NCBI GenBank assembly: GCA_902779075.1
Contig: CACZAK010000008.1
Span: 1-64,000, forward strand
DNA length: 64,000 nt
Direction: 5' to 3'
Origin: an uncultured bacterium
GTDB taxonomy: Bacteria > Verrucomicrobiota > Kiritimatiellia > RFP12 > UBA1067
The notes under the pieces are model-generated. The model was not told the origin of the DNA. It did no database searches and saw only the letters and a program-made list of their open reading frames with translations. The position numbers and the translations under genes are program-made. Positions 1-64,000 of the stretch are shown one piece after another. Positions within the stretch are counted from its first letter, which is position 1. Every line of letters starts with the position of its first letter.

Positions 1-3000
1 GTCGAACACGAGACGGTTGTACCACGTGTCGGTCACGGACACCTTGAGCGTGTTCTTCCCGGACTTCACCGCGCCCGTCAGCGGGATGCGGTACGGCGGA
101 CTCCACACGTCGCCGAAGTCCTTGCCGTTCACTTCCACCTTTGCGAGGGACTCCACGCGTCCGAGGTCGAGGACCACGATGGAGCCCTCGTCAACCTTGT
201 CCAGCGTGAAGTCGATCGTGTAGTCGGCCGTTCCCGAAAACGCCTTCGCCTCCAGCGTCGTGCCGAGTTCCTTCCACGGCTCCAACGCGTCGATCGTCAT
301 CTGGCCCGGCATGCCCCAGCCCTCGGGAAACGACACGTTCCAAGGGCCGGCGAGCGTCGTCACGTCGAAGGACATCCGCACGTTGTCCATCGTGCCGTCC
401 GCACGGGTGATCGTGTAGTCGCCACTCTCGAACGGAATCGGATAGCCGCCGCCGTTCTCGCGCATCAGCGTCTTCGACCAGACCTGCGGCAGGGTCACGG
501 TCCCGCCCTCCTTCGCGGAGCGGGTGAGGACCTTGCCGTCCGGCAGACGGAACTTCGCGACAAAAGCCTTCGGCGTCTGGTAGGCGGGATCGCACTCCGC
601 CCAGGCGTTGTTCACGGTAATCTTCGCCTTGTGCGTGTCCAGGGCTTTCTGGAGCTTGTCGCTCACGTCGGCCCAGCGTCCGGGCGTCTCAAGATCCCCG
701 TAGCGAGCCTCGAGGACCTTGCAGATTTCACGCGGACGGGCGATGTGGTCTGGACCGGCCGAGGCGAGCGTCTTGCCGTCTTTCGCGATGCTGACGACGG
801 TGCGCGGATCGAGTTTCCCGCCGCGCCTGAACACAACGAAGCACGACTTGTGCGGGGCGAGCGAGAGCGCGACCCACGTGCGGCCATTCTTCACGGACGC
901 TGTATAGACCTTTTCGGAAAGGCCCGTCTCGGGATGCCAGATTTCGACCTCGCCCTCGCAACGGAAGCCGACGGCACCGGCGATTCCCACGCCCTGACGT
1001 TCGGACGCGAGGAAGTACCAGTCCGCGTCATCGGAACGGCGATGGTTCCAGACCACGCCCTCCGCAATGACATCTTTCGCGATCTTCTCGGCTTTGAGTG
1101 CGGATTCAAGCGTGCGTCCAACAGAGATGTTTTTGGACGCCTTCATCGCCGCCAAGGCCGCTTCGAAGCGCGCCTGCATCGCCGCGCCGCCGCGCAGCGT
1201 CGAGATGCCTTCGGGGAGCGCCGCGAACGCGGCCTTGGCGCCCTCCTTCACGCCGTCGAGGATCTTCTCCATCGTCTCGGGCATCATGCGCTTCGACTCG
1301 GGGACCCAAAGGAGACTGTATGCGATGCCGTCGGGCGTCACCCACTCGCCCTTGTCGTTCACGGAGACGCGCGTCAGGAACGCGTCGGGGTTGCAGTAGT
1401 CGAACTTGTGTCCGGCGGGGAACGGGGCGTTCTCGTCCGGCTTGTGGTCCCACTCGTCGCCGAGGTACCAGAGGACGTCGTTCGCTGGCTTGCCGGCCTC
1501 GAGCATCGCCTGGCAGCGCGCGAGGTAGGCGGTGAAGTCGGGCATGAACTTCCACCACGTCTGTCCGCGCAGGAACGGCGTACCGATGTGCGCGCCGAAG
1601 GACGTTCCCGGCGGCAGCCAGTCCGTGCGCGGGTTGTGCGTGTAGGTGTGGAACACCATGTGCGAGACGCCGCGCGCGATGTGGAGGTTCGCGACATACT
1701 TGAGATCGCGGAGCTTTTCGTTCCAAGTGAGCTGGAACGAGGTAAGCGCCTCGGCGGCCACGCTCTTCTTGCCGTACAGGTGCGCGGCGGAGACACATGG
1801 ATAGACGGGCTTGAAGTTGTGGTCGCCCACGTAGCCGTGCTGGCGCGGCTGCCAGAACTCGCACATCGGGATGTCCGCGTACTTGTAGAACCGCATCACG
1901 TCGCCGGGGAGGACGTCTCCGAACGACGTCTCGAATGTGATGTCGATGCCGCGGTCGTGGCAGCGCTTCGCCATCTGCGCGTAGAAGTTGTCGGAGACGA
2001 GGTCGCCGAGGAACCCGCGCCAGTCGTTGAGGAAGCGCGCCGTCGTCTCGGGGCTGTCAACCACGTACCCGAAGATCGCGGGCATCCATTTGAGGAGGTC
2101 GTATCCGAGGCGCTCGCGGAACACCTTGTCGAGGCCGGGCGTCCACGTCTGCCGCTTGCACTCCCAGCTGTCCATGAGCATCCGCGCGATCTTGCCCTTG
2201 ACCGGCCCGCCCTCTCCGGAGAGGCGTCCAATGTAGCCGTCGAACTGAACGTCTGCTCCTTTCGTCGAGAGCTTGTCGCACTCGAATCCCGTGCCCTCCT
2301 TCGGCGCGGGGCCGTTCTTGCGCATCGTGTTGACATGGCCGACGCGAATCACCGCCCACTTGCCGGCGGGGGCATCCCACGTGAACGTGCCGTCCGGCTG
2401 CATGAGTTTCGAGACGTCGCGCACCTCGGCGGACTTCACCCACGCCGTCTCGCTCTGCTTCGCGGGCGGGTTGCGCATGAGGCTGCGGAGGGTCCATCCC
2501 GCCTGCGCCTCCCAGTCGTCGTTGCGGGCGGAGCTGAAGAGGCTGATTCGGCCGAGCTTGATCGCGTGGCGGGGCTTGAGCGTGACCTTCAGCTGCTGCG
2601 TCGTCGTCTCGTCGCAGGAGAACGTGAGGGGTTTGTCGTCCTGCCAGTTGGCCTGCGGAATCTCGCGCGTGAAGAGCGTCTTGCCGTTCGCCTCGCAGAC
2701 GACGGTCGTCTCGGGATCGTAGCAGAAGCCGTGTCCGAGGCTGTTGACCGTCGGCAGTTCCACCGTGCGGATCGTGACGGGCTCCGCGAAGTCGAACGTG
2801 ATGGTGGCCGTGACGCCGCCGTCGATCGGGATGGCCGTCCCCTTCGCGCGCCATGCGTCCCAGTCCGCCTTGATGTTGCTCGTGACCGTCGCGGGCTTGA
2901 GCGCGCCGTCCCATTGTCCGGCAGTCGCGGGAAACGCGAGCACGACGACGTCGCGGTAGTCCTTCGGGTCGGGAGCGGACGGCGCGAGCGTCGGGAGCTT

Positions 3001-3342
3001 CACCTCGACGCGCTTTCCGCCCTCGACGTCAGTGCGCCCCCAGACAAGGTGGCGCATGGCGTTCTCCGGCTTGATCCACGGGCCGCCGCTCATCGCCCAG
3101 CCGGGACAGTTCTGCATCGTGAATGTGAGGCCGAGCCGCCTGCACTCGTCCGCGACGAAGCCCACGAGGCCGTCCCACGGCGCGCTGAGGCACGTGATCT
3201 GCGGCTCGACGCCAGGCCACTTGCCGCCGAACTGTCCGTGGAAGAGGTGGATGCCGCTGATGCCGGCGCCCTTGATCGCCTCGAGGTCGGCGGTGATGCC
3301 GGGCTTCGCGACGTTGCCGCCGATGAAGTGGAACCGACATGG
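1..3342 (-). CDS. GH106-family glycoside hydrolase, lacking its 5' end and running off the left edge
   Basis: The open minus-strand frame covers about 1114 codons and has no stop inside the window, so the C-terminus lies outside. It opens with FHFIGGNVAKPGITADLEA and continues with CPGWAMSGGPW, both typical of the N-terminal catalytic barrel of GH106 (alpha-L-rhamnosidase-type) enzymes. Further on are ETSFGDVLPGDV and, near the edge, VEVNGKDFGDVW, a galactose-binding-like C-terminal motif of the family. Such enzymes are normally secreted and cleave rhamnose-containing glycans. Here an in-frame TAG at 3343-3345 comes only three codons before the conserved region. No ATG, GTG or TTG precedes it in frame, so the signal peptide and start are missing. 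The first in-frame start-type codon lies about 65 codons inside the domain. The gene is either a 5'-deleted pseudogene or sits at a rearrangement or assembly joint. The family call is firm; functional status is doubtful. Confidence 0.75.
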
Positions 3343-3444
3343 CTAAGCCAAATACGCCTGCGAGCTTTCCAAGTTCTTTATCCACTCCACAAGTTCGCCG
3401 TTTGCCGAAGGCGTAACTGAAGCAATCGCTCCTTATACAGACAA

Positions 3445-3488
3445 ATCTTCCGCAAGTGCCCGTTTACAGCGGCGACATTGCGGAAGAT
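3445..3488. repeat. 11-bp inverted repeat between the small secreted gene and the truncated GH106 gene
   Basis: ATCTTCCGCAA at 3445-3455 is matched exactly by TTGCGGAAGAT at 3478-3488, with a 22-nt spacer. It lies in the 180-bp gap (3343-3521) just upstream of the broken GH106 start and downstream of the preceding minus-strand gene. No T-run follows, so a classical terminator is not obvious. It could be a terminator-like stem or a footprint of the event that removed the GH106 5' end. Confidence 0.5.
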
Positions 3489-3521
3489 CTGTTCAAGCGG
3501 GAGTGAATGCCATCGGTTCCA

Positions 3522-4061
3522 TTACTTTCCAAGCATCTTGGACATCGCTTCGCCGCTGAGCTCGGTCGCGACCTGTTCGGCGAACTCCTGCACGCACTTC
3601 TTGCCGGACGCCTTGCCCAGTTCGCGGACCTTCTCCGCCTGGGCCTTGAGGCCGCACCAGCGGAGCTGGTCGATGTAGAACATCTTGACGTCAGGCTGTT
3701 CCGCCTTCTCCGCGAAGGCGAGGAGCTGTTCGGTCCAAAGCGCGCGCCCATCCTTGCCCGGCAGCATCACGTACTGCGTAACGGCGGCGATCTGGAATGC
3801 CTTCACGGGACACGTCTGGAAGCCAGTCTTCACCTCGGCGAGAAGCGCGGAGGCGGACGCCGCATCCTTCACGAACGCCGCGAGGACCTCGTCCTTCGTG
3901 GCCTCCGCGAGCTTGGCCTTGTTCTGCGCCTGCCACTTCTCGGACGCCGGCGCGTCGGTGGGCTTCGCCGCACCGGGCTTGATGTCGTAGGCATCCTTCT
4001 TCTTGCCCGCCGCGAAGCATGTCACCGCCGCAAGCACCGCAACAACAAAGATCTTCTTCAT
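3522..4061 (-). CDS. small secreted protein of unknown function
   Basis: The 179-residue product starts MKKIFVVAVLAAVTCFAAGKK, a clear Sec signal peptide with cleavage expected near residue 18. The mature part is rich in Ala, Lys and Glu and probably alpha-helical (HEAT/TPR-like by eye), with a few cysteines. I do not recognise a family. The start is supported by TGAGGAT about 6 nt upstream of the ATG. The gene lies 35 nt downstream of the Gfo/Idh/MocA gene and is probably co-transcribed with it. That short gap contains a 7-bp-period repeat. Confidence 0.8.
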   Translation of the reverse strand: MKKIFVVAVLAAVTCFAAGKKKDAYDIKPGAAKPTDAPASEKWQAQNKAKLAEATKDEVLAAFVKDAASASALLAEVKTGFQTCPVKAFQIAAVTQYVMLPGKDGRALWTEQLLAFAEKAEQPDVKMFYIDQLRWCGLKAQAEKVRELGKASGKKCVQEFAEQVATELSGEAMSKMLGK

Positions 4062-4074
4062 GGTTTAATCCTCA

Positions 4075-4092
4075 ACTTTACACTTTACACTC
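4075..4092. repeat. heptad repeat TTTACAC in an operon gap
   Basis: Two exact tandem copies of TTTACAC (4077-4083, 4084-4090) with partial flanks fill half of the 35-nt spacer between two minus-strand genes. Read on the minus strand this is GTGTAAA, the same heptad found four times in a row inside the TMTC-like gene at 40373-40400. Confidence 0.6.
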
Positions 4093-4096
4093 TCCC

Positions 4097-5422
4097 TCAG
4101 CCCCACATCTCCTTCGCCCACGGCTGACGCATGGACTGGTAGAGGAAGCGGTCCGCCGCCTCGTCGTTGACGGCGCGGAGCGTCACGGGGTCGAAACGGA
4201 ACCCGCGGCCGAGGCGTTCGGCGACAATCGCGAGGTTGAACATCGTGCAGGAGCGGAACCCGTTCGTTTCGTTGAGCGCGAACGGCTTGCGCGTGCGCAC
4301 GCTCTCCATGAAGTCCGTGATCTGCGGCGCGGGTTCGGGAAGCTCCTTGAGAAACGCCACGACCTTAGCGTCCGGCCACCAGCCGTTGTTGTCCTTGATG
4401 CGGAGCGTGGAGGTGTTCTTGGCCTTCTTGTACACGCACACGCCGTTGGACCCGCGCAGAAGCGGCTCGTCCTTGAGCGAGTTGTCGCCGTCGAGGATCA
4501 CCTCGGTGCCGTCAGCGTATGTGAGTACGAAGCGGTCGAAGCGGCCGACCACGTCGGGGTGCTGCTTCGGGCCGATGTAATCGACCTTGACCGGGCTCGT
4601 ATCGTCCTTGCAGAGGAGATACTGGAGCGGGTCGAGGTAGTGCTGCGCCATGTCGCCGAGACCGCCGCCATCGTAGTCCCAGTAGCCGCGGAACGTGCCG
4701 TGGGTGCGGTGGCGGTTGTAGGGCTTCCACGGCGCCGGGCCGAGCCACATATCCCAGTCGAACGTCTTCGGCACCGCCTGCACGGGCAGGTTGACGCGTC
4801 CGGACCAGTAGAACTTCCAGCTGAAGCCCTGTCCGCCGCCGAACGTACACTTGATCGGTCCCTTACCGAGGAGACCGCTCTCGACGACCTGGCGTATCGG
4901 CTTCACGGTCGTGCCGAAGCCGTAGAAGTTACCCTGGAAACGGAACCAGGTGTTGAGACGGAAGATGCGCTTCTTGGCCTTCACGACCTCCATCACGCGC
5001 TTACCCTCGCCGACGGTGCGCGTCATGGGCTTCTCGCACCAGATGTCCTTGCCGGCGTTCGCGGCCATCACGCTCATGCAGCCGTGCCAGTGCGGCGGCG
5101 TGCAGATGTGGACGATGTCCACGTCCTTGTCGGCGAGCAGTTCGATGAAGTTTTTGTACCCCTTGATCTTGCCCCAGCCCTTCTTCTCGGCTTCGACAAG
5201 GCCGCTCTTCACGCGCAGCTGGTCGGGGTCGCAGAGACCGATCAGGCGCGAGCCCCTGTACGGGAGGTGGTTCTCGGAGTGGGCGATGCCTCCGAAGCCG
5301 ATCAGCGCACGGGTGAGCTGATTGGACGGCGTGTCAGCGCCGAAAAGCACCCGCGCGGGCGCGATGGAGAAGCAGGACGCCGCGGCGATCTGCTTCATGA
5401 ACGACCTTCTTGTATTCGTCAT
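4097..5422 (-). CDS. Tat-exported Gfo/Idh/MocA-family oxidoreductase
   Basis: The 441-residue protein begins MTNTRRSFMKQIAAASCF, a twin-arginine signal. A Rossmann nucleotide-binding segment follows (IGFGGIAHSE around residue 41), then the family signature CEKPMTRTVGEG with the conserved E130-K131-P132. A C-terminal alpha/beta domain of the Gfo/Idh/MocA type completes it. Members use NAD(P) to oxidise or reduce sugars and related alcohols; Tat-exported forms are very common in PVC bacteria and Bacteroidetes that degrade glycans. The open frame extends further upstream, but the true start at 5422 is fixed by the Tat motif and by AAAGGAAAA just ahead. The neighbouring glycosidase fits a sugar-processing role; the substrate cannot be told. 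Confidence 0.9.
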   Translation of the reverse strand: MTNTRRSFMKQIAAASCFSIAPARVLFGADTPSNQLTRALIGFGGIAHSENHLPYRGSRLIGLCDPDQLRVKSGLVEAEKKGWGKIKGYKNFIELLADKDVDIVHICTPPHWHGCMSVMAANAGKDIWCEKPMTRTVGEGKRVMEVVKAKKRIFRLNTWFRFQGNFYGFGTTVKPIRQVVESGLLGKGPIKCTFGGGQGFSWKFYWSGRVNLPVQAVPKTFDWDMWLGPAPWKPYNRHRTHGTFRGYWDYDGGGLGDMAQHYLDPLQYLLCKDDTSPVKVDYIGPKQHPDVVGRFDRFVLTYADGTEVILDGDNSLKDEPLLRGSNGVCVYKKAKNTSTLRIKDNNGWWPDAKVVAFLKELPEPAPQITDFMESVRTRKPFALNETNGFRSCTMFNLAIVAERLGRGFRFDPVTLRAVNDEAADRFLYQSMRQPWAKEMWG

Positions 5423-5449
5423 TTTATTTTCCTTTGAAAATTGGGTTGA

Positions 5450-5479
5450 ATTATACCAAATCGCTCTCGCGTCCGGCAA
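5450..5479 (-). promoter_or_regulatory. promoter of the Gfo/Idh/MocA gene
   Basis: On the minus strand TTGCCG (5479-5474), an 18-nt spacer and TATAAT (5455-5450) with an extended TGG just upstream form a strong sigma-70-type promoter. The ATG lies 27 nt downstream. The leader shares about 20 nt (AACCC-R-ATTTTCAAAGG) with the leader of purL. Confidence 0.7.
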
Positions 5480-5496
5480 TCCCGCAGACGCGGAGA

Positions 5497-6138
5497 CTAC
5501 TTCTTGTTCTTGCGCAAGGAGCCCTTTCCGCGGGTATTGACCTTTCCGGATGTGCCGACCTTTCCGGATGTGCCGCCTTTCCATTTGGAGCCCTTTCCGG
5601 ACAAATCCTTTCCAGGCAACGGCTTCTGAGCGGCAGAATGGGTTTGGTTGACGCGAGCTGGTTGCTGTCCGCCCGCAACGGGGCCCTTTCCGGACGTACC
5701 GCCTTTCCATTGGGAGCCCGTCCCGGACAAATCCTTTCCGGGCAACGGCTTCTGAGCGGCAGAATGGGGTTGGGTGACGCGAGCTGGTTGCCGGGCGTCC
5801 GCCCTTGTAGGCACCGGACGCCCGCCATGGCCGCCATGCCCACCATACCCTCCGTGTGCGCCCGGACGTCTGCCATGCGGCGGCTCCCTGTGGTGCGGGT
5901 AACGCGGACCGCCGTATCCGGGATGGTAGCCATCGTAGACCGTCATCGTAGAATACGCCGAGGCGGGCGTTGTGTAGTACGCCGGCGACGTGTTGTAGAC
6001 TGGCGTTGCGACAGGCTCCACAACAGTCGTTGCGTAGACCGGCTCGGTAGGTGCGAGATAGCCCATCTCTTCAACTGTCAGGCACCCCGTCAGCGGGCCA
6101 ACGAGGCCAAACAAGGAAATATAACGTGCGACATTCAT
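5497..6138 (-). CDS. repetitive basic lipoprotein of unknown function
   Basis: The 213-residue protein has a short hydrophobic N-terminus with lipobox LTGC (Cys19), so it is a predicted lipoprotein. A Tyr/Pro/Thr-rich stretch follows (about residues 25-70), then a Gly/His-rich stretch (75-105). The C-terminal half holds a 42-residue unit repeated almost exactly twice (QPARV...HSAAQKPLPGKDLSG...WKGGTSGK) and ends in a Lys/Gly-rich tail. The composition suggests an envelope- or polyanion-binding structural protein; no family is recognised. An extended -10 (TGGTAAAAT, minus strand, 6180-6172) precedes it. Confidence 0.75.
   Translation of the reverse strand: MNVARYISLFGLVGPLTGCLTVEEMGYLAPTEPVYATTVVEPVATPVYNTSPAYYTTPASAYSTMTVYDGYHPGYGGPRYPHHREPPHGRRPGAHGGYGGHGGHGGRPVPTRADARQPARVTQPHSAAQKPLPGKDLSGTGSQWKGGTSGKGPVAGGQQPARVNQTHSAAQKPLPGKDLSGKGSKWKGGTSGKVGTSGKVNTRGKGSLRKNKK
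5573..5791. repeat. 93-bp direct repeat, period 126 bp, inside the lipoprotein gene
   Basis: Bases 5573-5665 and 5699-5791 are nearly identical (a handful of substitutions). The period is 126 bp, exactly 42 codons, so the duplication keeps frame. The 3' end of the gene also carries two TCCGGA hexamers 18 bp apart, reminiscent of the TCCGGA arrays elsewhere in the window. Confidence 0.8.
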
Positions 6139-6635
6139 GATTCATCTCTCTTTCTTGGGTTGGTTGGGATAATTTTACCATGTCTTTCTGACAAAAGCCA
6201 CAAAGAAATGTAATTTCTGTCCGCCGAGGAATATTGGTGGAATATTGGTGAAATTACTGGATTTCGGCTTGATCAATAATCCGCTTGCACCATGCGAATG
6301 GAATGTGGTAGACTATCGTCGTCCTTCGCAAGGAGGGCAGACATAGTTCGAGGGACAGACTGGGAGCGTCAAGCAAGCGTATGGAAGCCGACCTCCCCCT
6401 CCCTTGGACAGAGCAATGTAGCATAGACGCTACACGTCGTTCTGTAGAAATATGATCAATATTTGGCCTTAAACGACATGTAAGTTGAGATACGTCCAAT
6501 TTGGCACGTTTTCTTTTCATACATTCCATTGAGGTTTCTGGTTGGACTTCTACGGAGTGCATAGGAGGGTGAATGCGCCCCTTTTCATGTACTGGGCGGT
6601 CTGGCGACGAACAACGCGCGGAAAGGAAATAACGA
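6139..6635. other. 497-bp non-coding stretch upstream of the SUMF1 gene
   Basis: I see no convincing gene here; short minus-strand frames overlapping it are antisense to the SUMF1 gene. It has lower GC than its surroundings. It contains a perfect 11-bp tandem repeat, GAATATTGGTG at 6229-6239 and 6240-6250, one helical turn apart, which could be an operator. No tRNA or small RNA fold was recognised. Confidence 0.5.
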
Positions 6636-9347
6636 GTGGAAAGACATAGTAGCTGCAAAGTGCTGGTGGCGTTTCTGGTATTGATTGCCGCAACATTCAC
6701 CGCATTAGGCATCCCTTCAAGGTCGAAGGGCGTGCCGAATGGATGGATTGAGGATATCGAGGAGGCAAAGGCGCTGTCCGCGAAGGAAGGCAAGCACATC
6801 CTCGTATGCAGCATAAGGAGCGACCGTAAATTGGAACAACAGCTCATCCGCGACGTTTTCTCGCAGGGCAAGTTCTCTGGCAAGGCGAAGAAACGGTTCA
6901 TTCTGATGATGGCCGATTTAACCGACAACACGCAAAACCTGTCGTCTGTCGCGATGCGGCAGAACTCCGACATCAGGAAAAGTTACCACCTGAACGGCAA
7001 CGGCTCCGCGTGCATAGTCGATTGTACCGGGCAAATGCTTCTGAGGTTGGGCAACATAAGCGGCGACGCCTATTCATGTTGGGTCGAAATAGACAGCGAG
7101 ACCCGCGAGTTGCCGGCTGCAAGAAAGAAGGAAGAGCTACCGCAACAGGCCGCGCATGGTGTCTCCAAAGAGGAGCGCCCCCCGTCGCCTCAAGCCGATG
7201 GCATCCCGCACGGCACTGCCGGAGATGGACTCGCCGCCGGCGACGCCTGCGCCGTGGCGGGCGACTGGAAATCGGCGTTGGAGCACTTCAAGACCACGGC
7301 CTCAAGGCAGGGCGTGATAGCAAAGTACGAGCTCGAAGGAACGGCAAACGCTCGTCAGTTGGCTAATGCATGGTGGAAGTCCGTATCGCTTGCCCGTGAC
7401 GCCGATACGCGGAGCGCATACCAGGCGCATGCCGCCGCCCTTTACCAACAGGCGCTCTGCGAGGGGCTCTTCGAAGGCGAGCGGATGGCCATGGCCATGC
7501 AGCGCATTGCGGAGGCGGAGAAAGCGGGTGTATGTTCCCGTCCCGACAACATGGTGCGATGCGGACGCTACTGCGTCATCGACCTCTCCGCCGGACCGAA
7601 TGCGGGGAAATACCCGGTGTTCTACCTCGGCAGCGAGCCGTCGAGCGGATGGACGGACGAATACAAGACCACGAAGCTCGTCCTGCGCCGCATCGAGCCA
7701 GGGTCGTTCATCATGGGCAATGACCAGACCGACGAATCGTCCCGCGTCAACATCACGAAGCCGTTCTACATGGGCGTGTTCGAGGTCACGCAGAAACAGT
7801 ACGAACTGGTGACCGGCAGAAATCCATCCCAATACAGGGGTGAAATGCGTCCCGTGGGCAAATTGTCATTCACAGCCCTGCGCGGAGACCCGGAAGTGCA
7901 TAACTGGCCCAGCGTGAATACCGTTGACGCGAATTCCTTTATCGGGCGCATTCGCGCCCGTACCGGGTTGGACCTCGATCTACCGCCGGAAGCTGAGTGG
8001 GAGTACGCCTGCCGCGCGGGCACAAAGAGCAAGTTCAACAATGGCGGCGACAGCGAGGAGGATTGGGTAAAGGTGGGGCGTGTGCCGCCGAACCAATCGG
8101 CATTCGGATGGCTGGAGCCGAAGAAGTTTCAATATGGCCATGTGCCAGACGGAAAGGGTGGGGATGATTCGTATTGCACGACGGTCGGATTGTATCTGCC
8201 GAATGCGTGGGGGCTTTACGACATGCACGGGAATTCCTGGGAGTGGACGCTTGGGACCCGGATAAATCGCAATGGCAGTAATTGCAAGGTACTCAGAGGG
8301 GGCGGTTGGAATAGTCCGTCATATCAATGCTGTTCCGCCGGTTATTATCAAGAGCTTCCAGAAAGGGTAGGCCGGCCATACGGTTTCCGCCTTTCAATGT
8401 CCACCCCTGGCGGTTTCAAGGATCATGCCGTGCAGAATGGACGTCGGGAGGGTTCGGCCCCCTCCGTTGCGACTCGGCCCGCAGTTCCGCCTGTCCAGCC
8501 CAGCAGCAAGGTATCGTCCGACAAGCTTTACTGCGTGATCAACCTCTCGGCCGGCGCTTCCGCCACGTCCTATCCTGTTTCGTACCTGAAGGAAGCCCCC
8601 GATAACGAATGGCCGGATGAATACAAGACGAAGAAACTCGTGCTGCGCCGCGTGGAGCCGGGAACGTTCATAGTGGGCAACACGGGACGTCGGGCGACGA
8701 TTGCGAAGCCGTACTACATCGGCGTGTTCGAGGTCACCCAGAGCCAGTGGGAACTCGTCATGGGGGAGAATCCGTCCAGCATGAAGGGGGCGATGCGTCC
8801 CGTAGAGGGCGTCTCGTTCAACACGGCGCGCGGCGGCGATGCGGATGCCGACGCGGCGTCGTTCGTGGGCCGGCTCCGTGCACGCACCAGCCTGGACGTC
8901 GATCTGCCAGATCCGGACAGGTGGGAATACGCCTGCCGCGCGGGTACAAAAAGCAATTTCAACAACGGGTGCAATTCGGAATCGGATGAAATGTGGCAGT
9001 TAGGCAGGTTCTACCTCAACCAGTCGCTGGTGTTGCCTAAAGAGCGCGCAAACGTGAGCGCGGACGGTATCTACCGGCGTCCCGACGGACGTGGTGGATT
9101 CCGTGCGGGGCACACGGTGGCTGGATCGTACCTTCCGAACGACTGGTGGCTGTACGACATGCACGGCAACGTGGCGGAAATGTGCCTTGGCACGGAAAGT
9201 CAGTGCGTGTTACGCGGCGGCTCGTGGGCCGACAGCGAATCCCGCAGCGGCACATGTTTCCTCACTTCTTCCGCGAGCAAGACGAAGTCCCGCGACGCTC
9301 GTGAAAACTGTATTGGCCTTCGCCTGGTCATCGGGATCTCGAAATAG
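6636..9347 (+). CDS. secreted protein with thioredoxin-like domain and two tandem SUMF1 (FGE-sulfatase) domains
   Basis: The 903-residue product starts at GTG 6636, preceded by GGAAAGGAAAT. A signal peptide covers residues 1-25. Residues about 38-150 resemble a thioredoxin-like fold (EEAKALSAKEGKHILV) but lack a CxxC pair. A linker and helical stretch follow. Two copies of the SUMF1/formylglycine-generating-enzyme fold come next, about 311-590 and 631-900, each with LRRxEPGxFIxGN, GVFEVTQ, EYACRAGTKS, YDMHGN and VLRGGxW. Family knowledge: true FGEs use two copper-binding cysteines after the RGGS motif; here the first is Trp or absent in both copies (GGGWNSPSYQCC, GGSWADSESRS). Sulfatase activation is therefore unlikely and the fold may serve as a binding or other catalytic scaffold. 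It is one of only two plus-strand genes in the window. Confidence 0.85.
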   Translation: MERHSSCKVLVAFLVLIAATFTALGIPSRSKGVPNGWIEDIEEAKALSAKEGKHILVCSIRSDRKLEQQLIRDVFSQGKFSGKAKKRFILMMADLTDNTQNLSSVAMRQNSDIRKSYHLNGNGSACIVDCTGQMLLRLGNISGDAYSCWVEIDSETRELPAARKKEELPQQAAHGVSKEERPPSPQADGIPHGTAGDGLAAGDACAVAGDWKSALEHFKTTASRQGVIAKYELEGTANARQLANAWWKSVSLARDADTRSAYQAHAAALYQQALCEGLFEGERMAMAMQRIAEAEKAGVCSRPDNMVRCGRYCVIDLSAGPNAGKYPVFYLGSEPSSGWTDEYKTTKLVLRRIEPGSFIMGNDQTDESSRVNITKPFYMGVFEVTQKQYELVTGRNPSQYRGEMRPVGKLSFTALRGDPEVHNWPSVNTVDANSFIGRIRARTGLDLDLPPEAEWEYACRAGTKSKFNNGGDSEEDWVKVGRVPPNQSAFGWLEPKKFQYGHVPDGKGGDDSYCTTVGLYLPNAWGLYDMHGNSWEWTLGTRINRNGSNCKVLRGGGWNSPSYQCCSAGYYQELPERVGRPYGFRLSMSTPGGFKDHAVQNGRREGSAPSVATRPAVPPVQPSSKVSSDKLYCVINLSAGASATSYPVSYLKEAPDNEWPDEYKTKKLVLRRVEPGTFIVGNTGRRATIAKPYYIGVFEVTQSQWELVMGENPSSMKGAMRPVEGVSFNTARGGDADADAASFVGRLRARTSLDVDLPDPDRWEYACRAGTKSNFNNGCNSESDEMWQLGRFYLNQSLVLPKERANVSADGIYRRPDGRGGFRAGHTVAGSYLPNDWWLYDMHGNVAEMCLGTESQCVLRGGSWADSESRSGTCFLTSSASKTKSRDARENCIGLRLVIGISK

Positions 9348-9407
9348 CGCGCCCGCCACAAATGGGGAGAACAAGCTTACGACAACAGGATGGGGCGCAC
9401 ACAGGGA

Positions 9408-10979
9408 TCACAATCCCACGATGTGGAGCGTCTTGCCACCCACGACCTCGTCGCGGGTATAGATTTTCTCGTCCCAGGACTTCGACGCGTCGTCGTCAAA
9501 TATTGCCATCCAGCCTTCGGGGAGTTGGAGGTGATCTAGGTATCCGACGAGCTGCGCGGGCGATTCAGTCGGCGAGAAGTTACGCTTCATCTTGAGCTCC
9601 ACGGCGTAGCGGAACTTCCCGAACTCCACGCAGAGGTCGAGGCGTTTCGAGCCAAGCGCCATCTCGCGGGCGATGCGCCCTCCGCCGTTCACGACACGCT
9701 GGAGGTAACCCATCATAACGAGATGAGGCGTCGCCTCGTTGTAGCCGTACACCTCGTGGTCTGCCCCACTGTTCTCGCGCCAGAACCGCTGGAACTCCGC
9801 CATCAGCGCGGGCATGTCGAGAGAACCGTCGGGCTTGAGCCAGAACGGCGTGCGGTAGTCGTTGTAGAAGCGCTTTTGCTCTGTGGCGGACAGATAGCGG
9901 ATCATGATCTCGGCGTACATTGGATTGCTGGGAACGAGCATGTGGGCCTCGTTCTCCCTGAGAAGACCAAGATCAAGCACATAGCGATAGTCATCATCGA
10001 ATTCAGAAAGGAACGGATCCCTACCGAGGATGACCGGCTCCACGACGCGCCTCACACGCGGCTCCTTCAGCCGCTCCATGAGGCTATCCACGTGCGTGCC
10101 ACGCGCGCGGATGATCTTTTCCTTCGCCGTGGCGATGTCATCGACGGTGATTGGTTCGTCGTAGCGATACTCGTGTATGATCTCGACGCACTCCTCGGCG
10201 AGAGCGTTCACAAGCCACGGCTGGCCGCGCGTATATTCGTACACCATGTCCACAACACCGTCACAGAAGACCTGTCCGGTCGCCTCCGTGTGCTGTGCAT
10301 AGAGACGGGCGACGTCGTCCCTGCCGAAGTTGGAAATCGTCAGGTCGCGCTTGATGATGTTGAACGGACTCGCGTCGCCAAGCGTCTGCCCGTCAGGGCG
10401 AATCCGTGCCTTGTAGTCGCGGATGTCTCGCATCCCTACTAGCGCGATCGACGATGGAAACGGCGAAGTCCTCCGCGTCACATAGCCGTCGCGCAGTTGG
10501 CGAAGGAACGTCACGAGCGTATCGTCCGAAAGGCAGTCCACCTCGTCGAAGAACACGACAAGCGGCTTCTTTGAATGCTCGGCCATCATGGAAAGCAGTG
10601 CCTTGACGTCCAATCCCGGCGGCGGCGGAAGAAGTGCGGGTATTGGCGAATCGGGATCGCGGACAAGATCCTTGAAGATTGGATGGCGCAGGACGGCGTT
10701 GCGCATCGACTCAACGATCTTCGGGATTCCGTCCAGCGGATCGGTGAACCGCTGGACGGTCTCGACGGTGAAGTAGAGGGCGTTCATGTCGCCCTTCGCG
10801 TTGATTTCCTCCACAAGCGCCATGAGTGCCGTCGTCTTGCCGGACTGCCGCGCGGCGTGAAGCACGAAGTAGCTGCGCTGCTCGACAATGCGCATGATGC
10901 CCGGTAGCCTTTCAAGCGCCGGGAGCATGTAGTGCTCGTCGGGGAAACACGGCCCCGCGATGTTGAAGCATTTCTCCAT
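9408..10979 (-). CDS. AAA-family ATPase with C-terminal PD-(D/E)XK nuclease-like domain
   Basis: The 523-residue protein has a Walker A motif AARQSGKTT (residues 42-50) and Walker B VVFFDEVD (about 141-148), followed by a winged-helix-like region typical of AAA ATPases of the AAA_35 kind. Near the C-terminus RLDLCVEFGKFRYAVELK gives a PD-(D/E)XK core (D448, E461, K463), as in the ATPase/PDDEXK_9 fusions that are multicopy in Bacteroidetes and PVC genomes. Their role is unproven; defence or mobile-element functions have been suggested. The start ATG at 10979 was chosen over a GTG 39 nt upstream because a consensus promoter ends exactly at this ATG, which implies a leaderless message. Confidence 0.85.
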   Translation of the reverse strand: MEKCFNIAGPCFPDEHYMLPALERLPGIMRIVEQRSYFVLHAARQSGKTTALMALVEEINAKGDMNALYFTVETVQRFTDPLDGIPKIVESMRNAVLRHPIFKDLVRDPDSPIPALLPPPPGLDVKALLSMMAEHSKKPLVVFFDEVDCLSDDTLVTFLRQLRDGYVTRRTSPFPSSIALVGMRDIRDYKARIRPDGQTLGDASPFNIIKRDLTISNFGRDDVARLYAQHTEATGQVFCDGVVDMVYEYTRGQPWLVNALAEECVEIIHEYRYDEPITVDDIATAKEKIIRARGTHVDSLMERLKEPRVRRVVEPVILGRDPFLSEFDDDYRYVLDLGLLRENEAHMLVPSNPMYAEIMIRYLSATEQKRFYNDYRTPFWLKPDGSLDMPALMAEFQRFWRENSGADHEVYGYNEATPHLVMMGYLQRVVNGGGRIAREMALGSKRLDLCVEFGKFRYAVELKMKRNFSPTESPAQLVGYLDHLQLPEGWMAIFDDDASKSWDEKIYTRDEVVGGKTLHIVGL

Positions 10980-10986
10980 GGCGCGT

Positions 10987-11015
10987 ATTATACACTTTAT
11001 CCCACCCACCCGCAA
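10987..11015 (-). promoter_or_regulatory. promoter giving a probably leaderless ATPase message
   Basis: On the minus strand TTGCGG (11015-11010), a 17-nt spacer and TATAAT (10992-10987) match the sigma-70 consensus well. Only 7 nt separate the -10 from the ATG at 10979, so transcription should start at or next to the start codon. No Shine-Dalgarno sequence is present. Confidence 0.75.
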
Positions 11016-11032
11016 CATCCGAAAAAAAGCAT

Positions 11033-11061
11033 TTGCCCGCGCGGCGAAAAAGGGATAAAAT
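11033..11061 (+). promoter_or_regulatory. ilvE promoter
   Basis: TTGCCC (11033-11038), 17-nt spacer, TAAAAT (11056-11061). The start codon is 23 nt downstream, with AAGGAG in between. This promoter is divergent from the ATPase promoter and their -35 boxes are only 17 bp apart. Confidence 0.7.
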
Positions 11062-11084
11062 ATGCAGCCACAAGGAGAAAAAAG

Positions 11085-12104
11085 ATGCCAAACATTGAAT
11101 GGTCAAAACTGGGTTTCGGTTTCTCGGACGTGAACTGCCACATCCGCTACACGTGGAAGGACGGCGCGTGGGGCGCGCCGGAGTTCGTGAAGGAGCCCTA
11201 CATAACGATGCACATCGGCGCGTCGTGCCTGCACTACGGTCAGGAGTGCTTCGAGGGCATGAAGGCGTTCCGCCAGGAGAACGGGAAGGTCGTGATCTTC
11301 CGTCCCGACGAGAACGCGAAGCGCATGTACCGCACCGCCGAGCGCTGCGTGATGCCTCCCGTCCCCGTGGAGATGTTCATCGAGGCCGCCGAAAAGGTCG
11401 TGGCCGCCAACATCGAGTACGTGCCCCCCTATGGTACCGGCGGCTCGCTCTACCTGCGCCCGCTCCTCATCGGCACCGGCCCGCAGATCGGCGTCGCCCC
11501 CGCGAAGGAATACACGTTCATGATCATGGTCATGCCCGTGGGCGCCTACTACAAGGGCGGACTCAAACCCGTCCGCGCCGTAATCCTAGACGATTGGGAC
11601 CGCGCCGCGCCGCACGGCATGGGCGACGTGAAGGTGGGCGGCAACTACGCCGCGTCCCTCTTCGCCCATGAGAAGGCGAAGCGCGAGGGCTGGCCCGTGG
11701 AGCTGTACCTCGACGCTAAATCGCATACCTACGTAGAGGAGTTCTCCACGTCCAACTTCCTCGGCATCAAGGCGGACGGCACCTACGTGACGCCGGACTC
11801 GCACTCCGTGCTGCCTTCGGTCACGAACATGTCCCTCAAGCAGTGCGCCGCCGACCTCGGCTGGAAGGTCGAATGCCGCAAGGTGCCCTACGAGGAGATC
11901 AAGGAATTCGCCGAGGTCGCCGCATGCGGCACGGCCGTGGTGGTCACGCCCGTGTGGGAGATCACGCGCGGCAGCGAGGTGATCAAGATCTCGGATCCCG
12001 ATACCGTCGGCCCGCACCTCCAGAAGCTGTACGACACGGTGCAGGGCATCCAGTACGGACGCCTTCCCGACACGCACGGCTGGTGCCACGAAGTGCGCGT
12101 CTAA
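11085..12104 (+). CDS. ilvE: branched-chain amino acid aminotransferase
   Basis: The 339-residue PLP enzyme catalyses the last step of valine, leucine and isoleucine synthesis, exchanging the amino group with glutamate. The type II BCAT hallmarks are visible: LHYGQECFEGMKAF, a GTGGSLYLRPLLIG segment, and GDVKVGGNYAAS with the Schiff-base lysine K183. EEFSTSNFLGI and PVWEITRG follow. The start is set by AAGGAG upstream of ATG 11085; the longer upstream open frame would swallow the promoter. It is monocistronic on the plus strand. Its stop codon overlaps the stop of the convergent phosphoesterase gene in the shared tetranucleotide CTAA. Confidence 0.93.
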   Translation: MPNIEWSKLGFGFSDVNCHIRYTWKDGAWGAPEFVKEPYITMHIGASCLHYGQECFEGMKAFRQENGKVVIFRPDENAKRMYRTAERCVMPPVPVEMFIEAAEKVVAANIEYVPPYGTGGSLYLRPLLIGTGPQIGVAPAKEYTFMIMVMPVGAYYKGGLKPVRAVILDDWDRAAPHGMGDVKVGGNYAASLFAHEKAKREGWPVELYLDAKSHTYVEEFSTSNFLGIKADGTYVTPDSHSVLPSVTNMSLKQCAADLGWKVECRKVPYEEIKEFAEVAACGTAVVVTPVWEITRGSEVIKISDPDTVGPHLQKLYDTVQGIQYGRLPDTHGWCHEVRV

Positions 12105-13603
12105 GCGCGCGCACCGTCACCTGACTTGCCGTATTCGCCCGTCAGCCAGTTTGAGCGGATGGTCTTGCCATGTCCGCCGAAGCTGTTGGCGGGCGAAATG
12201 GCAAAGCGGAAGCGCCGCCCGCGCTCAACCACCACCTTGTTGGGCGCAGGCAATTCCGCGCACGCGAACACGCACGCAACGGTATCGTCATCCTTCTCCG
12301 CCGCCCAGTAGTAGTGCGGCGAATAGACGCGCTTCGTCATCCAAACCTTCTCGCGGTCGACGTCCTCCGCCTCCACCATCACCTGGAAGTCGAACGCCCG
12401 CGCGCCGTCCGCAAGTCCCTTCACGTTCGGGAATGTCACGACGAACTGCTCCGTCTCTTTCTTTGCGCGGTTTGTACCCTTCACGCACTCGACCTTCACT
12501 TTAGCGTCAGTGGCGAACTCCGGCACGGGCGCACCCTTCGCACGCTCTGCGAAGGAGCTGGCGTGCGCAGGCAGCGGCACGATCCAGTCCGGACCCGCCG
12601 GCAGGTCGTTCGCAAAGTCGCGGCGCTCAAGGACCAGACGGTCGTCGTACACCGTCACCAGCTGGCCGTGCTGCGCGTCGCGTCCGGTCAGCTTCTCCAT
12701 CTGCTGCGTGCCGATGTCCTTATCGCCGAAGATGCACGAGTTCTCGCGCCCGCCGAACGGGATGAGGTAGCGGAGCGACGCCGTGCCCACGCTCGTAAAC
12801 GCGCCGCGCCACAGCGTGCGGTCGTCCGTGAGCGGCGTGTGGGAGTGGCCTGTGAAGGCGACCGCGTTCGGGAATGCGCTCAGCGCGGCAGTGGAATAGC
12901 CGTTGTCCTGTCCCCAAGTCCACGGCGCGGAACACGTTCCCTTCGGGTGGTAGTGCTGCGTGTAGAAAAACGGCTTCGTCCCCGCGAGCTCGTCGCGGTG
13001 CTTTTCGAGGAACGCTGCGATTGCGCCTTTCTTGTGGTAGCCACCGTTGGGGTCGTAGTGGACGCCCACGAACTTGTAGCCCTTCACGGTCTTGACGTAC
13101 ATCGGCGAGTAGTCCTCGTCGAAGATCCGCTTCCAGCTCGCGGCCATGTGGAACGAGAGGATGTTGTCAGCGCCTTTCTCTTTGGAGACACCCATCTTCT
13201 TCGCGGGACCGTACCGCCATCCCTCCACGTCATGGTTGCCGGTCACGAATATCTTCTCCACGTGCCCGCCGTCGGGGAGTTTGTTTCCGGGAAACACGCG
13301 ACGCCAGACATCGCCCATGATCTGCAGCTGCGAGTCGAGTCCGCTGTCGGCCATGTCGCCCGCGATAAGCACGGCGTCCACCTTCTGGTCGCGGAAGAAC
13401 TTCAGAGCCTTCTCAAAGAAGTAGCCCGTGTCCTTGCCGCGCGTGATGTGGATGTCGGAAAGGACGCCGAACCGCAGTCTTTGCGGACCCGCCGCGCCGA
13501 ACGCACTGTGCCCCATCCCTGCGGCGGCCAGGAATGCGAACGCTCCCCGTCCTACGAACGCGCGCCTCGTAAGCGCCGTACCCTGTGCTGTCTGTACTTT
13601 CAT
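12101..13603 (-). CDS. Tat-exported metallophosphoesterase
   Basis: The 500-residue protein starts MKVQTAQGTALTRRAFVGRG, with a twin-arginine signal. Calcineurin-like phosphoesterase motifs follow in order: VLSDIH (D50, H52), AGDMADSG (D83), GNHD (residues 122-125), then HYHP and TGHSHTPL as the distal metal-binding histidines. A beta-rich C-terminal domain of about 150 residues completes it. Exported members hydrolyse phosphomonoesters or diesters in the periplasm; the substrate is unknown. AAAGGAG upstream of ATG 13603 supports the start. It lies 25 nt downstream of the alpha/beta hydrolase gene. Confidence 0.88.
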   Translation of the reverse strand: MKVQTAQGTALTRRAFVGRGAFAFLAAAGMGHSAFGAAGPQRLRFGVLSDIHITRGKDTGYFFEKALKFFRDQKVDAVLIAGDMADSGLDSQLQIMGDVWRRVFPGNKLPDGGHVEKIFVTGNHDVEGWRYGPAKKMGVSKEKGADNILSFHMAASWKRIFDEDYSPMYVKTVKGYKFVGVHYDPNGGYHKKGAIAAFLEKHRDELAGTKPFFYTQHYHPKGTCSAPWTWGQDNGYSTAALSAFPNAVAFTGHSHTPLTDDRTLWRGAFTSVGTASLRYLIPFGGRENSCIFGDKDIGTQQMEKLTGRDAQHGQLVTVYDDRLVLERRDFANDLPAGPDWIVPLPAHASSFAERAKGAPVPEFATDAKVKVECVKGTNRAKKETEQFVVTFPNVKGLADGARAFDFQVMVEAEDVDREKVWMTKRVYSPHYYWAAEKDDDTVACVFACAELPAPNKVVVERGRRFRFAISPANSFGGHGKTIRSNWLTGEYGKSGDGARA

Positions 13604-13628
13604 TTTCTGTAACTCCTTTTGCTCTCTA

Positions 13629-14696
13629 TCATTTTCCAAGCGACTCTTCGCGGGCGTTTCCTTTTTCGGGAAGGCTGAAGTCCGCAGGTTGTCCTTTTAC
13701 CTGACGCGAGAGGAAGTCCAGCCCACCCGGATAGTTTCCGGCGTGCCCGCCCTCCATCAAGGTGAAGCGCACGTTCGCGGAAGTACGCCGGAAGTAGATG
13801 CGCATCTTGTCCGGGAAGAACGGATCGCTGGGGCCAGTGTATGCGAGCGCGGACGGCACCTTCCGCGTCTCCTCGACGGCGGAGATGTCTTCCTCGGCTA
13901 CGCGGTCCTTCGGGTTCGCAAGCGCGTTGAAAGCGCGGAAGGAGTGTCCCACCGGCACGGACCCCTTCCAGCCGTCATGGATGCCAGTGACGATGTATGC
14001 CGCCACTCCGGCCTTCCGCGCGTTGTCGAGCCACGTAAGCGGCGAGCGGTGCTTGTACTCGTCCGGCTTCTCCGCCGGCGTGCCGCCACAGGCCTTTTCA
14101 AGCATCTTCGCATAGTTCTTGCCGCGTCCGGGATGCTTGAGCAGCGAGTCGGCGTGCCAGCGCGCAAGGTCGGTGATCGGACAAAACGCCGCCCCGGCCG
14201 CGAAGATGTCGGGATGCCGCCCGAGCATGAGCAACGTCATGTGTCCGCCGCCCGAGCCACCAACGATGTAGACGCGCGCGGGGTCGATCTTCACGTGCGC
14301 CTTCGCGTAGTTCACGGCGTCTACGATGTCCTGCACTGCCGGGTCACCGCCGCACGCGGGCGGCGTCTTGTTCGGTCCGCGGAAGTTCGGACCCAACATC
14401 GCCCAGCCATGTTTCTTCGCGTAGTCGAGGACGGTCTGGTAGTGCGACGTCGCCTTGTAGTCATAGCTCCACGTGTGAAGCCCGACGATGAGCGGCACAG
14501 GTTTTGTCTTCGCCGCTTCCGGCGCCCAGAAGTAGCAAGGCTGGAGAGTGCCGTCGAGCGTCGACTTGACTTGCACGAGTATCTTCGCCCATGCGGGATC
14601 AATCTTCGCCGGTTTCGCGGGCTTCGCGTTCGCAGCCAGCAGACCCGTACCCGCGAGCAGTGAACATGCTATGGCAACTTTTCTCATCGTTTTCAC
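13629..14696 (-). CDS. secreted alpha/beta hydrolase (prolyl-oligopeptidase/esterase-like)
   Basis: The 355-residue protein has a signal peptide ending at about residue 24 (AANA). The nucleophile elbow GGSGGGH places Ser148; the likely acid is D241 in GIHDGWKG and the base H318 in EGGHAGN, completing a Ser-Asp-His triad. Such single-domain S9-like hydrolases in polysaccharide-degrading bacteria are often carbohydrate esterases or peptidases; which one cannot be told. It stands between the GH20 and phosphoesterase genes on the same strand with short gaps, so it is probably in one transcription unit. Confidence 0.87.
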   Translation of the reverse strand: MKTMRKVAIACSLLAGTGLLAANAKPAKPAKIDPAWAKILVQVKSTLDGTLQPCYFWAPEAAKTKPVPLIVGLHTWSYDYKATSHYQTVLDYAKKHGWAMLGPNFRGPNKTPPACGGDPAVQDIVDAVNYAKAHVKIDPARVYIVGGSGGGHMTLLMLGRHPDIFAAGAAFCPITDLARWHADSLLKHPGRGKNYAKMLEKACGGTPAEKPDEYKHRSPLTWLDNARKAGVAAYIVTGIHDGWKGSVPVGHSFRAFNALANPKDRVAEEDISAVEETRKVPSALAYTGPSDPFFPDKMRIYFRRTSANVRFTLMEGGHAGNYPGGLDFLSRQVKGQPADFSLPEKGNAREESLGK

Positions 14697-14715
14697 CTTT
14701 CAGTTTTTTGTTGGT

Positions 14716-16092
14716 TCAGAAGCGGGGAAGTTTCGCGAGCGAATCGGCACGGCCGCCTTCGCGGTTGCGGAGACGCCACACGCGGCCATGCTCCTCGCGG
14801 AGGAAGCGCAGGCGCTTCTCGTCGCGTCGGTTGCACGCGGCATCCACAAGATTCGCCATATACACAATCTCCTGCGCCCACACGTTGGGATAAGCCCCTC
14901 CAGCGAAACGCGCCGCGTCGTGACGACACCCTTCCGCAATCGCGGAGATTTCGGTCAGTATGTGGTCCGTGAGGCCGGGATGGCGGGAGTAGCCGCGGTC
15001 GTTCGCGAGGATGCGGAAGAGCTCGCTTGCATTCGCGCGTAGCGCGCCGCCGCGCAGGTAGAGCGTGCCGAGACGGAGCAGCGTCCCGCCGAGCGGTACG
15101 CCCATCACGGCGTTGAGCGCGTCCTCAAGGTCCATCTTCGCGGCGGACGCCCCGGAATACGCGAGGTTGCCGCCGAGGATGAGCCCCGGCAATGACGCCG
15201 CGAGCGGCTGCCAGTGTCCGCCATCACCCCAGTCCGTGACCATGAACCCCTTCGCGCCGTGGAGGTGCCCCGCGAGCTCAGCCGCGATCATGTTCTCGCG
15301 CATGTTCTCCACGCGCCCCGCGAGCGAGTTCCAGCTGCTTGTGCCCGGGCACACGTAGAAGTCGAGACCGGCCGCCGCGAACTTCGCCGCCTCGTCCATG
15401 AACGGATGGTTGCCCTCGTACCCCCAGTCGAGCGCGATGAGGTCCTTCGGCAACTCCGGCACGAGCTCGGGATGGCGTAGGATCACGTCGCCCCAGAACA
15501 TCGGACGCTTCCCGCGCTTGCGCACGAGCTCCGCGACTTTCAAAAGGAAGTCGAGATACACCCGCCCTTCACCCTTCTCCTTCACGGCGGCCGCGCTGCG
15601 TCCCTCGCCGAGGAGGTCGAACGTCTCGTCGCAGCCGATATTGAAGAGACGCGACTCGAAGTTCGGCAACAGCTCGTCGTAGAGGCCCGCGAGAAACTCG
15701 AGCGAGGCGTGGTTCGTGGGGCAGAGCGTGGTGGGGTCCTTCTTGAACCCGCCCCACGGGAGCGGCGCGCCGCCGTGCGGCAGCTCCGCGAGGTGGTTGT
15801 ACTCGGACTTCACGAGCCAGCGCTCGAGGTGTCCGAAGGAGTTTTGGTTCGGCACGAGGTCGATGCCGTGCATCGCGCAGAAGAGGTCGAGTTCGCGGAT
15901 TTCGCTCGCCGTCATCGGCGAAGCGTCCTTCCACACGGCCTCGTGCTTCGAGTAGGCGAACGTGTGTTCCGTGTAGAGCTGGAGCTGGTTGTAGTTGAAC
16001 TTCTCGAGAATCTCCACGAGTTGCTTGAGCGTGCCCATCGAGGGCACCTTGTCGCGGCTGATGTCGAGCATGTAGGAACGGACGGCGAACAT
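14716..16092 (-). CDS. GH20-type beta-N-acetylhexosaminidase, catalytic domain only
   Basis: The 458-residue protein begins MFAVRSYMLDISRDKVP, directly in the GH20 barrel, and shows LQLYTEHTFAY and the catalytic pair D155-E156 in IGCDET. GH20 enzymes remove terminal GlcNAc or GalNAc by substrate-assisted catalysis. There is no signal peptide and no N-terminal GH20b domain, so it should act in the cytoplasm on imported amino sugars. The open frame extends 321 nt further upstream, but that part is antisense-like to the helicase gene; ATAGGAGAAACC directly ahead of ATG 16092 fixes the start. The gap to the helicase gene is only 8 nt. Confidence 0.88.
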   Translation of the reverse strand: MFAVRSYMLDISRDKVPSMGTLKQLVEILEKFNYNQLQLYTEHTFAYSKHEAVWKDASPMTASEIRELDLFCAMHGIDLVPNQNSFGHLERWLVKSEYNHLAELPHGGAPLPWGGFKKDPTTLCPTNHASLEFLAGLYDELLPNFESRLFNIGCDETFDLLGEGRSAAAVKEKGEGRVYLDFLLKVAELVRKRGKRPMFWGDVILRHPELVPELPKDLIALDWGYEGNHPFMDEAAKFAAAGLDFYVCPGTSSWNSLAGRVENMRENMIAAELAGHLHGAKGFMVTDWGDGGHWQPLAASLPGLILGGNLAYSGASAAKMDLEDALNAVMGVPLGGTLLRLGTLYLRGGALRANASELFRILANDRGYSRHPGLTDHILTEISAIAEGCRHDAARFAGGAYPNVWAQEIVYMANLVDAACNRRDEKRLRFLREEHGRVWRLRNREGGRADSLAKLPRF

Positions 16093-16100
16093 GGTTTCTC

Positions 16101-18476
16101 CTATTCGAAAAACGACGCGGCGCGCGAGACGATCTCGGGCAGGGACGAGACGGCGTGGACGGATGCCGCGACGGCGCGGCGGAACAGCGGACCGTAGTTC
16201 TTCGAGACGATGCGCGGATCCGCCACCACCACCACGCCCCGGTCGGACTTCGTGCGCACGAGTCGTCCGAATCCCTGGCGGAAACGGATCACCGCCTCCG
16301 GGATCATGTAGTCGCGGAAGGAGCTGCCGCCCTCCTCCGTGATCTTCTCGCTGCGCGCCTCCACGATCGGCTCGCCCACCTGCGGGAACGGCAGACGCGC
16401 GATCACCACGCACGAAAGCGCCTCGCCGGGTACGTCCACGCCCTCCCAGAACGACTGCGCGCCGAAAAGCACCACGGGACGTTCCGCGTCCGGACGCGAC
16501 GCCTTCTTGAGCCGCGCGACCATCTCCTCGCGCGAGAGGCCGTCTCCTTGTACGAGGAACTCGATGTCCGCAGCAGTAAGTTCCTCCCGCACGCGGCGCG
16601 CCGTCTCGCGCATCATCTCGTAGGCGGTGAAGAGCACGAGACCGCGTCCGCGTACCGCACGGAAAAGATCCGCTAGGAACGGCGCGAGCTTCTCCACGTA
16701 GCCGGAGTCGCGCACGGACGGATCGGGCAGACAGTCCGCCGCCATCACGAGCGCCTGGCGGAAGTAGTCGAACGGCGACGCCGCCACGAGCGCCTTCACG
16801 CGCGCGGGCTCGCAGAGCGCGAAACCGAGGCGGCGTCCCATGTAGTCGAAACGGTCACCCACGCGCAACGTCGCGGAACAGAGGATCACGGAGTCCTTCG
16901 TGTCGTAGAAATGCCTCTTCATCTCCGTCGCGATGCTGAGCGGCGCGGCCGTGAGGCAGATGTACGGAGCGAGTTTCTTCTTCGGGTCGCCCGCGCGGCG
17001 TTCGGCCCAATAGACGCGGGAGGGATCGATGGCGGACAAGACGAAGCGCGACTCGTAAATGAATTCGGTAAAGGACTTGGCAAGCAACTGTACTTGCGCG
17101 GCAAGGTCGCCGAAGAGCGGCAACTCGTCCGCACCCGATGCGAACTGCAGCGCCGTGGCAAGGTCCACGAGGATGCCCTGGAGGCGCGCCAGCGCATCCT
17201 CGAAGCGATTGCTCGCCGCGACGAGCGCGGACTCCTCCCACTGCATGGTCGTGTAGTCGGCAAAGAGTCCGTGCAAAGAATACTGACGCGTGCGCGGCAC
17301 CTTCGGGTCGTCGGGCGGCGCACCCGGCGGCAGAAGACAACGGTAGCGCAGCACAGACGCCCCGGGCGCAGGCGAGAAGAGACGCTGGAGCACGTCGAAG
17401 AGGTCATCCCCCGCCTTGATCGCAAAGCGGCTCTGCACCTGCGCGCGCGTACAGAGTTCGCGAATCTCCTCGGCACGCGGGGAGTGCGCGAGGTCGCCTT
17501 TCTGCAGCTGGCGCTCCACCGTACCGATCACGCCGCGTTTGCGTCCGATGCCGCCCCGACGCGACCGCGTGGTGCGCACGAGGCGTCCCATCAACTGGAG
17601 CAATACGGGACGCGACAGCTCAAATGAGAAGAACTCAGTGGCGACGTCCTCGAGGTTGTGCGCCTCGTCGAAGACGAGCCGTCCATACGGTGGAAGGATG
17701 CCGTTGCCGTCGCTTATGGCCTCCGCGAGCACGAGCGCGTGGTTAGCAACAACCACATGGGCGCGCATGGCGCGCGCGCGCGCCTTCGCGATGAAACACT
17801 TCCCCGCATAGCGGCAGGAGCGGCCCGCGCAGTCTTCGCCCGGGCACGACAGCCTCGGACGCAGCACCTCCGCGCCAAGGTCGTCGAGATCGCCGTCCTC
17901 CGTGCGGTGCAGCCACTCCACGAGATATTCGAACTCGGGCTTCTCCTCCTCGTCGAGCGCGAACCAGCCGCCCTGCATGATCTCCTCGAGCGCGCGGAGG
18001 CAGAGGTAGTTGGAACGTCCCTTCAGTACGGCCGCGCGGAAGTTCTTGGCGTCGTCGCCGAGCACCTGCGCGGCGCGCGGGAGGTCCTGCGCGATCAACT
18101 GACTCTGAAGGTTGCGCGTGTTGGTGGAGAGAACGACGGGCGTATCGTTCGTGAAGCTCCAGAGAACGGACGGCACGAGGTAGGCGAGCGATTTCCCGAC
18201 GCCCGTGCCCGCCTCCACCATGAGGTGCTCGCGGTTGTTGAACGCGCGCACGACGGCACGGAGCATGTCGAGCTGGCCGGGACGAGACTCGTACCCTTCC
18301 ATGCCGCCGAGCGTGCCGCCGGGCTGGAGGTGCCGCGCCGCCGCGTCGGGGTCGATCGGCGAGCAGTCCTCGTGCGTGGGCATGCGACACTTCGGCCCAC
18401 CCGACTTCAACTCGGGTATGAACGCGGCCCAGTTCGGGTCGTCCATGAAAAGCGGTATAGAAGAACGTGCCGACAT
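16101..18476 (-). CDS. DinG/XPD-type ATP-dependent DNA helicase with iron-sulfur cluster
   Basis: The 791-residue SF2 helicase has Walker A EAGTGVGKS (around residue 90), four cysteines in CPGEDCAGRSCRYAGKC that would ligate a 4Fe-4S cluster, and a DEAH box (VFDEAHN). C-terminal motifs include SFWEGVDVPG, VIARLPFPQ and FRQGFGRLVR. DinG/YoaA-type enzymes unwind D-loops, R-loops or damaged forks 5' to 3'. About 60 residues precede the helicase core. The start is not marked by a good Shine-Dalgarno sequence, and ATG 18446 is an alternative. Whether it is DinG or the closely related YoaA cannot be decided by eye. Confidence 0.88.
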   Translation of the reverse strand: MSARSSIPLFMDDPNWAAFIPELKSGGPKCRMPTHEDCSPIDPDAAARHLQPGGTLGGMEGYESRPGQLDMLRAVVRAFNNREHLMVEAGTGVGKSLAYLVPSVLWSFTNDTPVVLSTNTRNLQSQLIAQDLPRAAQVLGDDAKNFRAAVLKGRSNYLCLRALEEIMQGGWFALDEEEKPEFEYLVEWLHRTEDGDLDDLGAEVLRPRLSCPGEDCAGRSCRYAGKCFIAKARARAMRAHVVVANHALVLAEAISDGNGILPPYGRLVFDEAHNLEDVATEFFSFELSRPVLLQLMGRLVRTTRSRRGGIGRKRGVIGTVERQLQKGDLAHSPRAEEIRELCTRAQVQSRFAIKAGDDLFDVLQRLFSPAPGASVLRYRCLLPPGAPPDDPKVPRTRQYSLHGLFADYTTMQWEESALVAASNRFEDALARLQGILVDLATALQFASGADELPLFGDLAAQVQLLAKSFTEFIYESRFVLSAIDPSRVYWAERRAGDPKKKLAPYICLTAAPLSIATEMKRHFYDTKDSVILCSATLRVGDRFDYMGRRLGFALCEPARVKALVAASPFDYFRQALVMAADCLPDPSVRDSGYVEKLAPFLADLFRAVRGRGLVLFTAYEMMRETARRVREELTAADIEFLVQGDGLSREEMVARLKKASRPDAERPVVLFGAQSFWEGVDVPGEALSCVVIARLPFPQVGEPIVEARSEKITEEGGSSFRDYMIPEAVIRFRQGFGRLVRTKSDRGVVVVADPRIVSKNYGPLFRRAVAASVHAVSSLPEIVSRAASFFE

Positions 18477-18489
18477 GCCCCACTAAAGG

Positions 18490-18714
18490 CTATTTCAGCA
18501 CTTTGCGAATGAACGGGAAGACGAACAGGGACAAAACGGCACCCCAGACGAGGGAATTGAGGACCATCACGCACCACCAGAGCAAGCCCTTCGTTGATGC
18601 GCCAATGGCGTTGGCAACAATATCCCCCGGACATGCAAGGAATCCGCCAAAGATGAGGAACAGGATGAAGTGCAACATGCTCAACGGCACATTGGCAAAC
18701 AGAAACGCTTTCAT
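18490..18714 (-). CDS. small membrane protein with two transmembrane helices
   Basis: The 74-residue protein is almost entirely hydrophobic, with predicted helices at about residues 8-36 and 44-70 and a basic tail IRKVLK. The middle holds a possible helix break (CPGDIVANAIGAS). AAGGAG with good spacing supports the start, and an extended -10 promoter lies upstream. It resembles the general class of small YqaE/Pmp3-like or superinfection-immunity proteins in size only; no family is recognised. Confidence 0.7.
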   Translation of the reverse strand: MKAFLFANVPLSMLHFILFLIFGGFLACPGDIVANAIGASTKGLLWWCVMVLNSLVWGAVLSLFVFPFIRKVLK

Positions 18715-18739
18715 TTTACTACTCTCCTTGATTTGTTAC

Positions 18740-18784
18740 CCGACAAGGCACCTACCTCGTCGGCAGATGCGGTTTATGATACCA
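18740..18784 (-). promoter_or_regulatory. promoter and leader hairpin of the small membrane protein gene
   Basis: On the minus strand TGGTATCAT (18784-18776) is an extended -10 box. The transcript leader then contains a 9-bp stem, CCGACGAGG paired with CCTTGTCGG around a 6-nt loop (18763-18740), one pair being G-U. The Shine-Dalgarno follows about 10 nt later, so the stem could tune translation. Confidence 0.5.
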
Positions 18785-18839
18785 TATCGTGTTGCCCCAT
18801 GCAAGTGAATGAGAAGCGATGAGAAGTTCGCGATGCAAC

Positions 18840-19562
18840 TCACGCATTCAACACATGCGCCTCGCCGGCAAAGACTGGCGTGTCGCCTACGAGCAACGTG
18901 CCGTCGTTCTGGATGCCGCCACAGATGCCGGTGACGGGCGTGGCGTCGGATTCAGACTGGGCGACGCTGATCTGCTTGCCCTTGAGCGCGTCGCAAGGTG
19001 CGATGAGCGGATAGATGGATGCGAAACCATCCTGACGCCAGTTTTCATAAAATAGCGCTAGCGTCTTTAGGAACGCGCGCTGGACCATCTCGATGGGACG
19101 TTCCTTGTCGTCGATCTGCAGGAGGCTCGTGGCGCGCAAGGCGATTTCTGGCGCGAACACCTTCTGGTTCACGTTGATGCCAACGCCGGCGATCACGTTG
19201 TCGCCGTGACGCTCGCAGAGGATGCCGGCGAGCTTGCGGTTATAGATCAGGACGTCGTTCGGCCACTTGATCCATGTCTGCCGCATGAGGAGCAGACTCG
19301 TGGCCGTGGCAGCGGCAAGTCCCACCACCAAAGGAAGCGTTGCCACCTCAGGTGCGGCGATGCCGCTTACGTCTAGCACGACGGACATCATCAGGTTCTT
19401 GCCGGGCTGCGAGAACCATGTGTGGTCAAGGCGGCCGCGTCCTGCTGTCTGCTCGTCCGCCGTAAACACATCGCCGGGTTTGCCCGCGCGCGCGTCGAGA
19501 TTCGTAGACTCAGTCACGGCCTTGTGGTAGACCGTCCAGCCATCAAGCGCCGTTCCTTCCAT
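18840..19562 (-). CDS. birA: biotin-[acetyl-CoA-carboxylase] ligase
   Basis: The 240-residue enzyme activates biotin with ATP and attaches it to a lysine of biotin carboxyl carrier domains. Visible hallmarks are AGRGRLDHTWFSQPGKN (biotinyl-AMP loop), IKWPNDVL (biotin site) and GVGINVNQ. A short SH3-like C-terminal domain ends the protein. There is no N-terminal helix-turn-helix, so this is a group I ligase that should not act as the biotin operon repressor. It follows lpxA by 21 nt and is probably co-transcribed. Confidence 0.92.
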   Translation of the reverse strand: MEGTALDGWTVYHKAVTESTNLDARAGKPGDVFTADEQTAGRGRLDHTWFSQPGKNLMMSVVLDVSGIAAPEVATLPLVVGLAAATATSLLLMRQTWIKWPNDVLIYNRKLAGILCERHGDNVIAGVGINVNQKVFAPEIALRATSLLQIDDKERPIEMVQRAFLKTLALFYENWRQDGFASIYPLIAPCDALKGKQISVAQSESDATPVTGICGGIQNDGTLLVGDTPVFAGEAHVLNA

Positions 19563-19583
19563 GATCCAGTCTGCCTTTTGCCG

Positions 19584-20366
19584 TCAGCAGACGCCGCGCG
19601 TGGAATTGCGGTAGAAAGCGACAAGTTCCTTGATTTCGTCGAGCGGCTCTACGTCGTTCTCCACGCGCTCTAGCGCCTGAGATCGATTGAGGCCGCTGTG
19701 GTAGATGAAACGAAACGCCTCCTTCAGGGCCTGAATCACTTCCTTCTTGAAACCGCGACGGGTGAGTCCCACCACATTCGGTCCGATTACGCGCATTGCG
19801 CCGTCCGTCATGTCGCTCAGCATGTACGGCGGCACATCCTGGCGGATCTTCGACATGCCGCCGATCATTGCATGCTTGCCGATGGTGCAGAACTGGTGCG
19901 CCGCCGCGCAACCGCCCACGATCGCCCAGTCCTGGATGTGTACGTCGCCCGCGAGCTGTACGGAGTTGGAGCAGATCACGTGGTTGCCGAGGATTACGCC
20001 GTGTGCCGCGTGGCAGTACGCCATGAAGAGACAGTCGTCACCGATAATGGTCTTCTCGCCGTCCTTCGTACCGAGGTGCACGGTGGCGAATTCGCGGATC
20101 ACGGTACGGTTGCCGATCTCTACGTAGCTCACCGATCCCTCCACGTACTTGAGATCCTGTGTCTTCATGCCGATGCAAGCGTATGGGAATATCTGGCAGT
20201 CATCGCCGATCGTCGTGTGCCCGTGAAGTATAGCGCCCTGCTGCACCACCGTACGCGCGCCGATCTTCACGTCCGGCCCCACGCTCGCGTAGGGTCCGAT
20301 CTCAACGTCTTCGCCCAGCTGGGCGTTTTTGTCCACAAGTGCCGTGGGATGAATCTGTATCGCCAT
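19584..20366 (-). CDS. lpxA: acyl-ACP--UDP-N-acetylglucosamine O-acyltransferase
   Basis: The 260-residue protein is a left-handed beta-helix of hexapeptide repeats (IHPTALV, VEIGPYASVG, HTTIGDDC) with the catalytic region MAYCHAAHGVILGN. The general base corresponds to H122 (E. coli His125). The helical C-terminus (GLTRRGFKKEVIQALKEAFR) is typical. It catalyses the first step of lipid A synthesis, so the cell has an LPS-type outer membrane. GGAAAGGAAG lies 5 nt upstream of the ATG. Confidence 0.94.
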   Translation of the reverse strand: MAIQIHPTALVDKNAQLGEDVEIGPYASVGPDVKIGARTVVQQGAILHGHTTIGDDCQIFPYACIGMKTQDLKYVEGSVSYVEIGNRTVIREFATVHLGTKDGEKTIIGDDCLFMAYCHAAHGVILGNHVICSNSVQLAGDVHIQDWAIVGGCAAAHQFCTIGKHAMIGGMSKIRQDVPPYMLSDMTDGAMRVIGPNVVGLTRRGFKKEVIQALKEAFRFIYHSGLNRSQALERVENDVEPLDEIKELVAFYRNSTRGVC

Positions 20367-20394
20367 TCTAGCTTCCTTTCCTGGTCACGGGAAA

Positions 20395-20422
20395 AGTATA
20401 TCAAAAATCAATCCGTCGGGAA
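20395..20422 (-). promoter_or_regulatory. probable lpxA promoter
   Basis: Minus strand TTCCCG (20422-20417), 16-nt spacer, TATACT (20400-20395), 29 nt upstream of the lpxA start codon. The match is moderate. Confidence 0.45.
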
Positions 20423-20494
20423 TGCCCTTTTGGAAAAACTTGGGTTATAAAAAATCCTCCTCGCGGCGCGCTCGGTGATCGCGCCCTACCGGAT

Positions 20495-20538
20495 GAAGCG
20501 GCGAGAGCGCCGCGAAGGGTCGCGACAAACGCGACCCT
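20495..20538. repeat. two adjacent palindromic elements downstream of the YdjY-like gene
   Basis: GCGGCG-AGAG-CGCCGC (within 20495-20513) is followed by AGGGTCGCG-ACAAA-CGCGACCCT (20516-20538), a perfect 9-bp stem. The first matches the GAAGCGGCR element of purL; the second matches the GGYCGCG hairpin found in uvrA, the TMTC-like gene and next to ackA. They sit 5 nt beyond the stop of the minus-strand gene at 20543 and could work as a terminator stem. Confidence 0.75.
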
Positions 20539-20542
20539 CACG

Positions 20543-21793
20543 TTATTCGCCGAAGACGTAGAATGTGGTGATGCGGGAGCCGACGGCTGGAATGATGGGC
20601 GTGAGGGTGGAGACGGGCGTTGCCTTGGGCGCGAAAATAAAGAGCACGTTGATCTTCGACCCCTTCTCGCCTGTCTGCGCGATCAGCTTGGGCAGCTCCG
20701 ACCACTCCGCGAACGGCGTTTCGTTGGGCTTGAGGACAGGATCCAACCCTTCGCCAGACCAATCTTCCTCGATAAACACGAACTTCTTCTTACCATCCGC
20801 CGTCACATGAACCTCAAACGGCTGGAAGATGCGCCCCGGTCTCTCGCGCCACGCGGGATCAGGCAAAAACGCACGGAAGAAGAACCGCCCCGACGCGGCA
20901 CCGCCGACCTTGAGTCCTTTTCCGTCGAGCAACGACAGAGCCTGCGCGATGGACGCAGCTTCGTCCACCGTCGTCCCCTCGCCGCAGGACGGTATCACGA
21001 AGAGGTCGCGTCCCGCCGACTCCGCACGCAATGCGGCTAGGTTGTCCTTCATGTTGGAAACGGTGAAAACCATGTCGCGGCGCAACACCGTGGTGCGTCC
21101 GTCCCAGCGCAGCGTCAACTCAAAGAGGTCGCCGGCCGCACAACCGATCTTCGCGCGGAAACGCCCGTACACGCTTGACTGCTCGAACTGTCCGTTGAGC
21201 AGAAAAAGAGATGGCGAATGACTGTAGAGCGCAAACACGGCGCAGGGGATGTTAGTGGCGGCCACGACCGCCCCCGATGCATCGCGCGTCCCGCCCGTGT
21301 AAAGGAACGGCGCGTGCAGGATCGCGCCCTCCTCCTTCGCAGCGGTGTCGTTCAGGAGGTCTGCGAAGGCCAGGTTCTGCCCGTTGGTGGAAACCGACTT
21401 GGCGGTGAGCGTGATTTTCTCGCCGCACGGCCACAGACGCGCACCCGCGATGTCCGGCGGCACGCCGCGCGGTACGCCCACGCGCTCAATCGCTTCGGCA
21501 ATCGCCACCGGCGACGGTACTGTTACGAAAAGCGATTCGTACGCACGGTCGGAGAGCGGACCGATGGCAAAGAACTCGGCAGGATCGGCTTTGTCCAGCC
21601 CCGTCGCCTCCACGAGGAAACGCACGGAATGCGCCGACGTATCCATGGCTACGCCGTCCGGCGCGTTGTTCGACGCCTTCCACGCGGCAATCGCCTCGGT
21701 GTGTACGCTCTTCCACTCCATCGGCGAGCGCGCCGGCTCCGCGCCGAAAACAGTTGTGCAAGCCAGGGCGAACCATGCCAAAGTTCGCTTCAT
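20543..21793 (-). CDS. secreted protein with YdjY-like domain
   Basis: The 416-residue protein has a signal peptide (MKRTLAWFALACTTVFGAEP). The following region, AHSVRFLVEATGLDKADPAEFF then YESLFVTVPSPVAIAEAIERV, resembles the YdjY domain (a domain of unknown function in PVC and other bacteria). A second, similar half may follow from about residue 200. The start overlaps the stop of the upstream aminotransferase by 4 bp (ATGA), so the two are translationally coupled. No catalytic residues are evident; the YdjY assignment is from memory of the pattern. Confidence 0.7.
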   Translation of the reverse strand: MKRTLAWFALACTTVFGAEPARSPMEWKSVHTEAIAAWKASNNAPDGVAMDTSAHSVRFLVEATGLDKADPAEFFAIGPLSDRAYESLFVTVPSPVAIAEAIERVGVPRGVPPDIAGARLWPCGEKITLTAKSVSTNGQNLAFADLLNDTAAKEEGAILHAPFLYTGGTRDASGAVVAATNIPCAVFALYSHSPSLFLLNGQFEQSSVYGRFRAKIGCAAGDLFELTLRWDGRTTVLRRDMVFTVSNMKDNLAALRAESAGRDLFVIPSCGEGTTVDEAASIAQALSLLDGKGLKVGGAASGRFFFRAFLPDPAWRERPGRIFQPFEVHVTADGKKKFVFIEEDWSGEGLDPVLKPNETPFAEWSELPKLIAQTGEKGSKINVLFIFAPKATPVSTLTPIIPAVGSRITTFYVFGE

Positions 21794-22995
21794 TGGAACC
21801 TCGCGACTGCGCGTTTGAATCCTTCCGCGCTGCGCGCGATGATCGCCTCATCCACGCTGCACGAGAGACGGATGTATCCGGCCATGCCGAAACCGCGTCC
21901 CGGCACGGCGAGAACCTTCTCTTCCTGAAGCGCATCGACGAACGCGATGTCGTCGCCGCCCGGCGCTTTCGGGAAGAAGTAGAACGCGCCCTTCGGCATC
22001 GTGAATTCCACGCCCGCCTCGGACAGCACCTTCGCCATCAGCTTGCGGCGGCGGTCGTAGATCTCGAGGTCAACCGTCTGGTCGAGAAGCGCGGCCGCGA
22101 GACGCTGTCCGAGCACCGGCGCGTTGACGTAGCCGAGCGTGCGGTTCGTGAGCGTGACGGCGTTGACGAGCGTATCGCCGTCCGGCATCGCCGGACTCGC
22201 CACCACGTAGCCGATGCGCTCGCCCGCGAGCGAGAGCGTCTTCGAGAACGAGCCGAGCACCACGGCGTAGGGCGTGAGCGGCAGAACGGCCGGCACGGTC
22301 GCGCCGTCGTAGGCGAACGCGCGGTAGGGCTCGTCGCTGAGAAGGAAGAGCGGACGCCCACCTTCCGCTTCGCGCGTCGCGTTCACGCGATCTACGATGG
22401 ACGCAAGACGCGCCATGTCCTCCGCCGCGTAGATGCAACCCGTCGGGTTGTTCGGCGAGTTCACGAGGATCGCGCGCGTCTTCGGTCCGATGGCCTTCTC
22501 CATCGCGTCGAAATCGGGACGGAATCCCTCCTCCGGCTTGGAATCGACGGCCTTCAACACGCCGCCGAAGTGTCCGCAGTAGCTGCCGTACTCCACGAAG
22601 TACGGCGCGGGACACAGCACCTCGTCGCCCGGCTCGATCACGGCGCGGAAGAACGCCACGAGCGCGCCGGCCGCGCCGACGGTCATCACCACGTTCGCGG
22701 CCTTGACGTCGGTCTGCTGTTGCTTGGAGAGGTAGGCGGCAATCGCCTCGCGCACGGCGGGGATGCCGGCGTTCGGACAGTAGCCGAGCCCAAGTGGCTC
22801 AATCGCCTTCGCAGCGAGGCCTTCCAGGATTTCCTTCGTCTTCGCGGGCGGCGGCACATCAGGGTTGCCGAGCGAGAAGTCGCACACCGCGTCCGCGCCG
22901 TAGCGCTTCTTCAGCTCAATGCCCTTCTCGAACATCTTGCGGATCCAGCTGGATCCCGCCATCGACTGCTTGATCTGGTTCGTGACGGTCTGCAT
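21790..22995 (-). CDS. PLP-dependent aminotransferase, class I (aspartate aminotransferase-like)
   Basis: The 401-residue fold-type I enzyme shows CDFSLGNPDVPPP, the cofactor-binding VGAAGALVAFFR, NSPNNPTG, LSDEPYRAF and SFSKTLSLAGERIGY with the Schiff-base lysine in SFSKT. RLSCSVDEAI carries the substrate-carboxylate arginine near the C-terminus. The amino donor specificity (Asp, Ala or aromatic) cannot be set by eye. ATG 22995 is preferred over 23013 because AAGGAGAACGCC precedes it. It follows valS with a 10-nt gap and overlaps the YdjY-like gene by 4 bp. Confidence 0.9.
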   Translation of the reverse strand: MQTVTNQIKQSMAGSSWIRKMFEKGIELKKRYGADAVCDFSLGNPDVPPPAKTKEILEGLAAKAIEPLGLGYCPNAGIPAVREAIAAYLSKQQQTDVKAANVVMTVGAAGALVAFFRAVIEPGDEVLCPAPYFVEYGSYCGHFGGVLKAVDSKPEEGFRPDFDAMEKAIGPKTRAILVNSPNNPTGCIYAAEDMARLASIVDRVNATREAEGGRPLFLLSDEPYRAFAYDGATVPAVLPLTPYAVVLGSFSKTLSLAGERIGYVVASPAMPDGDTLVNAVTLTNRTLGYVNAPVLGQRLAAALLDQTVDLEIYDRRRKLMAKVLSEAGVEFTMPKGAFYFFPKAPGGDDIAFVDALQEEKVLAVPGRGFGMAGYIRLSCSVDEAIIARSAEGFKRAVARFQ

Positions 22996-23005
22996 GGCGT
23001 TCTCC

Positions 23006-25729
<2,724 letters not shown>

Positions 25730-25757
25730 TTTCTTCTTTGCTTTTACTTACGGGAAA

Positions 25758-27401
25758 TCACTTGCCTCTGCGCCCTTCCGACGACAGACGCATCGCGGAG
25801 AAGACATTGTACATCGCTCCGTAGTTCTTCAGTTCCTCCGCCGTAACGCGCAGGAGGAAACGGTGCGCGCCGTCGGGGCGCGCCCAATAAGCACATGCGA
25901 GGGCACTGTCCACCCCGGCGTGAGGCATGGACTGCACCACGGTTCTGAACAGGTCCTGGTTCTTTTTCGCCACGAAACCGACCGCCGCCGGCAACACGAA
26001 TTCGCGCATGACCGCATAACATGAAATCATTCCAAAGCAGGATGGCCTGTCTGCAACCGCCTCCGGCAACGCGGCCGCAAGACGCGCCTCGCCTTGGGGC
26101 TTCTGCGACACGGGACGCCGGAATCCGACCGGACCGATGTATGCGGAATGCGCCTTGCCCGCTTGCGGCAACACCGCGATTTCGCCCTTTGTCGCACCGA
26201 GAATCGCGCCCAGCCGCTTCTTTGCCTGCGCCAGCTCGCGCTCCGCGCCCTTCACCTTCGCCTCGGCGGCCGCCACGTCCAGCACGGCCGCGTAGTCAAC
26301 GATCATCCGGCCGTTGGACGCGCGCACGAGTCCGCGTCCCGGCCATTGCTTTTCGACGGCGGCGGCAACTGCATCGAGAAGCCGGGCGTCAACGGCGTCG
26401 CCCCGACGCGCAGAGGACGACACGCCGTCCAGCACGACATACGGCTCGCGCCGTGGTCCCAGTGCAAGCGCGCTCACGGACCAATCTGCGGGATCGGGGA
26501 AGGACGATTCCCGCAGACACGCCGCAATGGCGAATGACATGTCCTTCAGAAAAGGAGCGTACTTCTGTCCGTCTGGTTTCTTCACCAAGTGTTTGACAAG
26601 TCCATCCCAGAAACACACCGAACTTTCAAGCGACGCCTTCCACGTCTTTTCATCGCCGCACATCCCCCACAGCATGTCGTTGAAGGCCAGTACGCACAAC
26701 GCGTTGTCGGGAACGCCGTCCAGCGCGCCCGCAGGCAGACGGAATCCGGCGGCTGGGAAAAGTTTCGCGCCCGGCCCAGGTTCCAGGGCGAAGTCGAACG
26801 AAAGCCCGTTCCCGTCGAGGTCGAACGCGAACCGCGCCCGCGAATATGCGCGCAGGTCGATTTCACCGGAAGGATCGTTGCTCTCATCGAGAAGACGGCA
26901 GACAAGGTCGAAGCCAGAAATCTCGTCGCCCATCGCCTTCCGCGCGCGCTTCTCCTCTGCGGCCGCCTGGGAGAGAAAGTCTTCCAGCGCTTGAAGGCCC
27001 GTGGCGGTAATTTCGGCGCGCACGAGCTGGCGCGCGCCTTTCGGAGGATCGGCGTAGGCGACCTCCGTCTTCATGAGGTCTTCCGCCGCATACTCTACGG
27101 TGCTCGTCACGGCGATCTGCCACGCGGGCTGGTACACGTAGGTCCGCACCGTAATCGCAGAGTCCGGACGGAAGCTCCCCATTTCCTCTTGAAGAGCCGA
27201 CTGGATGGCCGGAACAAGCGCCATCGGCACGATGGGGTTGTTCACCAGCGTGCCGAGCGTCTGCAATCTCTGGCGTATCTCCGCAAACGGAGCCACCTCG
27301 ACCGATGCCGCCAGCACAGGCTTGGAATGCGTCTCCTCGACGATTCCAGCCTGCGCGGCCGCGAGCGCCAGCCCGGCGCACATCCATGTCAGCCGTTTCA
27401 T
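25758..27401 (-). CDS. secreted protein of unknown function, paralogue of its upstream neighbour
   Basis: The 547-residue protein has a signal peptide (MKRLTWMCAGLALAAAQAG). It is homologous along its length to the next gene upstream: shared patterns include NNPIVPM near residue 55, a PAAGFRLPAGALD segment, WPGRG/WPGV, and QGEARLAAALPEA near the C-terminus. Both end in RVTAEELKNYGA / RITKDEIRNFGA. I do not recognise the family. The protein is rich in Ala and has scattered cysteines. The 9-nt gap between the two implies co-expression. Confidence 0.8.
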   Translation of the reverse strand: MKRLTWMCAGLALAAAQAGIVEETHSKPVLAASVEVAPFAEIRQRLQTLGTLVNNPIVPMALVPAIQSALQEEMGSFRPDSAITVRTYVYQPAWQIAVTSTVEYAAEDLMKTEVAYADPPKGARQLVRAEITATGLQALEDFLSQAAAEEKRARKAMGDEISGFDLVCRLLDESNDPSGEIDLRAYSRARFAFDLDGNGLSFDFALEPGPGAKLFPAAGFRLPAGALDGVPDNALCVLAFNDMLWGMCGDEKTWKASLESSVCFWDGLVKHLVKKPDGQKYAPFLKDMSFAIAACLRESSFPDPADWSVSALALGPRREPYVVLDGVSSSARRGDAVDARLLDAVAAAVEKQWPGRGLVRASNGRMIVDYAAVLDVAAAEAKVKGAERELAQAKKRLGAILGATKGEIAVLPQAGKAHSAYIGPVGFRRPVSQKPQGEARLAAALPEAVADRPSCFGMISCYAVMREFVLPAAVGFVAKKNQDLFRTVVQSMPHAGVDSALACAYWARPDGAHRFLLRVTAEELKNYGAMYNVFSAMRLSSEGRRGK

Positions 27402-27410
27402 CCGTTCAAC

Positions 27411-29216
27411 TCACTTCTCGGACGACTTCGACTGAGCCTGCGCCTGCGCAGCCATGATCGCGTTGGCCGCCGCGCCGAAGTTCCGGATTTCGTCCTTCGT
27501 GATGCGCATAAGGAAGCTGCACGAGCCGCTCTTCTCGCACCAAACCGCAGCGGCAAGTGCGCCGTTCGCGCCGGAGGGCGGAAGCACGGACACAATTTGC
27601 TGGATCTCAGCAGTATCCTTCTTCGGCATGGCCTTCAGGACGATGGGCAGAACGTTGTCGCGCATCAGCGAATACAGCGACAGGTAGAACACGTTGGCCG
27701 GACGCTTCGCTGCGGCTTCCGGCAGCACGGCCGCGAGGCGCGCCTCGCCCGACGGCGCAGCGGCAGGCGGCGTGAAGCCCTTCGTGCCGAGGAACGTGCG
27801 GTAGGTCGTCGGCGACAGCAACCTGGTGGAGCACTCGCTCGCCGTACCGCCCAGGATCAAGGCGAGCGTCTTCTTCGCCTGATCCACTTCCTTCTGCTCT
27901 TCCTTCGTCGCGCCGGAAACTGCGGCGACAACGTCGATCAGCTTTGCCCAGTCAAGGGTCAGCGTGGCACCGTTGGCGCTCACGACACCCGGCCACTTCT
28001 TGCCCAGGATCTTGTCCAGCGCGGCGTAGAAACGGATAACCGCGTCATTGGCCTGAGCGGCCTTCGGGCTTTCGCCGGCGACGACCATGTACGGTTCCTG
28101 CTGCGGGCCAAAGGCGATGGCGCCCACGTCCCATTCGGCCGGACCGGGATACGGCACAGCCGCCAGCAGGTCGGCCGTAGCCGTGCGAAGGCCGTCTGCT
28201 ATTTCCGCGTATTCGGGCGCCTCCTGCCGCAGGCAGGCGAAGAGGCTGTCGGTAATCGGACGCACTCCGCCGATCATGGTGCGGAATTCCTGCTCGTCCT
28301 GGATGCCCGACTGGAGGAGCGAGTTCATGGCGAAGAACACCGGAGCGCCCGCCGGTACGGCGTCCAGCGCACCCGCAGGCAGCTGGAATCCGGCAGCCGG
28401 CGAATAGGACACCCCAGGCTTGAGCGTGCCGGAACCCTTGACGACAAACCCGGTCGCGTCGAGATCAATGGTCATTTCAGCCCGCGCGAACTTGCGGAGA
28501 TGCGCGTTCTGGCGCTGCATCTGCGACTGCTGGAGCTTCATGAAAGCGGCAACGAGCTGCTCGGTTGCGTTAGTGCTGGACTCCTTCACAAGGGCAGCCT
28601 GGTCGGTAGCCATTTTCTTGTGCAAATCGGCAAGAAGGCTAAGGCCAAGCTCCGTGATGTCCATGCGAACGAGCGGACGATTCGCGGCAGCAGGGATTGA
28701 CGGGGCAGCAAGCGCCCGCTTTGCCGACGCCGCATTCATCGCAAAGGCACAAGTGCGGCCATCCGCCGCAAACAGCGCAACGCCACCATCCTCCAACTCG
28801 ATGGAGCCATCCGCCTTCTTCTGCGCCCCTTGATGGCTTGCGAGAAACGCCGTCGCGTCCTCTGCGCTAGGATAGAGCAACACGGGCTCAAATGCGTTGT
28901 CGGGCATTTCGTCCACGTCGCCCGACAGCACCTTGCGGACGGAGTTTGCATTGGCGTAGCACAGCACCTTCATCGGTGCGTCCTGGCGGAACTTGCCGAA
29001 CTGCTCCGTCAATGCGTTCTGCAACGCAGGACAGACCAGCATCGGCACTGCGGGATTGTTGATCGTCGTGCCTACGTCGACGACCTTCTGCTGGAATTCC
29101 GAAAATGCGGCAATCTCGACAGAACCTACCAGTCCTGCCTGCGTTCCCGCAGCATCGGCTGCACAAGCCGCAAATACGGCTATGCCCACACTTGCACTCA
29201 CGATTTGCTTGATCAT
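27411..29216 (-). CDS. secreted protein of unknown function, paralogue of its downstream neighbour
   Basis: The 601-residue protein starts MIKQIVSASVGIAVFAACAADA, a signal peptide. ATG 29216 is preceded by AAAGGT; the 13 codons further upstream read through that site and are not needed. It contains NNPAVPM, FQLPAGALDAVP, a Gln-rich helical stretch (LQQSQMQRQNAHL), PSGEARLAAVLPEA and a final Ala/Gln/Ser-rich tail. The overall layout matches the 547-residue neighbour, so a tandem duplication is inferred. Function unknown; a periplasmic or outer-surface location is likely. Confidence 0.8.
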   Translation of the reverse strand: MIKQIVSASVGIAVFAACAADAAGTQAGLVGSVEIAAFSEFQQKVVDVGTTINNPAVPMLVCPALQNALTEQFGKFRQDAPMKVLCYANANSVRKVLSGDVDEMPDNAFEPVLLYPSAEDATAFLASHQGAQKKADGSIELEDGGVALFAADGRTCAFAMNAASAKRALAAPSIPAAANRPLVRMDITELGLSLLADLHKKMATDQAALVKESSTNATEQLVAAFMKLQQSQMQRQNAHLRKFARAEMTIDLDATGFVVKGSGTLKPGVSYSPAAGFQLPAGALDAVPAGAPVFFAMNSLLQSGIQDEQEFRTMIGGVRPITDSLFACLRQEAPEYAEIADGLRTATADLLAAVPYPGPAEWDVGAIAFGPQQEPYMVVAGESPKAAQANDAVIRFYAALDKILGKKWPGVVSANGATLTLDWAKLIDVVAAVSGATKEEQKEVDQAKKTLALILGGTASECSTRLLSPTTYRTFLGTKGFTPPAAAPSGEARLAAVLPEAAAKRPANVFYLSLYSLMRDNVLPIVLKAMPKKDTAEIQQIVSVLPPSGANGALAAAVWCEKSGSCSFLMRITKDEIRNFGAAANAIMAAQAQAQSKSSEK

Positions 29217-29258
29217 TTTTTTTACCTTTCTGGTTTTGCTTTGTTCTTGAAACAAATT

Positions 29259-30851
29259 TCATTTGGCGTACTCCACGCACCGAAGCTCCCGGATGACCGT
29301 CACGCGAATGAGTCCGGGGAACTTCACCTGAGAAGATATGTCACGGCATATCTCCCCGGCGAGAATCGGCACGTCCGTATCCGGGATGGCGTCTGGATCC
29401 ACCAGCACGCGCAGGTCGCGCCCCGCCTGCACGGCATAGACGTTCATGACTCCCTTGCGCGCGCGCGCCAACTTCTCTATCGTCTCGAGTCGCTGCACGT
29501 AGTCGCCGAGGCTCTCCTGACGCGCGCCGGGCCGGGCGGACGAAATCGCGTCCGCCGCCGAGCAGAGTACTCCGTACACTCCTCCGTCAGTGCCTGGATC
29601 GGCGTGATGGGCAGCAACAGCCGCGCACACCGCCTCGACCTCGCCGTGGTTTTTCAGGAACTCCGCGCCCAGTGCGGCATGAGCGCCCTTTTTCTCGGCT
29701 GTGATCGCCTTGCCGATGTCATGGAGGAAACCAACGCGACGGGCGCGCGCTGCGTCAAGGCCCATCTCCGCCGCCATGGTGCCCATGAGGAGCGCCACCT
29801 CCACGGAATGCCGCAGGACGTTCTGCGTGAAGGACGTGCGGAATGAAAGCGCGCCCATGAGCTGCAGTATGTCTGCCGGAAGTCCAGGCACGCCCGCCTC
29901 GGCGGCGGCGGCCGTCCCGGCCTCCTCGTTCGCGGTTGCCACCTGCGCGCGCGAATCGGCAACCGCACTCTCGATCGATGCTGGATGTATGCGGCCGTCG
30001 GCAATAAGCGCCGTCAGCGCGCGGCGGGCGATCTCGCGGCGCATCGGATCGAACGCAGAAAGCACTACGGTGTCCGGCGCGTCATCCAGCAACAGCGTCA
30101 CGCCCGTTGCGGCTTCGAACGCGCGCACGTTGCGTCCGTCGCGTCCTACGATACGGCCCTTCATCTCCTGGTTCGGCAGCGGCACCGTAGTCGTCGCAAG
30201 CTCGCTAAGGTGCGTCACGGCGCACCGCTGGATTGCATCCGCCACGAGGCGGCGGGCGACGGTATCGCCCTGTTCGCGCGCGGCTTCCTGTATGCGGCGC
30301 GAGAGAATCGCCGCGTCGGCACGGAGTTCCGCGTTCGCATGCGTGAGGATTTCGCGACGCGCCTCCTCGTGCGTCATCTTCGCGAGGTCGCGCAGACGCT
30401 TGTCGGCGGCGGCGAGATCGGACGCGGCCTTCTTCTCGGCGGCGGAAACGGCGGACTGCTTCGCCTCCACTGCGGCGAACTTTGCGTCCAGCTGGTCCGC
30501 GCGCCTGTCGAGGGCGTTCTCGCGTTGCGCGAGACGGTCCTCTATCGCCTGAAGTTCGGCGCGGCGCTTCTTAGCAGACGCCTCGAACTCCTCCTTAGCC
30601 TTCACGACTGCGGCGCGAGCCGCGATGTCCGCCTCCTTCAGCTTCGCCTTGATCTCGCTTTCGCTCTCCTCCTCGCGAAGGCGCATCTGCTTCTCAATGG
30701 TCTCCGCGCGCCAGCGCCCGACGAGCCCGCGCAGCGCGTAGCCGAGCAGGACACCGAGCAGCAGCAGCACCGCGATGATGATGATCGCGACGCCGTCCGA
30801 AAGGAGACTCCACGTGCTGCTCCAGGAATCGCTGGCGAGGGCTGCAAACAT
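29259..30851 (-). CDS. rny: ribonuclease Y
   Basis: The 530-residue endoribonuclease starts with a membrane anchor (about residues 20-42, VAIIIIAVLLLLGVLLGYAL). A long Ala/Glu/Lys/Arg coiled coil follows to about 185. A KH domain holds MKGRIVGRDGRNVRAFE. The HD domain has RHSVEVALLMG, FLHDIGKA with the metal-binding His-Asp, and AAHHADP. RNase Y starts decay of many mRNAs at the membrane. It lies 4 nt downstream of the GHKL ATPase gene. Confidence 0.94.
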   Translation of the reverse strand: MFAALASDSWSSTWSLLSDGVAIIIIAVLLLLGVLLGYALRGLVGRWRAETIEKQMRLREEESESEIKAKLKEADIAARAAVVKAKEEFEASAKKRRAELQAIEDRLAQRENALDRRADQLDAKFAAVEAKQSAVSAAEKKAASDLAAADKRLRDLAKMTHEEARREILTHANAELRADAAILSRRIQEAAREQGDTVARRLVADAIQRCAVTHLSELATTTVPLPNQEMKGRIVGRDGRNVRAFEAATGVTLLLDDAPDTVVLSAFDPMRREIARRALTALIADGRIHPASIESAVADSRAQVATANEEAGTAAAAEAGVPGLPADILQLMGALSFRTSFTQNVLRHSVEVALLMGTMAAEMGLDAARARRVGFLHDIGKAITAEKKGAHAALGAEFLKNHGEVEAVCAAVAAHHADPGTDGGVYGVLCSAADAISSARPGARQESLGDYVQRLETIEKLARARKGVMNVYAVQAGRDLRVLVDPDAIPDTDVPILAGEICRDISSQVKFPGLIRVTVIRELRCVEYAK

Positions 30852-30855
30852 GGCG

Positions 30856-31992
30856 TCAGCACACCGCCTTCTTCAAGAGGTTGAAAAGATAGCCGCGCTC
30901 TGCTACCGGCATGGAATCGAAGCCGTCGATCTGCGCGCGCATCTCGGCCACGCCCGCGTCAAACGCTGCGCGCTCCTCGCTCGCGTCATCCGGCGCGAAC
31001 GGGTATATCTTCTCGTCGATCCAACGGCGGAGGCGTTCCTGCACGGCCTCTTCCGTCCGCCGGTGGAAATGCTCCTTCAGAATCGCGCGCGTCGCATCCA
31101 GCCACGCTCGCACCTCGGGATGGAGCTCGTCCATCACGAGCGCGTTCTCCGCCGCGAGCTCGCTAAAGCGCGCACCCACGAGATAGGCAGTGTAGCTGAA
31201 CGGCTGGCCCGACCGCACGCCGGATGGACGTTCGTAGAGCGTGAAGCCGTCGCGTCCGCAGAACACGATGCGCCCCTTGCCCGCGAACTTCTTGCGCCAC
31301 TCGATCACCTCGAGCCTCGCCTCCATTCCCGAGTCGAGGCTGATCCTGTAGTCAGTCTCGCCCTTCTGCACGATGATCGGCGAAACGGGCAGACCGCAGA
31401 AATACACCGACACGCCCGGATACGCCTTGAGGTAGAGGGCAAACTTCACCGCAAGCGTCTGCACCACCAGCTCGGGTCGCGCAAGCGACTCCACCGTTGC
31501 GCGTACGCCCGTCACGTACACCTCGGTGCCCGTTGCCGGACCCGGTGTGGCCGCCTGCGCGAGATGGAAAACGCCCGGGTCGTTCGCGTCGCCAGCGAGA
31601 GTATAGGAGAGCAGCGCGTCTCCGGCCTTCATCGTGGTGCGCCACTCGACGTGCGTACCAAGCGCGAAAGCCTTGAAGCGTCCGCGCCCGTGCCGACCGT
31701 GGAGACGACGCTGGTAGGGCGGGCGCCCCGCGCCCGCCGCCTGCAATTTCCAGCTACCGCCGAGGGAGCCGAACGTCTCCTCGCTGCGGAGGATGTCGAT
31801 GCCCGTGCCGTCATCCGACACGCGCACCGCGTCTATGCCGCCCAGCGCGTTCTGCACAAGGTCCACCCGCACCTCGCGCGCGTCCGCGTCGAGTGCGTTC
31901 CACACGAGTTCCTCGACCGCTGAGAGCGGTGTCGCTCGCGCGAGCGAGGCTATGTGATCGGCCTTGGCCTGTACGTAGATGTCTCTCGTCAT
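30856..31992 (-). CDS. GHKL-type ATP-binding protein (HSP90/MutL-like ATPase fold)
   Basis: The 378-residue protein shows the Bergerat fold: the N-box AVEELVWNALDADA near residue 26, DDGTGI (about 71-76), GSLGGSWK, and GRHGRGRFKAFALG as the ATP lid. The rest has no recognised domain. Such stand-alone GHKL ATPases occur in restriction, defence and DNA-repair settings, but the function here is open. ATG 31992 overlaps the xseB stop (ATGA), so translation is coupled. A ten-residue insert, AAGAGRPPYQ, between the last two motifs is encoded by a palindromic repeat. Confidence 0.8.
   Translation of the reverse strand: MTRDIYVQAKADHIASLARATPLSAVEELVWNALDADAREVRVDLVQNALGGIDAVRVSDDGTGIDILRSEETFGSLGGSWKLQAAGAGRPPYQRRLHGRHGRGRFKAFALGTHVEWRTTMKAGDALLSYTLAGDANDPGVFHLAQAATPGPATGTEVYVTGVRATVESLARPELVVQTLAVKFALYLKAYPGVSVYFCGLPVSPIIVQKGETDYRISLDSGMEARLEVIEWRKKFAGKGRIVFCGRDGFTLYERPSGVRSGQPFSYTAYLVGARFSELAAENALVMDELHPEVRAWLDATRAILKEHFHRRTEEAVQERLRRWIDEKIYPFAPDDASEERAAFDAGVAEMRAQIDGFDSMPVAERGYLFNLLKKAVC
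31718..31738. repeat. GGTAGG-type palindrome inside the GHKL ATPase gene
   Basis: GGCGGGCGC-CCC-GCGCCCGCC is a perfect 9-bp stem with a CCC loop, preceded by GGTAG. The hairpin at 39882-39902 has the same layout and loop with G-C pairs swapped for C-G. It encodes an in-frame insert between conserved GHKL motifs. Confidence 0.75.
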
Positions 31993-32222
31993 AAGATGTT
32001 CATCGGCTCCACGGCGGGGGGAACGGCGGACGTAACCTTCTCGATGCGCTGGCGGATGCCCTCCAGCTGCCGCGTGCATTCGGCCACGAGCGCGCGTCCC
32101 TCCTCGAAACGCTTCATCATGTCGTCAAGAGGCAGGGTACCGCCCTCCATCTCGGAGACAATCCGCTCCAGCCGCGCGAGCGACTGCTCGAACGTGGTCT
32201 CTTTTTTCTGCTCTTCACTCAT
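31989..32222 (-). CDS. xseB: exodeoxyribonuclease VII small subunit
   Basis: The 77-residue protein matches XseB over its whole length: FEQSLARLERIVSEMEGGTLPLDDMMKRFEEGRALVAEC is the diagnostic helical hairpin, trimmed here to its key parts FEQSLARLE, GGTLPL and FEEG. With XseA it forms exonuclease VII, which degrades single-stranded DNA. No xseA is in the window. GGGAGGAT lies 6 nt upstream of the ATG. Confidence 0.92.
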   Translation of the reverse strand: MSEEQKKETTFEQSLARLERIVSEMEGGTLPLDDMMKRFEEGRALVAECTRQLEGIRQRIEKVTSAVPPAVEPMNIL

Positions 32223-32244
32223 CTGCTATCCTCCCGGGGCAGAT

Positions 32245-32253
32245 ATTATACCA
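32245..32253 (-). promoter_or_regulatory. extended -10 promoter of xseB
   Basis: TGGTATAAT on the minus strand, 22 nt upstream of the xseB start codon and just after the purL stop. No good -35 box is visible; the TG extension could compensate. Confidence 0.6.
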
Positions 32254-32262
32254 CAAACTGCC

Positions 32263-35200
32263 TCATCCTTGGGAAACTGCAAAGTTATAAGCGTTACGGA
32301 ACATGCGCATCCAGGGACCGGCCTCACTGGTGAACACGCCCGGATTGTAGCTGAGCTGCGCGGCGCGGAAGCCGCGCTCCGGGTGCGGCATCATGATCGT
32401 CGCACGGCCGTCGCGCGTCGTGAACGACGTGAGACCGCCCGCCGAGCCATTCGGGTTCCAGGGGTAGCGCTCGGTCGGGTTGCCGCGACCGTCGACGTAG
32501 CGAAGCGCTGCCTTCGCCTTCGCGGTATCGACGCCCGCAGGGAACACCACGCGGCCTTCACCGTGCGCAACGGCGATCGGGATGCGGCTGCCTGCCATGC
32601 CCTTGAAGAAGATCGACGGCGAGTCGAGCACCTCGAGCGTGCAGTAGCGCGCCTCGAACTGCTCGGAGATGTTGCGCTTGAACTCCGGCCACGCTTCCGC
32701 GCCGGGAATGATGTCCTTGAGCTGCGAAAGCATCTGGCAACCGTTACACACGCCGAGCGAGAAGGTATCCTTCCGGTGGAAGAACTTCTTGAACATCGCC
32801 TTGAGCTTCCGGTTGAAGAGGATCGACCGCGCCCAGCCGCTGCCCGCGCCCAGCACGTCGCCGTAGCTGAAGCCGCCGCACGCGACGAGGCCCTGGAAAT
32901 CGGCGAGGTCCACGCGGCCGGCAAGAAGATCGGTCATGTGCACGTCCACGCTCTCGAAGCCCGCAAGCGCAAACGCCGCCGCCATCTCGATGTGGCCGTT
33001 CACGCCCTGCTCGCGCAGGATGGCCATGCGGGGCTTTCCGGACTTTCCGGATTTTCCGGATTTTCCGGATACTCCGGCATCCGGCTCGTAAGTGAGCTTG
33101 AAGGTGAGCCCGGGATCGGCCTCGTCGAGGCCGTTGTCGTATTCCTCCTTCGCCGAGGCGGGATTGTCGCGGAGCGCCTGCATGCGGTAGGTCGTCTCGC
33201 TCCACGCGCGACGGATGGAGGTGATATCCGTCGCGAGAACGCGACGGCACCCGACGTGGATCGTGAAAGCGCGATCGCCCGTAGGCGCACCGATCACATG
33301 CACGCAGTCGCCAAGGCGCGCGCGGCGGAAGATGGCCAGCACTTCATTGAGCTTTTCATCAGCTACCTGCAGCACCACACCCGGTTCCTCGGAGAAGAGA
33401 ACAGCCAGCGGATCGAGCGGATTTTCGGCGGCATCCGCATCAGGAAGCGTCACGTCGATGCCATGGCCGCCGGTGATCGCCATCTCGGCGAGCGTCACGG
33501 CGAGGCCGCCGTCCGAGCGGTCGTGGTAGGCGAGCGCAAGACCGCCCTTCACGATCTTCTGCATCGCGTTGAAGAAGGCTTTTAAAGGCTTAGCATCGGC
33601 ATCCGCGTTTTCGTCGCCAAGCTGGTTGTACACCTGCGCAAGGCAGCTGCCGCCAAGGCGGTACTTCGCCTGACCTAGATCGATGTAAATGAGCTGCGAT
33701 GCACCCTTCTTCAGATCGGGCGTCAAGGTGCGCTGCACGTTCTCGACGGGCGAGAAGCTGGAGACGACGAGCGAGAGCGGCGCTACCTGCTTGTGCGCGA
33801 GGCCCTTCGAGTCGGTCCACGTGGTGTGCATGGAGCAGCTGTCCTTGCCCACGGGAATCGAGATGCCGAGCGTAGGACAGAACTCCATGCCCACGGCCTT
33901 CACCGTGTCGAAGAGATTGGCATCCTCGCCCGGTTCGCCGCACGGGGCCATCCAGTTCGCGGAAAGGCGCACGTTGTGGATGTCGCCGCAGTCCGCCGCC
34001 GCGAGGTTCGTGAGCGCCTCGGCGATTGCAAGGCGGCCCGAAGCCGGCGCGTCGATGAGCGCCACGGGCGAGCGCTCGCCCGTCGCCATGGCCTGACCGT
34101 GGAGCGTCTTGTAGCCCATCGACGTCACCGCGCAGTCCGCGGCAGGCAGCTGGTAGGGGCCCACCATCTGGTCGCGCGCCACGAGACCCGTCACGGATCG
34201 GTCGGTGATCGTGACGAGGAACGTCTTGTCGGCAATCGTGGGCAGGTGCAAGAGACGGAAGAACGCATCCTGCGGCTGCACGCCGGCGAGCTTCAACGGC
34301 TCGTGCGCACGCGCGACGTGCGTGACGTCGCGCACCATGCGCGGCGGCTTGCCGAGCAGGACCTTGATGTCCATGTCGATCGGACGGTCGTGGAAGTATT
34401 CATCCTCAAGGATGAGGCGTCCGTCGCCCGTCGCCTCGCCGATGAACGCCACGGGACAGCGCTCGCGGGCGCACAGTTCCTCGAACCACGCGCGCGCCTC
34501 GCGCTTCAGCGCAAGCACGTAGCGCTCCTGGGCCTCACAGCACCAGATCTCCATCGGATTCATGGAGGGCTCTTCGTTGTGGACCGTGCGGAGCGAAAAC
34601 TTTCCGCCCGTCGCCTCCACGAGTTCGGGACAGCCGTTCGAAAGACCGCCCGCGCCGATGTCGTGGATGGAGAGGACGGGGTTCTTCCGCCCCATCGACG
34701 CACAGGCGTTGATCACGCCCTGACAACGACGCTGCATTTCCGCGTTGCCGCGCTGGACGCTGTTGAAGTCGAGCGCCTCGTCGTTCGTGCCGGTCATCAT
34801 CGAGCTCGCCGCACCGCCGCCGAGGCCGATGCGCATGGCAGGGCCACCGATCTGCACGATGTACGCGCCGGTCCTGACCGGCTTCTTCTCCACCTGGTCG
34901 CGGATGATCACGCCGTGTCCGCCCGCGAGCATGATGGGCTTGTGGTAGCCGCGATACAACCCGGCGGCCACGCCCTCGTACGTGCGGAAGAAACCCGTGA
35001 GCTGCGGACGCCCGAACTCGTTGCCGAACGCCGCGCCGCCGATCGGCCCCTCGGTCATGATCGCGAGCGGCGTGGCGAGACGCTTCGGGAACTCCGCGTA
35101 CTCGCGCTCCCACGGCTGCGGATAGCCGGGGATGTGCAGGTCGCTCACCATGAAGCCGCAGATGCCCGCGTTCGAGCGCGAGCCGCTGCCCGTCGCCGCC

Positions 35201-36276
35201 TCATCACGGATTTCGCCGCCCACGCCCGTGGCCGCGCCCGGGTAGGGCGAAATCGCCGTCGGGTGGTTGTGAGTTTCGACCTTCATCAGCTGGTCGAGCT
35301 GGAGCTTGCGGAAGCGGTAGGTATGGTCGCTAGAGGATCTAGCGGGGCTAGAAGTTCTAGAGGATCTAGAAATTCTAGAATCGCTAGAAGTAGCACCCAC
35401 CGGACCAAAGACCTCCGTCTCAAAGCCTTCCACCACGGATGAGTTATCCTTGTAGGCGACGAGCGTGCCCTTGCCGTTCTTCTTGTGGGTGTTCTTGATC
35501 ATCCCGAAGAGGGAGTCTTTCTGCTTCTTCCCGTCGATGATGAACTGGGCGCCGAAGATCTTGTGGCGGCAGTGTTCGGAGTTCACCTGACCGAACATCA
35601 CGAGTTCCGTGTCCGTGGGGTTGCGCCCCGCGGCCTTGAAGGAATCGGCGAGGTACTGCATCTCGGGCTCGCTGATCGCGAGACCGAGCGAAACATTCGC
35701 CTCGCGGATCGCCTCCACGCCGCGTCCGAGCACGTCGAACGTGACGCCGGGCTTCGGTGGCGGACAGTCAAAGAGGTCGTCGAGGTCCGTGTACACGCCC
35801 TCGGTCATGCGGTCGTAAAGTGCTGCAATCGCCTTGTTGTTCTGAAGCGGCGAGAGCGCCGCTTCCCCGAGGGGCTGCTGATTCGGGGAAGCGGCACTCT
35901 TGCCGCTTCCGTCAGAGGTAATACAATAACGGATGCCACGTTCAACGCGCGCTATGCCCTTCAAGCCGCAGTTGCGGAAGATATCGGTGGCCTTCGACGA
36001 CCACGGCGAAATCGTACCCTTGCGCGGCGTGACGTAGAACGACCCCCGTTCCCCATTCCCCGTTCCCCATTCCCCGCTCTCGGCATTCAGGAGCAGGGCC
36101 GCGCGGTCGAGCGTCTCGGCATCGGGGCCTTCGCCCTCCGGTTCGATCGCGTACACCCAGCGTGCGTCAATCGAAACATTCGCGAGCGCCGGGTCGGCGG
36201 CGGCGAGGGCGGCGCGCAGGGCGTCGAGGCGGAACGGCGAATACGCCGCGGATCCCATCATCAAAATTGGTTTCAT
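32263..36276 (-). CDS. purL: phosphoribosylformylglycinamidine synthase, single-chain
   Basis: The 1337-residue enzyme is the large single-chain type, joining an N-terminal domain, the FGAM synthase core and a C-terminal glutaminase. It converts FGAR to FGAM in purine synthesis. Visible are [67 protein letters not shown], and in the glutaminase LGVCNGCQM (nucleophilic Cys) and [11 protein letters not shown] 36276 has AAAGGAAAG upstream. Four separate low-complexity inserts, near residues 68-76, 123-145, 296-316 and 1065-1080, correspond to four different repeat families in the DNA. All fall in linkers relative to conserved motifs. Confidence 0.96.
33034..33083. repeat. TCCGGA array inside purL
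   Basis: Four TCCGGA hexamers at 9-bp period, then degenerate TCCGGC and TCCGG. On the minus strand it reads [11 protein letters not shown], between the synthase and glutaminase domains. This is a different reading phase from the valS arrays, which give Asn-Pro-Asp/Glu. Confidence 0.85.
35329..35391. repeat. TCTAGA array inside purL
   Basis: Seven units of exactly 9 bp: hexamers GCTAGA or TCTAGA (one TCTAGC) with spacers gga, ggg, agt, gga, aat, atc, agt. It encodes the Ser/Arg stretch [16 protein letters not shown] just before the conserved LMKVETHNH segment. Confidence 0.88.
35844..35909. repeat. paired GAAGCGGC palindromes inside purL
   Basis: GAAGCGGCG-AGAG-CGCCGCTTC (35844-35865) and GAAGCGGCA-CTCT-TGCCGCTTC (35888-35909) are two perfect 9-bp stems. 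Between them TTCCCCGA and TCGGGGAA also pair. The two stems differ by a compensated pair (G-C versus A-T). They encode [19 protein letters not shown] in frame. A third relative is at 20495-20513. Confidence 0.85.
36048..36075. repeat. heptad array RTTCCCC inside purL
   Basis: Four tandem heptads alternating GTTCCCC and ATTCCCC. It encodes [11 protein letters not shown] in frame, immediately before the conserved [11 protein letters not shown]. Confidence 0.8.
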
Positions 36277-36309
36277 AGTTTCTTGCTTTCCTTTGAAAAT
36301 CGGGTTAAT

Positions 36310-36318
36310 ATTATACCA
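36310..36318 (-). promoter_or_regulatory. extended -10 promoter of purL
   Basis: TGGTATAAT on the minus strand, 33 nt upstream of the purL start codon. The following leader, AACCCGATTTTCAAAGG, matches the Gfo/Idh/MocA leader at one position less than identity. No clear -35 box. Confidence 0.65.
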
Positions 36319-36326
36319 TAAAACAC

Positions 36327-39194
36327 TCACAGGAATCGACCCGTAATCGAGGCCGAATTGGCGCGGATTTCCTCGGGCGTGCCTTCCGCCACGAGCGTGC
36401 CGCCCGCGTCGCCGCCGCCGGGACCGAGGTCGATGATCCAGTCCGCACAGCGCATCACGTCCACGTTGTGCTCGATTACGACCACGGTGTTGCCGCTTTC
36501 GCGCAGTTTGAGCAGAAGCGCCATCAGTTTTGCTACGTCATCAAAGTGGAGACCGGTCGTCGGTTCGTCGAGGAGGTAGAGCGTGCGGCCCGTCGAGCGG
36601 CGCGAAAGCTCCGTCGCGAGCTTGATGCGCTGCGCCTCGCCGCCGGAGAGCGTAGTGGCGGGCTGCCCGAGGCCGATATAGCCAAGACCCACGTCAACAA
36701 GGGTTTTTAGTTTCGCCGCGAGACGCGGCACCTTCGCGAAGAATTCATACGCTTCCGCCACCGTCATGTCGAGGACGTCGGAGATCGTCTTGCCGCCGTA
36801 CTTCACTTCAAGCGTCTCCTTATTGAAGCGGCGCCCGTTGCACTGCTCGCACGTGACGTACACATCGGGCAGGAAGCTCATCTCGAGCTTCCGCACACCG
36901 TCGCCGCCACACGTCTCGCAGCGTCCGCCCTTCACGTTGAAGCTGAAGCGACCGGCCGTGTAGCCGCGCGCCTTCGCGCCCTCGGTCTTCGCGAACAGCT
37001 CGCGGATGTCGCTGAAGAAACCCACGTATGTCGCCGGGTTCGAGCGCGGGGTGCGTCCTATCGGCGACTGGTCGATTTCGATCACCTTGTCGATGTGCTC
37101 CACGCCGGTGAGCTTGCGGAACTTGCCCGGCACGGCCTTCGCGTGGTAGAAACGGCGCATCAGCTCGCGCTTCAAGGTTTCGTCGATGAGCGAGGACTTT
37201 CCGCTCCCCGAGACGCCGGTCACCACGGTAAACGTGCCGAGCGGAATCTTCGCCGTGATGTTTTTGAGATTATGGTGCGTGCAACCGGAGATGGTGAGGT
37301 AGTGGCCGAACGCAGTTCGGCCATCAAATCTCGCGGAGCAACGGGAGGGCCGCGCTCCGTCGCGGCCGGATTCGATCCGCCGCTTCCCCGTGAGATAGTC
37401 GGCGGTCAAAGTGCCGGCCTTCAGCAATCCCTTGAAATCGCCCTGGTACATCACGCGGCCGCCTTCGCGGCCTGCACCGGGGCCAAGATCCACGATATAA
37501 TCGGCCGTGCGCATCATCTCCGCGTCATGCTCCACCACCACCACGGTGTTGCCACGGTCGCGAAGCTCCTTAAGAGTGGCGATCAGGCGAGTGTTGTCGC
37601 GGGGATGAAGGCCGATGGTCGGTTCGTCGAGCACGTACAAGACGCCAGTGAGTCCGCTCCCGATCTGCGAGGCGAGGCGGATGCGCTGCATTTCGCCGCC
37701 GGATAGCGAGCCGCTTGAACGGTCGAGTGTAAGGTAGTCGAGGCCAACGTCGTTGAGGAAGCCAAGGCGTTTAACGATTTCCTTAAGTACGTCCTTCACA
37801 GTTGAAAAGTTTTCCCTAGATTCGCCAGAACCGCTAGATTTCTCTAGTAGCCCCTGGAAGAAGCCAAGGGCCTCTTTCACGGGAAGTGCCATCACATCCA
37901 CGATACTCTTGCCCGCCACGGTGACAGCGCGCGACTCGGGTTTGAGGCGCGAGCCGTGGCAGGAGGGACAGGGGCGGTCGCTCTGGTACGACTCGAACTT
38001 CTCGCGCCGCTCGTCGCTTTCCGCCTGCTCCATCATGCGCTGGAGCGTGGCCATCACGCCCTCGAAGGGTTTGTCGTTCGAGCGCCAGGGAAGGATGAGA
38101 TCGTCGTCGAAACCGTGCAACAGCTTGTGCCGGAAATCGGCGGGCAGATCCTCCCACGGCGTTTCCAACTTTACCTTATACTGCTTCGCAATCCGCGATA
38201 GGATTTCGTTGTAGTACATTATCGCCATGTGGCCGGCCCGACGCCACGGATGGATGCACTCGCGGAGGGGGAGTGTCTTGTCGGGGATCACGAGGTCTTC
38301 GTCGAAGTAGAAGATAGAGCCGAGGCCACCACACGTGGGGCACGCCCCAAACGGCGAGTTGAAGGAGAAGTTGCGCGGCTTAAGCTCGTCGAAGGAGATG
38401 CCGCAGTCGGGACAGGCGTTCTTCTCGGAGAACACAAATGCGGGAGGGTCGCGCTTGTCGCGACCTTCGTCAACGCGCTCCACCACGATGATGCCATTGC
38501 CTGTCTTGAGACCGAGCTCCACTGAGTCGGTGAGGCGCGTAGTGAATGCCGGATCGGCGGAGAAGGGGATCACGAGCCGGTCCACCACCACGTCGATGGA
38601 GTGGTTCTTCTTCTTGTCGAGGGAAGGCACTTCCTCAAGGGCGTACGTCGTGCCGTCCACGCGCACGCGGGCGAAGCCCGCGCGCTTGATCTCGGCGAGG
38701 GTTTCTTCGTGGCGGCCCTTGCGTCCCTTAACTGCCGGAGCGTAAATGATCAGCTTCGCGCCGGCCGGATACTTGAGGATGGTCTCCACTATCTCTTCCG
38801 CGCTCTGACGACGCACCGGTTTTCCGCATTTCGGACAATGCGCCACGCCCACATTGCCGTAGAGTAGGCGAAGGTAGTCGTGAATCTCCGTGACAGTGGC
38901 CACAATCGAGCGCGGGTTGCCGCCGGAGGTTCTCTGCTCGATGGCAATGGCGGGCGAAAGCCCCTCGATGCGCTCCACGTCCGGCTTCTGCATCTGGTCA
39001 AGAAACTGACGCGCGTAGGCGCTCAGCGATTCCACGTAGCGGCGCTGTCCCTCGGCGTAGAGCGTGTCGAACGCGAGCGACGACTTCCCGCTTCCGGAAA
39101 GCCCGGTCACTACGGTAAGGGAGTTGCGCGGGATGCGCACGTCAACGTCACGCAGGTTATGGACCTTCGCCCCTTCAATGATGATATCGGCCAT
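36327..39194 (-). CDS. uvrA: excinuclease ABC subunit A
   Basis: The 955-residue DNA damage sensor of nucleotide excision repair has two ABC ATPase modules. Walker A motifs are GLSGSGKSS (about 31-39) and GVSGSGKSS (about 660); signature motifs are [13 protein letters not shown] and [13 protein letters not shown]. Zinc-binding pairs include [30 protein letters not shown] and CETCGG...CEQC. TAGGAGATTGAA ahead of the ATG supports the start and overlaps the upstream gene's end by design of a 9-nt gap. Three hairpin elements and one TCTAGA-like array are embedded in frame, at spots where UvrA proteins have variable linkers. Confidence 0.96.
37303..37323. repeat. GGCCGAAC palindrome inside uvrA
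   Basis: TGGCCGAAC-GCA-GTTCGGCCA, a perfect 9-bp stem with a 3-nt loop, followed by TC. The kdsD copy at 52565-52583 has the same loop and a compensated pair change. Encodes DGRTAFGHY in frame. Confidence 0.85.
37348..37367. repeat. GGYCGCG palindrome inside uvrA (copy 1)
   Basis: GGCCGCG-CTCCGT-CGCGGCC, 7-bp perfect stem, preceded by CGGGAG. It lies 25 bp from the GGCCGAAC hairpin; together they make the insert [20 protein letters not shown] before the second ATPase half. Confidence 0.85.
37815..37847. repeat. degenerate TCTAGA array inside uvrA
   Basis: CCTAGA, GCCAGA, GCTAGA and a shifted CTCTAG at about 9-bp period. Encodes [12 protein letters not shown] in frame in the linker before the first signature motif. 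Confidence 0.65.
38447..38465. repeat. GGYCGCG palindrome inside uvrA (copy 2)
   Basis: GGTCGCG-CTTGT-CGCGACC, perfect 7-bp stem preceded by CGGGAG. Differs from copy 1 by a paired T-A for C-G change. Encodes [10 protein letters not shown] in frame ahead of a zinc-binding cysteine pair. Confidence 0.85.
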
Positions 39195-39203
39195 TTCAAT
39201 CTC

Positions 39204-41111
39204 CTACCAAAATAACATGCCGCGCGGTGAATATTCGAGTACCGACAGGACCTCCCGCGCCCGCCTGGCTAGGTCTTCGCGCCCCGAGCTATCCCGCACC
39301 CATTCAAACAGCTTCCGCGCCTCCGCGCGACGCCCGCCGTTGTGCTGCGCGAAGGCCAGCTTGAGGATGGCATCGGCGGAAGAGTAGTGCCGGCCGGGTG
39401 CCTGGATCGAGAGCAGGAGGTGTAACGCCGCCGAATGCCAGTCGCGTACCACCAGCTCGGCCGTGCCGAGCGCCTCCAGAGCCTGTCCACGCGCATCGCG
39501 CGAGGAGTCGGAAGCCACGGCAGCGCACACGTTCGTGATCTCACCCCAGTCCTCCGCGCGCCCACGCCGCATGAGCGCGTAGGCAAGCTTGCCGTCCGTC
39601 GCGTCGCGTGCGAGTACCGCACGGCTCCTCCTCAGCATGTCGATGCCTTCGTCGAGCTCGCCCGCCGCGCACTTGGTCTCGCCGACATGCGCGAGCGCAC
39701 GCCAGTTGTCCGGATCGACCGCAAGCGTGCGCGTAAACGCCGTCATGTCCGTGCGATAACTCGCCACGACTGGATAGGCGACCGCGAAGAAAACCGCCAC
39801 GACCACAGTAAGCCCCACAACAGGCAAGATGCCCGTAGTCCCAGTGGTAGGGCCGCCTCGCCGAGGCGGCCGCACCGGTAGGGCGCGCGCCCCGCGCGCG
39901 CCGTACAACAAAACCCCCGCAATCGGCAGAGCCATCGCGGGCAAGTAGAGGAAACGGTCTGCACGCGCGTGCTCGCCGAAACTGCCAAAGATGCCGAGCG
40001 TAGGTGCGAGCGCGGCGAAGAACCAGAGAATCACAGCACCCATGCAAAAAAGCCCAGCGCAATCGGATGCCCTATCCTGTTCCGCCCGCCGCCTAATACG
40101 GCGGCACCACCACCACGCACCCGCCACAAGCACGGCCAGCACACCCAGGCCGAGCAAACCCTGCACCGGCCACCCTCCCGGTACGGCGCGATAATCAAGA
40201 TGGATACCTGCGGGGATGAACATCTGGAAAACGTACAACCCCACGGCGACTGCGGCATTTAGCAAACGCCATGGCAGCGATGCGCTGAAAAGCTCGCGCA
40301 CGGCATGGCCTTCTGGGTGGGTCTGCGAATATACCGCGAGCGCACCTGTTGCGGCGGCGAGGAGAAGGAAGAGTGTAAAGTGTAAAGTGTAAAATGTAAA
40401 GTGGTGATTGCCGGCCGTCGAATGTCGAATGTCGTCTGGTTGCCGGCTGTCGGCCGTCGAATGTCGAATTCCCTCCACTGCCAGCACGAGGAACGGGAAG
40501 CACATCGCCGTGGGCTTGCTCATGCAGGCAAGGATGAAACAGGCGTATGTGCCGACGAGGGCGGGAATCCAGCCCCATCCCTCGCTCCGCCGCGCACGAA
40601 GCCAGCAGAGCAGACCGCCGAGGATGAACGTGGCGCAGAGCAGTTCCTTCCGGCTTGCAATCCATGCCACCGCCTCGGCGCGTTGCGGGTGCAGCGCCCA
40701 GAATGCGGCAAGAAGGAATAAGATAATCTTTGCGACCTTTGCGTTCTTTGCGGCCAAAGAAACCAGCAGCCATAGCAGAAGCACCGCGTTCAGCGCGTGG
40801 ATCCCCACGTTCACGAGATGGTGCGCTCCCGCGCCGGGACCGAACAGCGTGATATCGCACATGTAGGAGATGTAGGTCGCCGGCATCCAGATACCGCCGT
40901 GACGCACGTTCGTGAACGCCTCGCGCACGTTCGCCCACGACAGTCCGTCCTTTACAAACTCGCAGCGGTACGTGTAGTCGTGGTCGTCAAGGCGCAGAAA
41001 CTCGAAGTCGCCCGTCTGGCGGAAAAGCGCCCAGACGAGCAACACCAGCAGAATGGATGCGGCCGCGACAAGCGCGGCCCTCCCGCTTTTTAAATGTTCA
41101 TAAATCTTCAT
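39204..41111 (-). CDS. polytopic membrane protein with C-terminal TPR-like repeats (TMTC/O-mannosyltransferase-like)
   Basis: The 635-residue protein has about 10 transmembrane helices (first at residues 14-32) and then a soluble helical C-terminal third with TPR character ([25 protein letters not shown]). The first loop carries [10 protein letters not shown], and [10 protein letters not shown] and [12 protein letters not shown] follow, the arrangement of TMTC-like or PMT-related proteins that transfer sugars from lipid donors to secreted proteins. Function is inferred. There is no Shine-Dalgarno sequence before the ATG. Repeat-derived peptides occur at residues 8-16 (KSGRAALVA), about 214-247 and about 403-428, the last including [11 protein letters not shown]. 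Confidence 0.8.
39851..39902. repeat. two GGTAGG-type palindromes inside the TMTC-like gene
   Basis: GGCCGCCTCG-C-CGAGGCGGCC (39851-39871, perfect 10-bp stem) and GGCGCGCGC-CCC-GCGCGCGCC (39882-39902, perfect 9-bp stem), each preceded by GGTAGG. Just before them is GGCAAGATGCC, which encodes GILP. All are in frame in a loop between membrane helices. Confidence 0.8.
40373..40469. repeat. composite heptad repeats inside the TMTC-like gene
   Basis: Four RTGTAAA heptads (40373-40400), then GTCGAAT pairs at 40417-40430 and 40456-40469 separated by a GCCGGCTGTCGG segment. The whole encodes about 32 in-frame residues ([20 protein letters not shown] and [12 protein letters not shown]) between two membrane helices. 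Confidence 0.8.
41061..41079. repeat. GGYCGCG palindrome at the start of the TMTC-like gene
   Basis: GGCCGCG-ACAAG-CGCGGCC followed by CTCCCG. It encodes residues 8-16 (KSGRAALVA) just ahead of the first membrane helix. Confidence 0.8.
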
Positions 41112-41157
41112 TGTTCACAATTGCCATCAATGGGACATTTGCAAAATATCTTTTTGA

Positions 41158-41231
41158 TTGTCCATGTAGAACATGCAGAACATATAAATCATCTGTATGT
41201 TTTGCATGTTCTACCTGTTCTACATGGACAA
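41158..41231. repeat. 74-bp imperfect inverted repeat with 9-bp period
   Basis: TTGTCCATGTAGAACA on the left pairs with the complement on the right (ending at 41231). Inside, the arms read as 9-bp units: CATGTAGAA, CATGCAGAA, CATATAAAT on one side and GTTTTGCAT, GTTCTACCT, GTTCTACAT on the other. It lies in the 221-bp gap between rho and the TMTC-like gene, which holds no gene I can support. Confidence 0.75.
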
Positions 41232-41283
41232 ACCCCTCCTCAGACACGATCTTGCAATGCAAACTAGCATCTCGCAAAGTGAC

Positions 41284-41330
41284 ATTTGTCATTTGTGAAC
41301 AATTGTGACAATTGTGATTTGTGAACAATT
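41284..41330. repeat. AACAATTGTGA-rich repeat after the rho stop codon
   Basis: Bases 41284-41310 are identical over 27 nt to 55848-55874. ACAATTGTG is then repeated in tandem and TTTGTGAACAATT recurs. Both copies sit just beyond the stop of a minus-strand gene. Related words (TTGTTCACAATTG) occur at the start of the TMTC-like gene near 41111. Confidence 0.75.
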
Positions 41331-41332
41331 TC

Positions 41333-43303
41333 TTAGTAGAGGTTCTTCGCGTCGATCGACAAAAGGAACTCTGGGTTCGACCTGTACTTCTTCATCCCGG
41401 CGAGCACTGCCTGCATGGCGCGCTCGGGGCCGGCGTCGGACAGCGCGCGGCGAAGCGCCCAGGTCTTCTCCAGCTCCAGCGGCGCGAGCAGGAGGTCTTC
41501 CTTTCGCGTGCCGGACTTGTCGATGTCGATGGCAGGGAAGATGCGCTTGTCGGCAAGGCCGCGGTCGAGGCACAGCTCCATGTTGCCCGTGCCCTTGAAT
41601 TCCTCGAAGATCACCTCGTCCATGCGGGAGCCGGTATCGACAAGGCCCGTGGCGATGATCGTGAGCGAACCGCCGCCCTCGATGTTGCGGGCCGCGCCGA
41701 AGAAGCGCTTCGGACGGTGCAGCGCGAGCGCATCCACGCCGCCCGTGAGGATCTTGCCCGAGTGCGGCTGCACCGTGTTGTAGGCCCGGGCGAGACGCGT
41801 GATCGAGTCGAGCAGGATCACCACGTCCTTGCCGTTCTCCACCTGGCGGCGCGACATCTCGATCACCATCTCCGCCACGTTCACGTGGTGCTGCGGCTCC
41901 TCGTCGAACGTGGAGGAAAGCACCATCGCCTTCGTGTTGCGCTGCATGTCCGTCACTTCCTCGGGGCGCTCGTCAATGAGCAGCACGATGAGGACTGCAT
42001 CCGGGTGGTTCTTAGTGATGGCGTTCGCCATCTTCTGGAGAAGGACCGTCTTGCCGACGCGCGGAGGCGCAACGATCAGCCCGCGCTGCCCGAAGCCAAT
42101 CGGCGTGAAAAGGTCGACCACGCGCATCGACGTCTCGCCCGGCGTCGTCTCAAGAATGATGCGGCGCGTGGGGAAGGTGGGAGTGAGGTTCTCGAAGTGG
42201 ACTATACGCGCGGCCTCGCTGGGCGTCTTGCCGTTCACCGACACCACGCTGCCGAGCGCAAAGAAGCGATCCTTGTCGCGAGGGTCGCGGATCGGGCCCA
42301 CGACGGTATCGCCCGTGCGGAGCGCGTGGCGGCGGATCTGCTGCTGGGGGATGAACACGTCTTCGGGGCAGGCCAGGAAGTTAGTCTTCGCGCTGCGGAG
42401 GAAGCCGTAGCCCTCCTTCACCACTTCCAGGCAGCCCGTGGTCATCACGGCACCGCCGCGGTTCAAGTAGGTGCGGATCGCGCCGAAGATGATCTCGTGG
42501 CGCTTCATCGCGCCGAGGTCCTCTGGGTTTGCGTCCGGCCACATCTTCGCCACGATGTCGGCGTTGTCCCAGGTATGGATGTCCTGAAGGTTGTACTCGG
42601 GCAGGTCGGGGTTGCGCGGCACGGCGGGGACTGGCGGCGGAAGGTTCTGCGGCACCTCGTATGCCGGACGCCGGTTCCCCTGCGGCGGCGGAGAGAACTT
42701 GCCGCCGCCCTTGAAGTTCGGACGGTTCCCGTTGCGCTGAGCGGCGCGCGCTAGCCATTCCATGCGACGGCGCTGGCGATTGCTCATCGGCTGCTCGCCG
42801 GGCTGCGGCGCCGCAGGCTGCGCAGAGGCAGGCTTCTTCTCTGCTTCCGCCGGTTTCGACGTGGCATCTTGCGCCGGTTTCGGTGCCGCATCTTGCGCTT
42901 GTTTCGGTGCGGTATCTTGCTGTTGTACGCTTGCTGTTTCCTGGGCAGGCTTCGGCTCGACCGCAGGCTTCGGCTCGGCCGCAGGCTTCGGCTCGGCCGC
43001 AGGCTTCGGCTCGGCCGCGGGCTTCGGCTCGGCCGCAGGCTTCGGCTCGACCGCAGGCTTCGGCGTTATATCTTGCTGTTGTACGCTTGCTGTCTCATTA
43101 TCGGCTTTCTTCGCAGGCGCATCAACCGCCGCCGCTGCTGCCGCCGCCGCACGTGCCGCCAACTCGGCCTTCGACGGACGTCCGCGCTTCTTCTTGGGAG
43201 CAGGGGCGGGCGTGGCAGACGTGGAGGCATCGCCACTTGGAGAGGTCTCTTTCGCTTCGGCGGAAGCCGCAGCCGTGGATTTCTTAACTTCTTCAGCACT
43301 CAT
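41333..43303 (-). CDS. rho: transcription termination factor Rho with long N-terminal extension
   Basis: The 656-residue protein has a conserved C-terminal 420 residues: the RNA-binding cold-shock-like domain (GYGFLRS, CPEDVFIPQQQIRR, GDTVVGPIR), GFGQRGLIVAPPRVGKT (P-loop), LLIDERPEEVTDM, SSTFDEEP, DSITRLARAYN and the R-loop/C-terminal region. It is an RNA-dependent hexameric ATPase that ends transcription. The P-loop reads PPRVGKT instead of the usual PPKAGKT. The first 220 residues are disordered, with an AT-hook-like KKKRGRPSK, an alanine run and seven PKPAAE-type repeats. The start overlaps the end of coaE by 11 bp. Confidence 0.95.
   Translation of the reverse strand: MSAEEVKKSTAAASAEAKETSPSGDASTSATPAPAPKKKRGRPSKAELAARAAAAAAAAVDAPAKKADNETASVQQQDITPKPAVEPKPAAEPKPAAEPKPAAEPKPAAEPKPAVEPKPAQETASVQQQDTAPKQAQDAAPKPAQDATSKPAEAEKKPASAQPAAPQPGEQPMSNRQRRRMEWLARAAQRNGNRPNFKGGGKFSPPPQGNRRPAYEVPQNLPPPVPAVPRNPDLPEYNLQDIHTWDNADIVAKMWPDANPEDLGAMKRHEIIFGAIRTYLNRGGAVMTTGCLEVVKEGYGFLRSAKTNFLACPEDVFIPQQQIRRHALRTGDTVVGPIRDPRDKDRFFALGSVVSVNGKTPSEAARIVHFENLTPTFPTRRIILETTPGETSMRVVDLFTPIGFGQRGLIVAPPRVGKTVLLQKMANAITKNHPDAVLIVLLIDERPEEVTDMQRNTKAMVLSSTFDEEPQHHVNVAEMVIEMSRRQVENGKDVVILLDSITRLARAYNTVQPHSGKILTGGVDALALHRPKRFFGAARNIEGGGSLTIIATGLVDTGSRMDEVIFEEFKGTGNMELCLDRGLADKRIFPAIDIDKSGTRKEDLLLAPLELEKTWALRRALSDAGPERAMQAVLAGMKKYRSNPEFLLSIDAKNLY
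42913..43093. repeat. 18-bp tandem repeats framed by a 25-bp direct repeat, in rho
   Basis: About seven 18-bp units (GGCTTCGGCTCGGCCGCA and close variants, 42946-43065) encode (K-P-A-A-E-P)n. The flanks 42913-42937 and 43069-43093 are an exact 25-bp direct repeat encoding ETASVQQQD, 156 bp apart. Length should vary by slippage in steps of 6 residues. Confidence 0.85.
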
Positions 43304-43877
43304 CTTTTATCCGTTCCTTCAACCAGACGACAAGGCGCTGGGCCTCATCCCTTAGATGTTCGGGAGTTGAATCGTTCATCACGGTGTAATGGCATCGAGC
43401 CGCTTTCTCAGCCACGGGCCATTGCGCCGCGAGACGTGCCTCCGCATGCGCACGCGAATAACCGCGAGACGTCATCATCCGAGCGATTTGAAGATCGACC
43501 GGGGAGGCGATGCAGAGAAGTATATCATAATCTGATTCCCAATGCGATTCAAAAAGTAGGGGAATTATGTGAATGGTGCTTTGTTTATTTTCCCGAAGGC
43601 AAGAACGGACGAGTGGGAATATAATGGCTTCCAAGTCGGCGCGGGCAGATGCATCCTTGAATACGCGGGCGGCCAATGCAGCACGGTCAACCCCTCCATC
43701 GGGAGCGATGACTTCCTGGCCGAATCGAGCGGCAATGGCTGGAACGGCAGCGCCGCCGGGCGCCTCCAGTTCGTGAACGACATCGTCTGCATCAATAACC
43801 TGAATGCCAAGTTCCCGGAGGAACTTGGCAAACAGGCTCTTGCCGCAGGCGATTCCGCCTGTCAAGGCAATTCTCAT
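43293..43877 (-). CDS. coaE: dephospho-CoA kinase
   Basis: The roughly 194-residue kinase phosphorylates dephospho-CoA in the last step of CoA synthesis. MRIALTGGIACGKS carries the P-loop, followed by DADDVVHEL, the conserved IIPLLFES and a C-terminal lid (RMMTSRGYSRAHAEARLAAQ). ATG 43877 is chosen over a TTG two codons upstream. It begins 6 nt after the secretin stop and ends inside the rho start, so secretin, coaE and rho form one run. Confidence 0.92.
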   Translation of the reverse strand: MRIALTGGIACGKSLFAKFLRELGIQVIDADDVVHELEAPGGAAVPAIAARFGQEVIAPDGGVDRAALAARVFKDASARADLEAIIFPLVRSCLRENKQSTIHIIPLLFESHWESDYDILLCIASPVDLQIARMMTSRGYSRAHAEARLAAQWPVAEKAARCHYTVMNDSTPEHLRDEAQRLVVWLKERIKDEC

Positions 43878-43883
43878 GATCAA

Positions 43884-46800
43884 TTACTTTGCGGGGGCCG
43901 GAGTGACGCCGGCCTCCGGCTGTTCCGTAGTGGCACCAGCATCGTCGCCCGTGCCCAGGGTCATCTGGCGACCGCGCGGATCCACGAGGCGCGCCGTGAC
44001 GAAGATGAGCAGGTTGCGCTTGTTCGACCACTCGCTGCGGCTGCGGAAGAGACGGCCGATGAACGGAATGTCGCCGAGGAACGGAATCTTGTCCTCCATC
44101 GACTTGCGCTCTTCGGTAATGAGTCCGCCCATCACTATCGTAGCGCCGTTGTAGATCGAGACATGCGTATCAATCGAACGCTCCTTGAAGAAGGGCTGCT
44201 CCATCGGGACGGTGAACCACTGGATTTCCTCGGAGTCGGTATTAGACTGGCTGACGGTGTTCATCAGACTCGCGAGTTCAGACGCAGTGCCCTCAATGTT
44301 CATCCCCCCGAACATGTTGCTCTTCTGGCCCATGACGGCTTCCAGCGGCACCTTCATGCCGTAGTCACGCCACTCGGGCTCGCCAATCACCTTCGGCGTG
44401 AGCTGGAGGTTGATCATCTGGCCTTCCGCCGAAACATCCGGCGTGCATGTGAGAATCACGCCCACTTCCTGCGTCTCGAAGTTCTGCGGTTCGACCATCG
44501 GGAGGATCTTGCTGCCACCGCTTGTCGATCCGTACATGCTGCTGCTGCCCGAAGAGCTGGCGGACTGGATCGTCACGTCGTAGTCAGTCGGATAGCGGTA
44601 GATCGTCACGACCTTGATCGTCGCCTCCTGGCCGCTCTTCGTCACCACCTTCGGCGCGGAGAGGAGATCCGTGTCGCTGCGCTGCGAGAGCATGTGGAGA
44701 ATCATCGAAATATCGGCGTTTCCGAGGAACGCATTGATCTTCATGAACTGGTCGTTGTTCGACGCGCCCTTGCCGGATATGTGGTTGTCGGAATTTGAAA
44801 GGTAACGCATGCCCGTAGTGTAGTCCGTGCCATTGACGGCGTTGATGCCCATGTTCTTACCGGTGCGGTTTCCGTTTGCGCGGTTGTAGCGCAACCCCTC
44901 ACTATCGCGATTGCTCCATCCCGTCGCCGCCGCGCCATTCCAGGTATAGGTTTCCGTTATCCTCTCTCCAGCAAGCGGACCATATGTATCGTTAGGCACC
45001 AAAGATGAAGTCGCATCAGTCGATTCCCCAGATACCGTTGTTGGCACATCTGGAAGTCGCGAATAATTACCTCTCCCGTCCACATTGTAATCAGCCCGAT
45101 ACCCATTCTCCCAATAAGTTCTCCTCTCTCCCCCCGTCTGCTTATATCCCGACTCCGCTATGTTCCACGCACCATCCTTGAGGTTGAGGGCCTTCTTCAG
45201 CTTGCCGCCCAGATTGAATGAATAGTCGCTGTTGAGCAGCCATTCGAAGCCGAGCGAGTTCAAATCCTCCTGCGCAACTTCCACGAACCGCGTCTCGATC
45301 TCGATGAGGAACGGCGTGACGTTCAGTTCGTTCAGTGCCTGCTCGAGGATGGCGAGCTGGTCGGCCGTATTGGTGACGCGGAGCTTGCCGATGGCCTTGA
45401 TGTACTTGATGCGGGAATTCGCCGGCCACGTCACGCCCATTTCCTCGAAGTACTTCTTCCAGGAATCCTCGTCGTTGCTGCTTCCTGCATTGTCTCCGCC
45501 GCCGCCACCGCCGCCGAAGTCGCCCGCCTTCTGGTCCTTGAGCCCGCTTGAGGCGTCGTTCATGCGCTCCACGAACGATTCGACCACGTTGTAGGAGCGG
45601 GTGATCAGCTCGTCCGTGGTCATGTTCTTGGGCATGACCATCACGACGGAGCCCTGCACCTTGAACTTGAAGCCGACCTGCTTGCAGACATGGTCCAGCG
45701 CTTCCCAGAGGGAGAGGTTCGAGGCCGCGATGTTGGGAATCTGCGGCACGGCGCCGTCAGACACATTCTCCTCCGCTGCGGCGCCGAAGGCCGCCTCGGC
45801 GTTGTTGTTGTCCCCCGCAGGAGCCTCGCCTCCGCCCGTCAAGGTCTTGTTGAGCGTCAGAATGAAGTTGAAGCCGCGCTGGTCAACCGGAACCTCCGGA
45901 CGGTCGAAGTCCTTGGAAGCCTGACGGAAGAAGTCCACGGCGTCGATGATCGTTGCCGGCGGACGGAACGAAATCGACGGCAGCATCATTTCCTTCATGC
46001 GCTTTTCGATCGACTGCTCAATCGATCGCTCGGGGTCTCCGCCGATGGGCGTCTTCATCGTTCCGCCGTCCAGGTTCTTGAACTCCATGGAGTCGACCGC
46101 GTAAACAGGACGCCATGCCTTGCCGACGTCGGCGATCATGCCGTTGCGCATTGCCTCGCGCTCCTTGTCGATGATCATCTGGCGCTTGCGCTGAATGCGG
46201 CTGCGGAGCGCAATGGCCTGCTGGTTGTACGGATCGGAACGCAGCACGAGGTCGCACTGCTCCAGCGCGCTTCCAAGGTCCGCAACCGCCATGTACTGCG
46301 CGGAGAGGCGCAGGCGCTTGCGAATGAGATCGCGGTCCTTCTTGTATTCAGGATCGTTGCGACGGTGCTGGATGTCGGTGATGTCGGTCTCGGTGTCTTT
46401 CACCTGTTCAGCCTTCAGGCCGTCCAGCAACGCACCCGCGTGCGGATGACGCATCTTCAGGGCCTCCTCGGCATACTGCGCCGCAAGTTCGCGGTTCGAC
46501 TCCTTGAGCGCCTGCTTGGCCGCCTCGTACCTTGCCTCGGCCATGCCCTCTTCGCACTCCTTCTGGAATTCCGGAGACTGCGCCTCCATCTTGAACTCCT
46601 CGTTCGCCAGCCGGAACTTCATGAAGGCGACATCCCAGTCACGGCGCATGCGCGCCGCACGTGCCTCATCGAGTTCCTTGAGCGCATGCATCTTCAGGGC
46701 GTCGCGACGAAGTTCCTCAATGGTTTGAATGTCGCTCAGAAGCTTCTCCTCCTCCGTCGGCGGTTTGGCCGGCGCCTCTGCCACTGCGGGCGCAGGGACT

Positions 46801-47519
46801 TCCGCAACAGGAGCTTCAGGCGCAGGAGCTGGAACGGGTGCTTCGGGCGCGGGAGCAGGAGCAGGTGCAGGAGCTTCGGGCGCGGGAGCAGGAGCAGGTG
46901 CAGGAGCTTCGAGCGCGGGCGTTTCCGGCTTGGGCGCAGGCTCCTCAACAGGAGCGGCAGGCGCCGGTTCTTCAGCCACTGGCGCCGGAGCAGCAGGAGC
47001 AGGTTCCGCTGGGGCCGCCGGCACTTGTGCGAGAGAGTCAACCTCAGAGGCAGGCCCGGCGGGCTTCTCGTCCGCAGGCTTCACCTCGGGCTCCGGTGCG
47101 GGCTCGGGTGCGGGCTCTGCGGGTTTATCCTCCGCAGGCTTCACCTCGGGTGCGGGCGCGGGCTCTGCGGGCTTCTCTTCCGCAGGCTTCACCTCGGGCT
47201 CCGGTGCGGGCGCGGGCGCGGGCTCTGCGGGCTTCTCCTCCGCAGGCTTCACCTCGGGCGCGGGCGCGGGCGCTGCGGGCTTCTCCTCCGCAGGCTTCAC
47301 CTCGGGCGCGGGCGCAGGCGCTGCGGGCTTCTCCTCCGCAGGCTTCACCTCGGCAGGTTTGGCCTCCGCTGGCTTCACATCTTCGGCGGGCTTTTTCTTC
47401 ACTTCCCCCTCAAGATCGTTCAGCAAATTATCAAGGTCGTCCTGTGCAAATACGCTCGTTGCCAGGACAATTGTCACGCAAACCGCAGAGACGGCTGCAA
47501 AGATTTTTTTTGCTCTCAT
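43884..47519 (-). CDS. secretin (GspD/PilQ superfamily), Amuc_1098-like
   Basis: The 1211-residue outer-membrane channel has a signal peptide (residues 1-25) and a Pro/Ala/Glu/Lys-rich region (about 35-260) of repeats such as EVKPAEEKPA. A helical TPR-like part (270-480) with DPYNQQAIALRSRI follows, then periplasmic N-domains. The C-terminal secretin domain has VGVILTCTPDVSAEGQ, GGLITEER and the closing PFLGDIPFIGRLF. A roughly 130-residue polar insert (about 800-920) lies between N-domains and channel. AAGGAG precedes the ATG. The next four genes upstream complete a block like Amuc_1098-1102 of Akkermansia, a type IV pilus-related envelope machine. Confidence 0.92.
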   Translation of the reverse strand: MRAKKIFAAVSAVCVTIVLATSVFAQDDLDNLLNDLEGEVKKKPAEDVKPAEAKPAEVKPAEEKPAAPAPAPEVKPAEEKPAAPAPAPEVKPAEEKPAEPAPAPAPEPEVKPAEEKPAEPAPAPEVKPAEDKPAEPAPEPAPEPEVKPADEKPAGPASEVDSLAQVPAAPAEPAPAAPAPVAEEPAPAAPVEEPAPKPETPALEAPAPAPAPAPEAPAPAPAPAPEAPVPAPAPEAPVAEVPAPAVAEAPAKPPTEEEKLLSDIQTIEELRRDALKMHALKELDEARAARMRRDWDVAFMKFRLANEEFKMEAQSPEFQKECEEGMAEARYEAAKQALKESNRELAAQYAEEALKMRHPHAGALLDGLKAEQVKDTETDITDIQHRRNDPEYKKDRDLIRKRLRLSAQYMAVADLGSALEQCDLVLRSDPYNQQAIALRSRIQRKRQMIIDKEREAMRNGMIADVGKAWRPVYAVDSMEFKNLDGGTMKTPIGGDPERSIEQSIEKRMKEMMLPSISFRPPATIIDAVDFFRQASKDFDRPEVPVDQRGFNFILTLNKTLTGGGEAPAGDNNNAEAAFGAAAEENVSDGAVPQIPNIAASNLSLWEALDHVCKQVGFKFKVQGSVVMVMPKNMTTDELITRSYNVVESFVERMNDASSGLKDQKAGDFGGGGGGGDNAGSSNDEDSWKKYFEEMGVTWPANSRIKYIKAIGKLRVTNTADQLAILEQALNELNVTPFLIEIETRFVEVAQEDLNSLGFEWLLNSDYSFNLGGKLKKALNLKDGAWNIAESGYKQTGGERRTYWENGYRADYNVDGRGNYSRLPDVPTTVSGESTDATSSLVPNDTYGPLAGERITETYTWNGAAATGWSNRDSEGLRYNRANGNRTGKNMGINAVNGTDYTTGMRYLSNSDNHISGKGASNNDQFMKINAFLGNADISMILHMLSQRSDTDLLSAPKVVTKSGQEATIKVVTIYRYPTDYDVTIQSASSSGSSSMYGSTSGGSKILPMVEPQNFETQEVGVILTCTPDVSAEGQMINLQLTPKVIGEPEWRDYGMKVPLEAVMGQKSNMFGGMNIEGTASELASLMNTVSQSNTDSEEIQWFTVPMEQPFFKERSIDTHVSIYNGATIVMGGLITEERKSMEDKIPFLGDIPFIGRLFRSRSEWSNKRNLLIFVTARLVDPRGRQMTLGTGDDAGATTEQPEAGVTPAPAK
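47060..47400. repeat. Pro/Ala/Glu/Lys coding repeats in the secretin gene
   Basis: Imperfect tandem units, built around GCGGGCTTCTCCTCCGCAGG and similar (plus-strand reading), encode repeated EVKPAEEKPA(A/E)PAPAP. They form a probable periplasm-spanning or peptidoglycan-contacting segment. Similar Pro/Ala runs continue to about 46780. Confidence 0.7.
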
Positions 47520-47543
47520 CTAGTTGCTCCTTGAAAGGATGTC

Positions 47544-47571
47544 ATTATAATACCCGATTCTTGCTCCCAAA
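47544..47571 (-). promoter_or_regulatory. internal promoter before the secretin gene
   Basis: Minus strand TTTGGG (47571-47566), 16-nt spacer, TATAAT (47549-47544), 25 nt upstream of the secretin ATG. It sits in the only sizable gap (59 nt) of the pilus-like block, so the secretin, coaE and rho may also be transcribed separately. Confidence 0.55.
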
Positions 47572-47578
47572 TCAAGTC

Positions 47579-48730
47579 TCACCGTAGGATTTTTTCGGTA
47601 TTGTTTTCCAAGTCCACGACGGTCACTTCGCAACCGCTGCTGCCCTTGGCCAACTTCTTCACCTTGTACTTGCGGTCCGCCAACGAGAATTCAGTTCCAG
47701 TTGTGACCGTAAGCTTCTTTCCTCCGGCGCGGCTCCACTGTAGGTCGACCTGCTCCTCTATGGAGACGGACTTGGCCCCCACCTGCGCGGTGACAACCCG
47801 CTTGTCGCTTATGCGCTCGAGATCGACGGTGGACACGTCCACGGTCATCTTCTGCTCCGACCCTCTCCTGGCGACGCGCTCTTCCTTCTTCTCGTACTTC
47901 AGCACGCGCCATCCGCTCTTGACCTTGTCGTCCTGCATCCGACCCTTCACGAACTTGGCCTTCGCGAGCTGGAAGACGACCTCCTCGCCGATGAGCGCGG
48001 TCGTGGTTCTCCTGTATTCCTTGCCGGTGACTTCAAACGTCAAGCGGTGCCCGCTGGGCAGCGGGGTTGCCATCTTGAACAGGAACGGCAGCTTGTCGGT
48101 GCGCAGTTCGCTGGCAACCGTCAGGAAGTCGAGGAAGTTTGGATGCGATACAGGATTCTTGGGATTGGTCTTGGCCTCGTACTCCTCAAGGTTCGTGAAC
48201 GTGTCGCCGTCTGCGTCGAGCTTCGCGTCTGAGGGATCAAGCGGATTGAAGCCGTACTTGCTCTCCCAGACATCCGGGATGCCGTCCTTGTCCGCGTCCA
48301 TGCCGCCGCGTGCGGCATCCAGCGAATCTTCCGACGACAACTGCGGGAAATGGCAGAACGGACACTCCTTGCTCTTGTAGGGAATCGGCTTGTGGCAGAA
48401 GTTCGTGGGGTTGACGTTCATGCAGTACACCCGGCACTCGCTCGCAAGGAAGCTTCCCTTCTTGTCATTAGGAACTTCAATCCGGGGCGGCGCCACGAAA
48501 TCCCTCTCTGCCTCGCCGAGCACTTTAAGAATCTCGGGATCCACGGCGGCGGCCTTGTACTGAGGCGGACGCTGCCTGAGTTCGGCCGCACATGCGGCGC
48601 GGGCCTCCTCCGGAGAATTATCCAGCGATGAGACGAACATGACGCCAACGCCCACCAAGAGGACCAGTCCGGCGATTGCGACTAGCCAGTCGTAATGGTC
48701 CTTAAAGAAATTCTTCTTGGCGACAGCCAT
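47579..48730 (-). CDS. inner-membrane protein of the pilus-like block, Amuc_1099-like
   Basis: The 383-residue protein has one N-terminal transmembrane helix (about 15-34, WLVAIAGLVLLVGVGVMFV). Next is a cysteine-rich segment CRVYCMN...FCHKP...CPFCHFP (about 98-128) that looks able to bind a metal. A calcium-binding thrombospondin-3-like stretch follows, DADKDGIPDVWESKYG and DADGDTFTNLEEYE. The C-terminal half is beta-rich. Position between the secretin and Amuc_1100-like genes gives the identification. Its start codon overlaps the previous stop (TAATG). Confidence 0.8.
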   Translation of the reverse strand: MAVAKKNFFKDHYDWLVAIAGLVLLVGVGVMFVSSLDNSPEEARAACAAELRQRPPQYKAAAVDPEILKVLGEAERDFVAPPRIEVPNDKKGSFLASECRVYCMNVNPTNFCHKPIPYKSKECPFCHFPQLSSEDSLDAARGGMDADKDGIPDVWESKYGFNPLDPSDAKLDADGDTFTNLEEYEAKTNPKNPVSHPNFLDFLTVASELRTDKLPFLFKMATPLPSGHRLTFEVTGKEYRRTTTALIGEEVVFQLAKAKFVKGRMQDDKVKSGWRVLKYEKKEERVARRGSEQKMTVDVSTVDLERISDKRVVTAQVGAKSVSIEEQVDLQWSRAGGKKLTVTTGTEFSLADRKYKVKKLAKGSSGCEVTVVDLENNTEKILR

Positions 48731-49800
48731 TATTTGCCCTCCTTCTTGGAAGATGCGGCATCCTTCTTGGAAGATGCGCCCTCGGCCTCCGCAAGCGCGG
48801 CTTCCACCTGCGCCCTGTTCTTCCCGAAATCGTAGGCCGAAAGCTTCATGCGCACGAGAATCGGCGTTGTCTCAGGATTGGTCACGATGCCGCTCGCGAT
48901 CTCTTCATTGTTCTCCCGACTCCGGTCCCGCCCCCGCGACCGTCGCTCCCTGGACGACGAGTTGCCGCCCGACGACGCCGAGTCGACCCGGTCAAGACGG
49001 GCCTTGAGCGACTCGCCCTCTTGTTCGAAGCTGAGATTGCTGACGACATAGAACCGCGGGCTTTTCGCCAGGCCGTTGAGGACCTTCACGAAAGACGATG
49101 CGCTTACGACGAACTCCAGGTTGAAGTCGAAGTGCTTCGGGTCCAGGGCGACGGCTTTCTGCCCCGCCTTGCCCTTGCCTTCCCTGTTCCGCTGGCCGCC
49201 CCTGGCTTGTGCGTTCTCCGCATTCTCCTGCATTTCGACGCGCTCGATCTTCCGGATCTCCAGCACGCCGCTCGCCTGGAACAGGTCCACCACGTTCGTG
49301 ATCGTGACGAACTGCGCATAGAGCTTAAGGAGTTCCAGCGTCTCCGGAGTCTTGCCCGCCTCGCCCAGATACTGTTCAAAGCCGAACAGGAACTTGTCCG
49401 AGCAGATGCGCCCGCCCACGCCGCCGGGGAACTTCTGCATTTTCGTAACCTGCTCGAACAGGTTCTGCTTGAACACCGTTCCGTCAAGGTCGGACGGGGG
49501 AGGCGGGCAGTCGCCGCGCGCGGCCAGCACGGTAGCCCGGTTTATCCACTCCGCGTAGACGGTCTTGTTCGACTCCATCTGCTTGATCGAGTCGGACGAG
49601 GGGAAGGGCTTGCTCTGCGTGTAGAACTTGTTGTTCTTCTCCTTCGCGGCGCTCAGCCCCTCCGCACCTTCCTCATCGCCCTCGAGTGCGGCCTGATAAT
49701 CCGCGTAGGCGCTGTAGAGAAACCATCCGAGCGCCAATGCGCACAGACCAGCCGCGCCGCCGAGGCATGCGTAGATATTCTGCTGTTTCGTCATACTCAC
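48730..49800 (-). CDS. Amuc_1100-like (PilO-like) membrane protein
   Basis: The 356-residue protein has an N-terminal membrane helix (about 9-32), a coiled coil (KEKNNKFYTQ) and two ferredoxin-like alpha/beta parts (around 110-190 and 215-270), the layout of Amuc_1100 and PilO. The Ser/Arg-rich loop near residues 280-300 (SSSRERRSRGRDRSREN) is unusual. In Akkermansia the homologue is a surface-exposed immunomodulatory protein; that role should not be assumed here. GTG 49800 is chosen because AGGAGG lies 8 nt upstream and it overlaps the pilM stop (GTGA); ATG 49794 is the alternative. Confidence 0.82.
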   Translation of the reverse strand: MSMTKQQNIYACLGGAAGLCALALGWFLYSAYADYQAALEGDEEGAEGLSAAKEKNNKFYTQSKPFPSSDSIKQMESNKTVYAEWINRATVLAARGDCPPPPSDLDGTVFKQNLFEQVTKMQKFPGGVGGRICSDKFLFGFEQYLGEAGKTPETLELLKLYAQFVTITNVVDLFQASGVLEIRKIERVEMQENAENAQARGGQRNREGKGKAGQKAVALDPKHFDFNLEFVVSASSFVKVLNGLAKSPRFYVVSNLSFEQEGESLKARLDRVDSASSGGNSSSRERRSRGRDRSRENNEEIASGIVTNPETTPILVRMKLSAYDFGKNRAQVEAALAEAEGASSKKDAASSKKEGK

Positions 49801-51572
49801 CGCCTTCCCCTCCTGTTCTTGTTCTTCTTGGCAGGGGCATTGGGATCAATCGACTTCACCGGCGCGAACTTGAACGCCAGCGTGATCTCCTCCAGGGATT
49901 TCCCCGGCTGCAGCTCAACCGACACCGCCTCGCCCCCCTGCGCGTCGGCGTCGGCAGGAGCGGCGATTCCGGACGCCTCGATCTTCTGCTTGATGATCCT
50001 CGCAACGTTGACGTTTCCGACCTTGCGTTCCGGGTTCAGCTGTTCCCAGTCCTTCTTCCATTTTTTCAGGCCGGCTTCCATCGCGTCCTTCCAGCCGCAG
50101 ACAACGATCTTGACGCCTTCAAGTCCGTCCGAATCGTCACCGCCCGACGACGGCACATGCTCCCACTTGGATATCCACATGCCGGGCAGAAGGCTCGCCT
50201 GCACCGCCCGCACGCGTGCCAGCGCGTCAACGCGCGTCCGCATGAGCTTCTGAAGCTTGTCGCAGTTCTCCATCTCGGCCTTTTCCAGCCCCTGCACGGA
50301 CTTCAACTGCTTCTCCTTGCTCTCAAGGGCGCTGTTCTGCGACTGGACCTCCTCCAGCTGCGCCTTTGCAATCGCGCATTCGCGGTTCTGCATCACTATG
50401 CCGAGGCCCAGAGCCGCAAGCAGTCCTGCCGCACCAGCCACAAGGAACGGAATGCGGCGAACGTTCCGCGCCTGCGCCACGAGCTCCGGCGGCATCAGGT
50501 CTATGCGGATCAGCCCGGGAACGTCCGTCTGGCGCAGGGCGAGGCCCACGGACTCCGCGAGCGTAAACGCGTCGCCCTCCAGCGCGGCCGCGTCGACCTT
50601 CCCGCCAATGCGCACCGACGTGAACGGGTTGAGGTACTCCACATCGACCTGCAGCGTCTCGCGGAAGAACTCGTCGAGCTGCGGGAGCCGCACGGAACCG
50701 CCGGTGAGGAATATCCGCGACGGCGCGGCACCCCCCTGCTGCGAGCGGTAGAAGTTGATTGACCTGGAAATCTCGGCGTGCAGCCTCGTGAGCACGGTGC
50801 GGATGATCTTGGACACCCTGTCCGTGATCTCGTCCTCGTCCTCCGTGACGCCGCCGAGCGACACGTACCCGCGCTCCTGCTTGAGACGCTCCGCCTCCTC
50901 GAACGAGCAGCCGAACGTCTGCGCGATCTCCTTCGTGATGGTGTTGCCGGCATACGGAATGGACCGCGTGTAGATCTTCTCGTCCTCGACGAGGATCAGG
51001 TTCGTGGTCTTCGCGCCGATGTCGAGAACTACGTTGCTGCCCGCAAGCCCCGGATTCGCGTAGCGCAGCGCGTTCAGTACCGCCATCTGCGAGACGTCCA
51101 CGACGGCCGGTTTCAGGCCGACCGACGCCACGGCATCTGTCACCGCGCGCACGCCGTCCAGCTTCGCCGCCACGATCATCGTCGCCATGTCGCCGTCCGC
51201 CGACGTGCCGAGGAACTGGTGGTCGCACACGATTTCGTCGATCGGGAACGGCACGTTCTGCTCGACTTCGTACTGGACGAGCTGCTCTAGCTTCGCGGCG
51301 TCGCCGACCGGCGCGATCTTCGCAAAGCGCGGAAAGACCATCTGCCCGCCAAGCGACACGACAAGCGGAGCCGGGTGGATGCCCGTCTCGCGCATTATCT
51401 GCGAAATGATCGGTGGCAGCGACGCGGCGATGGACATCGCGTCGTTCACGTCGACGGTCTGCAAATCGGCGCTGCCGTACGCGGTGAGCGTGAGGTTCCG
51501 CTTGCCGCTCAGCGCGTATTCGGCCAGCGTTGCCTTCGACGCGCCAATGTTGAGGGTGAGGATGCGGGACAT
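49797..51572 (-). CDS. pilM: PilM-PilN fusion, Amuc_1101-like
   Basis: The 591-residue protein joins an actin-like PilM part (residues 1-375; MSRILTLNIGASKATLAEY, VLDIGAKTTNLILV, FLTGGSVRLPQLDEF) to a PilN-like part with one membrane helix (about 393-412), a coiled coil and a ferredoxin-like domain. PilM recruits PilN at the inner membrane to align the secretin machine. In many bacteria the two are separate genes. The C-terminus ends in a basic tail KKNKNRRGRR. AGGTTTCTGAA precedes the ATG. Confidence 0.9.
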   Translation of the reverse strand: MSRILTLNIGASKATLAEYALSGKRNLTLTAYGSADLQTVDVNDAMSIAASLPPIISQIMRETGIHPAPLVVSLGGQMVFPRFAKIAPVGDAAKLEQLVQYEVEQNVPFPIDEIVCDHQFLGTSADGDMATMIVAAKLDGVRAVTDAVASVGLKPAVVDVSQMAVLNALRYANPGLAGSNVVLDIGAKTTNLILVEDEKIYTRSIPYAGNTITKEIAQTFGCSFEEAERLKQERGYVSLGGVTEDEDEITDRVSKIIRTVLTRLHAEISRSINFYRSQQGGAAPSRIFLTGGSVRLPQLDEFFRETLQVDVEYLNPFTSVRIGGKVDAAALEGDAFTLAESVGLALRQTDVPGLIRIDLMPPELVAQARNVRRIPFLVAGAAGLLAALGLGIVMQNRECAIAKAQLEEVQSQNSALESKEKQLKSVQGLEKAEMENCDKLQKLMRTRVDALARVRAVQASLLPGMWISKWEHVPSSGGDDSDGLEGVKIVVCGWKDAMEAGLKKWKKDWEQLNPERKVGNVNVARIIKQKIEASGIAAPADADAQGGEAVSVELQPGKSLEEITLAFKFAPVKSIDPNAPAKKNKNRRGRR

Positions 51573-51591
51573 TTCAGAAACCTAATATGCT

Positions 51592-52347
51592 TTACTGGAT
51601 TGCCTCGTAGTCGGCATTGTTGACGAGCCAGAAAGGCGTCTTGGAGCGGTCGACGAGTCCCTGGCGGACCTCGATCATCGGCTCGCCCGCCTTGTCCTTC
51701 GCGTTGATGATCTTGTCGTTGTTCCACCATTCCATCTCGGTCTTCGTCTCCTCGGAGATCTTGCCGGGCCTCACCCACTGGAAGCTGTTGACCACCGTCT
51801 CGCCGTCCAGCAGCTTGCCGGCGGACGTGACGATCTCGCAGGAAATGACCACGGGCTCGCCGTAGCGCTCGATGAACGACGGAGGCAGGCACGAGCAGGA
51901 GCGGTGGTCGCCTTCGGGGATGTTCACGTAGCGGGTCACGAGCGTGTAGTAGACGTAGGGCGGCAGGCGCTTCGCGGCCTTCGACTTGTCCTTCTCCTTC
52001 GCCTTGGAGGTATCGCACAGCACGTACCAGTTGACCGTGAGCTCCTCCGTCCACCTCTGCTGTGTGCGGTACGTCATGTCATAGACGCCCCACTGGCGGC
52101 GTTTCTTCGTGATCGGCTGGAGTCCGCCCTGCGCGTTGAGCCCGGGCGCCATGACGAGCGACTGCGGCCCGATGCTCGGCATCTGGCTGATCTTCACCTT
52201 CGCGTCCATCTTGTCCTGCGCCTCCTCGGCCTCGGTGCGGGCGTTCCGGCTGCTGTTACGATAGCCGCTGCGCCGCGACGACTGCGCGGAAACAGTTGCA
52301 ATACACGCGCACGCAAGCGCGAAACAGAGAATTTTCTTGGTCATCAT
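51592..52347 (-). CDS. secreted Amuc_1102-like protein of the pilus-like block
   Basis: The 251-residue protein has a signal peptide (MMTKKILCFALACACIATVSA) and a beta-rich mature part (YDMTYRTQQRWTEELTVNWYVL, shown here only as YDMTYRTQQRWTEEL). In Akkermansia the matching protein ends the same gene block. Its role is thought to be structural in a type IV pilus-like machine, which is inference. AAGGAGG lies 7 nt upstream of two consecutive ATGs; either could serve. Confidence 0.8.
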   Translation of the reverse strand: MMTKKILCFALACACIATVSAQSSRRSGYRNSSRNARTEAEEAQDKMDAKVKISQMPSIGPQSLVMAPGLNAQGGLQPITKKRRQWGVYDMTYRTQQRWTEELTVNWYVLCDTSKAKEKDKSKAAKRLPPYVYYTLVTRYVNIPEGDHRSCSCLPPSFIERYGEPVVISCEIVTSAGKLLDGETVVNSFQWVRPGKISEETKTEMEWWNNDKIINAKDKAGEPMIEVRQGLVDRSKTPFWLVNNADYEAIQ

Positions 52348-52373
52348 TTTTGTTCCTCCTTGGGGTGTGGATT

Positions 52374-52403
52374 ATTGTATCATAAAACCTTCATCTTGGG
52401 CAA
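52374..52403 (-). promoter_or_regulatory. promoter of the pilus-like block
   Basis: Minus strand TTGCCC (52403-52398), 18-nt spacer, TACAAT (52379-52374), 26 nt upstream of the first gene. The -35 box lies inside the 3' end of kdsD. Confidence 0.6.
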
Positions 52404-53393
52404 ATCCTGAATGTCGACCAAGCCGAGCACCCGCCCGGCCGCATCGCAAACAGGGAGATCGTCGATGCGCCGACGCTCGAAGACCTTCAATAGGTCGGCG
52501 GCGTAGGCATCGTCGCGAATGAAGAGGGGTTTCGCCGTCATCACGGCCGAGACCGGCGTGGAGAGGCCAAACGCAGTTTGGCCATCTGGTCTTTCGGCCG
52601 CGCGCGCCGCCTCGGCGATGCGCCGCCGGAAATCGCCGTCGGTGAAGATGCCCGCGAGCGTGCCATCGGGATTAACCACCACGGCCGAGCCGCCCTGCGC
52701 CTTCGTCATCGCGAGGAGCGTATCAAGCACCGTCGTCTCGGGCGCGACCCTCGCGCAGCGGTCGCCCGTGCGCATGATGTCGGAAACCTTCAGCACGAGC
52801 GCGCGGCCAATCGCGCCCGCCGGATGGTTGAGCGCGTACCGCTCGCGGTCGAACGACTGCACGTCGATCATCACCATCGCAAGCGCGTCGCCCATCGCCA
52901 TCGTCGCCGTCGTCGAGTTCGTGGGCGCCATGCCGAACGGACACGCCTCCTTGCCGCAGGGGATCTCCAGCACCACGTCCGCGAGCTTCGCGAGCGTGGA
53001 CGCGGGATTGCCCACGAGCGCCACCACCTTGAGGCCGTGACGACGCACTGCGGGGATGAGGCGTACCACTTCCTCGCTCTCGCCGCTGAACGAGAGCGCG
53101 AGCAGCACGTCGTTCGCCCCGGTCATCCCCAAGTCGCCGTGCATCGCCTGCACGGGATTGAGGACGATGGAATTGACCCCCGTCGAGGCGAAGATGGCGC
53201 TCATCTTTTCCGCGACGTGCAGGTTCTTGCCGACGCCCGACACAACCACCTTGCCGCCCTGCGCAAGCGCATCCTGCATCAGCGCGATCGTGCGCGTGAA
53301 GGATTCGCCCAGCGAGTCGCGCACGCGCCTAAGACCTTCGATCTCAATGTCGAAGACCTCCTTCGCTCGGGTTATCTGGTCGTTTGCGGTCAT
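52380..53393 (-). CDS. kdsD: arabinose-5-phosphate isomerase
   Basis: The 337-residue protein has an SIS sugar-isomerase domain (VVVSGVGKNLHVAEKMSAIFAS, LSFSGESEEVV, PTNSTTATMAMGDALA) and two CBS domains (VSDIMRTGDRCARV, SAVMTAKPLFIRDDAYA). It interconverts ribulose-5-P and arabinose-5-P, the first step to KDO for LPS, consistent with lpxA in the window. Between the CBS domains, PDGQTAFGL is encoded by a palindromic repeat. The whole 77-nt gap upstream is a TCCGGA array, whose GGA and GGGAAA words are the only Shine-Dalgarno candidates. Confidence 0.93.
   Translation of the reverse strand: MTANDQITRAKEVFDIEIEGLRRVRDSLGESFTRTIALMQDALAQGGKVVVSGVGKNLHVAEKMSAIFASTGVNSIVLNPVQAMHGDLGMTGANDVLLALSFSGESEEVVRLIPAVRRHGLKVVALVGNPASTLAKLADVVLEIPCGKEACPFGMAPTNSTTATMAMGDALAMVMIDVQSFDRERYALNHPAGAIGRALVLKVSDIMRTGDRCARVAPETTVLDTLLAMTKAQGGSAVVVNPDGTLAGIFTDGDFRRRIAEAARAAERPDGQTAFGLSTPVSAVMTAKPLFIRDDAYAADLLKVFERRRIDDLPVCDAAGRVLGLVDIQDLPKMKVL
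52565..52583. repeat. GGCCAAAC palindrome inside kdsD
   Basis: GGCCAAAC-GCA-GTTTGGCC, perfect 8-bp stem followed by ATC, as in uvrA at 37303-37323. The G-C to A-T change in the stem is matched on both arms. Confidence 0.85.
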
Positions 53394-53401
53394 GGCAGTT
53401 T

Positions 53402-53473
53402 CCCGGATTTTCCGGATTCTCCGGATTTTCCGGATTCTCCGGAATTTCCGGATATTCCGGATTTTCCGGGCTA
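53402..53473. repeat. TCCGGA array filling the pta-kdsD gap
   Basis: Eight units of exactly 9 bp (CCCGGA, six TCCGGA, TCCGGG) with spacers ttt, ttc, ttt, ttc, att, tat, ttt, cta. The last unit includes the pta stop codon, and the first lies 8 bp from the kdsD start codon. Confidence 0.9.
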
Positions 53474-54520
53474 CTCAGCTCCTTTCTTCGCCTGAGCCTG
53501 GAGCAAGGTCACGCAGATGGTGCCCACGATGTCCTCGGCGGAGCAGCCGCGCGAGAGATCGTTCATCGCCTTCGCGAGACCCTGTAGGTTCGGGCCGATC
53601 GCCATCGCACCGCCGAGGCGCTGCGCGATCTTGTAGCCGATGTTGCCGGCCTGGAGGTCCGGGAAGATGAATACATTCGCATTGCCCTGGATCGCGCCGC
53701 CCTTGTTCTTGAGCGCGCCCACCTCCGGCACGATCGCCGCGTCGAACTGGAGCTCGCCGTCCATCGCGATGCCCTTCTCCGCAAACACCGGCTTCGCAAG
53801 CTCCACCGCCTTCTGCACCTTCTCTACAAGCTCGCCCGCCGCGCTGCCCTTGGTGGAGAAGCTGAGGAACGCGACGCGCGGCTCGTTGCCGGTGAGGTCG
53901 CGGTACGTCTGGGCCGTGGAGAGGCCGATGTCCACGAGCTGCTCCGCCGTGGGGTTGGGAATCACCGCGCAGTCGCCGAACGCGAGCACGCTGTCGCCGG
54001 ACGGCGTGGGCGCCTTGAGGTCCATGATGAAGCAGCTGGACGCGGTCTTCACGCCCTTCTGCGTGCCGAGCGTGTGGAACGCCGCGCGCAGCATGTCGCC
54101 GGTGGAGGCGATGGAGCCCGCCACCAGACCGTCCACGCGCCCGAGGCGAACCATCATGCCGCCGAAGTAGATGCGCTTCGTGCGGAGAGTCTTCTGCGCA
54201 GTCGCGAGGTCGATGATCTTCTGCTTCTCCGGCGGCTTCTTCGATTCCTTGGCGTTCCACGCCTCGAGGTACGCCTGCTCAAGCTCGGCGTCGCCGATTG
54301 TGTAGTCGATGGTCTTGACGCCGTGCTCGGCGAGCGAGAGCCCCGCCTTCGCCTCGGCGGCCGCGATTTCCTCTGCGGTGCCAAGTACGATGGGCGTGCA
54401 TATCTTGCGGTCAACGCAGCTGCATGCCGCGATTATCACGCGAGCGTCCATGCCTTCGGGCAGAACGACCGTGCCGTTCAGCGCCGAAGCTCTTTCAATA
54501 ATCTTTTCAATTGCTTTCAT
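53471..54520 (-). CDS. pta: phosphate acetyltransferase
   Basis: The 349-residue short-form Pta converts acetyl-CoA and phosphate to acetyl phosphate. LPEGMDARVIIAA, GRVDGLVAGSIASTGDMLRAAFH, FGDCAVIPNPTAEQL, VAFLSFSTKGSA and NVFIFPDLQAGNIGYKIAQRLGG are characteristic. It carries no CobB/DRTGG-like N-terminal domain. With ackA upstream it would make ATP and acetate, the usual ending of anaerobic fermentation. The upstream gap contains a TCTAGA array. Confidence 0.95.
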   Translation of the reverse strand: MKAIEKIIERASALNGTVVLPEGMDARVIIAACSCVDRKICTPIVLGTAEEIAAAEAKAGLSLAEHGVKTIDYTIGDAELEQAYLEAWNAKESKKPPEKQKIIDLATAQKTLRTKRIYFGGMMVRLGRVDGLVAGSIASTGDMLRAAFHTLGTQKGVKTASSCFIMDLKAPTPSGDSVLAFGDCAVIPNPTAEQLVDIGLSTAQTYRDLTGNEPRVAFLSFSTKGSAAGELVEKVQKAVELAKPVFAEKGIAMDGELQFDAAIVPEVGALKNKGGAIQGNANVFIFPDLQAGNIGYKIAQRLGGAMAIGPNLQGLAKAMNDLSRGCSAEDIVGTICVTLLQAQAKKGAE

Positions 54521-54544
54521 TTTGCTTTTGCTTTTCGCTTTTCT

Positions 54545-54616
54545 TCTAGATGTTCTAGTTGTGCTAGATGTGCTAGATTTTCTAGAAGACCTAGAATCGC
54601 TAGACCTTCTAGATTA
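54545..54616. repeat. TCTAGA array in the ackA-pta gap
   Basis: Eight 9-bp units: TCTAGA, TCTAGT, GCTAGA, GCTAGA, TCTAGA, CCTAGA, GCTAGA, TCTAGA, each followed by a 3-nt spacer (tgt, tgt, tgt, ttt, aga, atc, cct, tta). It fills most of the 105-bp gap. Confidence 0.9.
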
Positions 54617-54625
54617 TCAGATGCC

Positions 54626-55803
54626 TTAGCCCTTCAGCACCGCCACGGTCTCCCTGGCGATCATCAGCTCCTCGTTCGTGGGGATCACAATCACGGGAAT
54701 CTTGGAATCTTTCGTGGATATCACGCCCGAAGCGCCGAAGCGCACCTTGAGGTTCGCCTTCTTGTCGAGCTTAACGCCGAGCGCGCCGAGACGCTTCACG
54801 ATCTGCTCGCGCAGCTCCGCCGCGTTCTCGCCGATGCCGCCCGCCATCACGATCGCGTCCGCGCCGCCCACAAGCGTGTTGTAGCCGCCGATGTACATCG
54901 CGGTGCGGTGGCCGAACGCCTCAAGCGCCTCGACGGCGTCGATGTCGCCCTTCTCGGCCTTCGCAACCACGTCGCGCGAGTCGCCGCCCTGCGCGCCGGC
55001 GAGCCCCTGGAAGCCGCTTTCCTTGTTCAGCATCTTGTCGAGCTGGTCGAAGGTGTAGCCCTGCTTGCCGAGGAAGAAGATCACGCCCGGGTCGATCGTG
55101 CCGGAGCGCGTGCCCATGATCAGGCCGTCGAGCGGCGTGAGGCCCATCGTCGTGTCGATGCACTCGCCGTTCTTCACGGCGGCGAGCGACGATCCGTTGC
55201 CGAGGTGGCACGTGACGAGATTCACCTTCTTGAGCGGCTTCTTCAGCCACGCGGCGGCGGCCTGCGTGATGAACTTGTGCGAGGTGCCGTGGAAGCCGTA
55301 CTTGCGGATTCCGAACTTGCGTGCGACCTTGCGCGGCAATGCATACTGGTAGGCGCAGCCTGGCATAGTCTGGTGGAAGGCCGTGTCGAACACGCCCACG
55401 TTGGGGACGCCCTTCGCCGCCTTCTCGCACGCCTCGATGCCCTGCAGGTTCGCGGGGTTGTGGAGCGGCGCGAGCGGCACGCACTTCTGGATGAGCTTCT
55501 TCGCGGCTGCACCACGCGGTGGCCGATCGCGTCGATCTCGGCGAGGCTCTTCACGACCCCGTGATCGGGGTCGCACAGGACCGCCATCACCTGCGCGATG
55601 GCCTCGACGTGGTCTTTCATCGGAACCTCGCGCACGATCTTGTCGCAGCCCGTCTTGGTGTAGACGAGACGCGAACCCGCGATCCCGATGCGCTCGACGA
55701 GGCCCTTGCAGAGCATCTTCTCGCCGGTCATGTCGAAGAGCTGGAACTTCAGCGACGACGAGCCGCAGTTTACAACCAGTACCTTGTTGATTTTCTTAGC
55801 CAT
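54626..55803 (-). CDS. ackA: acetate kinase, interrupted by a frameshifting deletion
   Basis: The 5' part (55803 to about 55516) encodes MAKKINKVLVVNCGSSSLKFQ through EIDAIGHRVV, and the 3' part (about 55515 to 54626) resumes in another frame at AAKKLIQKCVPLAPLHNPANL and continues normally (GTSHKFI, VTCHLGNGSS, GTRSGTIDPGV, FTGGIGEN-like MAGGIGENAAELRE). In other acetate kinases HRVV is followed directly by HGGE and about 20 more residues before APLHNP; here HGGE and roughly ten further residues are gone and the frame shifts. The deleted stretch is next to the substrate-binding arginine. As written the gene cannot make a full enzyme; a sequencing or assembly error is the main alternative. No clear Shine-Dalgarno is seen. 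Confidence 0.85.
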
Positions 55804-55811
55804 TTGCTTCT

Positions 55812-55831
55812 GGCCGCGACGGAGCGCGGCC
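55812..55831. repeat. GGYCGCG palindrome upstream of ackA
   Basis: GGCCGCG-ACGGAG-CGCGGCC followed by CTCCCG, 8 bp upstream of the ackA start codon. It is the reverse orientation of the uvrA copy at 37348-37367. Confidence 0.8.
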
Positions 55832-55847
55832 CTCCCGTTTAATTTAG

Positions 55848-55874
55848 ATTTGTCATTTGTGAACAATTGTGACA
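55848..55874. repeat. 27-bp copy of the AACAATTGTGA element
   Basis: Identical to 41284-41310. A further partial copy (ATTTGCCATTTGTGAACAAT) runs to the stop codon of the giant gene at 55893. In both places the element follows a minus-strand stop codon, with a GGYCGCG hairpin 17-205 bp further on. Confidence 0.8.
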
Positions 55875-55892
55875 TTTGCCATTTGTGAACAA

Positions 55893-58800
55893 TCACTTCG
55901 TGAGGATTGCCTTGAAGAAGCGGGCCTCTGGTGCCTTGGCGCGCGCATTGGCGAGCTCCTCGGCCGTGACGGCGACGCCATCGCCATCGGTCGTCTTGTT
56001 CGCGTAGATCGTGATCGACTTGATCGGCACCTCCACCGCGTCGGCGAAGTCGGGCGTCGTGGAGCACGCGAGCGACAACTGGACCGTCGCCTGCTTGGAG
56101 AACACGATCATGCTTGAGGGATCGCCGCCGGACGTGGTGTTCACGACCTCCAGCTCAAGGCCGTCTTCAAGCGAGAACGCCTTGATCTGCACCGCAGTGG
56201 ACTCGGCCGCGTCGGCAAGCATCTGCGCACTTGCGCTGATTGAAGCCTGCAGCCTGTTGTTCCGCATGTTGCCCGTCGCGGCCGTGGCCCCCTCAATACC
56301 GCCCGCGATCAGCGAGTAGGCGTTTAACGTGGAGTCCAACGTCGGGTTGACCGTCGCGAAGAACGTATTGCCGCTAATCGGGCCCTGGCTGGAAAGGTTT
56401 CCTTTCTCGTTCCACTCCCAAGCATCCGGGAATCCGTCGTTATCAGTATCCGCATCTTCAATGAACACTGTGGCATCGGGCATCATGTCCTGATAGGACA
56501 CTGTAACCGGCTTCGGCCTCCAGACGGACGTGACCGCTGGATCAAGCACGAAGCAGTTGTAGCCCCACGACTCCCAATCGGACTTCACGCCATCGGCGTC
56601 GGTGTCGATGTAGGCGCGCACATAGTAGGTGCCGTTGACCGCCACGCCGCGAATGACAGCGTTAGTGACGATAACGGATGTATATGCAACCTTCGAAACA
56701 TCGCTGACGTACGTCTCAGCCACGGGCAAGCCGGAGAAGTCCGGCGACGTGAACGCCTGGACGCGCACGAGGTTCTTCCTGGTCGTCGGAACCGCAGAAA
56801 GCCTAACGAGCGGGCCGAAGTACTTCACGCGCACGGCAATGGAGCCGTATTCCTTGCCGTCAAGCAGGTTGCCACTCGTACCGAGACGGAACGGCGTGAC
56901 CTTTTCATCGTTGTTGAAGTTCGTGAACTTCGCGTCAAGCATCGAAACCGCCCAGTAGTAGTTGTTTGTAGTGGTGAGCACCATTCCTGCAGGCGTGACC
57001 ATGCCCGCGTAAACAGGCGCAGTCCACTCGTACATTCCGTTCGAATCGCGAGCAGGAGCGCGCTGCGAACCGGAATCGTAAACAATCGTGTTTTTGTCCT
57101 TATCCGCATAAATGCGGAGACGGAACGCAGGATACGCCTTGTCGATCGAGTTCGTATGCGACCAACGGAACCTCGGCCGGCTCGGATAAACGATCTGCTC
57201 AAGTTTCGGATCCGGGACTGTGAGTGTCTGAGAGGTGCGCGCTTCAAAGCGGTTGGAGAAGAGGACGGGCAGGTTGTTGCCAAAGTTCTCATATTCACCT
57301 ACATCCACGTACCCGCCATCGTTGTCTTCGCCAATCACAACGCGGTAAGTGGCGCTTTCCAGCGAAGCTGAGGCTGTGGCGCTGCCATTAAAGGCCCTGT
57401 TGAGCGTACCCCAGTCCAGATCCAGCTTGCCGTCGGCGAGCAAATCGGCCTCGGTCAGCGCCGGATGAACGGACAGGTCAAATCTCTTGTCAAACAACAC
57501 GTCGTTTCTGGCACGGTCGCCATTGATCCAGTTGCGGACAACGCGAACACGCGTAAGCGAAAGCTTGGTCGGCATGTTCGTTCCAGGATAAAGCGATTCC
57601 CTGTTTCGGTAATACCCGGTTAGCGCGTTGACCTCGTCACGATCGGTGCCGCCGACACGGAATGCATCCGGGAAGTTGAAGCGGGCCATGATCGGCGTCG
57701 TGCGCGTCAGCTCTACCGTGAATTCCGCTTCCGACCAGCCAACGTCAACGTCTTGCACAACGCCGTATGCATTACCAGGCACCCACTTGCCGGCTGCGTC
57801 CGCAACGAACACCACGAACGTGTTCTTGCCTTCGCGCACGTGGCCGTAGGTAGCCTGATCGGAGGTTGTGTCATCACTATCCGTAAGGTGCAGCGTCATC
57901 CACGGATTACCGCCTGCAACCTCCGCTTCCCAGGAAACCCTCACATGGCTGTTGGCGAGATGCAGTAGGACGGAATTCGTCGCATCATTGCCTTCGCCAA
58001 CAACAGGCAACGATGTCGGCAACTTCGTGTAGTCAACCGTCACCAGACCCGTGTGGTAGTCAACTGTGCCGATCTCCAGTGAATTCGTCGGCGTGCTGAC
58101 CAGAATCTTGCCACTAGACGTACCTGTAACTTGACGATCCTCGGCAAGTGCCTGCCATTCGGCGGTGTTGATGTCGCCAAGCGCCGTAACGACGCCGTTG
58201 GTGTCGATGACCTCAAAGTCCGGATCAAGGAACGACATCGAGATGCTTCCGGGCTTGACGAATCCGGGAGACAGGGTGAAGGAAACCTCGCCGTTCGGGT
58301 TTGCGCCAAGGTATTTGGTCTTCGCCGAATTCTCGCTGGAATCGGATGAGGACGAACCAGTTGTGGAATCGTCGGACGACGTTCCCACAGGAACCGTCCA
58401 TGTCGCGTCGGGCAGACCGGTCAGCTTGCTCGTGTCAGAGAAAGCCTGCACCACTATCGTGCCGTTCAGCATGCCCTCGCCCGGGCCCATCACGACCTTG
58501 GCGTGGATTGTCGGTATAGGATAGTTCTTTACGACTATACCCTTTACGCCGTATGTATTGGCTTCGAACTCGGGATTGGTGCCAGCGCGGCACTCGGCGT
58601 AGTTGCTCCAGCCGTCGCTGTCCGAATCGCGCCACGGGTCGTAGAGTCCGCGCGTGACCTTCGTCACGTCGAACAGGTCTTCCCAGAGGTCTTCCATGAA
58701 GTCGTGGTCGGTGAACATTTCGCCGAGGTAGAGCTTGTTGTTTATACGGCGGAAATAGTCCGGTATGAGGTTCGTCAGCGAGTAGGTGTTCGTCGCGGAG

Positions 58801-61800
58801 ATGTCCGACACACCGGCGAATTCCGAGTACTGCGAGAAGCCGCTCGCGATCAGGAACTCCGTGAAGTTCGGCAGCTGGTCGTTGTCGGCGTCACCGTACG
58901 GTTCATCGAGAACGTACCTGATCTCATCGACATCGTCCACGCCGTTGTCGTTGGAATCCTTGACCCACGGGTCGTACGCAGGGGCGCCGCCGTTCCACTT
59001 CTCAAGCAGGGTGATGTCACCTGCCGGGGCGACCGCACGGGCGTCGGCGTAGTTGTACGGACTGATCTTGGCGGCGGCAAGCGTGGCCGTCACGCCCTCG
59101 GTTCCGAACATCGTGTACAGTTCCCAGCCGTCCGGTACGCCGTCGACGTCGCTGTCAGACGAGGACGGTGCAAGCGCAAGCGCCTTCCAGTCGGCCGCCG
59201 CGTTGGCAAGGCCGTATGCCTCGAGGTAGCGGACGACGAGGTACTTGTCCAGCACCGTGAACGGCTTGGTGTTCGCGCCATAGACATAGTTCGTGCCCTC
59301 CTTCGTGACCGCCGTCGGGTTCGCGGTGTCCTTGTTGAAGCCGAAGTAGTCGTACACCTGCGCGTGGACGAGCACCACGGGCTCGGTTGCCACTGCCACG
59401 ATGCGGTTGGCTGTTCCGGCAGCGGCCGTGAGCGTCACGTTCGTGCCCACGCCGCAGCGGTTCGTCACGGAGCCGTCGTTGGCGTCGGTCGACACGAGAT
59501 ATTCGTACGTCGCGCGCAGCGCAAGCGAATCAGCGTAGTCTCCGACCTTGGGCGCAACCACGGTTTTGCCTGCCATTTCCTCTGCGAGGAGGTACTTCAC
59601 CGGCAGGCTGCCTTCCGCGGTATTCTGCACTGTCACGACCGTAGCGTTTACGGTGGCAAACGCCATCACGTCGTTCTCAAGCGCAAGGTTGCCGTCTGGC
59701 ACCGTCGGATCGGTTACGCCGAAGAACTGCTCGACGTCGTCAGGGATTCCGTCGCCGTCCGTGTCGTCGGAGTTCGGGTCGCTGCCGTCGGTGAAGTCCT
59801 CCCTGTAATCGTCGTCCGGCTTGCTGGGATCGCTCGAGGCGGAGTACTTCACGTACAGCTCCCAGCCGTCCGGCATGTCGTTGCCGTTGGTGTCAGTCCA
59901 CCACGTAGAGGGATCGGCCGTCCACGATGTCGTGAGGAAGTAGTCGTCCTCCGCGCCCACCATCGGCAGGTACATCGTCTGCGTGATATACTTCAGCCTA
60001 CGCGTGAACGGAACGCTGTTCGCGCCGACGGTGTAGTTCGAGTTGGATTCCGCCAGGTAGGCAATGGACTCGGGCCACCAGTACGAAGGCTTGGCCGTCG
60101 TCGGGTCGAATCCGTACCAGTCGTAGACTGCGGAGTGGATGACCGTCGCGTTCGTGACCATCGTCATGAAGTCGCCGTTCTCCATCGCATTGTAGGCGTA
60201 TTCGTTCGTGCAGACCGCGCCCACGAAGAGCTCGTTGCCCACGTAGAACGTCTCGTAGAGCGTGTTCGTGCCCGGGTCGATCGCGTAGATCGAGGCCACG
60301 CCGCCGGCGTTCGTGACCACCGAAATCAGCACGTTGGTCTGGACGTATGCCATGTAGTCGTCCTCCGGCGCCCAGTCCCAGAACGCCTTCTGCGCTTCCA
60401 CCGTCGCGTTCGCGATGCCGTTCGTGATGGCGAACGTATTGTCGTAAGGAGGCAGCGAAGCCGCGAATTCCGGATCCTGCACCGCAAGGTTATTGTAGAA
60501 GTAGTAGTCGTCCTCCGGGTCGTAGCGGTACTGGTATGCATGCCTGTCACTGCCGCCGACGTACAGCTGCCAGCCGTCCGCGAGGCCGTCGCCAGTGCCG
60601 TCCTCGAAGTCGTACACGACCTCGACGGGATCCGCGTAGCCCACGATCTCCTTCGTGAAGTAGCGCCAAGCGTGCGTGAACGGAGCCGTGTGGCCCGTGC
60701 CCGCCGCAGTGGTTGCGGCCGCCGCAGCCGTCTCTTCGCCGCCCTCGCCGTCTGTTGCCGCCGCCGCCGGGGCCGCAGACGCCGCGCCGTCGTTGATGCA
60801 GCCGCGGGCCGTGTCCGCCTCGAAGCCGTAGAAGTGGTAGACCGCCCTGTGGACGAGCGTCACCGGCTCCTCGCCGATCGGCAGGCCCGCCACGTCGACA
60901 TCGGCCGTCTCGCCCCACGCGACCAGCTCGCCGTTCGGCAGCGTCACCGTCCTGAGAACCGTCTTCACCGCGCCCTCAGCGACGCCGTCGGGATCGTTCG
61001 CGCCCGCGATCACCACGACGAACTTGTCCGTGCCGTTAGTCGCCACGTGCGCCGTAGTCTGCGCGTAAGCCATCACGCCGTTCGCGTAGTTCCAGTCGTT
61101 CGTGTACACGTCGAGTGCCGCCACAAGCTCCGCGTTAGCGACTCCGGCAACGAAGTTGGTCGCCGTGCCGTTGATGGCACCGGCAGCCACCAGGCTGTTC
61201 CAGAAGCCGTATTCGTCATACGGGTCATACGGGACCTGAGCGAAGTTGTCGCCGTAGGAGGCGCGGGCGTCCGCGTCATCATACGTCAACGACGGATCGT
61301 GCCACACGGCGTAGCGGACATACAGCTCGTAGCCGTCGGGCAGGTAGTTCGCGTTGGAGTCGAGCTTTTCAACCGCGAGCGCAAAGTCGTTTGTCGCGTC
61401 GCCGAACTCCTTCAGGTAGAACTCCTGCGTAACGTACTTGAGGAACGCCGTGAACGGAACCGTGTTCGCGCCCTGGACGGACTGTTCGGTCTCGGCGCCG
61501 TCTTCGCCGGCGACCGTCTGGACAGTTCCCGGCCTCGCCGTCGTCGGGTCGTAGCCGTAGAAGTCATAGACGGCGGAGTGCATCACAACCACGTTGGTCA
61601 CATAACCGTAAGCGTAAGTGTTCATCACGTCCTGACGGTTCGTCGGTGCGCCCACGTAGAGCTGGTCGTTCACCTCGAACACGGTGTACACGGTGTTGCT
61701 CTGCTGCGTGTAACCCTCCTCGAAGCGGGAGTTCACCACGAACCTGTTGGTCACGGTACCCTCGGTATTCGTGGCGACCATGATGGTCACGGTATCGACC

Positions 61801-64000
61801 TTGTACGCCATCACATCGTTCACACCGGCGAGATCGGCGTCAGCCAAGAGCGGGTCGGTGCCGTGGTCGAGTTCCCAACCGTCGGGCATTCCATCACCGT
61901 CGGTATCGGGATTATGCGGATTAGTTCCGTAGAAATCCTCCTCATAAATATCAGGGAGACCGTCTCCGTCGGAATCGACATCATCGGAAGGCTCATAACC
62001 AGGATTGTCGGGTTTCACCACCCACCCGTCAAGAGATTCAAGACAATCCGGCGTCATGTTCTGGTTTACGTCCGTATCCTCCATCACGAGGAACGCGGCC
62101 GGAAGCTCCACCTTTTCAGAGGCGACGTGAAGCGACACGGGCGTGTAGAGATCCTTTACAGCTGCACCGACATTGTTCACATAACCCCAAGTCTCCCAAG
62201 GATCCCGCTTCCCGTTGCAGTTCTTGTCGATGAACGCCATGACATACCAGTCGCCAGGGGCGATGCCATCAATGACGATGTTGGTCACCACTTCCGTAAA
62301 CGGCTTATCGAGGTCGTTCTTCAGCGATGTCGTCTTGCCTTCGCCGAATAGGCGCTTGCGGGCGACGGGCGCACACGCGAAGTCGGCGGATTCGTAAACG
62401 CCAACTACGACGTTGGTGAGGTCAACATCCTCAGGGCCGTAGTAGCGGACTTCAACGCCGAGCGATCCATAGCCGGAGTTGGCGTTGGACGTCTTGACAT
62501 CGGTCTCGAAACATGCGACGTCGCTCCAGACATTCGTCGTGAACTTCGCGTTCAGCTGGGCGACGCGCCAATAGTACTTCGTCTGGTCGTCAAGTCCGTC
62601 ACCAACGTAGATGTCGGGCTTATACGCATACTCGCCGTCAACTGCGACAGGCAGCATGTTCGTGACAGAGTAAACTACCTTGTCCTCGGCAAATGAAGGA
62701 TCTTTCGAGATTTGAAGCATGAAGGCCGTGTAGCCCTCCGTGCCGCGCCACTTCAGCTCTGGCTGAGCGGAGAGCTGCTTGTAGTTGTAGCTGGTGGATA
62801 CATCGCTCACCACGGGAGCAACGCCCTTCGGATCGAAGTTCTTGGTATACGTATAGGCGGGCGTGGACGACTCTCCAACGTAAACCTCATACGTCACGCT
62901 ACAGATATTGCTGCTGCCTATTCCGACCTTCTCGGCATCTTCAGTAAGTTTCGACCAGTCGAAGTCATACTGCTCGTCGACGTCGGAGAAACGGGTATTA
63001 CGGAGCATGTCCGCCTCCGTAATCCACTTACGGTAGGAAGCAGCTATTTTGCCAGACCATACTACGCGTTGCTGTTTTACGCTCTTACCCTCTATGTCCG
63101 TTATGGCCGTGCGTTTAATGCGCACTCTCTCAACGGCGTTTGTAGACTGGAAAGTGAAGCGAGGCATGATGCCGGAAGTGCCGTTATTGAGCTCAACCTC
63201 AAACACGGGAACGCGGTCCCAACCGACGTTGACGTTCCGTGCGATTCCGCAGGGTTCACCGAAATCATACAATCCGTTGCTGTTCCTATCTTCAAACACC
63301 ATAAACGTGTTCTTGCCCTCACGAAGATGCCCCTTGACCGGACGCTGTTCCTCGTGCTCGTCGCTGTCGGAGATGTAGATTGTCGTTGTTGTGCTACTTG
63401 CGAGAGCCTTGGCATTCCACGACGCCTTGACGTATGCCTTCGACATGTCGAGGTCATAGTACCAAAGGCTTGTGTACCTGTTCGTCGTGTCGTTTTCAGC
63501 AAGTTCCTCATACGAAGTGTACCAGTTTCCGTTACCCATAATTCCTGCGCGGGAACCAAGTTTCTCAAAGTCAATCGTCACGTCGCCTGTAACATAGTTG
63601 ACTGTTCCAACTTCAGTCTGGCTCCCCTTGATGATAACCACACCAGTGGCAATGTCATTGCCATTCTGCGCATCGATGAGAGTTTCATACCAATCTGGAT
63701 TCGTTACATTCCAACGCTGCGAGCCCCTTTCATCGTCCCAATAGTATTGCCATTCGTGTACATGCCACGTATCCATGCTCATAAACGAGAGCGACAGCGA
63801 ACCACCAATGAGCGAACCAGGTCCGAAATTGTAGCGAACCTTCCTCATCGGATTAAGGCCAAGCAATTTCGTATGTGCGGCAACAACCGTGTTAGTCACA
63901 TCACGTTGGTTCGAGGAGTCCTCGGTGCCATTCACGATCGGAATTTCCCAACGTGCGTCGGGGATTCCGAACATTTCCTCGTCAGACCAAGCCTGAACGA
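55893..64000 (-). CDS. giant modular surface/secreted protein, 5' end beyond the right edge
   Basis: The frame stays open to the end of the window (over 2700 codons); residues FVQAWSDEE precede the first internal Met, so the N-terminus is outside. Two large A modules (about 62000-64000 and 56100-58500) match each other: VQAxSD...LPDATW, GHVREGKNTFVVF, a fibronectin-like YYWRVAQLNAKF/YYWAVSMLDAKF and AFIDKNCNGKRDPWETWGY. Between them are four B modules of about 700 bp (61080-61820, 60354-61077, 59665-60353, 58950-59664), each starting near VMAY and carrying VHSAVYDFYGFDPTTA, NTVPFT and a calcium-type LPDGWELY motif. Thrombospondin-3-like DSDGDGLPD repeats lie near 61850-61990. The end is ARFFKAILTK. 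Likely an adhesin or extracellular scaffold; function not known. Confidence 0.85.
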   Translation of the reverse strand, partial: VQAWSDEEMFGIPDARWEIPIVNGTEDSSNQRDVTNTVVAAHTKLLGLNPMRKVRYNFGPGSLIGGSLSLSFMSMDTWHVHEWQYYWDDERGSQRWNVTNPDWYETLIDAQNGNDIATGVVIIKGSQTEVGTVNYVTGDVTIDFEKLGSRAGIMGNGNWYTSYEELAENDTTNRYTSLWYYDLDMSKAYVKASWNAKALASSTTTTIYISDSDEHEEQRPVKGHLREGKNTFMVFEDRNSNGLYDFGEPCGIARNVNVGWDRVPVFEVELNNGTSGIMPRFTFQSTNAVERVRIKRTAITDIEGKSVKQQRVVWSGKIAASYRKWITEADMLRNTRFSDVDEQYDFDWSKLTEDAEKVGIGSSNICSVTYEVYVGESSTPAYTYTKNFDPKGVAPVVSDVSTSYNYKQLSAQPELKWRGTEGYTAFMLQISKDPSFAEDKVVYSVTNMLPVAVDGEYAYKPDIYVGDGLDDQTKYYWRVAQLNAKFTTNVWSDVACFETDVKTSNANSGYGSLGVEVRYYGPEDVDLTNVVVGVYESADFACAPVARKRLFGEGKTTSLKNDLDKPFTEVVTNIVIDGIAPGDWYVMAFIDKNCNGKRDPWETWGYVNNVGAAVKDLYTPVSLHVASEKVELPAAFLVMEDTDVNQNMTPDCLESLDGWVVKPDNPGYEPSDDVDSDGDGLPDIYEEDFYGTNPHNPDTDGDGMPDGWELDHGTDPLLADADLAGVNDVMAYKVDTVTIMVATNTEGTVTNRFVVNSRFEEGYTQQSNTVYTVFEVNDQLYVGAPTNRQDVMNTYAYGYVTNVVVMHSAVYDFYGYDPTTARPGTVQTVAGEDGAETEQSVQGANTVPFTAFLKYVTQEFYLKEFGDATNDFALAVEKLDSNANYLPDGYELYVRYAVWHDPSLTYDDADARASYGDNFAQVPYDPYDEYGFWNSLVAAGAINGTATNFVAGVANAELVAALDVYTNDWNYANGVMAYAQTTAHVATNGTDKFVVVIAGANDPDGVAEGAVKTVLRTVTLPNGELVAWGETADVDVAGLPIGEEPVTLVHRAVYHFYGFEADTARGCINDGAASAAPAAAATDGEGGEETAAAAATTAAGTGHTAPFTHAWRYFTKEIVGYADPVEVVYDFEDGTGDGLADGWQLYVGGSDRHAYQYRYDPEDDYYFYNNLAVQDPEFAASLPPYDNTFAITNGIANATVEAQKAFWDWAPEDDYMAYVQTNVLISVVTNAGGVASIYAIDPGTNTLYETFYVGNELFVGAVCTNEYAYNAMENGDFMTMVTNATVIHSAVYDWYGFDPTTAKPSYWWPESIAYLAESNSNYTVGANSVPFTRRLKYITQTMYLPMVGAEDDYFLTTSWTADPSTWWTDTNGNDMPDGWELYVKYSASSDPSKPDDDYREDFTDGSDPNSDDTDGDGIPDDVEQFFGVTDPTVPDGNLALENDVMAFATVNATVVTVQNTAEGSLPVKYLLAEEMAGKTVVAPKVGDYADSLALRATYEYLVSTDANDGSVTNRCGVGTNVTLTAAAGTANRIVAVATEPVVLVHAQVYDYFGFNKDTANPTAVTKEGTNYVYGANTKPFTVLDKYLVVRYLEAYGLANAAADWKALALAPSSSDSDVDGVPDGWELYTMFGTEGVTATLAAAKISPYNYADARAVAPAGDITLLEKWNGGAPAYDPWVKDSNDNGVDDVDEIRYVLDEPYGDADNDQLPNFTEFLIASGFSQYSEFAGVSDISATNTYSLTNLIPDYFRRINNKLYLGEMFTDHDFMEDLWEDLFDVTKVTRGLYDPWRDSDSDGWSNYAECRAGTNPEFEANTYGVKGIVVKNYPIPTIHAKVVMGPGEGMLNGTIVVQAFSDTSKLTGLPDATWTVPVGTSSDDSTTGSSSSDSSENSAKTKYLGANPNGEVSFTLSPGFVKPGSISMSFLDPDFEVIDTNGVVTALGDINTAEWQALAEDRQVTGTSSGKILVSTPTNSLEIGTVDYHTGLVTVDYTKLPTSLPVVGEGNDATNSVLLHLANSHVRVSWEAEVAGGNPWMTLHLTDSDDTTSDQATYGHVREGKNTFVVFVADAAGKWVPGNAYGVVQDVDVGWSEAEFTVELTRTTPIMARFNFPDAFRVGGTDRDEVNALTGYYRNRESLYPGTNMPTKLSLTRVRVVRNWINGDRARNDVLFDKRFDLSVHPALTEADLLADGKLDLDWGTLNRAFNGSATASASLESATYRVVIGEDNDGGYVDVGEYENFGNNLPVLFSNRFEARTSQTLTVPDPKLEQIVYPSRPRFRWSHTNSIDKAYPAFRLRIYADKDKNTIVYDSGSQRAPARDSNGMYEWTAPVYAGMVTPAGMVLTTTNNYYWAVSMLDAKFTNFNNDEKVTPFRLGTSGNLLDGKEYGSIAVRVKYFGPLVRLSAVPTTRKNLVRVQAFTSPDFSGLPVAETYVSDVSKVAYTSVIVTNAVIRGVAVNGTYYVRAYIDTDADGVKSDWESWGYNCFVLDPAVTSVWRPKPVTVSYQDMMPDATVFIEDADTDNDGFPDAWEWNEKGNLSSQGPISGNTFFATVNPTLDSTLNAYSLIAGGIEGATAATGNMRNNRLQASISASAQMLADAAESTAVQIKAFSLEDGLELEVVNTTSGGDPSSMIVFSKQATVQLSLACSTTPDFADAVEVPIKSITIYANKTTDGDGVAVTAEELANARAKAPEARFFKAILTK

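Follow-up and report, generated by a model that had tools for sequence, protein, structure and literature searches.

Linkers of essential enzymes as recurrent sites of short DNA repeats in a Kiritimatiellae lineage

How does an essential enzyme come to carry several kinds of short DNA repeat within its reading frame? The question is raised by purL in the 64,000-nt stretch of DNA analysed here (the window), which belongs to the genome (W) of a gut or rumen Kiritimatiellae bacterium. Genomes of relatives are designated G001 and so on, and six linkers of PurL are designated S1 to S6.

Repeat inserts in purL and other host genes

The host gene (32263..36276, minus strand) encodes a predicted protein of 1337 aa that matches NF003672 and TIGR01735 and, scoring 1804 bits with NF003672 (cutoff 783), is full-length. 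Most of its length can be aligned to solved PurL chains (1t3t, for example), and PurQ-type models match it from residue 1083 onward. The initial annotation had placed four repeat inserts inside this frame, and all four were confirmed there, each on the minus strand. Site S1 holds a heptad array of the unit GGGGAAY, read as RTTCCCC on the plus strand (36043..36076), with five runs of at least four G; S2 holds an inverted pair of REP-like GAAGCGGC palindromes (35844..35865 and 35888..35909); S3 holds a CTAG array (CTAG/TCTAGA, 35326..35391) of seven cores with a 9-nt period and a Ser/Arg-rich predicted peptide; and S6, just before the glutaminase part, holds a TCCGGA array (33035..33078) of five CCGG cores, also with a 9-nt period, at a gap position in the alignment of W PurL to 6jt8. 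Alignments to solved PurL chains, together with variability in length, suggest that these inserts sit in linkers tolerant of length, and comparison with relatives bore out both this and the preservation of frame. At the gathering threshold, the window showed no match to any Rfam family. Single-strand folding gave z values of -4.25 for the TCCGGA array, -6.4 for the CTAG array, -7.3 for the GAAGCGGC pair, which folds as one long hairpin, and -2.5 for the heptads, which form no hairpin; their array, GGGGAATGGGGAACGGGGAATGGGGAACGGGGG, has at least four G-tracts in 7-nt units, apparently as in G4 heptad repeats.

Repeat inserts are also present elsewhere in the window. A second host, valS (23006..25729, minus strand; NF004349, 1158 bits), carries two TCCGGA arrays on the same strand, one at 23855..23895 (predicted peptide PENPDNPEN), where G001 and G008 have other palindromes, and one at 24347..24385, where both have a TGGTCAAACNCAGTTTGACCA palindrome. 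A third, uvrA (36327..39194, minus strand; NF001503, 1369 bits), has at its site U3 (37299..37395, minus strand; folding z -3.3) palindromes in W and G008 and GTGGTTC heptads in G001. The gene of a MutL-like ATPase (30856-31992) contains a GTAG-type palindrome (31711..31739, no strand assigned) in W, G012 and G014 that is absent from G001 and G008. Two intergenic arrays with a 9-nt period, likewise given no strand, complete the set: a TCCGGA array (53399..53472, z -7.7), whose place is taken by a CTAG array in G001, and a CTAG array (54544..54613).

The four inserts had been described as unrelated families that together burden a single gene. The inserts stand, but "unrelated" is too strong for the TCCGGA and CTAG arrays, because both consist of a palindromic core every 9 nt; likewise, frequent turnover is borne out, but purL is not alone, since uvrA and valS show the same. 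What is informative is that different families reuse one linker, rather than how many families a gene holds.

One linker, different families

In the lineage of W, short DNA repeats, most of them hairpin-forming, seem to refill the flexible linkers of essential enzymes again and again; the inserts, their sites and the differences between relatives were observed directly. Although the PurLs of W and G001 are 97% identical, S6 holds TCCGGA in the former and CTAG in the latter. Across relatives, this linker is occupied by TCCGGA in W and G014, by CTAG in G001 and G012, by a GTAG REP (GTAG followed by a palindrome, GGTAGGGCGCGCTCGCCGAGCGCGCC in G007 and G017 and a similar one in G009), and by other families in G005, G006, G011, G013 and G016. 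Site S3 holds CTAG in W, G001 and G012, TCCGGA in G014 and G016, and a heptad hairpin in G005, and has no insert in G008, G007, G002 and G009. The heptads at S1 differ in length between G001 and W by exactly 21 nt, or three heptads. Reuse of one site by different repeats recurs in uvrA and valS, and the intergenic locus at 53 kb shows the same swap of TCCGGA for CTAG between W and G001.

The inserts had been proposed to be specific to lineages, and an alignment of PurL with 64 relatives agrees: S3 is 9-11 aa long in 59 of 65 rows and longer in only six, W among them, and identical inserts at identical sites across the phylum were not found. That the inserts are old protein features of the phylum, repetitive only in appearance, has almost nothing to commend it. 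Such a reading could draw on S1, S2 and S6, which vary in length across relatives, often without repeats, but it is contradicted by these alignments, S3 in particular, and by the match of the inserts to DNA repeats that are dispersed through the genome, differ by species and have controls close to zero. Artefacts of metagenome assembly are scarcely more credible. The purL of G008 has a frameshifting loss of 74 nt at S6 and that of G012 a loss of 7 nt, but the separate assemblies W, G001, G012 and G014 have an almost identical S2 pair, and several sequences stand behind some of the PurLs with inserts (P0007, for example, is a cluster of 8 members). The loss in G012 was considered as an array-driven frameshift and rejected, as it lies in a conserved stretch outside the array.

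The extent of turnover was estimated from the best 120 of 7998 PurL matches, of which 112 served for family labels and 80 for a tree, W being added to each. Linker states are peptide labels from hand-made patterns, those for the tree using wider windows and slightly wider patterns. A quick tree of 81 PurLs was computed with the site columns removed, and 26 of its 78 inner forks are open; on it, the minimum numbers of state changes at S1 to S6 are 16, 6, 16, 13, 4 and 20, at least 75 in total. Among 113 PurLs from the same best matches, linkers within one protein share a family in 35 of 89 pairs against 6.8 expected (0 of 2000 shuffles), and in 66 representatives 12 of 26 pairs do so against 2.9 (again 0 of 2000), where the shuffles ignore relatedness and two CCGG9 labels at S1 are doubtful. 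This sharing within proteins points to the genome, rather than the linker, as the likely driver.

We consider it probable that PurL linkers are reusable landing sites for several kinds of short, non-coding repeat spread through the genome. New copies would arise throughout the genome; those falling in structured parts of an essential enzyme would be lost, and those that survive would be free of stops, keep the frame and lie in a linker, where they may be neutral or selfish. Each species would have its own set of active families, with turnover outpacing species divergence, which would make sister species differ at the same linker. The compared genomes are draft metagenome assemblies, and no insertion was caught happening; we infer both insertion and the manner in which one occupant replaces another.

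A rival reading, in which linker cassettes are exchanged between co-living species by homologous recombination in the conserved flanks of purL, has a reasonable minority claim. The S3 TCCGGA insert travels with the neighbouring residues GGAPYSF in G014, G016, G003 and several database PurLs (among the best 120 of 7998), the CTAG and empty alleles of S3 having H-x-Y-x-F instead, and two PurLs that are not sisters on the tree, P0041 and P0055, both carry AGTGCC heptads at S1, S3, S4 and S6. At S6, U2, V1 and V2, the two genomes among W, G001, G012 and G014 whose 300-nt flanks match best have a family in common, but at the remaining variable sites (S1, S3, U3 and 53 kb) the two best-matched genomes have different families; at S3, W and G014 have flanks that are 97.1% identical yet different families, whereas W and G001, at 93.5%, share theirs. 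With the evidence thus split, four variable sites each way, exchange of 300-nt haplotypes is rejected as the sole cause, and exchange of shorter tracts is possible.

Abundance, probable growth and possible spread of the repeats

The repeats are more frequent than chance would give. In the 16 genomes of the genus, the pattern TCCGGANNNTCCGGA has 0-214 forward matches per genome against 0-1 for the reversed-pattern control, and CTAG-N5-CTAG-N5-CTAG has 0-126 against 0-5; since several of these genomes are without arrays, the arrays are abundant in some species only. Cores at exactly 9-nt spacing stand out in W and G001, and CTAG arrays are present in 55 of 161 genomes of the order. Both families occur in intergenic DNA as well as in genes, with clearly genic CTAG arrays numbering 0 of 16 in G002 versus 20 of 42 in the other four genomes, a contrast that speaks against the landing-site reading. 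No other palindromic core with a 9-nt period and at least three chains was found besides CTAG and CCGG in samples of seven genomes. The pattern GGGGAAGCGGCNCTCNYGCCGCTTC, which represents the GAAGCGGC family and was counted on both strands, has 27 copies in G001, 44 in G012 and 59 each in G014 and G008 (control 0); it is present in 13 of the 16 genus genomes, with none in G002, G003 and G010.

The 9-nt arrays seem to grow locally, probably through slippage that adds or removes 9 or 18 nt at a time. S3 in G012 shows a clean gain of 27 nt, and next-but-one spacers are more alike than random for CCGG in G014 (0.82 vs 0.61) and CTAG in G012 (0.50 vs 0.36). CCGG spacers in G012 show no such effect (0.65 vs 0.66), and CTAG spacers in G002 show a slight one (0.47 vs 0.45). 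Words of three spacers are common to different loci 5 times in G014 against 0.97 expected (a value reached in 5 of 500 shuffles), a result in favour of copying from locus to locus. For CTAG arrays, the idea that whole blocks are copied was rejected in G002, G012 and G001, where such words are shared 0 times and two-spacer words 2 times against 0.47 (33 of 500 shuffles), 1 against 0.40, and 0, respectively. A viral origin was likewise rejected, all viral contigs together holding 65 TCCGGA stretches against 146 matches in one genome and at least 120 CTAG stretches against 94, a comparison of stretch counts in viral contigs with pattern counts from single genomes. Heptad arrays may form G-rich tracts or inverted hairpins, in which changes by whole steps would preserve the frame.

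The GAAGCGGC and GTAG palindromes resemble REP/BIME elements, and RAYT transposases, possibly acting in trans, may move them. GAAGCGGC is a short palindrome in many dispersed copies, arranged in pairs at S2 (inverted) and S5, as in REP/BIME. In four relatives it was observed to flank RAYT genes on each side: at loci L150 (G011), L151 (G016), L152 (G013) and L154 (G006, with another loop). It is absent from the other 22 of 26 distinct Y1_Tnp places examined, including all 11 in G001, G012 and G014, the closest relatives of W compared, and all 9 in G005, G002 and G008; the Y1_Tnp matches themselves are weak, at most 39.6 bits. Given 0 of 20 loci in these six relatives, the link to RAYT rests on four of 26 places, and a moving enzyme would have to be supposed for the clade of W. 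No consistent GTAG or CGTC end tag accompanies GAAGCGGC at L150-L152, L154, S2 or S5. Its ends are CCTCGGG and ATGAC at L150-L152, and CCTGGGG and various others at L154; CGTC follows one S2 copy on the plus strand, but neither the other S2 copy nor the copies at S5, which in G012 and G014 form a pair in direct orientation. No TCCGGA or CTAG array was found at the examined RAYT loci, nor any frame with a PNH-H motif at 39 array loci (0/39), and these two families are therefore without an identified enzyme.

The heptad hairpin of G005 bears on spread within a gene. Nine gene copies, one of them (L286) in a less certain gene, are open in one frame with a similar predicted peptide, and four of the nine are in purL. 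A 15-mer of the hairpin core at first appeared exclusive to purL, which was ruled out when freeing one base gave 16 exact copies genome-wide, four of them in four linkers of the 4-kb purL. A C variant of the core marks all four purL copies, none of the 12 other exact copies, and 3 of 13 one-mismatch matches elsewhere, not all of which are true copies (L298 is not one; a reversed control gives 10 matches when two mismatches are allowed). Copies within genes make up a subtype distinct from the remaining copies; as the others were called intergenic by the absence of an open frame, their missing frames are not independent evidence. One tentative reading is that repeat families spread preferentially within one gene, soon filling its tolerant linkers and ousting earlier occupants. 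The route might conceivably be short-tract conversion or template switching between linkers, in place of genome-wide insertion plus filtering, although we lean away from this reading.

Selection for the inserts, by which linker peptides or RNA or DNA hairpins would tune PurL folding, expression or mRNA stability, is unlikely. The purL copies examined are in frame, two broken genes excepted, the hairpins at the inserts are strong (folding z to -7.3), and the G005 hairpin retains a recognisable predicted peptide in its gene copies. Against this, insert sequence, length and family vary freely among close relatives, the same families are found in intergenic DNA, and, for any one site, most PurLs carry no labelled insert (72 of 113 for S6, 87 of 113 for both S1 and S3; W plus 112 of the best 120 of 7998 matches).

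Relation to known intragenic repeats

We view essential enzymes as long-term hosts of parasitic DNA that changes rapidly; each linker would keep a record of the repeat families that were recently active in a lineage. The length or sequence of a linker in such proteins is not by itself evidence of adaptation. The system opens to direct test the entry of intragenic repeats, their replacement and the origin of new linker segments in proteins, and it adds two array types, one with CTAG and one with CCGG cores at 9-nt intervals; no mobilising enzyme was found here for either. Intragenic REPs and Rickettsia palindromic elements are already known; what is new is that many families reuse the same linkers, with fast turnover.

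In the portions of the literature consulted, the GTAG/CGTC REPs are short palindromes found in housekeeping and repair genes, with RAYT genes flanked by repeats; intragenic REPs are reported in a verrucomicrobium, O. terrae, each of whose two uvrA genes has a double insertion, and different REPs near one site are described in one case, recB of two Xanthomonas species (PMC3733652). The present repeats resemble these REPs and REPtrons in their short palindromes within housekeeping genes; flanked RAYT genes were seen at four of the 26 places examined. They differ in three ways: six linkers within a single gene serve many families, of which several are not REPs; same-site reuse recurs in three genes; and GAAGCGGC has no consistent GTAG/CGTC tag.

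The initial annotation had drawn a parallel with Rickettsia palindromic elements, described as in-frame palindromic inserts in unrelated genes, of several families and with a conserved peptide (PMC10969869, PMC3733652). GAAGCGGC is closer to REP/BIME, and the nearer parallel lies outside the window, in the G005 heptad hairpin, which is in frame in genes with a conserved predicted peptide and is likened by arrangement. The host phylum is different, and the window inserts encode simple repeats; those of TCCGGA are without a conserved one-frame peptide of Rickettsia type, using two predicted frames, SGK in purL and PEN in valS. Heptads of Nostoc, GGGGA(C/T)T, and of Xanthomonas, GGGAATC, are described as G-quadruplex repeats, those of Nostoc being 68% intergenic and hence up to about one third genic (PMC4692102). 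The S1 array equals them in unit length and G-tract layout, but differs in consensus and has only a few units, in the linker of an essential gene. PARCELs, according to PMC2996958, are palindromic DNA that is translated and spreading, encode a 25-residue amphipathic motif and reside in membrane proteins and ORFs of no assigned function. The inserts described here share with them palindromic DNA within coding frames, but occupy the linkers of enzymes.

Linker inserts in purL of the window and of its relatives

The purL gene runs on the minus strand from its ATG at 36276 to a stop codon at 32263, and its product is a full FGAM synthetase, 1337 aa long. The initial annotation had placed four repeat stretches within its frame, and both coordinates and frame bear this out: GGGGAAY heptads at linker site S1 (36043-36076, residues 66-77), two REP-like GAAGCGGC palindromes at S2 (35844-35865 and 35888-35909, residues 122-146), a CTAG array at S3 (35326-35391, residues 290-317) and a TCCGGA array at S6 (33035-33078, residues about 1069-1081). 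G001 is the closest to the genome of the window (W) among those compared, and its purL contig is collinear with window positions 18.6-62.7 kb, where long blocks are 90-99% identical; most of the other relatives with names are Kiritimatiellae MAGs from the gut.

The same linker holds different families in different relatives. S3 is occupied by CTAG arrays in W, G001 and G012, by TCCGGA arrays in G014 and G016, by a short TCCGGA-like stretch in G003 and by a heptad hairpin in G005, with nothing inserted in G008, G007, G002 and G009. S6 carries TCCGGA arrays in W and G014, CTAG arrays in G001 and G012, GTAG palindromes in G007, G017 and G009, an 8-nt repeat in G006, the heptad hairpin in G005 and another hairpin in G011, G013 and G016. 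S4, vacant in W, is filled in G005, G009, G011 and G013, and at S5 GAAGCGGC copies occur only in G012 and G014 among the genomes read. The family likewise differs between relatives at three sites in uvrA, two in valS and an intergenic site at 53.4 kb, and UvrA and ValS homologs show similar variety at their sites (best 65 and 59, respectively, of the 120 listed for each).

The S2 insert, near-identical across W, G001, G012 and G014 and missing in G008, G007 and G003, may have entered after the split from these three, or may have been lost from them, an alternative raised by the decayed REP-like stretch of G009 and the REP-like peptides at S2 in the homolog P0019. S3 is 9-11 aa long in 59 of 65 rows (64 relatives and W).

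Other differences were seen along these contigs. Many segments of a very long ORF (55893-63581, 2562 aa) are strongly divergent between W and G001; G001 has about 1.3 kb of additional intergenic DNA relative to W and G012 at 20399-20455; a 63-nt in-frame segment of the RNase Y gene (30530-30592) is present in W, G012, G014 and G008 and absent in G001; and an 18-nt tandem array (42945-43064) is longer in W than in G001 by 90 nt (five units). Inserts with repeats of the ATGTAGAACATG type, about 120-200 nt long and specific to the lineage, lie between genes in differing places, at 41128-41279 in W and opposite window positions 39195-39200 in the G001 contig. The purL frame is broken in G008 by a 74-nt loss at S6 (L032) and in G012 by a 7-nt loss within a conserved stretch (L031), each either an assembly error or real.

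Scale of turnover and sharing within one gene

Inserts were scored by peptide labels in 113 rows, comprising W and 112 PurL homologs from the best 120 of 7998 matches. Labelled inserts numbered 26 at S1, 15 at S2, 26 at S3, 15 at S4, 9 at S5 and 41 at S6. Among these listed matches, S1, S3 and S6 each drew on five or more named families, and S4 on at least three. A tree of 81 rows was computed with the site columns left out, and the minimum number of changes on it was 16 at S1, 6 at S2, 16 at S3, 13 at S4, 4 at S5 and 20 at S6; with occupied rows only, it was 7, 1, 9, 6 and 15 at S1, S2, S3, S4 and S6. P0041, which bears the inserts of G005, differs in state from its sister P0029 at S1, S2, S3, S4 and S6, and P0021 carries one heptad family at S1, S3, S4 and S6, with none in its sisters P0016 and P0017. 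Linker pairs within one protein shared a family in 35 of 89 cases versus 6.8 expected, and in 12 of 26 versus 2.9 among 66 representatives (0 of 2000 shuffles as high in either case), although the shuffles ignore the tree, so that kinship may inflate both counts.

The heptad hairpin of G005, with core GCGCGNAAGCAACGCAC, has 16 exact copies (one with T as second base), four of them in purL, at S1, S3, S4 and S6; one purL element has a folding z of -6.8. Nine of the 19 copies read lie in genes (four in purL, one in uvrA and four in further frames that show coding signal, of which L286 is less certain), and all nine open in the same frame to a like peptide, e.g. SAELKHKDLRESNAPGTKHQAP in uvrA. 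Nine others were called intergenic since no frame passes through them, and L279 is unclear. The inner segment differs between genic and intergenic groups, L282 looking intermediate. A C variant is found in all four purL copies, in 0 of the 12 other exact copies and in 3 of 13 one-mismatch matches. Preferential spread of one hairpin family over the linkers of a single gene by local copying, for which these G005 copies are the basis, is conceivable but rather doubtful.

Abundance, nature and probable local growth of the repeat families

The TCCGGANNNTCCGGA pattern is present in 11 of 16 genomes of the genus, with top counts of 214 (G014), 114 (G012) and 34 (G001), against 0 or 1 matches per genome for the reversed pattern; this search found none in G002, G005, G006, G008 and G010. 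Three CTAG cores spaced by 9 nt occur in 8 of the 16 (G002 126, G012 119, G001 85, G014 58; control 0-5), and four-core arrays extend to 11 of the 33 genera of the order, in 55 of its 161 genomes (0-120 matches each; control 0-11). Among 58 arrays sampled from W, G001, G012, G014 and G002, 20 were counted as genic, 19 by a codon score >10 on both flanks and the S3 array of G012 by homology; none of the 16 sampled in G002 was. Since intergenic arrays have the same 9-nt period, it does not stem from reading-frame selection.

The GAAGCGGC family, with up to 59 copies per genome, includes the palindrome CTCGGGGAAGCGGCGCTCCCGCCGCTTC, which flanks HUH (RAYT-type) transposase genes in G011, G013 and G016, and as a loop variant in G006. 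A simple RAYT reading is weakened by the absence of the palindrome from 20 further Y1_Tnp loci, including all 11 found in G001, G012 and G014. In G012, G014, G005, G002 and G008 there are several such RAYT-type places per genome, many of them close to repeated palindromic words of their own, e.g. GGGGACAGTCCCC, GGCGTCTCGCC and CGCCATCTTGGCG (L263, L264, L267-L269 and L271-L277). No TCCGGA or CTAG arrays were found at the RAYT loci read, and no frame with the PNH-H motif at 39 loci of these arrays.

Spacers two units apart resemble one another more than random in CCGG arrays of G014 (0.82 vs 0.61) and CTAG arrays of G012 (0.50 vs 0.36) and G001 (0.48 vs 0.35), hardly so in CTAG arrays of G002 (0.47 vs 0.45) and not in the three CCGG arrays of G012 (0.65 vs 0.66). 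Different loci have no three-spacer blocks in common among CTAG arrays, versus five shared among CCGG arrays of G014 (0.97 expected). On balance these spacer patterns fit array growth in place by slippage, more clearly for CTAG. S3 of G012 is longer than that of W by exactly 27 nt, and the S1 heptads of G001 by exactly 21 nt. By simple arithmetic, a 7-nt unit yields one and the same 7-residue repeat whichever frame of the strand is read, and 9-nt units leave the frame unshifted, so that both kinds of array are easily tolerated in a gene.

Proposed routes of insert replacement and comparison with known systems

When 300-nt flanks were compared among W, G001, G012 and G014, the most flank-similar pair had the same family at S6, at U2 in uvrA and at V1 and V2 in valS, and different families at S1, S3, U3 in uvrA and the 53 kb site; at S3 the flanks of W and G014 are 97.1% identical, yet the families differ. 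The near neighbours GGAPYSF of the S3 TCCGGA insert are common to distant relatives. Given these split flank results and shared neighbours, short-tract cassette exchange, beside fresh insertion, is a serious possibility behind the linker swaps.

Among the open-licence papers that the searches listed, none reported linker-repeat turnover in Kiritimatiellae or Kiritimatiellota, nor such turnover for TCTAGA arrays, same-position inserts or in-frame coding palindromes. Intragenic REPs are in print: PMC3733652 describes a verrucomicrobium whose uvrA has double inserts, and a single instance, in recB, where different REPs occupy roughly one position. RPEs are summarized in PMC10969869, and G-rich heptads, in part within genes, appear in PMC4692102. 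Intragenic repeats are thus known, and the turnover of families at the same linker appears to be new relative to the literature so covered.
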